Positions 1 to 24,564 of a stretch of 24,564 nt of DNA are shown here, piece by piece. Below the pieces are notes generated by a model that had not been told where the DNA came from, did not search any database, and saw only the letters and a list, made by a program, of their open reading frames with translations. This DNA comes from a virus: the IMG/VR virus record IMGVR_UViG_3300017786_005342, positions 1-24,564 of that record; one strand, given 5' to 3'. The translations under genes were made by a program, and so were the position numbers. Each line of letters starts with the position of its first letter. The stretch's first letter is position 1.

Positions 1-662
1 TTGCATCTGTTGCTTCGTTTAAACCACTTAAAGTAGTTATTTTAGATGAAGCAGATTTTCTTACAATCCAAGCACAAGCATCACTTAGAAACATAATTGA
101 AACATTTTCACGTACTACAAGATTTATTATGACTTGTAATTTTGTAGAACGTATTATTGATCCCTTACAATCTAGATGTCAAGTACTTAAAATTGTACCC
201 CCAACTAAAAAAGATGTTGCTAAACATTTAAATTGGATTTGCAATGAAGAGTCTATTACACACGAAATAAATGATCTAGTACCTTTAGTTAACCAGTATT
301 ATCCTGATTTACGTAAGTGTATTAATACTATACAATTATCAACTGTAGATGGTGGGGCAAATGATTTATATCTTAGTTTAGACCAATCAGTATTAGTATC
401 ATCTAATTATATAGATAAAGTTATTACTGAATTAAAAGGTAAAGCTGATTTTAAAACAATTCGTCAAATTATAGCTGATGCTAATATAGATGATTTTGAT
501 GAATTATTCAGAGCACTATATGAAAGGTCATCTGAATATTTACAAGATAAAGAAGGTACAGCATCTATTTTAATAAATGAACACCAATATAAAGCAAATT
601 TCCGAATCGACAAGGAAATAAATACAATGTCGTTAATTTCAAATTTAATAAATAATAAATAA
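1..662 (+). CDS. 44: Sliding-clamp loader large subunit, gp44-like (5' partial)
   Basis: AAA+ ATPase subunit that, in T4-like phages, loads the sliding clamp (gp45) onto primer-template junctions together with gp62. The reading frame is open from base 3 and the start lies outside the window. The visible part begins just before Walker B (VVILDEAD, bases about 45-68). It continues through a sensor-1-like stretch (RFIMTCN) and the SRC box (bases 171-179) that carries the arginine finger in clamp loaders. The helical C-terminal collar domain follows. The Walker A P-loop must lie upstream and cannot be checked. The gene ends 2 nt before the next start and lies just upstream of a gp62-like gene, which supports the assignment. 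A cellular DnaX/RFC-type subunit is less likely given the phage context. Confidence 0.88.
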   Translation, partial: ASVASFKPLKVVILDEADFLTIQAQASLRNIIETFSRTTRFIMTCNFVERIIDPLQSRCQVLKIVPPTKKDVAKHLNWICNEESITHEINDLVPLVNQYYPDLRKCINTIQLSTVDGGANDLYLSLDQSVLVSSNYIDKVITELKGKADFKTIRQIIADANIDDFDELFRALYERSSEYLQDKEGTASILINEHQYKANFRIDKEINTMSLISNLINNK

Positions 663-664
663 TT

Positions 665-907
665 ATGGAACAACCAGTTCAACAACCTCAAATTGATTTA
701 AAAACCACCACAGAAGTAAAAAATTTTAATGGTGGGTCTATTTTCCAACAGGGAGTAATTTTACGTAAAGTATCAAAATTTATAACAGGAACAGATGAAG
801 ATGCTTTAATGCCAATCCCCGTATTTTTCGACCCAGAAACTAATAAAATTTTAACTGATTCAGTACCTAAAGAATTAAGAGAAGAATTAGCCGATGAATT
901 GTGCTAA
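665..907 (+). CDS. Hypothetical 80-aa protein between the clamp loader genes
   Basis: I do not recognise a function. The protein is acidic at its C-terminus and has a central segment rich in Ile, Val, Phe and Pro (around MPIPVFFDPETN, residues 48-59), which suggests a small beta-containing fold. There are no cysteines apart from the last residue, no membrane segment and no catalytic motif. It starts 2 nt after the clamp loader large subunit stops, and its 3' end overlaps the start of the gp62-like gene by 14 nt, so it is translated within the clamp-loader operon. A role tied to replication is possible but rests only on position. Confidence 0.7.
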   Translation: MEQPVQQPQIDLKTTTEVKNFNGGSIFQQGVILRKVSKFITGTDEDALMPIPVFFDPETNKILTDSVPKELREELADELC

Positions 908-1313
908 TATATTTGATTGGCTTAAACATATAAACCAATTTAAAACCCCAGTAGAAAAATTTACAGATAAAGACTGGGATGTTTTCAATGCTTATATGAT
1001 ACATAGATTTATGTCTATGAATAAAGATTTTATTGAAGTGGTAAATTATGTACAAGAATTTCCACCTCAAGAAAAAGCAATGATTTATAACATTTATAAA
1101 GAATTTATTCCTAAAAATAATAAATGGAATAAATACATTAAATCCAAAAATAAAGAGCCAAACAAAGATTTAGTTATTAACCTTAAAAATTATTTTCAGT
1201 GTTCAGCAAAAGAGGCCAAAGAATATTTAGATATCTTGGAAAATTCAGACGTAGATCGTATATTATCTAGTATAGGATTAGAAAAAAAAGAAATAAAACA
1301 ATTGTTAAAATGA
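894..1313 (+). CDS. 62: Clamp loader small subunit, gp62-like
   Basis: Probable small subunit of the phage clamp loader, which pairs with four gp44-type ATPase subunits but does not itself hydrolyse ATP. The 139-aa all-helical sequence fits the short gp62 seen in T4-like phages of marine hosts. It has an N-terminal FDWL segment, a central (N/H)RxxS-type patch (MIHRFMSM, residues 35-42), a basic KWNKYIKSK stretch near residue 80 and a C-terminal segment with YFQCSAKEA that resembles the family's Y-x-x-S-x-x-x-A region. Assignment rests on this pattern and on its place two genes downstream of gp44. The family diverges fast, so it needs a profile search to be firm. The ATG lies inside the end of the previous gene, and the stop overlaps the next start (ATGA). 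Confidence 0.62.
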   Translation: MNCANIFDWLKHINQFKTPVEKFTDKDWDVFNAYMIHRFMSMNKDFIEVVNYVQEFPPQEKAMIYNIYKEFIPKNNKWNKYIKSKNKEPNKDLVINLKNYFQCSAKEAKEYLDILENSDVDRILSSIGLEKKEIKQLLK

Positions 1314-1540
1314 CAAAAGAATTATACACCATGTTAAAAACATCTGCTGAAGCAGATAAGGCAAAAGCATTATTATCACTTGAATTATTAGGTAATAATG
1401 CAGTGGGTATTGGGGATCATTCAACAGAAGACTTTTATAAAAATGCTGAAGAAGCCCTCATAAATCTAGTTGATGCTGATGATAGATTATCAACTTTAGT
1501 AAGGTATTTTAACGAACCACAAGAACAAATCAATGGGTGA
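1310..1540 (+). CDS. Conserved-looking small phage protein (76 aa), unknown function
   Basis: Small acidic protein with two predicted helices around a GIGDHS turn (residues 33-38). The first helix is rich in Ala, Lys and Leu and the second ends in an acidic DADDRL stretch. It resembles small uncharacterised proteins I associate with environmental T4-like phages, but no biochemical role is known to me. Its ATG overlaps the stop of the gp62-like gene by 4 nt (ATGA) and its end overlaps the next gene by 8 nt, so it is translationally coupled in the replication operon. Confidence 0.7.
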   Translation: MTKELYTMLKTSAEADKAKALLSLELLGNNAVGIGDHSTEDFYKNAEEALINLVDADDRLSTLVRYFNEPQEQING

Positions 1541-1952
1541 TACAATAACCAAATGGCATGAAATGCAAGAAGATATGAGCGACAGAGAAATTATGGATGC
1601 TAAACATCCAGAACAAGCAGCTATCAGAATATTTGAAAAAGAATACCCAGAATTATCTAATGAGTTTAAATCAATTCAAAAAGAAATGTATAATATGTTT
1701 GCTCGTAAACATATGGATTATGGTTTAAATAATATTGCTTTAGGTGGGGATATCGTTAATAATAGCGATGATAAACAATTTTCACTAACTGGGTTGTGTA
1801 TTAGGTTAACTGATAAAATATCACGTTTAAAGAATTTATTGATTAATGGTAGATCATTTGTTGAAGGCGAAGGTATGCAAGATACATTTATTGATATTGC
1901 CAATTATGGAATAATCGGTTTATTAGTTGGCCGAAATAAATGGAAAAAATAG
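1533..1952 (+). CDS. DUF1599 / nucleotide modification-associated domain 1 protein
   Basis: The 139-aa protein matches the pattern of DUF1599 (Nmad1), a domain found in phages that has been predicted to act in the metabolism of modified nucleotides. The marks are the KHMDYG segment near residue 58, then LxxRLTDKISRLKNL (about residues 88-102), then the acidic EGMQDTFIDIANYG motif near the C-terminus (about 113-127). The all-helical acidic pattern recalls MazG-type NTP pyrophosphatases, but I cannot assign a substrate. It sits between the clamp-loader genes and a nuclease, which fits nucleotide or replication work. The last 26 nt overlap the open frame of the next gene if its TTG start is used. 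Confidence 0.62.
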   Translation: MGDTITKWHEMQEDMSDREIMDAKHPEQAAIRIFEKEYPELSNEFKSIQKEMYNMFARKHMDYGLNNIALGGDIVNNSDDKQFSLTGLCIRLTDKISRLKNLLINGRSFVEGEGMQDTFIDIANYGIIGLLVGRNKWKK

Positions 1953-2925
1953 TTTGGCTAAAAAAATCCCAAAGGTTATAAAGGAGATTAGAAATAATCC
2001 TCCAACACCCGTTAACTATGCATATCAAAAGAATATATCATATTCTCAGATGTCTATATTTAGAGGGTGTCCCCATAGATGGAAATTACAGTATAAAGAT
2101 AAAATTAAACGTTTTACATCCTCAATTCATACTGTATTTGGAACCGCTATACATGAAGTACTACAACACTACTTAGATGTAGCATATGACAAATCCTTTG
2201 CTGTAGCAGATAGGGAAATTGATATGGAAGAATTTTTCCAAGAAAAATTTATAGGTGAATATCGAAATCAATACAAGAAAAACAAAGACCAACATTTTTC
2301 CTCAGCTGAGGAAATGAGAGAATTTTTTGATGATGGAATGGGTATTTTAAATTGGTTTAAGAAAAAAAGATCTAGATACTTTTCTAAACGTGGTTGGCAC
2401 TTAGTTGGTTGTGAAATACCATTAGTAATTGCGCCAAATAAAATGCATAACAACATATTATACGCAGGTTTCTTAGATGTTGTGATGTACCATGAGGAAA
2501 CAGAGACATTTAAAATAATCGATATTAAAACAAGTACTCGTGGGTGGAGAGATCAGGATAAGAAAAATGAAGATAAACAATATCAATTACTTTTATACAA
2601 ACAATACTTCTCAGAACAGTATGGGATACCTTTAGATAAAATTGAAATTGAGTTTTTTATTGTTAAAAGAAAAGTAATGGATTGGGATGATGAAAAAATA
2701 ATGTCACCCCACCAAGCATATAGAGTACAACAATTTAGCCCACCAAGTGGTAAAATAAAATTAGGTAGAGCTAAAAAGGCAATAAACAGTTTTATAAATG
2801 AATGTTTTAATTCTAATGGAGATATAAAAGATATAGAATATCCAAAGTCTATTTCAAAATGGAACTGTATGTTCTGTCCTTATAAAGAAGATAAAGAAAA
2901 TTGTGGAGAAGGTATAATCTACTAG
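1927..2925 (+). CDS. PD-(D/E)XK nuclease with Cas4/AddB-like Fe-S cysteines
   Basis: Probable RecB/Cas4-family DNA exonuclease. In the version starting at TTG 1927 the nuclease motifs are clear: His76 (GTAIHE), Asp184 (GFLD), Asp199-Ile-Lys201 (the D/E-x-K pair) and a QYQLLLY helix at 218-224. One cysteine before the domain (Cys48, RGCPHRW) and three at the C-terminus (Cys314, Cys317, Cys326) match the 4Fe-4S staple of Cas4 and AddB. Such enzymes resect DNA ends in recombination-dependent replication. The N-terminus is uncertain. TTG 1927 follows directly on an in-frame TAG, TTG 1954 is another option, and an ATG at 1940 lies in a different frame that would join this one through a -1 shift on seven A residues (1960-1966). 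The function is well supported and the start is not. Confidence 0.82.
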   Translation: MAEINGKNSLAKKIPKVIKEIRNNPPTPVNYAYQKNISYSQMSIFRGCPHRWKLQYKDKIKRFTSSIHTVFGTAIHEVLQHYLDVAYDKSFAVADREIDMEEFFQEKFIGEYRNQYKKNKDQHFSSAEEMREFFDDGMGILNWFKKKRSRYFSKRGWHLVGCEIPLVIAPNKMHNNILYAGFLDVVMYHEETETFKIIDIKTSTRGWRDQDKKNEDKQYQLLLYKQYFSEQYGIPLDKIEIEFFIVKRKVMDWDDEKIMSPHQAYRVQQFSPPSGKIKLGRAKKAINSFINECFNSNGDIKDIEYPKSISKWNCMFCPYKEDKENCGEGIIY

Positions 2926-2928
2926 ACT

Positions 2929-2948
2929 CTTTATATATGTATAGTAAA
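2929..2948 (+). promoter_or_regulatory. Promoter-like TATA element, copy 1
   Basis: CTTTATATATGTATAGTAAA lies in a 45-nt intergenic gap, 22 nt before the ATG at 2971. An element with 17 of 20 identical bases stands 21 nt before the ATG at 24288. The same sequence at the same distance from two unrelated starts suggests a phage promoter, possibly like the TATA-centred T4 late class. The exact -10 and +1 are unknown. Confidence 0.5.
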
Positions 2949-2970
2949 TAATGTTATTAAAATAAAGATT

Positions 2971-3159
2971 ATGAGTGCAAAAAAAGATATGACACTTACT
3001 AGTGTAAAAATTAAAAGCGATTTATTTGAGAATTTTAAAATTGAATGTGTAAAACGAAAGTTTTCTTTCCAAAAACTTGCCGACCGTGCTATTTATTTGT
3101 ATCTTACAGATGAAGATTTTCGTAAGGCAATTACCAATCAAACTAATCTCGAACTATAA
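2971..3159 (+). CDS. Small ribbon-helix-helix-like protein
   Basis: A 62-aa protein with the outline of an Arc/MetJ-type DNA-binding protein: a short N-terminal strand (TLTSVKIKSDLF, residues 8-19), then a helix (about 18-29), a turn near Ser32-Phe33, and a second helix (about 33-46). Proteins of this shape dimerise, pair their strands and insert them in the major groove. It follows a promoter-like element at 2929-2948 and directly precedes the glycan island, so it could be a local regulator, but this is inference. Small T4-like phage proteins of the same fold are common. It might instead be an antitoxin-like or structural DNA-binding protein. Confidence 0.6.
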   Translation: MSAKKDMTLTSVKIKSDLFENFKIECVKRKFSFQKLADRAIYLYLTDEDFRKAITNQTNLEL

Positions 3160-3171
3160 ATTGTAATTTAA

Positions 3172-4611
3172 ATGAATAAAAGTTTTAAACATCTTCCTCA
3201 AAATAAAAGGAAGAAAATTTTGCTAATCTGTGATGATATTAGAGTACATTCTGGAGTAGCTACTATAGCTAAAGAAATTGTAATACATACAGCACACCAT
3301 TTTAATTGGGTTAACTTAGCAGGGGCTATAAGCCACCCGGATAAAGGAAAAGTATTAGATATTTCTAATGATGTTAATACTCAATGTGGTATTGATAACT
3401 CACAAGTGGTTTTATACCCTACAGATGGTTACGGGACTCCTCAAACATTAAGAGGGATTATTAAAAAAGAAAAACCAGATGCCTTAATGTTAATTACAGA
3501 CCCTAGATATTTTGCTTGGGTATTTGCTATGGAACATGAAATTAGAAAAAATATTCCAATAGCATATTTAAATATATGGGATGACTATCCAGCTCCTATG
3601 TATAATCGTCCTTTTTATGAGGCATGTGATTTATTAATGGGTATTTCCAAACAAACTGTAAACATCAATAAAATTGTTTTGCAGGAAAAAACAAAAAATA
3701 AGGTTATTAAATATGTTCCCCATGGTTTAAATTCTAATGTTTATTTTCCTTTAGAAAAAAATAATAAAGATTTAAAATCATTTAAAAAAAGAATATTTGG
3801 TAATAAAAACCCTAAATTTACATTATTTTTTAATTCAAGAAACATTAGAAGAAAACAAATTCCAGATTCTTTAATTGCTTTTAGATCATTTTTAGATTCC
3901 TTACCTGAAGAAGAAGCTAAACAATGTTATTTTGTTTTACATACTGAACGTATCTCAGAACATGGTACTGATTTAGATACTGTAAAAACTTATTTATTTG
4001 AAGAAGATTATCCTGATAATATAATTTTTACTGACCAGAAATTCTCACAAAAAGAACTAAATTATCTTTATAACTTAGCTGATGCTCAAATATTAGTAAC
4101 TTCTAATGAAGGGTGGGGATTAACTTTAACAGAATCCCTTTTGGTAGGAAACCCTATAATAGCTAATGTTACTGGTGGAATGCAGGATCAAATGAGGTTT
4201 GTAAATGAAAAAGGTAAATGGATTGATTTTACTCCGGATTTCCCTTCTAACCATAGAGGTACTTACAAAGAACATGGTGAGTGGGCTTTTCCTGTTTATC
4301 CTACTTCAAGATCAGTACAAGGTTCTATTCCAACTCCTTACATTTATGATGATAGATGTGCATGGGAAGATGTTACTGAAAGAATAAAAGAAATTTATAA
4401 TCTATCTCCCGAAGAAAGAAAATCCAGAGGACTTAAAGGAAGAGAATGGGCTATAGGGGATGAAGCAGGATTTACTTCAACCCACCAAGCTAATAGAGTA
4501 ATGGAAGCCTTTACCGAATTATTTGATACTTGGAAACCACGAGAAAAATATGAATTAATAAATGCTACCAAATTTATAGGAAGAACTTTAAAACATAAAT
4601 TAATTTACTAG
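3172..4611 (+). CDS. GT-B glycosyltransferase, GT4-like (first gene of glycan island)
   Basis: A 479-aa retaining-type glycosyltransferase with two Rossmann-like domains. The N-terminal domain starts KKILLICDD (about residue 14) and has a typical SGVA loop. The linker carries VPHGLN (about 183-188). The C-terminal domain holds the E-x7-E donor-site motif, Glu313 to Glu321 (EGWGLTLTE), followed by GNPIIANVTGG. GT4 enzymes of this kind transfer a sugar from a nucleotide donor, and donor and acceptor cannot be read from sequence. It starts 12 nt after the RHH-like gene with no Shine-Dalgarno sequence, and the next glycosyltransferase starts 3 nt after its stop, so the pair is co-expressed. It has no signal peptide or membrane segment, so it should act in the cytosol of the infected cell. 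Confidence 0.85.
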   Translation: MNKSFKHLPQNKRKKILLICDDIRVHSGVATIAKEIVIHTAHHFNWVNLAGAISHPDKGKVLDISNDVNTQCGIDNSQVVLYPTDGYGTPQTLRGIIKKEKPDALMLITDPRYFAWVFAMEHEIRKNIPIAYLNIWDDYPAPMYNRPFYEACDLLMGISKQTVNINKIVLQEKTKNKVIKYVPHGLNSNVYFPLEKNNKDLKSFKKRIFGNKNPKFTLFFNSRNIRRKQIPDSLIAFRSFLDSLPEEEAKQCYFVLHTERISEHGTDLDTVKTYLFEEDYPDNIIFTDQKFSQKELNYLYNLADAQILVTSNEGWGLTLTESLLVGNPIIANVTGGMQDQMRFVNEKGKWIDFTPDFPSNHRGTYKEHGEWAFPVYPTSRSVQGSIPTPYIYDDRCAWEDVTERIKEIYNLSPEERKSRGLKGREWAIGDEAGFTSTHQANRVMEAFTELFDTWKPREKYELINATKFIGRTLKHKLIY

Positions 4612-4614
4612 ATA

Positions 4615-5895
4615 ATGAATAAACCAGTATACGCAATAAGTTGTCCATTTGATACCTATTCTGGGTATGGTGCAAGAAGTAGAGATTACATAAGATCTAT
4701 TTTAGAATTGGATAAATATGAAGTTAAATTAATTCCTCAACGTTGGGGAGAAACAGCATGGGGGTTCTGTGAAGACTTTCCAGAATGGAAACATTTATAT
4801 GATTTAGTAGTTCCTGGCGGTAAATTAAATTCTCAACCTGATGTATGGACTCAAATTACTATCCCTAACGAATTTACTCCTATAGGTAAATATAATATTG
4901 GCGTTACTGCTGGGGTTGAATCAACAATATGTGCTCAGGATTGGATTGAAGGTTTAAATAGATTTGATGTTACTTTTGTTTCTTCCCACCATTCTAAAAA
5001 AGTATTTGAAACTACTCAATATGAAAAAAAAGATAGTAGAACTAATCAAGTTGTAGATGTTGTTAAACTTAATAAACCTGTAGAAGTTTTATTTGAAGGG
5101 ATGGATTTAGATATATATAAAAAATTATCTCCTAACCAAATAACGGATATTGATTTAAGTCCTATTAAAGAAGAATTTTGTTTTTTATTTGTTGGACATT
5201 GGATGAATGGTAGTCTGGGACATGATAGAAAAAATGTAGGGCTTTTAGTAAAAGCCTTCCTAGAAACATTTAAAAACAAACCAGGAAAAAAACCTGCTTT
5301 AATTTTAAAAACATCAATTGGGTCCAATTCTTATTCTTCTAGGGAAGAAATACTTAAACGAATTAATAAGATTAAATCTACTCTTGCTTCTAAAAATTTA
5401 CCTAATATTTACGTTTTAAGTGGGGAATTTAGTGATAAAGAAATGAACCAATTATATAACCACCCTAAGGTAAAATCTATGATATCTCTTACAAAAGGTG
5501 AAGGATATGGTAGACCATTGCTTGAATTTACAGCTACTGGAAAACCAATTATAGCAAGTGGATGGTCTGGTCCTGTTGATTTCCTCCAACCAGATAAATC
5601 ATTTTTACTCCCAGGCAAATTGGATAAAGTAGATAAAAGTGCTGCTAATAAATGGTTGCTCGAAACAAGCCAATGGTTTTTCCCAGAAGAAGGAGTTGTT
5701 GGGGGTGTAATGAAAGATATGGTAAAACATTATAAAAAATATTTAGCGGGGGGTAAAAAACAAAAATATTATTGTAAAAATAATTTTTCTTGGGAAAAAA
5801 TGACAGAATTATTAGGTACTTATTTTAGTAAATATGTGCCCGATTTTCCTAAACAAGTAGAATTAGAAATACCAACTTTAGAAAAAATAGACTAA
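4615..5895 (+). CDS. GT-B glycosyltransferase, GT4-like (second)
   Basis: A 426-aa protein of the GT4 type. The N-terminal part has an SGYGARSRDYI loop (about residues 16-26), typical of the acceptor domain. The C-terminal domain starts near FLFVGHWMN (about 190) and has the E-x7-E pair at Glu296-Glu304 (EGYGRPLLE), followed by GKPIIASGWSGPVDFL, a frequent GT4 ending in which the Gly-Pro loop follows the donor site. The substrate is unknown. It lies in tandem with another GT4-like enzyme 3 nt upstream, and its stop overlaps the next start by one base (TAATG). The two are too different to be recent duplicates. A cytosolic role in glycan building or protein glycosylation is inferred. Confidence 0.85.
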   Translation: MNKPVYAISCPFDTYSGYGARSRDYIRSILELDKYEVKLIPQRWGETAWGFCEDFPEWKHLYDLVVPGGKLNSQPDVWTQITIPNEFTPIGKYNIGVTAGVESTICAQDWIEGLNRFDVTFVSSHHSKKVFETTQYEKKDSRTNQVVDVVKLNKPVEVLFEGMDLDIYKKLSPNQITDIDLSPIKEEFCFLFVGHWMNGSLGHDRKNVGLLVKAFLETFKNKPGKKPALILKTSIGSNSYSSREEILKRINKIKSTLASKNLPNIYVLSGEFSDKEMNQLYNHPKVKSMISLTKGEGYGRPLLEFTATGKPIIASGWSGPVDFLQPDKSFLLPGKLDKVDKSAANKWLLETSQWFFPEEGVVGGVMKDMVKHYKKYLAGGKKQKYYCKNNFSWEKMTELLGTYFSKYVPDFPKQVELEIPTLEKID

Positions 5896-6314
5896 TGAAT
5901 TTTGATGATTTAATAGAATGTACTAGATGTGGTAGTGATGCATGCTACAAACAAGAAATTAATCAAGGAATTACTCTGGAAATGTGTATGGGTTGTGGTT
6001 TTCAACATAATTCAATTATGACTAGTGGAAGTCAGTTTCTCCAAGAACAAATGGAAATACTACCGGAGTTATATAAAGCTTTACTTGATGAAGAAGAAGA
6101 AAGTGAAAAATTATGGATGCCCACTACTATTAATATCCAAGATAAAGGAATGATATTTGCAGAAGGCACTAGTAGAGACAATTGGGCATGGGCAGCGGTA
6201 AAAGCTACTTTAAATGAAGAAAAAGAATATAAAACGGATATGTCTACAGCTAAACATTTTCCAGAAAGGGATTTTATTGGAGCTTTGAGCCATATTGGTG
6301 TATTACCAGAATAA
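5895..6314 (+). CDS. Zinc-ribbon phage protein, unknown function
   Basis: A 139-aa acidic protein with an N-terminal zinc ribbon: Cys9 and Cys12 (CTRC) pair with Cys31 and Cys34 (CMGC), and Cys17 is an extra cysteine. After an acidic linker (DEEEESEK) there is a C-terminal part with WMPTTINIQDKG and a Trp/Ala-rich helix (NWAWAAVKA), which looks like a compact domain rather than disordered tail. It has no sugar-enzyme motif, although it sits inside the glycan island. It starts within the TAATG junction of the upstream glycosyltransferase and ends 9 nt before the epimerase. It may be a phage gene carried along with the island, or a partner of a glycosyltransferase. Confidence 0.7.
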   Translation: MNFDDLIECTRCGSDACYKQEINQGITLEMCMGCGFQHNSIMTSGSQFLQEQMEILPELYKALLDEEEESEKLWMPTTINIQDKGMIFAEGTSRDNWAWAAVKATLNEEKEYKTDMSTAKHFPERDFIGALSHIGVLPE

Positions 6315-6323
6315 AATAAAAAA

Positions 6324-7202
6324 ATGAAAATATTAGTAACAGGAGGTGCAGGTTTCATAGGCACCAATTTAATTAAAAGATTACTATCAGAAGGCCATGA
6401 AGTTACATCACTTGATAATTATTCTATTGGTGTAAAAGAAAACCATATAGAAGGATGTAATTATATAGAGGAAGATATAAATGAAATACTAGATCTTTTT
6501 GTATTAGAAACTTATATTGAAGAATATAATTTTGATCTTATATATCATCTTGCTGCACTTTCAAGAATACAACCTTCATTTGATGAACCTACTAAAACAT
6601 TTGATGCTAATGTTAGGGGTACTCAAAATGTTATTGAATTTGCTAGAAAATCTAATGCTAAAGTAGTGTATGCAGGTTCATCTTCAAGATGGCATGACCC
6701 ATCACAATCCCCTTATGCTGCTTATAAACATTTAGGGGAAGAAGTTTGTAAATTATATAAAAAAACTTATAAAATGGATATAGAAATAGCTCGATTCTAT
6801 AATGTTTATGGCCCCAATGAAGTATTAGAAGGTGATTGGGCAGCAGTTATTGGAAAGTGGAGACGTCAAGTTAGAGATGGTGAGTTAATTACTATAGTAG
6901 GGGATGGAGAACAGAGAAGAGACTTTACCCATGTAGAAGATATTTGCGATGCTCTATGGAGAATAGGAATAAATAATATTAAACATGAAGATGCCTGGGA
7001 GTTAGGAACAGGTATGAATTATTCTATAAATGAAGTTTATCAAATGTTTAAAGAAAGATTTGGAACAGAATTTACCCAAATCCCAGATCAACCTGGGAAT
7101 TACAGAAAGACATTAAGGGAAAATGATGATACCATAGAAAAGTTAGGATGGGTCCCTAGTGATAAATTAAGGGATTATATTTTTAGTCTAAGTAAAGATT
7201 AA
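6324..7202 (+). CDS. NAD-dependent sugar epimerase/dehydratase (extended SDR, GalE-like)
   Basis: A 292-aa extended short-chain dehydrogenase/reductase acting on a nucleotide sugar. The NAD-binding loop is G7-x-x-G10-x-x-G13 at the N-terminus, Asp31 follows strand 2, HLAAL is at about 75-79, and the catalytic YxxxK is Tyr131 to Lys135 with the serine cluster AGSSS just before it. The C-terminal part has RFYNVYGP and the RDFTHVED segment typical of UDP-sugar 4-epimerases. The exact reaction (4-epimerisation or 4,6-dehydration) cannot be told apart by eye. The lack of the PseB-type TDKA motif separates it from the dehydratase at 10447. It probably supplies an isomerised UDP- or dTDP-sugar to the neighbouring transferases. 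The leader is A-rich with no Shine-Dalgarno sequence. Confidence 0.88.
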   Translation: MKILVTGGAGFIGTNLIKRLLSEGHEVTSLDNYSIGVKENHIEGCNYIEEDINEILDLFVLETYIEEYNFDLIYHLAALSRIQPSFDEPTKTFDANVRGTQNVIEFARKSNAKVVYAGSSSRWHDPSQSPYAAYKHLGEEVCKLYKKTYKMDIEIARFYNVYGPNEVLEGDWAAVIGKWRRQVRDGELITIVGDGEQRRDFTHVEDICDALWRIGINNIKHEDAWELGTGMNYSINEVYQMFKERFGTEFTQIPDQPGNYRKTLRENDDTIEKLGWVPSDKLRDYIFSLSKD

Positions 7203-7204
7203 AC

Positions 7205-7828
7205 ATGAAAATAAGTTACGCAATAACAGTCTGTAATGAGAAATTAGAAGTCAAACGTTTAGTTGACTTTTTACTTGCTAATAAACGTAAACAAGATGAA
7301 ATAGTTGTTCTTTATGATCAAAAAAATGGTGATGAAGCAGTTATTAATATGCTTACTAAATTAAATAAATTACCTAACTTCCAAGTATGGAGAGGATTTT
7401 TTGAAGGACATTTTGCTGATTGGAAAAATAAACTTACAGAATATTGTTCAGGAGACTATATCTTTCAAATAGATGCTGATGAAATACCTACTAAGATGTT
7501 AGTTGATAATGTTCCAAATATTATAGAAAATAATCCTCATAATGATGTTTATTTAGTTCCTAGAGTAAATACTGTAGAAGGTCTAACTCAAGAACATATT
7601 ACTAAATGGAGATGGAATATTGATGATGAAGGAAGAGTCAACTGGCCTGATTACCAATGGAGGATATGGAAGAATAAACCAGAGATAAAATGGATAAACA
7701 AAGTACATGAAAGGTTAGAAGGTTTTAAAACCTATGCCACACTCCCGGCTTACCATGATTTAGCTTTACAGCATCCTAAAACTATTGACAGACAAGAAAA
7801 ACAAAACGCATATTACGACACATTATGA
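7205..7828 (+). CDS. GT2-family glycosyltransferase (short, WaaE-like)
   Basis: A 207-aa GT-A fold enzyme. It opens with the ISYAITVCNE strand-loop typical of GT2 and has the metal/nucleotide-binding DxD as Asp90-Ala-Asp92 (QIDADE). It ends with WINKVHERLEG, like the W-x-x-x-VHE region of LPS core transferases of the WaaE/KdtX type. It starts 2 nt after the epimerase stop, and its stop overlaps the next ATG (ATGA), so it is translationally coupled to the methyltransferase-GT32 fusion. Its substrate is not determinable. At 207 aa it is short for GT2 but contains the whole catalytic domain. Confidence 0.85.
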   Translation: MKISYAITVCNEKLEVKRLVDFLLANKRKQDEIVVLYDQKNGDEAVINMLTKLNKLPNFQVWRGFFEGHFADWKNKLTEYCSGDYIFQIDADEIPTKMLVDNVPNIIENNPHNDVYLVPRVNTVEGLTQEHITKWRWNIDDEGRVNWPDYQWRIWKNKPEIKWINKVHERLEGFKTYATLPAYHDLALQHPKTIDRQEKQNAYYDTL

Positions 7829-9324
7829 AAAGTATAGAAGAACTTTTAAAACCCTACAATATATTTAAATCCAAAAAAGGAATAGGGGATAAAAATAGGG
7901 ATCTTAGAGAGTTTGACGGAGGTTATATAGTTACAGATTATGAATTAAAAAACGCAACATCTTTGTATACTTATGGGGTTGGAGAAGACATATCAGCAGA
8001 TAAGGAATTTTATGAGCTAACTAAAAAACCATGTTATCTTTATGACCATACTATTAATGGTTCCGTTGTACATAACTCAGGGCTACCACTAAAATACAAA
8101 CAGGAAGGATTAGGGTTTACCCCAAAATGTAATGATTTTTTAAAACATTATGAAGAAAATAATGAAACTGGGGAAGTAATTTTAAAAATAGATGTTGAGG
8201 GTGCTGAGTATGATTATTTATCTAAAGTTGATCTAAAAAAATTAGAAGAAAAAGTAGTAAGTTTATTAATTGAATTCCACCATCTAGAAAACCCACAAGT
8301 AAGAAAAGCTTTTAAAGTTTTAATGAATAAACTAGATAAATATTTTGTTCTCCATCATATTCATGCTAACAATTATGGGAAAATAGTAGAAAATATACCA
8401 ACTGTTCCTGAATTATCTTTTATAAATAGAAGACACATTAAAAAAATACAAGAAGAAAATATTAAATATCCCATACGAGGTCTAGATTATCCCAATACTA
8501 AACAGTATGATGATATTTGTTTAGATTTTACTACAGGTAAATTACAATCCTATAAAGTTAAAATAGATAAAATACCTAATATATTTCATTTTGTTTATGG
8601 TTTAAAAGAACAAACTGAAGAATTTTCTTTAATTTATTATTTATCGCTTAAAAGCTGTATAGAAGTAAACAAACCTGAAAAAATACATTTTTATTATTAT
8701 CATGAACCCTTTGGAAAATACTGGGATAAAATAAAACCCTATTTAACCCTAATTAGGGTAAAACCCCCTACAGAAATATTTGGTATTCCCATCACTCATT
8801 ATGCCCATCAAGCAGATATCATTAGATTACAAGCACTTATAGAATATGGGGGAGTATATGCTGATATTGATTCTATTTTTATTAACCCCTACCCAGATCA
8901 TGTATTTGAAAAGAATTTTGTTATGGGGCAACAAGGAAATGAGGGATTATGTAATGCATTAATGATGTCATCACCAAAATCTTATTTTTCCCAAAAATGG
9001 CTAGCAGATCATAAACATTGTTTTAAAGGTACCCCTCCAGGAAGTGACGGGTGGTGTACCCATTCAGTGTATTACCCCCAACATTTAAGTCAACAAATTC
9101 CTGAACATATACACATTGAGGGTCCAAGTTCTTTTTTTCATTATTTATACCATCCTACCCCTTTAAAACAACTATTTGAAGAAAATAACAAATTACCAAA
9201 AAATATTTACTCTTTACATTTATGGGAAACAGCAAGTTGGGATTTATATTTAAATAAAATAGATGAAAAATATATAAAAGAAAATAATACTACATTTACT
9301 AACCTAGTAGAAAATTTAATATGA
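7825..9324 (+). CDS. FkbM-like methyltransferase fused to GT32 glycosyltransferase
   Basis: A two-domain, 499-aa protein. Residues about 25-210 resemble an FkbM/Methyltransf_21-type SAM-dependent methyltransferase: a DGGY segment at 31-34, the SAM-site strand LYTYGVGEDIS (48-57) and LKIDVEGAEYD (120-130). Residues about 249-480 form a GT32 (Gly_transf_sug) domain. It begins IPNIFHFVYG, has the helix HQADIIRLQALIEYGG (328-343) and the DxD as Asp347-Ile-Asp349. GT32 includes OCH1-like and capsular alpha-transferases. The fusion would let one protein add a sugar and O-methylate it or its neighbour, a common way to cap a chain. It overlaps both neighbours by 4 nt. Confidence 0.82.
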   Translation: MKSIEELLKPYNIFKSKKGIGDKNRDLREFDGGYIVTDYELKNATSLYTYGVGEDISADKEFYELTKKPCYLYDHTINGSVVHNSGLPLKYKQEGLGFTPKCNDFLKHYEENNETGEVILKIDVEGAEYDYLSKVDLKKLEEKVVSLLIEFHHLENPQVRKAFKVLMNKLDKYFVLHHIHANNYGKIVENIPTVPELSFINRRHIKKIQEENIKYPIRGLDYPNTKQYDDICLDFTTGKLQSYKVKIDKIPNIFHFVYGLKEQTEEFSLIYYLSLKSCIEVNKPEKIHFYYYHEPFGKYWDKIKPYLTLIRVKPPTEIFGIPITHYAHQADIIRLQALIEYGGVYADIDSIFINPYPDHVFEKNFVMGQQGNEGLCNALMMSSPKSYFSQKWLADHKHCFKGTPPGSDGWCTHSVYYPQHLSQQIPEHIHIEGPSSFFHYLYHPTPLKQLFEENNKLPKNIYSLHLWETASWDLYLNKIDEKYIKENNTTFTNLVENLI

Positions 9325-10463
9325 ATCTAGTAATATTTGCTTCGGATGCTAAAGCTTTAAGTTCTTTAAATAGCTTAATATCCACAGCTAGTAGTATGGG
9401 AATTAAGGTGTTTGCAATGGTGACCCAATCTACCAAATTAAAACACCCCACTACCCAACAACAAAACTTTCAGATAATATCTAATGTAGACAAAAAACCT
9501 GTTATTAAAAGTAATAGTTTAGGGGTTTATTTACCTTTTAAACCTGATTGGTTAATAGTAAGCAGGGAGAGATGGGATCCTGAATTAAACATTATTAAAG
9601 AATTTAAATTAAAATTTGGGTGTAAAGTTGGATTAGTTGAACCTAATTCTCATATTTTAAATAATGCCGAAACTAGATTAGAGGTTTATTCTAAAAATAG
9701 ATTTATAAATTTAATTGATAAGTTTTTCATTCATTCTTCACATGCTAAATACCAACAACAATTAGCAGGATTTACGGGAAATATGGTGGTAACAGGCAAC
9801 CCAAAATATGATCTAAATTTAAAACCCAACCCCAAAACCCTTACTCAGCTAAATAAATTATATAATATTGACCCAAATAAAAAACAAGTATTATTATTTA
9901 GTTTAGTCAATCAACATAGAAATGATATCAATGCTATATTCAAAAATATAGTAACATCAAAACCTGAAAACCAATATTTTTATAAACCCTATCCTGGAGA
10001 ACCTTTTCTTTCAAAATATAGTAAGGATTTTTCCCCAAAATTTTTTTTAGATAACTGTACCCCCATTCTAGAAGAAAATCATATTTGGGGAATGTTTGAA
10101 ATTTGTAATAAACATATAGGGTGCATGTCTTCTATTACTCATGCAACTTTACTTAGTAGAAGTGAATATCAAGATGTTAGTTTAGAATTAAATCTCCCTA
10201 AAAAATATTTAGATTTTTCAAATGTGTTCCAAGATGGAGGTCCTGGGTTAGAAAATAATAAGGCAATGTGGATGCGTAGTTTTGGTTTTACTAGCGAATC
10301 TCAATTACGTAATTTACTTCCAATTCAATATAAAAAGGAAATTAAAAAATCAAATGATAAAGTTTGGAATAACTTGGATAACCCAGAAATTTTACTTAAA
10401 TTATTCGATGATTACAATGATGGAAACGCTTCAAAACGTATTATAAATGAGTTACAAAAATAA
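9321..10463 (+). CDS. Putative GT-B-like surface carbohydrate transferase
   Basis: A 380-aa protein of likely GT-B fold. An N-terminal Rossmann-like half starts MNLVIFASDAKAL. A linker region carries the VTGNPKYD motif (about residues 154-161), seen in UDP-GlcNAc 2-epimerase-like and polysialyltransferase/CDP-glycerol transferase-like proteins. The C-terminal half has FYKPYPGEP (about 218-226) and a DGGPGLE loop (about 307-313). No clear E-x7-E or DxD donor motif is visible. It could instead be a nucleotide-sugar hydrolase or epimerase of the same fold, but its N-terminus lacks the start pattern I expect in PseG. Its last 17 nt overlap the start of PseB, which links it to the nonulosonic acid block. 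Confidence 0.5.
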   Translation: MNLVIFASDAKALSSLNSLISTASSMGIKVFAMVTQSTKLKHPTTQQQNFQIISNVDKKPVIKSNSLGVYLPFKPDWLIVSRERWDPELNIIKEFKLKFGCKVGLVEPNSHILNNAETRLEVYSKNRFINLIDKFFIHSSHAKYQQQLAGFTGNMVVTGNPKYDLNLKPNPKTLTQLNKLYNIDPNKKQVLLFSLVNQHRNDINAIFKNIVTSKPENQYFYKPYPGEPFLSKYSKDFSPKFFLDNCTPILEENHIWGMFEICNKHIGCMSSITHATLLSRSEYQDVSLELNLPKKYLDFSNVFQDGGPGLENNKAMWMRSFGFTSESQLRNLLPIQYKKEIKKSNDKVWNNLDNPEILLKLFDDYNDGNASKRIINELQK

Positions 10464-11424
10464 GAAATTTTTTATTACAGGTGGAACAGGTTCTTTAGGT
10501 CAAGCTTTAATTAAAAGACTTAAATCTCAAGGAGCTAAAATTATTATTTATTCTAGAGATGAGGGAAAACAAGCTCTAATTTTTGGTGATTCCAATATAA
10601 CCTGCATTATTGGTGATATTAGAGATTATAATAAACTAAACACCTCATTAAAAATCCATAAACCAGATTACATTATTCATACTGCTGCTTTAAAGCGTAT
10701 TGATGATATGGAATTTTATCCTGATGAATGTATTAAAACTAATATTGAAGGGTCAGATAATGTAGCAAGAGCAGCTTTAGAAAATGATATTAAAAAATGT
10801 ATTTTAGTATCAACTGATAAAGCTTGTAAACCTGTTAATGTATATGGTTCTTCTAAATTCATAGCTGAAAGGTTATTTACTAATTATGATTATAATTCCC
10901 CTAGTACCATATTTGCTTCTGTTCGTTATGGTAATGTAATTGCTTCTAGGGGATCTTTTGTTCCCTTATTTATGGATTGGATTAAAACCAATCAGACTAT
11001 AAGAGTAACTTCTGAAGAAATGACCCGTTTCTTATTTACTTTAGATAATGCCGTTGATGCTGTATTAGGAGCATTGAACAATGCTATGGGTGGGGAAGTA
11101 TTTGTACCTCAAATAGATTCTTATACTTTACCTACATGCATTAAAGCATTAGAGAAAATTACAGGGAAATCAGCTACAACCGAAGTTACAGGGTTACGCC
11201 CCGGAGAAAAGTTACATGAAGATATGTTAGCTGAAACAGAATTACCTTTTACTTACCAAGTTACAGATATTAATTTACTTCAAATTAGACCCCAATATAC
11301 TCGCAGAACCCATTCAGATTCATATTTTAAAAAATACAATGGACCCCATTTTAACTCAGAATTATGGGTTAAAAAAGATATTGATAATTTAGTTGAATTA
11401 ATAAATAATGGGCTTAAGTGTTAA
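10447..11424 (+). CDS. pseB: UDP-GlcNAc 4,6-dehydratase, PseB type
   Basis: First enzyme of pseudaminic acid synthesis, turning UDP-GlcNAc into a UDP-4-keto-6-deoxy sugar with C5 inversion. The 325-aa SDR has the G12-x-x-G15-x-x-G18 NAD(P) loop and an ALKRIDDMEFYP segment at about 81-92, matching the conserved PseB/FlaA1 substrate loop. The catalytic set is Asp124-Lys125 (STDKA), Tyr133 and Lys137. In FlaA1 these are Asp132, Lys133, Tyr141 and Lys145, so the spacing is identical. RPGEKLHEDM near residue 253 is also diagnostic. The ATG lies 17 nt inside the previous gene, and the stop overlaps the PseC ATG by one base (TAATG). Retaining dehydratases such as PglF are membrane-anchored and longer, so PseB fits better. 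Confidence 0.9.
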   Translation: MSYKNKKFFITGGTGSLGQALIKRLKSQGAKIIIYSRDEGKQALIFGDSNITCIIGDIRDYNKLNTSLKIHKPDYIIHTAALKRIDDMEFYPDECIKTNIEGSDNVARAALENDIKKCILVSTDKACKPVNVYGSSKFIAERLFTNYDYNSPSTIFASVRYGNVIASRGSFVPLFMDWIKTNQTIRVTSEEMTRFLFTLDNAVDAVLGALNNAMGGEVFVPQIDSYTLPTCIKALEKITGKSATTEVTGLRPGEKLHEDMLAETELPFTYQVTDINLLQIRPQYTRRTHSDSYFKKYNGPHFNSELWVKKDIDNLVELINNGLKC

Positions 11425-12455
11425 TGAAACTATTTGAAACTAAAATATCATCTTACGATACAAACGTAAAAATCTCTCCTGTTATCCAAAGTGGAGAATT
11501 AGGGTTTGGTCCAAATGTTCCTAAATTTGAAGAAGAATTTGCCTCTTACAGTAATAAAAAATATAATACTGCTTTAAATTCTTGTTCCTCAGCTGGGTTT
11601 ATTATATTTGCCTATTTAAAAAAGAAATATGGTAAATGTGATGTTTATACACCTAGCATTGGGTTTACTTCTATGACTTGGGCAGCAAAACATCATGGAC
11701 ACAATTTAATATTTGTTGATGTAGATGATTCTATGTTAATGAGTGTTGAATCCTATAAAAACAATAGAAGATGGAGATGTGAACGTTATAGTGATGGAGG
11801 AATAAAACCAGTTATAATGCCTGTTTTATATGGGGGGGTATCAACTATTCCTAATTTTATTAAATCAATAGAAGAAGATGGTTATAATGAATTTATAGTA
11901 CTAGACTCAGCCCACTGTGTTACTCCAACTATGAAATCAGATGTTTCATTATTTAGTTTCCACCCTTATAAACCCATAGCTGCCTCAGATGGTGGTATGT
12001 TATCAACAGATAGTGAAGAGATAGATGAATACACCCGTTCATATAGAAATTTTGGTAGACAAAATACTAATGATGGCTATCAAATAGCAAATGAAGGTTT
12101 TAAATTTTATATGAATAATTTAAATGCTACAATTGCTTTAACCCAGTTAGGAGCATATAAAAACAATTGCGATAATCGTAAAGCAGTATGGGATAAAATC
12201 CAATCAATGGAATGGGATGGTAAATTAGCTGAACATGATAATTTATCGTCTTACTACGTTGGTACTTTAATAGCTAAAAACTCAACTATAGCCAAAAAAT
12301 ATAGAGAAAAATATTGTGAAGCTAGACTATATCCTCCACTACATGAACAACCTTATTATAGGGAATGTGGAAGAGGGGATTTATCTAATACTACAAAATT
12401 ATACAAATTGCTAGTTAATTTACCTTTATATGAGAAAAACATTTATAATAGCTGA
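11424..12455 (+). CDS. pseC: PLP-dependent sugar aminotransferase, PseC/DegT family
   Basis: Second pathway step: transfer of an amino group from glutamate to the 4-keto sugar made by PseB. The 343-aa DegT/DnrJ/EryC1-type enzyme has the internal-aldimine lysine Lys183 in SFHPYKPIAASDGG and Asp161 in LDSAH, which contacts the PLP pyridine nitrogen. NSCSSAGF at 52-59 forms the phosphate cup. I chose ATG 11424 (TAATG overlap with pseB) over the GTG at 11418 because such coupling is the rule in this operon. The sequence diverges from textbook PseC: a WRCER stretch at about 117-121 and a short C-terminus. The product stereochemistry is therefore inferred from its neighbour. Its 3' end overlaps the pseI start by 26 nt. 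Confidence 0.82.
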   Translation: MKLFETKISSYDTNVKISPVIQSGELGFGPNVPKFEEEFASYSNKKYNTALNSCSSAGFIIFAYLKKKYGKCDVYTPSIGFTSMTWAAKHHGHNLIFVDVDDSMLMSVESYKNNRRWRCERYSDGGIKPVIMPVLYGGVSTIPNFIKSIEEDGYNEFIVLDSAHCVTPTMKSDVSLFSFHPYKPIAASDGGMLSTDSEEIDEYTRSYRNFGRQNTNDGYQIANEGFKFYMNNLNATIALTQLGAYKNNCDNRKAVWDKIQSMEWDGKLAEHDNLSSYYVGTLIAKNSTIAKKYREKYCEARLYPPLHEQPYYRECGRGDLSNTTKLYKLLVNLPLYEKNIYNS

Positions 12456-13452
12456 AGCGGGTGCAAACCACAATAAAGATTGGAATACCGCTATACAATT
12501 AATAGATACTGCCTATGAGTCTGGGGCAGATGCTGTAAAATTTCAAACATACTCCTCTAATACTTTATATGCTTCCAACACCCCAGATTTTGCGGGTTAT
12601 AAAAATATTAATAAACTTATAAAAGATATTGAATTACCTAGAGAATGGCAAAAAGATTTAAAACAATATTGTGATGAAAAAGGTATAGAGTTTATGTCTA
12701 CTCCATTTGATGAACAAGCAGTAGATGAACTTGTATCTCTTGGGATAAAACGTTTAAAAATTGCTGGGTTTGAAGCAACTGATCCTCGTTTTGTAGAAGT
12801 AGTGGCCTCAACAGGATTACCTATTATAATGTCAGCTGGAATTGGATTTGACTTTAAGTATTGGGGGAAATTTTATAATATATTTAAAAAATATAATAAC
12901 CATGTTACACTTTTACATTGTAATAATGCTTACCCAACTCCTATAGAAGATGTATGTTTAGATTCAATGAATAGTCTAGCTAATCTTATTAATGTATCAG
13001 AAATAGGTTTTTCAGATCACACTATGTCTACTTTAATACCATCATTAGCTGTAGTTAAAGGGGCTACTGTAATTGAAAAACATTTTACTTTAGATAGACA
13101 AATGAAGGGGCCAGATCATCCATTTGCATTAGAACCTAATGAAATAAAAGAAATGATTCAATTTATACGTGAAGCAGAAAAATCAAGGGGGTTTAAGGTT
13201 GGTTATACTACCTCAGAACAATCATTTAGTAAAGCAAGACGTTCAGTTGTTAGTAAAATTGATTTAAAAAAAGGAGACATTTTAACTAAAGAGAATATTA
13301 CTACCAAACGCCCTTTTTTGGATAATTCAATTCCTGCTATAGATTATAATGATATTTTAGGTCAAATTTTAAAAAATAACATCAAAGCAGATACCCCTTT
13401 AACTAAAAATTTAATTTCATATTATGACCCTACTTTACTTAGGACCCCCTAG
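12430..13452 (+). CDS. pseI: Pseudaminic acid synthase, PseI-like (NeuB family, with SAF domain)
   Basis: Condenses a free 6-deoxy diamino sugar with phosphoenolpyruvate to a nine-carbon nonulosonic acid. The TIM-barrel domain has Glu9 and NHN (13-15), Lys37 (ADAVK), Lys110 and Glu115 in KIAGFEATD. The FEA signature matches Campylobacter PseI rather than the SG(E/D)-type of NeuB. The two Mn-ligand histidines are present at His197 (FSDHT) and His218 (EKHFT), exactly 21 residues apart as in N. meningitidis NeuB (215/236). GPDH is at 227-230. A C-terminal antifreeze-like SAF domain from about residue 270 (KGDILTKENITTKRP) supplies the arginine that reaches into the partner's active site. All key residues are intact, so it should be active. 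It overlaps its neighbours by 26 and 29 nt. Confidence 0.87.
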   Translation: MRKTFIIAEAGANHNKDWNTAIQLIDTAYESGADAVKFQTYSSNTLYASNTPDFAGYKNINKLIKDIELPREWQKDLKQYCDEKGIEFMSTPFDEQAVDELVSLGIKRLKIAGFEATDPRFVEVVASTGLPIIMSAGIGFDFKYWGKFYNIFKKYNNHVTLLHCNNAYPTPIEDVCLDSMNSLANLINVSEIGFSDHTMSTLIPSLAVVKGATVIEKHFTLDRQMKGPDHPFALEPNEIKEMIQFIREAEKSRGFKVGYTTSEQSFSKARRSVVSKIDLKKGDILTKENITTKRPFLDNSIPAIDYNDILGQILKNNIKADTPLTKNLISYYDPTLLRTP

Positions 13453-13951
13453 CAACATATTAGAATATTTAAAATTTTTTGGTAGTGTAGATACAATAAC
13501 TGAAAAGTTAAATATTGATCAAGTTAAAAAGTATGATTGGATTATTAGCTATGGTTACAGACATATAATTAAACAAGATATTATAGATGCAGCTTGTAAC
13601 CCTATTATAAATTTACATATTTCTTATTTACCTTGGAATAGAGGAGCTTCCCCTAACTATTTTAGTTGGAAACATAATACCCCTAAAGGAGTTACCATTC
13701 ATAAAATAGATTCAGGGATCGATACAGGAGACATTTATATCCAAAAACAAGTTGAATTTACAGGGGGGGAAACATTAGCCGAATCTTATAATAAACTAAA
13801 AATAGAAATTGAAGCTTTATTTATATATAGCTTTGATTCCATAATAAAAAATCGTATATTACCTTATAAACAGATAGGAAAGGGTACAACTAATTATGTA
13901 AAAGATATTCCTAATAATATAGATTGGGGCACTAAAATAAGTAAAATATGA
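13424..13951 (+). CDS. N10-formyl-THF-dependent sugar N-formyltransferase domain
   Basis: A 175-aa protein of the formyltransferase (Fmt/GART-like) superfamily. The catalytic set is visible as Asn63 and His65 (INLHISYLP) and Asp100 (SGIDTGDIY), with spacing close to E. coli Fmt (Asn106, His108, Asp144). The WNRG and PNYFSW segments also fit. Sugar N-formyltransferases act on amino groups of UDP/dTDP-amino sugars. The position inside the Pse block, where PseH acetyltransferase is expected and not found, points to formylation of the 4-amino group made by PseC, which becomes N-7 of the nonulosonic acid. The protein is short, with an abbreviated N-terminal Rossmann half and no C-terminal OB domain. 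A glycinamide ribotide formyltransferase is less likely in this context. Confidence 0.78.
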   Translation: MTLLYLGPPSNILEYLKFFGSVDTITEKLNIDQVKKYDWIISYGYRHIIKQDIIDAACNPIINLHISYLPWNRGASPNYFSWKHNTPKGVTIHKIDSGIDTGDIYIQKQVEFTGGETLAESYNKLKIEIEALFIYSFDSIIKNRILPYKQIGKGTTNYVKDIPNNIDWGTKISKI

Positions 13952-14133
13952 CAGACTTAGAAATTATCGATAAAGTAGAACAAGTACGTAAAGGTAATAA
14001 TGTAAATTGGATGGATTTAGTTAGATTAGCTTTTGAAATTGCTCCCGATAGAGCAAGACCTATCTTTAAAAAGATAAATGAGAGTGATGGGGAAATAAGT
14101 AAATTATTAGATCAATTAGCAAATAATGGGTAA
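13948..14133 (+). CDS. Small helical protein in the nonulosonic acid block (61 aa)
   Basis: A predicted two- or three-helix protein of 61 residues with NNVNWMDLVRLAFEIAPDRA in the middle (residues 17-36) and a heptad-like C-terminal helix (EISKLLDQLAN). I recall similar short proteins next to sialic-acid-type gene clusters in marine bacteria, but I know of no assigned activity. It overlaps the formyltransferase stop (ATGA) and the cytidylyltransferase start by 8 nt, so it is coupled to both. A regulatory or scaffolding subunit for one of these enzymes is a reasonable guess. It has no metal-binding residues or membrane segment. Confidence 0.72.
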   Translation: MTDLEIIDKVEQVRKGNNVNWMDLVRLAFEIAPDRARPIFKKINESDGEISKLLDQLANNG

Positions 14134-14806
14134 AAATATTAAAGATATTTGTTTGTTGGTGCAAGCACGAATGGGGTCTCAAAGAGTTCCAAAAAAAATG
14201 TTAAAACCTTTTGCAGGGACAACTTTAACACATCTCTTATTTGATAAGCTTACAAATTCATCCATTATACCTAAAGAAAATATTATATTTTCCGCCCACG
14301 AACAAGAACTAGTAAACATAGCAAATAACTATGATGTTAAGGTATTTAATCGTAGTTTGGCTTCTGCTAGGGAAGATAGTAATATGCAACTCATTTATGA
14401 ATGGCATAATAAAATTCCATATAAATACTGTGTTTTAGTTAGTGCCTGTAATCCGTTATTAAAAATAGAAACTATAGATAAATTTTTTACTGAATTTCTT
14501 GAATCAAGTAAGGAAGGTGCTTTTGCAGTATTCCCAAAAAAAACCTACTATTGGGATCAACAGGGTAAACCAATTACAGATTGGAAAGGACTTAGAATTA
14601 TGAACACTAAATATATTGATCCTGTATATGAGGCAGCCCATTGTTTATATGCATCTAGATTAGATATTATTAAAGATGGCTACTGGATGGATATTAACTA
14701 TCCCCCACAACCTCATCTTGTAGAAATGAATGAATTTGAAGCTTTTGATATAGATTATCCATGGCAATTTGAAGTAGGAGAAACATTATATAAACAATAT
14801 GCATAA
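14126..14806 (+). CDS. CMP-nonulosonate cytidylyltransferase, SpsF/NeuA-like (copy 1)
   Basis: A 226-aa GT-A-like nucleotidyltransferase that would activate the nonulosonic acid with CTP to the CMP-sugar, the step PseF does in the Pse pathway. The N-terminal CTP loop reads LLVQARMGSQRVPKKMLKPF, the SpsF-type version of the NeuA loop. ACNPLLKIETI (about 112-122) replaces the usual RPTSPLR strand. The metal-binding Asp pair is in AFDIDYP near residue 210, as in CMP-sialic acid synthetases. A second, clearly related gene lies at 15839. It overlaps the small protein upstream by 8 nt and the NeuB-like gene downstream by 8 nt. Confidence 0.8.
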   Translation: MGKNIKDICLLVQARMGSQRVPKKMLKPFAGTTLTHLLFDKLTNSSIIPKENIIFSAHEQELVNIANNYDVKVFNRSLASAREDSNMQLIYEWHNKIPYKYCVLVSACNPLLKIETIDKFFTEFLESSKEGAFAVFPKKTYYWDQQGKPITDWKGLRIMNTKYIDPVYEAAHCLYASRLDIIKDGYWMDINYPPQPHLVEMNEFEAFDIDYPWQFEVGETLYKQYA

Positions 14807-15842
14807 TATAGAATTAACATTACCATCTGGTAAAAAAAGATTTATTGGTCCTAATGAACCAATATTCATTGCCGCAGAAATAGGAGTAACTTGTAATTAC
14901 GAAATACATCGAGCTAAAACACTAATTGACGTAGCATCAGAAGCAGGTGCAGATGCAGTAAAACTTGCATTTCATTTCCCAGATGAACTTTTAAGCGATC
15001 ATTCTGTAACATACAAGTACCCCACAGTTCGAGGGGAAGAAGAAGAAAACATGTATGAGATGTTTAACTATCTAAGATTTAGTTATGATGAATGGGAGGA
15101 ACTAAAAGCGTATGCCGATTCTAAGGATCTTCTTATGTTTTGTTCGCTTGCAGGGGGGTTTGAAGGAATAGAATATGCTGAAAAATTAGAATTACCAATG
15201 CACAAATTAGGTGCTTGGGACCTTTTAGATGAACGTCAATGGAAAAGATTAAAAGGATCAGGTAAACCCTTAATTATTGATGTAGGTACAATTACAGAGG
15301 AAGAAATGGGGTGGATGATGGATAAAATAAAAGGACTAGATGTTGTGTTACTCCATGAATATCATTCCCATAATTACAATGAAATGAATATTAGGTCAAT
15401 AAAATATATAAGGGATAAATTTAATGTACTAACAGGATTTTCATCCCCTGATACTTATGATGTAAATGATTTTATGTCTATAGCTCAAGGTGCTGTTGTA
15501 CTTGAAAAAAGAGTAACAACAGATAGATCATCCCAAGGCCACCACCATATCATTAGTAAAGAACCAGAAGAATTTAAAAAGTATGTACAATTAGTTCGCC
15601 AAGCTGAAGTATCACTAGGTGAGTATAAGATCCAACCAACAAAAAAAGACTTAGAGGAAAGAGGAAGATTTTTTAAAAGAATTGTTGCATCTAAACCAAT
15701 AAAAAAGGGTGAAATGTTTACCGAAGATAACTTAGCCTGTAGAAGACCCAGTACAGAGGGTATATCATCTCGATATTACTTTTCTGTTGTTGGTCGTATA
15801 GCAGACAAAGATTACGAAATAAATCAACCAATAACTGAATGA
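14799..15842 (+). CDS. Divergent NeuB-fold protein lacking both metal-ligand histidines
   Basis: A 347-aa NeuB-family protein with TIM barrel and C-terminal SAF domain (KKGEMFTEDNLACRRPSTEG, about 298-317). It keeps Glu27 (AAEIG), Lys55 (ADAVK), Lys136 and the arginines of the SAF domain. The two catalytic-metal histidines are gone: the FSDHT motif reads FSSPDT with Pro217 aligned to the first His, and EKHFT reads EKRVT with Arg238 at the second. The separation is still 21 residues. The NHN motif is TCN, the active-site Glu is Asp141, and GPDH reads QGHHH (246-250). The frame is intact and tightly coupled (8-nt and 4-nt overlaps), so it is under selection, not a pseudogene. It may use a different metal site (His248-250), another substrate, or be non-catalytic. 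Confidence 0.82.
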   Translation: MHNIELTLPSGKKRFIGPNEPIFIAAEIGVTCNYEIHRAKTLIDVASEAGADAVKLAFHFPDELLSDHSVTYKYPTVRGEEEENMYEMFNYLRFSYDEWEELKAYADSKDLLMFCSLAGGFEGIEYAEKLELPMHKLGAWDLLDERQWKRLKGSGKPLIIDVGTITEEEMGWMMDKIKGLDVVLLHEYHSHNYNEMNIRSIKYIRDKFNVLTGFSSPDTYDVNDFMSIAQGAVVLEKRVTTDRSSQGHHHIISKEPEEFKKYVQLVRQAEVSLGEYKIQPTKKDLEERGRFFKRIVASKPIKKGEMFTEDNLACRRPSTEGISSRYYFSVVGRIADKDYEINQPITE

Positions 15843-16549
15843 AATTATTAAATGAAATATTATTTATTGTACAAGCAAGACTTAACTCATCTCGATTGCC
15901 TGGGAAAATGCTTAAACCTTTCTCCAATACAACATTATTTGATATTACACTAGAAAAAGTTAATAAAAGTATTATACCTCCTAGTTCTTTTTATGTATCA
16001 ATTAATGAAAAGGAACTTATTGAGGCAGCAAATAAACATAAAGTAAACATATATTTAAGGAGTGACCAAAGTATACGTAATGATGATATAAACCCCTTTA
16101 GTGTAAAGGAATTATTTGAATGGAGAGAATTACCTTTTAAATATTTTATTATTATGAATGCATGTAATCCACTAGTAAAGATAGAAACTATAAACAATTT
16201 TGTAAAAGAATTTCAAAAAATTAAGGGAGGATTATTATCAGTTAAAAAACATAAACACTGGTTTTACACCCCTGAAGGTAAGTTTGTCCAACACAGTACA
16301 GGTGGAAATAGGGCACGTATGACATTTAATAGCAAATACGTACAACCTTTATACTCAAATGGACCTATTAAAGGTGGATTAATATCAGATTTAAAAAATA
16401 ACATTTATTGTTGGGATCAACAGAGTAAACCTAATGTATTTATATACCCTGATGATGAATATACTGACATAGACTATCAACATGAATTTGATATTTCAGA
16501 ACAACTTTATATAAAAAGAAATGAAATTATTAGCAATAGGACCATCTGA
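15839..16549 (+). CDS. Cytidylyltransferase, SpsF/NeuA-like (copy 2)
   Basis: A 236-aa paralogue of the gene at 14126. It has the same N-terminal loop type (FIVQARLNSSRLPGKMLKPF), the same central strand (ACNPLVKIETI) and the C-terminal Asp pair in YTDIDYQ, so the catalytic framework is kept. It carries an insertion with basic and aromatic residues (HKHWFYTPEGKF, about 137-148) and a QHSTGGN loop. Its start overlaps the divergent NeuB-like gene by 4 nt (ATGA), pairing those two as a second synthase/activator module. It may activate a second acid sugar with CTP. Other nucleotidyltransferases with this fold (for example KdsB) have different start motifs. Confidence 0.75.
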   Translation: MKLLNEILFIVQARLNSSRLPGKMLKPFSNTTLFDITLEKVNKSIIPPSSFYVSINEKELIEAANKHKVNIYLRSDQSIRNDDINPFSVKELFEWRELPFKYFIIMNACNPLVKIETINNFVKEFQKIKGGLLSVKKHKHWFYTPEGKFVQHSTGGNRARMTFNSKYVQPLYSNGPIKGGLISDLKNNIYCWDQQSKPNVFIYPDDEYTDIDYQHEFDISEQLYIKRNEIISNRTI

Positions 16550-17300
16550 TTCAACTATACAGTTAGGAGAAAAACTTAAAAACCTAAACCCTGATATAAA
16601 AACTATTGGGTTGCATAGAGCATTTCCTTATTTAAAACAAAACCATAATATTGATTTAGACTATTGGACATGGGGAGATCCTAACTCAACACAAATGGGT
16701 TTTGATTATATTAAAAATAATCCTAATGAACCTATTCCTCACATAATTTTACCTAAATGGTCTAAAACTATATCTACATTTAATAATCTATCTGGAACTA
16801 CTCAACTAAATAGATATCCCAAAAGAATTAGAGAATATGAGGATACTCTTCAAAAATTTGAAAAAAAAGGTAAAGTTACATTTATTGAAAATGCTTTGCC
16901 TACAAAAGGAATTAAAGATACACAATTAATTACAAACCCCAAATTAAGGTTTTCAGATCAATTTACAATTTTTGGCACAGTACCATTTGATGGTATTCAT
17001 GCGGAATCAAACTGGGCTTTAGAAAATAAATTTACATCCTTAATACTTCCTACGTGTTACTATTTGGGAGCAAAGGAAGTATATTGTATTGGGTTCGATA
17101 ATAGAGGTACCGGAATAAATAGAACAATACCTCTTCTTAATAATAACCAAAACCACATCCAAAAGTTTTTATCTAAATACCCAAAGTGGGTTAATGATTG
17201 GAAGCCTTATCATAATATGAACATATATAGTATTACTCCTGATAAATTTTCCCCCATCAACCAAATAATGGAATATAAATCAATAAAAGAATTAAAATGA
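16521..17300 (+). CDS. Possible GT42/DUF115-like transferase
   Basis: A 259-aa protein that starts with a Rossmann-like strand-loop (LLAIGPSDST, residues 3-12). In its C-terminal half it has LILPTCYYLGAKEVYCIGFD (about 173-192). A strand of the form hydrophobic-LGxKE(I/V)Y-x-x-G-x-D is typical of GT42 sialyltransferases (CST-I/II) and of the DUF115/MptE-like domain found in Maf flagellin glycosyltransferases, both of which handle nonulosonic acids. That match and the place directly after the CMP-sugar genes (29-nt overlap) suggest a transferase that uses the CMP-nonulosonate. The catalytic His of GT42 is not obvious, so the call is tentative. It is coupled to the SGNH-like gene by a 4-nt overlap. 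Confidence 0.42.
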   Translation: MKLLAIGPSDSTIQLGEKLKNLNPDIKTIGLHRAFPYLKQNHNIDLDYWTWGDPNSTQMGFDYIKNNPNEPIPHIILPKWSKTISTFNNLSGTTQLNRYPKRIREYEDTLQKFEKKGKVTFIENALPTKGIKDTQLITNPKLRFSDQFTIFGTVPFDGIHAESNWALENKFTSLILPTCYYLGAKEVYCIGFDNRGTGINRTIPLLNNNQNHIQKFLSKYPKWVNDWKPYHNMNIYSITPDKFSPINQIMEYKSIKELK

Positions 17301-17917
17301 AAGATGTAGAACATGTAATACATACTGTAGGGGATAGCCATGCTTTTCAACATGGATGTATTGAACCAATTCCTTCAAGGATAGTACAACATCATTTAGG
17401 TCCTGTATTATGTTATAGTTTTGGAAAAGAAAAACTAAAAAGATGTGATATTCGTAATTTTAATATTAAAAATGGGGATAGTATTATATTTTGTTTAGGA
17501 GAAATAGATTGTAGATGTCATATCCATAAACATATAAATGATAAAGTTAGTTATCAAAACATTATAGATTACATTGTTGATAATTATTTTGAAGCTATTA
17601 ATTTAAATATAGAAACATCTCAAATAAACCTTAAAAACATTTGTGTTTATAATGTTGTCCCACCAATCCAAATTGATAATACCCCAGAAGATCCTACTTT
17701 CCCCTTTTTAGGTAGTGATGAAGAACGTAAGGAGTATGTTTTATATTTTAATAAAAAACTAAAAGAAAACTGTAAAAAATATAGATATGTTTTTTTTGAT
17801 ATCTACAACCATTACACTGATGAAAATGGGTTTTTAATTAAAGATTTAAGTGATGGAAATGTACACCTTAAGGATAAATCTTATCTGAGAGATTTTATAT
17901 TAAAAAATAATATATAA
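17297..17917 (+). CDS. SGNH/GDSL-hydrolase-like protein
   Basis: A 206-aa protein with the marks of the SGNH esterase fold: block I is Gly12-Asp-Ser14-His (GDSH, nucleophile Ser14), GEIDCR at 68-73 stands where block III is expected, and Asp186-Gly-Asn-Val-His190 (DGNVHL) near the C-terminus supplies the Asp and His of block V, with one residue more than the usual D-x-x-H. SGNH enzymes in glycan clusters add or remove O-acetyl groups on sugars. Here it could edit acetylation of the nonulosonic acid or its glycan, but acetyltransferase activity is equally possible. No signal peptide is present, so it should act in the cytosol. It is followed by a 13-nt gap, the largest in this part of the island. 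Confidence 0.65.
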   Translation: MKDVEHVIHTVGDSHAFQHGCIEPIPSRIVQHHLGPVLCYSFGKEKLKRCDIRNFNIKNGDSIIFCLGEIDCRCHIHKHINDKVSYQNIIDYIVDNYFEAINLNIETSQINLKNICVYNVVPPIQIDNTPEDPTFPFLGSDEERKEYVLYFNKKLKENCKKYRYVFFDIYNHYTDENGFLIKDLSDGNVHLKDKSYLRDFILKNNI

Positions 17918-17930
17918 AAGCAAATAAAAT

Positions 17931-19121
17931 ATGGAAAAAATAACATTTTGCATACCAAGTAAGTCTAACTTGCGTTACCTAAAAACTTGTATTCCGTCTA
18001 TTAGAAAAAATGCTCATAGAAAGGATCATGATATTATTATTTTTGTTGACTCAGATGATGATGGTACAGTTGAATGGTTAGAACAAGTTAAAGAAAATTA
18101 CAATTTAACTTATTATGTAAACCCCCATTTAGGTAAAAAATTATTTGGAATTGGCAAGGCATATGATTATTGTATAGAGCATTCAACAACGGATATATTC
18201 ATGATCTTTCATGCTGATATGATGTTGGGTATTGACGCTGATTTAAACGCATTTAACCACTTAAAAAGCAAAACAGTTGTATGTTCAACACGGGTTGAAC
18301 CCCCAATCCATCCTAATGGTGGTGAGAAAATATTACAACACTTTGGGATGTGGCCTGAAGAATTTAAATCAAAAGAATTTGATGAGTTTGTTGAATTACA
18401 ACTTAATAATGATCAAGTTACTGAGGGCATATTTGCCCCCTGGATGATGTATAAAGAAGAATTTTTAGCCATGGGTGGACATGATCCTAGATTACATTCA
18501 GCTAGGGAAGACTCTGATGTGTTTAATCGTTTATTATTAGGTGGATTTGAGTTTAAACAACCATGGAATAGTTTAGTTTATCATTTAACAGGTAGGGGAG
18601 GTCAATTTCAACATGGCAAAATAACCCAAGATGAAACACAAAAAAGTGATGAATGGAGAAGATTAATGAATAATTCAACTAGAGAGTTTATTAGAAAATG
18701 GAAATCCACAGTTAAACATACTCCTTTAATGAAACCCATAGTATCCCCAATTTATGATATTGGCATTCAAATAATAAATAGTAATGAAAATTTATTAGAA
18801 GCACTGGAGCCTTGGGGACATAATATTTATATTGACTTAGATTATGGTGATTATATAGATAAAGAACAACCTAATACTGAAGATAATTTAATACTAAAGC
18901 TTTATCCTATTGATGAAAAACCTAAAAACGATATAGTTATAAGAATAGATGGAAAAACATTTACCCAACAAGATTTTTTATATCTGCAAGAAATGGGTAA
19001 TATTATTTTTAAAAGTGGCGAAATAGGAAAATTTAAAGTAGGTAATTTAGTTATAAAGATTAACAAAATTTCTGAAATTCAATCTAATTTAATTCAATGT
19101 TTAGTAGATTATGAATCTTAA
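17931..19121 (+). CDS. GT2-family glycosyltransferase with extra C-terminal domain
   Basis: A 396-aa protein. The N-terminal GT-A domain starts ITFCIPSKSNL and has the nucleotide-binding acidic run at 40-44 (DSDDD). The DxD-equivalent strand is FHADMML (93-99), with His94 and Asp96 in place of a full DxD. GGHDPRLHSAREDSD (about 182-196) is the acceptor-side ED motif. Residues about 270-396 form a separate domain beginning near PIYDIGIQI, rich in acidic residues and Ile/Tyr strands, with no family I recognise. It may bind an acceptor or target protein. It is the last glycosyltransferase of the island. Its leader is A/T-rich with no Shine-Dalgarno sequence, and the next gene starts 1 nt after its stop. 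Confidence 0.82.
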   Translation: MEKITFCIPSKSNLRYLKTCIPSIRKNAHRKDHDIIIFVDSDDDGTVEWLEQVKENYNLTYYVNPHLGKKLFGIGKAYDYCIEHSTTDIFMIFHADMMLGIDADLNAFNHLKSKTVVCSTRVEPPIHPNGGEKILQHFGMWPEEFKSKEFDEFVELQLNNDQVTEGIFAPWMMYKEEFLAMGGHDPRLHSAREDSDVFNRLLLGGFEFKQPWNSLVYHLTGRGGQFQHGKITQDETQKSDEWRRLMNNSTREFIRKWKSTVKHTPLMKPIVSPIYDIGIQIINSNENLLEALEPWGHNIYIDLDYGDYIDKEQPNTEDNLILKLYPIDEKPKNDIVIRIDGKTFTQQDFLYLQEMGNIIFKSGEIGKFKVGNLVIKINKISEIQSNLIQCLVDYES

Positions 19122-19122
19122 A

Positions 19123-19362
19123 ATGATTAAATGTGTTAAATGCAATGAAGATATGCCTGAATTAAGATTAACTAAATTTGGGTATAATTTTTGTGTAAAT
19201 TGTTCAACAGTTGGTGCTAAAAAGGGAATACCTGTAGTAAAAGGTACTGGGGACCACACTTGGAATGAAATAGAAATAGTAGAAGAAAATGAATATACTA
19301 ACACTAGATGGAGGGATGATCTTGACCCAGACGAACATTTAGTGGAACTAGGAATTGAATAA
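19123..19362 (+). CDS. Small C4 zinc-finger protein
   Basis: A 79-aa protein with one zinc finger: Cys4 and Cys7 (KCVKC) pair with two cysteines of CVNC at about 25-28. The finger recalls TraR/DksA C4 domains, and the rest is acidic with a WNEIEIVEEN strand. I chose the ATG at 19123, 1 nt after the previous stop and directly before the Cys pair; an ATG at 19111 would add four residues and overlap the upstream gene by 11 nt. Function unknown; DNA- or RNA-polymerase-binding is possible. It marks the return from glycan genes to typical phage genes. Confidence 0.7.
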   Translation: MIKCVKCNEDMPELRLTKFGYNFCVNCSTVGAKKGIPVVKGTGDHTWNEIEIVEENEYTNTRWRDDLDPDEHLVELGIE

Positions 19363-19364
19363 AT

Positions 19365-19979
19365 ATGCCAAAACCAAAACCATTATCTAAGGAAATGATA
19401 GTGGCAGCTCAAGCTAATACTAAATCAAATATGGCGGCTGCCAGATACTTACATGTTTCTTATCAGCATTATAAGAGATATGCCAAAATGTATAAACTCT
19501 TTGAAAATCATAAAAACCAGAGCGGAAAAGGTATACCTAAATTTTTAAAAGGTAAAGGCAAAGAACCCGCTCTTTTGGATATAATTGAAGGAAGAGTATC
19601 GGCTGCTCATTTTACTCCTGCAAAAATAAAGTATCGTTTAATAGAAGCTGGATATTTATTAGAGCAATGTTCAAAATGTGGCTTTAATGAACGAAGAGTT
19701 CTTGATTACAAAATGCCACTATTGTTACACTTTAAAGATAATAATAAATCTAATTATAGTCAAAATAATATAGAATTATTATGTTATAACCACTATTTTC
19801 TTACAGTAGGAGACATTTTTACTGATAAAGACAAACAACAAATAGAATCTCATAGAGAACACTTCAAAACTACTGATGCTGTAAATTGGGAATTAGATGA
19901 TTATGATGTTGAAAGATTTAAAGAATTGGGGCTTATAGATGATGATGATGAAACTCATCAATATATTTCAAGAATATGA
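19365..19979 (+). CDS. HNH-like protein with N-terminal helix-turn-helix
   Basis: A 204-aa protein. Residues about 11-45 (KSNMAAARYLHVSYQHYKRYA region) form a helix-turn-helix like those of homing endonucleases and phage regulators. A HNH/zinc region follows: Cys102 and Cys105 (CSKC) with Cys140 and His143 (CYNH) as ligands, His122 (LLHFKDNN) at the catalytic-His position, and Asn135 (NNIELLC). The usual D/E-H pair reads Leu-His, so nicking activity is uncertain. The C-terminus is acidic. Such proteins in T4-like phages can be free-standing homing nucleases or domesticated DNA-binding proteins. It follows the zinc-finger gene by 2 nt. Confidence 0.72.
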   Translation: MPKPKPLSKEMIVAAQANTKSNMAAARYLHVSYQHYKRYAKMYKLFENHKNQSGKGIPKFLKGKGKEPALLDIIEGRVSAAHFTPAKIKYRLIEAGYLLEQCSKCGFNERRVLDYKMPLLLHFKDNNKSNYSQNNIELLCYNHYFLTVGDIFTDKDKQQIESHREHFKTTDAVNWELDDYDVERFKELGLIDDDDETHQYISRI

Positions 19980-20134
19980 AACGAAACAAAAAACATTCTA
20001 AATTAATTAGAGATTATGATTCCCAAAAATCTAAACACTTAGAAAAACTAGCATCAAAAACCTTGGATAATGACGAAAAATTTCGTAAATTAAAATCAAA
20101 ACCCATTAAAGGTAATTTTCTTAAAAACTTTTAA
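19976..20134 (+). CDS. Small basic protein, 52 aa
   Basis: ATG at 19976 overlaps the stop of the HNH-like gene by 4 nt (ATGA), and the frame runs to TAA at 20132-20134, one base before the next ATG. The 52-residue product is lysine-rich (MKRNKKHSKL at the start, LKSKPIKGNF near the end) and predicted mainly helical. The overlap on one side and the 1-nt gap on the other are what one expects of a real gene. Function unknown; nucleic-acid binding is plausible from charge alone. Confidence 0.6.
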   Translation: MKRNKKHSKLIRDYDSQKSKHLEKLASKTLDNDEKFRKLKSKPIKGNFLKNF

Positions 20135-20135
20135 A

Positions 20136-20441
20136 ATGAAAATTCGAAAAATAGAATTTGATACTGAAGAAGAAATGGAAAAGGTAATTAATGAAAGTAA
20201 CTATAAGTTCCATAAATTTATAGTTGATTCCGCCCTCAAAAATCTTGAATCAGAAAAAAAAGAAATTACTATAATGTCTATTTTAACTAAAGACACAAAC
20301 ACTACATTTGATATTATCTTGGAACCTGAATACATGGTAGAAACCTTAGAAATTAATCTATCAGTAATGGAAGACTTTGAAGATTATGAGCGTTGTCAAA
20401 AAATAGTTGACGCTATAAATTATCTTAAATCAAAACAATAA
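20136..20441 (+). CDS. Hypothetical 101-aa protein
   Basis: An acidic 101-aa protein without cysteines. The outline is beta-alpha-beta-beta-alpha: strand IRKIEF, a helix to about residue 37, a strand pair (EITIMSILTK and FDIILEP), and a C-terminal helix (EDYERCQKIVDAINYLKS). This resembles small single-domain phage proteins of unknown role, and I do not recognise the family. It starts 1 nt after the small basic protein and ends 2 nt before the lysozyme-like gene, so it may be co-expressed with the lysis protein. No membrane segment is present, so it is not a holin. Confidence 0.7.
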   Translation: MKIRKIEFDTEEEMEKVINESNYKFHKFIVDSALKNLESEKKEITIMSILTKDTNTTFDIILEPEYMVETLEINLSVMEDFEDYERCQKIVDAINYLKSKQ

Positions 20442-20443
20442 TC

Positions 20444-21025
20444 ATGAAAAACTTTATCATAATAGTTGTGTGCGGAATTATTCTGCCATTAATAATGGCA
20501 TTTACTAGTATTAAACAAACCCAACAAATTAAAGTAACAAACCTAGAGCCAAAAGCTATAGTTGAAATCAAACCTAAACTTGAAATTGAATTAGTAGAAA
20601 TTAAACTTAAGGGGCATACTGAATTTTTAGATGCTATAGGACATAGAGAAAGTGGTAATAGATACTATATTGTAAACAAGTTTGGATACATGGGTAAATA
20701 CCAGTTTGGGAAATCAACTCTTAAAGGATTAGGATTTAAAATAACCCAAGATGAATTTTTAAATAGCCCATACATTCAAGAAAAAGCAATGCAGGAATTA
20801 TTGCTTCATAATAGAAAAAAACTAGATAAATGGATATGTAAGTATCAAGGAAAGGAATTGCATGGTATTTTAATTACTGAATCTGGAGTTCTTGCTGCAG
20901 CTCATTTGGCTGGGGCAGGAAATGTTCGTAAATTCTTTAGGAAAGGGTATGAATTTGAAGATGGATTTGGGACAAAAATGACATCGTATATGACACAATT
21001 TAGTGGCTATTATTTAAACCTATAA
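20444..21025 (+). CDS. Membrane-anchored lysozyme-like transglycosylase
   Basis: A 193-aa protein with an N-terminal hydrophobic segment (residues about 3-20) that acts as signal peptide or membrane anchor. A Lys/Glu-rich linker follows, and then a lysozyme-fold domain from about residue 57. The catalytic Glu is Glu69 in GHRESGNR, and GYMGKYQFGKSTLKGLG (81-97) is the substrate-cleft strand pair of lytic transglycosylase-like endolysins in phages of Bacteroidota. It should cleave the peptidoglycan glycan strand. Use in lysis (signal-arrest-release endolysin) or as a virion-associated muralytic enzyme are both possible; the N-terminal segment favours export. No holin is recognisable beside it. 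Confidence 0.83.
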   Translation: MKNFIIIVVCGIILPLIMAFTSIKQTQQIKVTNLEPKAIVEIKPKLEIELVEIKLKGHTEFLDAIGHRESGNRYYIVNKFGYMGKYQFGKSTLKGLGFKITQDEFLNSPYIQEKAMQELLLHNRKKLDKWICKYQGKELHGILITESGVLAAAHLAGAGNVRKFFRKGYEFEDGFGTKMTSYMTQFSGYYLNL

Positions 21026-21043
21026 TATTTATAATAAAAAATT

Positions 21044-21181
21044 ATGGCTAAAAAGGGTTTATACGGTGAAGTTACAATAAAAACAAGAAAAAAACGACCA
21101 GGTGTTCATTCAAAAACAAAAACATCAAAATTAAAAGGAAGTAAAAACTATGTTAAATTATATAGGGGGCAAGGCAAATAA
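21044..21181 (+). CDS. Small, very basic conserved-looking phage protein (45 aa)
   Basis: The frame from ATG 21044 to TAA 21179-21181 encodes MAKKGLYGEV followed by a Lys/Arg/Ser-rich tail ending YRGQGK. The MAKKGLY start with a basic tail recalls a family of tiny proteins in T4-like phages of marine bacteria. Its function is not known to me. It starts 18 nt after the lysozyme-like gene; the leader is TATTTATAATAAAAAATT, with no Shine-Dalgarno sequence. With 45 residues and more than a third Lys/Arg, it probably binds nucleic acid or acidic protein surfaces. Confidence 0.65.
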   Translation: MAKKGLYGEVTIKTRKKRPGVHSKTKTSKLKGSKNYVKLYRGQGK

Positions 21182-21182
21182 T

Positions 21183-21335
21183 ATGAATATAACTGTAACT
21201 CAATTATTTAATAATATGACAGATGCAGATTTTTTAGTATTACATGAAACCGGAGAGTTAAAAAACTTTTGCTATGCTTTATCTTTAGATTTACAACCAA
21301 AAACCTATGGAAAAGATCACACTTACACAGCATGA
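21183..21335 (+). CDS. Small hypothetical protein, 50 aa
   Basis: I use the ATG at 21183, one base after the stop of the basic protein, instead of the upstream in-frame ATG at 21150 that would run through it. The 50-aa product is acidic and helical (MNITVTQLFNNMTDADFLVL at the start) with one Cys. It is not a family I recognise, though the DADF-x-x-LHETGELK stretch looks like a coherent helix-loop-helix. Its last 29 nt overlap the next open frame, which reads the same bases in another frame. Confidence 0.5.
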   Translation: MNITVTQLFNNMTDADFLVLHETGELKNFCYALSLDLQPKTYGKDHTYTA

Positions 21336-21501
21336 ATGGTATGATGCCATGAAACTTCCTACACCTCATAGGAATAAGAAAAAATACTATAGAAAAGAAA
21401 AACATAAGAAAATGGGAACCAAATTTGGTTCCCATAATTATTTTTCGTATATTTACAGAGTAAAATTAAGGTTATGGCACTTTGGGAATTTAGAAATTTA
21501 A
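21307..21501 (+). CDS. Small basic protein crossing a terminator hairpin (64 aa)
   Basis: The frame starts MEKITLTQHEW and continues with PTPHRNKKKYYRKEKHKK, a basic stretch like other tiny phage proteins. The hairpin at 21414-21433 lies inside the codons for residues 36-43, so the remaining 21 residues up to the stop at 21499-21501 would be translated only from read-through RNA. The tail also overlaps the first 28 nt of the next gene. The first 35 residues look like a conserved core and the rest like a non-conserved extension. The gene may be real but with a drifted 3' end. Confidence 0.5.
   Translation: MEKITLTQHEWYDAMKLPTPHRNKKKYYRKEKHKKMGTKFGSHNYFSYIYRVKLRLWHFGNLEI
21414..21445 (+). terminator. 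Probable Rho-independent terminator hairpin
   Basis: GGGAACCAAATTTGGTTCCC (21414-21433) is a perfect 20-nt palindrome: a 7-bp stem GGGAACC/GGTTCCC around AAATTT. It is followed by ATAATTATTTTT, with five T at 21441-21445. The GC-rich stem stands out in an AT-rich region. The T-run starts 7 nt after the stem, so strength is uncertain, and the perfect symmetry would also suit a dimeric protein site. Confidence 0.6.
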
Positions 21502-21911
21502 ATAAACATGGCAATTACAGAAAACGAATTATCCACACTGAAGGTACATTAAACATACCGGGTAGTGGGTTTGGCCCTTCTGTATTAGCAAATAGATTTA
21601 AATACAAGTACACCCACCCTATTTACCCTCCTATGATTTGGAAACATGAGGGTAAAACATATTTGATGCCTTTATGGAAAGAAGTATTAAATGGTACTAC
21701 ACTTAATGATGTAGAATGGGTTAAACCAAAACCTAAAGTTGTAGTTAAACAAGAACCTATTGTAATTACTTCTGCTAGTTCATCTAGTGATAAAACTTAT
21801 ACTACAACATATTACCCCGATTCAGGTAAGTTCTGGTGTGATTGTCCTGGAATGTGGAGAAGTGGAGGTAATTGTAAGCATGTGAAACAAATGAGAAAAG
21901 AAAATAAATAA
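21474..21911 (+). CDS. SWIM-type zinc-finger protein
   Basis: A 145-aa protein whose C-terminus has a SWIM zinc finger, C-x-C-x(n)-C-x-H: FWCDCPGMWRSGGNCKHV (about residues 121-138), with the two close cysteines, a later cysteine and a histidine. SWIM domains bind DNA or proteins and occur in transposases and recombination partners. The N-terminal part (GSGFGPSVLANRFKYKYTHP, about 30-49) looks like a small beta domain. A Ser/Thr-rich linker separates the two. It is preceded by TTAAGGTTATG, where AAGG may serve as a ribosome site, and it ends 7 nt before the DNA ligase, so a role in DNA metabolism with the ligase is possible. Confidence 0.7.
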   Translation: MALWEFRNLNKHGNYRKRIIHTEGTLNIPGSGFGPSVLANRFKYKYTHPIYPPMIWKHEGKTYLMPLWKEVLNGTTLNDVEWVKPKPKVVVKQEPIVITSASSSSDKTYTTTYYPDSGKFWCDCPGMWRSGGNCKHVKQMRKENK

Positions 21912-21921
21912 AGGTTATATG
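21906..21921 (+). promoter_or_regulatory. Repeated leader with Shine-Dalgarno-like AAAGG before DNA ligase
   Basis: AAATAAAGGTTATAT stands directly at the ATG of the ligase (21919). The identical 15 bases precede the ATG at 23259, and AAGGTTATG precedes the SWIM gene (21474). The AAAGG is a plausible ribosome site with 4-5 nt to the start. This contrasts with most other genes in the window, which have no such box. Confidence 0.5.
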
Positions 21922-23166
21922 TTAGAACTACAAGAGTTTATAGATAAAATGCGTGCTACAAGTAGTGGTAATGAAAAAGTTCAAATAATAAAGGATGCTG
22001 ACCCCTTTATCCATAGAATATTAGAATACACTTACAACCCATTCAAACAATATTATATTACAGGCAAAACTTGTATTAAAAATAGCCATTTAAAAGCTAA
22101 AAAAGTCAAAAATGTATTTGAGGTATTAAATAAGCTAAATCAAAGAGTTGTAACAGGCCATGATGCAATAGCATTAGTAAATGGTTGTGGTAATGAATTA
22201 ATTTATAAGATTATTGATAAAGATTTAGGCATTAGAGCTGGTGATTCAATAATTAATAAAGCAATACCAGGATTAATACCTACATTTAAAGTTGCATTAG
22301 CTAAAGAATATGATGGTAAGTGTGATTGGAATGATAGTTGGTATGCTTCAAGAAAATTAGATGGTGTTAGATGTTTAGCAGTAGTTAATTACGAAGGTGA
22401 ATGTACACTTTATTCTAGAATGGGTAAAGAATTAACTACACTAAATAAAGTTAAAGAAGCTATTGAAGCAACAGGTATTATTAATACTGTATTTGATGGT
22501 GAGATTTGTCTAATTGATGAAAATGGAAATGAAGATTTTCAAGGTGTAATGAAACAATTAAGACGTAAAGATCATCAAATTGAAAATCCTGCTTATATGA
22601 TTTTTGATATGCTTCACAAACCTAATTTTGATAATCAAAAAGGTGGTCCTATATTAAGTGAAAGGTTAGGGGCGCTAAGAGGTTTTTTAACAGGTAGACA
22701 TATTACAACTAATATTTTACGTTATACAGAACAATTCCAAATAACAGATGGTAGACACTTTGATAAATGGGGTCAAATAGCAACTGATAATAATTGGGAA
22801 GGATTTATGTTACGTAAAGATGTTAGTTATGAAGGTAAACGTACTAAAAACTTACTTAAAGTAAAGAAATTTTATGATGCTGAATATGTTGTAGTTGATT
22901 ATGATAATGATGATCATGAAGTAGTTAGAGATGGTAGATCAAAAACAATTAAAATGCTAGCCCAAGTATGGATTGAACATAAAGGACATAGAGTAAAAGT
23001 TGGTAGTGGTTGGACTCAGGATCAACGTTTACAGTATATGGATGGTTCAATTGTAGGTAAAGTAATTACTGTTCAATATTTTGAAGAAACTAAAAATGAT
23101 AAAGGTGGTATTAGCTTACGATTCCCAACAGTAAAAATTGTACATGGAGATAAACGAGAAGTATAA
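21919..23166 (+). CDS. ATP-dependent DNA ligase
   Basis: Joins nicks in double-stranded DNA using ATP, with Lys146 as the adenylylated residue in motif I (RKLDGVR, 145-151). Motif III is FDGE (192-195), motif IIIa is MIFDML, motif IV is EGFMLR (about 292-297) and motif V is the LLKVKKFYD stretch (about 310-318). A C-terminal OB-fold domain follows with VGSGWTQDQR and a WIEHKGHRVKV strand. The N-terminal 125 residues form a DNA-binding domain rich in Asn and Lys. At 415 aa it is close to other phage ligases (T4 gp30 is 487 aa). It should seal Okazaki fragments and recombination nicks in phage replication. Confidence 0.92.
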   Translation: MLELQEFIDKMRATSSGNEKVQIIKDADPFIHRILEYTYNPFKQYYITGKTCIKNSHLKAKKVKNVFEVLNKLNQRVVTGHDAIALVNGCGNELIYKIIDKDLGIRAGDSIINKAIPGLIPTFKVALAKEYDGKCDWNDSWYASRKLDGVRCLAVVNYEGECTLYSRMGKELTTLNKVKEAIEATGIINTVFDGEICLIDENGNEDFQGVMKQLRRKDHQIENPAYMIFDMLHKPNFDNQKGGPILSERLGALRGFLTGRHITTNILRYTEQFQITDGRHFDKWGQIATDNNWEGFMLRKDVSYEGKRTKNLLKVKKFYDAEYVVVDYDNDDHEVVRDGRSKTIKMLAQVWIEHKGHRVKVGSGWTQDQRLQYMDGSIVGKVITVQYFEETKNDKGGISLRFPTVKIVHGDKREV

Positions 23167-23243
23167 AGTAATGCGCGAGAAATTTTGCTTTTGCAGATAT
23201 CTTACGTATCTTCCCCATGTTGTGATAATGAAGTTACAGCACT

Positions 23244-23258
23244 AAATAAAGGTTATAT
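23244..23258 (+). promoter_or_regulatory. Second copy of the AAATAAAGGTTATAT leader
   Basis: Identical in 15 bases to the leader at 21906 and set right before the ATG at 23259. It ends the 92-nt gap after the ligase (23167-23258), the longest non-coding stretch in the window. The rest of the gap holds a short TTTTGC direct repeat and a weak AGATA/TATCT pairing, with no convincing hairpin or tRNA. Confidence 0.5.
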
Positions 23259-23477
23259 ATGTTTATTCAAGTACAAAATCAAAAATTAAAAAGAAACAAT
23301 CAATTTAGAGTTCAAACAATGCCTGCTGGTATTAAAGAAATTAAATCTAGAGGCTGGAATGTTAATGATTGTAAATTTAAAGAAATTAGAGATGAATTAG
23401 TTACTAATAAGTATAAAGAGTTAGATGGGAGAATGAATACACGCGGAAAGCAATTCGCACAAAGAGCTGGATTATAA
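23259..23477 (+). CDS. Small basic protein of unknown function (72 aa)
   Basis: A 72-aa protein, mixed basic, with a KEIKSRGWNVNDCKFKEIRDEL segment split by one Cys (residue 45 or so) and a predicted C-terminal helix rich in Arg and Gln (RMNTRGKQFAQRAGL). I do not recognise the family. It has the AAATAAAGGTTATAT leader and its stop overlaps the HNH gene start by one base (TAATG). It may act with that HNH protein or simply be transcribed with it. Confidence 0.62.
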   Translation: MFIQVQNQKLKRNNQFRVQTMPAGIKEIKSRGWNVNDCKFKEIRDELVTNKYKELDGRMNTRGKQFAQRAGL

Positions 23478-23845
23478 TGTGTAGGGTAACTTGGTGTAAT
23501 AACCCTAGAAAAATACGTTTTACAGTTTGTGAATTACATTCACAATATAAACATATTTGTGGTGCAGCTATTAGATTAGATAGACCCCACTTAATGTATA
23601 AGGTAGAAAAATGGTTAAAAGGAGAACATCAATGTGAAAGTTGTGGTTTTGATCCCGTAGAAGCTTATCCTACATTACACACTAAAGCACAGTCATCAAT
23701 GTTAGATGTTGACCATATTAATTCAAATATTAAACGTACATTAGAAGGTGAACAACCAGATAATTATCAATTAAATTGTAAACACTGTCATATAGTTAAA
23801 TCTCATTTAGAAGGTGATTATGTGGCTAAAAAATATAGAAAATAA
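23477..23845 (+). CDS. HNH endonuclease with N-terminal C3H zinc motif
   Basis: A 122-aa protein. The N-terminus has Cys2, Cys7, Cys18 and His21 in the C-x4-C-x10-C-x2-H arrangement seen in several phage HNH proteins. The nuclease domain has Cys53 and Cys56 (CESC), the metal-binding Asp79-His80 (LDVDHINSN), Asn96 (DNYQLNC), and Cys101, Cys104 and His105 (CKHCH), so both the zinc cluster and the catalytic ββα-metal residues are in place. HNH enzymes of this type nick or cut DNA; in phages they act in homing, packaging or defence. The gene is coupled to the small protein upstream (TAATG) and ends 1 nt before the next ATG. Confidence 0.82.
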   Translation: MCRVTWCNNPRKIRFTVCELHSQYKHICGAAIRLDRPHLMYKVEKWLKGEHQCESCGFDPVEAYPTLHTKAQSSMLDVDHINSNIKRTLEGEQPDNYQLNCKHCHIVKSHLEGDYVAKKYRK

Positions 23846-23846
23846 T

Positions 23847-24245
23847 ATGAGTAGAGGAAGACCAAGTGAGCAAGTAGAAAGATTAGATAAATGGACTATA
23901 GATAGTACTGATTATGATGGATCTAGATCAATTATTAAATTTGATAGGTCTAAATCATCAAATGGTCCTTATTCATGGGAGAATAATCCACCTAAAGGGT
24001 TTAGACAACCTAAATTTAAACCAGATAAAGGTAAGGCATATGGTAAACAACCTGTAGTACTAGTATTTAAAACATCAAACCGTTCAAATGCCAAAACCAA
24101 AATAAAAGTATTTAGAAATGAAAACATCGATTATATTTTATCAGCTGATAAATTAGTTGGAGTACCATCTAAAGCCGAAATAGTTGATATTGGGGTAGGT
24201 AAATCGTTTGTAGAGCGATATAAACAAAAATATAATTTAGCTTAG
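23847..24245 (+). CDS. Hypothetical basic protein (132 aa)
   Basis: A 132-aa protein with many Lys, Asn, Pro and Gly residues. It begins MSRGRPSEQVERLDKW and has a central, partly disordered stretch (NNPPKGFRQPKFKPDKGKAY, about 48-67). A C-terminal part resembles a small beta-alpha domain with PVVLVFKT (about 72-79) and VGVPSKAEIVDIGVGKSFVE. I chose ATG 23847, 1 nt after the previous stop, over a GTG at 23814 that would overlap the HNH gene by 32 nt. The family is unknown to me. A nucleic-acid- or protein-binding role can only be guessed from charge. A promoter-like element follows its stop. Confidence 0.62.
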   Translation: MSRGRPSEQVERLDKWTIDSTDYDGSRSIIKFDRSKSSNGPYSWENNPPKGFRQPKFKPDKGKAYGKQPVVLVFKTSNRSNAKTKIKVFRNENIDYILSADKLVGVPSKAEIVDIGVGKSFVERYKQKYNLA

Positions 24246-24246
24246 C

Positions 24247-24266
24247 CTTTATATATTTATAACAAA
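24247..24266 (+). promoter_or_regulatory. Promoter-like TATA element, copy 2
   Basis: CTTTATATATTTATAACAAA differs from the element at 2929-2948 in 3 of 20 bases and lies 21 nt before the ATG at 24288, inside the 42-nt gap after the previous gene. It is probably a phage promoter for the membrane protein gene. Confidence 0.5.
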
Positions 24267-24287
24267 ATATTAATCAATTTATCATAA

Positions 24288-24564
24288 ATGAAAACAATTT
24301 TAGTTATTTTAGTTTTATTAGTAGCAGCGGCTGCAGTTTATTATTTCGGATTTTATAAGAAAGGGAAAATTAATGATCGTGATGGTGATTTTATTCCTGA
24401 TGAAGTTGAAGATGCAGTAGAAGATGTTAAAGAAGTTGCTAAAGAAGTAAAACGTAGAGCCAAAAACGTTAAAAAAGAACTTAAAGATGTAGCTGATCAA
24501 GCTAAAGATGTAGTTGAAGCTGCAAAGGGTAAAAAACGTAGAGGTAGAAAACCAAAATCCAAAA
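24288..24564 (+). CDS. Membrane-anchored protein with DxDGDxIPD loop (3' partial)
   Basis: The frame is open from ATG 24288 to the window end (92 codons, no stop). Residues about 3-21 form one transmembrane helix (ILVILVLLVAAAAVYYFGF). It is followed by NDRDGDFIPDEVED (about 29-42), a calcium-binding-like Asp-rich loop of the thrombospondin-3/dockerin pattern. After it comes a long amphipathic Lys/Glu/Ala helix (VKEVAKEVKRRAKN and similar repeats) and a basic C-terminal stretch. The outline resembles YtxH-like or spanin-like phage membrane proteins. The function is unknown. Its own promoter-like element suggests independent expression. Confidence 0.72.
   Translation, partial: MKTILVILVLLVAAAAVYYFGFYKKGKINDRDGDFIPDEVEDAVEDVKEVAKEVKRRAKNVKKELKDVADQAKDVVEAAKGKKRRGRKPKSK

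Follow-up and report, generated by a model that had tools for sequence, protein, structure and literature searches.

A nonulosonic acid gene set without PseG in an exchangeable cassette of a T4-like phage

The synthesis of nonulosonic acids is regarded as a cellular trait. The bacterial pseudaminic acid pathway consists of PseB, PseC, PseH or PseJ, PseG, PseI and PseF, and when the 4-amino sugar is N-formylated before the phosphoenolpyruvate (PEP) step, the result is 7-N-formyl pseudaminic acid. In mycobacteriophages, phage glycosyltransferases decorate the capsid and the tail tube (Freeman et al. 2023, as cited in PMC12619734); the passage of PMC12619734 on this system mentions no nonulosonic acid pathway, which sets it apart from the locus described here. 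In the open-access literature we found no paper that joins pseudaminic acid, auxiliary metabolic genes and phages, although such work may have been published elsewhere.

Here, we describe a phage-borne variant of the bacterial pathway that lacks PseG and lies inside an exchangeable cassette. The material was the virus record IMGVR_UViG_3300017786_005342 of IMG/VR, 24,564 bases long, which was analysed from letter 1 to 24,564 and is referred to as the window. Protein families were assigned by means of Pfam, NCBIfam (with its equivalog cut-offs), PHROGs and PDB profile searches. PHROGs contained no family for NeuB, the cytidylyltransferases or the protein encoded at 16521-17300.

Pathway genes between 10447 and 16549

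All genes of the window discussed below are located on the + strand. Those of the cluster at 10447-16549 overlap their neighbours, as an earlier note on this DNA had reported; they are intact, the overlaps measure 4-29 bases, and they encode, in this order, a PseB-like, a PseC-like and a NeuB/PseI-like protein, an N-formyltransferase, a 61-aa protein, a cytidylyltransferase, a second NeuB-family protein, and a second cytidylyltransferase. The genes named in the earlier note were all recovered, but it had missed the second NeuB gene and the 61-aa gene. The GC content is uniform across the window (0.27-0.33), and scans for promoters and terminators gave results at chance level only.

The first gene (10447-11424) encodes a PseB-like UDP-GlcNAc 4,6-dehydratase/5-epimerase, with PseB as top NCBIfam match (270 bits versus an equivalog cut-off of 408) and a match to PDB entry 2gn4 at E 9e-62; alignment to 2gn4 shows that the catalytic set D124, K125, Y133 and K137 is present. 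For the PseC-like aminotransferase of the DegT family (11418-12455), which has K185 as PLP lysine, PseC ranked first in NCBIfam with 118 bits (cut-off 424) and LegC second with 79. The NeuB/PseI-like nonulosonic acid synthase (12430-13452; Pfam NeuB, E 5e-73), referred to as NeuB1, has retained the metal ligands H197 and H218 and has an intact SAF domain. It matched NeuB_NnaB with 304 bits (cut-off 400), followed by PseI with 260 bits (cut-off 340), and the best match of its family profile in the PDB was the pseudaminic acid synthase 8h2c. Since NeuB outscores PseI, and all scores remain under the cut-offs, legionaminic-like or other isomers are possible products.

The fourth gene (13424-13951) encodes a PseJ-like sugar N-formyltransferase with an intact N63/H65/D100 set. 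Its best PDB matches were two chains named 'formyltransferase PseJ' (6ci2 and 6ci4), which aligned over nearly the full length with E 1e-32, and the formylation domain of linear gramicidin synthase matches it as closely as these chains do. The kinship to the PseJ chains strengthens the pseudaminic acid reading and, by homology only, the protein is predicted to act as an N-acyltransferase on a 4-amino sugar. An IMG/VR pattern scan with this formyltransferase returned no relatives; such patterns reach close relatives only. The signature residues of the PseB, PseC and formyltransferase proteins are thus where the earlier note had placed them. The profile searches that it had suggested as a check confirm the PseB, PseC, NeuB/PseI and formyltransferase families, but none of the NCBIfam scores reaches its equivalog cut-off, so that the families are sure and the exact substrates are not.

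The formyltransferase gene is followed by that of a 61-aa helper protein (13948-14133) and then by the gene of a PseF/SpsF-like cytidylyltransferase (14126-14806; CTP_transf_3, E 1.7e-15), with PseF as top NCBIfam match at 44 bits. Judged from its sequence, this protein probably carries out the CMP activation step. The QARxxSxRxPxK loop and the DID motif are found in this enzyme and in the second cytidylyltransferase (15839-16549; CTP_transf_3, E 1e-11) alike. The second copy is nearer to the cytidylyltransferases of the other of the two cassette types described below, with 181 bits to a member of that type (L006) versus 143 bits to one of the window's own type (L003).

The second NeuB-family protein (14799-15842; Pfam NeuB, E 5.6e-37) is encoded between the two cytidylyltransferase genes. 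In this protein SDH has changed to SSP and EKH to EKR, and both histidines, the metal ligands of the NeuB family, are replaced, making activity as a canonical synthase doubtful. It occupies a very long branch in the NeuB tree, and a pattern scan of IMG/VR, able to reach close relatives only, found no relatives. Three consecutive histidines (GHHH) are present at the site that is usually GPDH.

PseG and the candidate transferases

A search for PseG (TIGR03590) came back empty for the window and for 11 records of related phages (100-140 kb in some cases), which may be incomplete, and PseG was also not found in the phages immuto and Mel-JY01. The same search gave a match in five of the eight cellular genomes with comparable genes. 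The pathway set, which had been called complete-looking, is therefore not complete. The UDP-release step may be supplied by a PseG of the host or by an unrecognised phage enzyme.

The gene at 9321-10463 encodes a GT-B protein. Wherever an immuto-like locus extends far enough, this gene is located upstream of pseB, and in most cases immediately so. A search found it neither in immuto nor in G016, a T4-like contig that is less closely related and has the other pathway genes. Its AlphaFold2 model (pLDDT 89) gave VIA Z scores of about 18.5 to both the CDP-glycerol polymerase TagF and UDP-GlcNAc 2-epimerase, and in Foldseek 2-epimerases ranked first. Because the fold ties TagF with UDP-GlcNAc 2-epimerase, both a CMP-sugar transferase and a UDP-sugar hydrolase are conceivable, and from its model the protein may be the missing UDP-sugar hydrolase. 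Sequence-profile searches of the PDB gave nothing useful for the GT-B family or for two families of transferase candidates.

The other candidate is the protein encoded at 16521-17300, which has no Pfam family. Its homologue in G016 (locus L102), located between pseC and neuB, matched an MptE-like domain with E 5e-4, below the cut-off; this domain is related to that of Maf. The weak structural model of the window protein (pLDDT 58) had the sialyltransferase CST-II as top Foldseek match with E 9e-3, together with another sialyltransferase, and VIA gave a Z score of 8.0 to MAF 5mu5, tied with unrelated folds. The assignment as a GT42/Maf-type transferase of the nonulosonic acid is suggestive only. 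An IMG/VR pattern scan with the single transferase sequence returned no relatives, at a reach limited to close ones. The gene that follows (17297-17917) encodes a GDSL-like hydrolase (Pfam E 2e-4, below cut-off), possibly a tailoring enzyme.

Elsewhere, in the 484-kb genome of an uncultured jumbo phage (LR756508, L113), four genes of the GT29 sialyltransferase family lie near neuB, at 8247-13068. The GT29 matches are well above the cut-off, and we count them as indirect support for the candidate transferase at 16521-17300.

Frame genes, phage relatives and cassette exchange

The flanks of the cassette resemble a locus of the isolate Flavobacterium phage immuto (NC_055915). Shared between them is a frame that in immuto consists of a PDDEXK gene, gp182, two glycosyltransferases, gp179 and a GT2 gene on one side, and a GT2 and an HNH gene on the other. 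In the window, this frame includes two GT4-type glycosyltransferases, at 3172-4611 (Glycos_transf_1, E 5.6e-9; 54% to gp181) and 4615-5895 (Pfam GT1 below cut-off; 52% to gp180), and a small conserved protein at 5895-6314 (39% to gp179), which has no Pfam family above cut-off. The exchangeable part is bordered on the left by a GT2 glycosyltransferase at 7205-7828 (69% to gp178) and on the right by another at 17931-19121 (Glycos_transf_2, E 1e-10; 43% to gp169). A nucleotide-sugar epimerase/dehydratase of the SDR type (6324-7202; Pfam Epimerase, E 8e-51) is 45% identical to gp170, which occupies a different place in the immuto locus, and the gene at 7825-9324 combines an FkbM-type methyltransferase with a DXD glycosyltransferase domain (Methyltransf_21 and Gly_transf_sug, both above cut-off). 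The interior of the immuto locus differs from that of the window, for it contains a different aminosugar cassette with aminotransferases, a pilin-glycosylation-type protein and an epimerase, and there is no NeuB anywhere in the immuto genome.

Relatives of NeuB1 at 61-67% were found in 16 IMG/VR contigs, some of them near-identical, and all of these have the cassette in common. PseB, an aminotransferase, NeuB1 and a cytidylyltransferase occur together in nearly all loci compared. Two types of cassette can be distinguished. One combines PseB with a DegT aminotransferase (the window, L003, L004, L010, L013, L014, and L017), and the other PseB with an aminotransferase of ~425 aa (L005-L009, L015, L016, and L018), which was checked to be a class III enzyme in L005 and assigned by length and position in the other members. 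The second type also contains a Gfo/Idh/MocA oxidoreductase, as found in the two loci that were checked, L005 and L009. The acyltransferase slot is occupied either by a formyltransferase or by a GNAT acetyltransferase. A 60-aa domain without a Pfam family is fused to the formyltransferase in L003, L004, and L014, fused to the GNAT enzyme in L005, and free-standing behind the GNAT gene in L006, L011, and L018; in the window, the domain of this type is free-standing behind the formyltransferase gene. The alternation of formyltransferase and GNAT enzyme with a common 60-aa domain suggests that the acyl group added at this step can be exchanged. Genes for the aminotransferase, the N-acyltransferase and the transferase are exchanged between phages around a fixed frame.

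The T4-type capsid gene gp23 is present in three of the four records longer than 100 kb, and in G016. For the gp23 of G007, the nearest isolate was Flavobacterium phage immuto with 58%, and Microcystis phage Mel-JY01 showed 50%. The genes of G016, which has a GC content of 0.40 over the part read, are arranged in the order nuclease, GT4, GT4, PseB, PseC, 16521-like, NeuB1, cytidylyltransferase. Directly after NeuB1, at 6772-8103 of locus L102, this contig encodes a metallo-beta-lactamase-fold protein, a possible sugar-modifying enzyme. In the NeuB tree, the phage NeuB1 sequences group into a single long-stemmed clade (100/100), which also includes two solitary alphaproteobacterial genes. These two neuB genes (L022 and L023) are the closest cellular relatives of phage NeuB1, and no other cassette genes are located beside them.

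NeuB is very rare in catalogued phages: among 50,697 records of an annotated phage collection, it was found in three, two of which are genuine. The third, a Moritella viscosa record filed in that collection (FPLJ01000048, L114), turned out to be a bacterial capsule contig and was rejected. One of the genuine records, cyanophage-like and with psbA (MH319754, L112, AG-345-L05), contains a set of cytidylyltransferase, aminotransferase and NeuB genes at 7116-9816.

The cassette is located on T4-like phage DNA. The family matches, the PseJ chains and the gp23 of the relatives support what had been proposed in this respect, namely a nonulosonic acid pathway with a formyltransferase on a T4-like phage.

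Proposed pathway, acceptor and alternatives

The genes, their families, the active-site residues, the location on a phage and the exchange of the cassette are observed; from them we infer the following sugar, transfer step, target and purpose. UDP-GlcNAc would be dehydrated and 5-epimerised by PseB, the product aminated by PseC, and the amino sugar N-formylated by the PseJ-like enzyme with 10-formyl-THF as donor. UDP would then be lost, a step for which there is no recognisable gene and which a PseG from the host or a phage enzyme that escaped recognition may carry out, after which NeuB/PseI would condense the hexose with PEP and the cytidylyltransferase would charge the product with CMP. The sugar is, judging by these enzyme families, probably of the 7-N-formylated pseudaminic acid type. 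Its transfer would take place in the cytoplasm, by the GT42/Maf-like protein (16521), the GT-B protein (9321) or both, and the conserved GT4 and GT2 enzymes probably place accompanying sugars. The chemistry genes lie at a fixed genomic site and are swapped between phages, like a serotype cassette, and this exchange around fixed phage genes makes a virion protein the most likely acceptor. We consider it likely, with moderate confidence, that an operon of this Immutovirus-related T4-like phage produces a CMP-nonulosonic acid, which would be passed on directly in the cytoplasm, most likely to a virion protein.

Virion decoration, host-surface remodelling and DNA modification had all been offered in the earlier note as purposes, and the first of these fits best. 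That the sugar would remodel the LPS, capsule or flagellin of the host during infection, for example by blocking superinfection or hiding the cell, is in line with the established knowledge that bacterial nonulosonic acids occur on flagella and surface polysaccharides, and that Maf-like transferases modify flagellin. However, genes for a flippase, polymerase, ligase or lipid-carrier transferase were not seen, and clear membrane segments are missing from all cassette proteins (the highest mean hydropathy over 19 residues was 1.56), which makes polysaccharide export by a flippase and polymerase unlikely. The exchange around fixed phage genes, moreover, speaks for decoration of a phage component, and we regard a host-surface target as unlikely. 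DNA-modifying phage glycosyltransferases are known, as discussed and cited in PMC12619734, and the sugars might accordingly serve in hypermodification against restriction, the glycosyltransferases acting on a modified base. Yet immuto and G013 carry QueC, QueD, QueE, FolE, and DpdA, a set for 7-deazaguanine DNA modification, which makes DNA a less likely target, and no DNA glycosyltransferase family was matched in the cassette, so that this role seems very unlikely.

The absence of PseG from all searched phage records would also be expected if only UDP-4-formamido-4,6-dideoxy-AltNAc were made and used directly, with NeuB and the cytidylyltransferase serving a separate or host-derived precursor, and two NeuB and two cytidylyltransferase genes do suggest two branches. 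The co-occurrence of PseB, aminotransferase, NeuB1 and cytidylyltransferase in nearly all compared loci argues against such a division, as does the fact that NeuB1 has kept its metal ligands and an intact SAF domain, and we think it quite unlikely. Finally, nonulosonic acid genes are usually bacterial, and host DNA might have been misassembled onto a phage contig, with junctions at about 3000 and 19100, as the earlier note had cautioned. The flanks, however, have the same order in many independent contigs and in the isolate immuto, the GC content is even, and NeuB1 falls into a long-stemmed clade made up mostly of phage sequences; a chimeric assembly was rejected on these grounds, its probability being negligible.

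Direct transfer of a CMP-nonulosonic acid to a virion protein remains the preferred reading. That related phages have differing sugar genes at one and the same site suggests a coating of exchangeable sugars, which these phages may apply to their own particles or to something else. As a tentative generalisation, in which we have limited confidence, T4-like aquatic phages might make nonulosonic acids, coat their virions with them and, by swapping genes at one site, generate particle serotypes comparable to the O-antigens of bacteria. With a phage-borne set of this kind, which is rare in catalogued phages but recurs in environmental contigs, a virus may supply its own sialic-acid-like coat, which would be relevant for adsorption, host range, superinfection and the immune recognition of phages. 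The exchange of genes around fixed glycosyltransferases offers a directly testable case of sugar-based antigenic variation in phages, for which immuto, as an isolate, provides a laboratory model with the same locus.

Compared with known systems, the protein at 16521-17300 may resemble the Maf flagellin glycosyltransferases and the GT42 enzyme CST-II in its predicted fold, and it shares their position beside pathway genes, but it is stand-alone and very divergent, its model is weak and its activity is a prediction. The formyltransferase shares with PseJ (6ci2, 6ci4) the domain and its N/H/D set, with a predicted substrate. With the bacterial pseudaminic acid pathway, the window has in common an operon encoding PseB-like, PseC-like, PseJ-like, PseI/NeuB-like and PseF-like enzymes. 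It differs from this pathway in its location on a phage, in the absence of PseG, in scores that stay under the equivalog cut-offs, and in the addition of a degenerate second NeuB and a second cytidylyltransferase.
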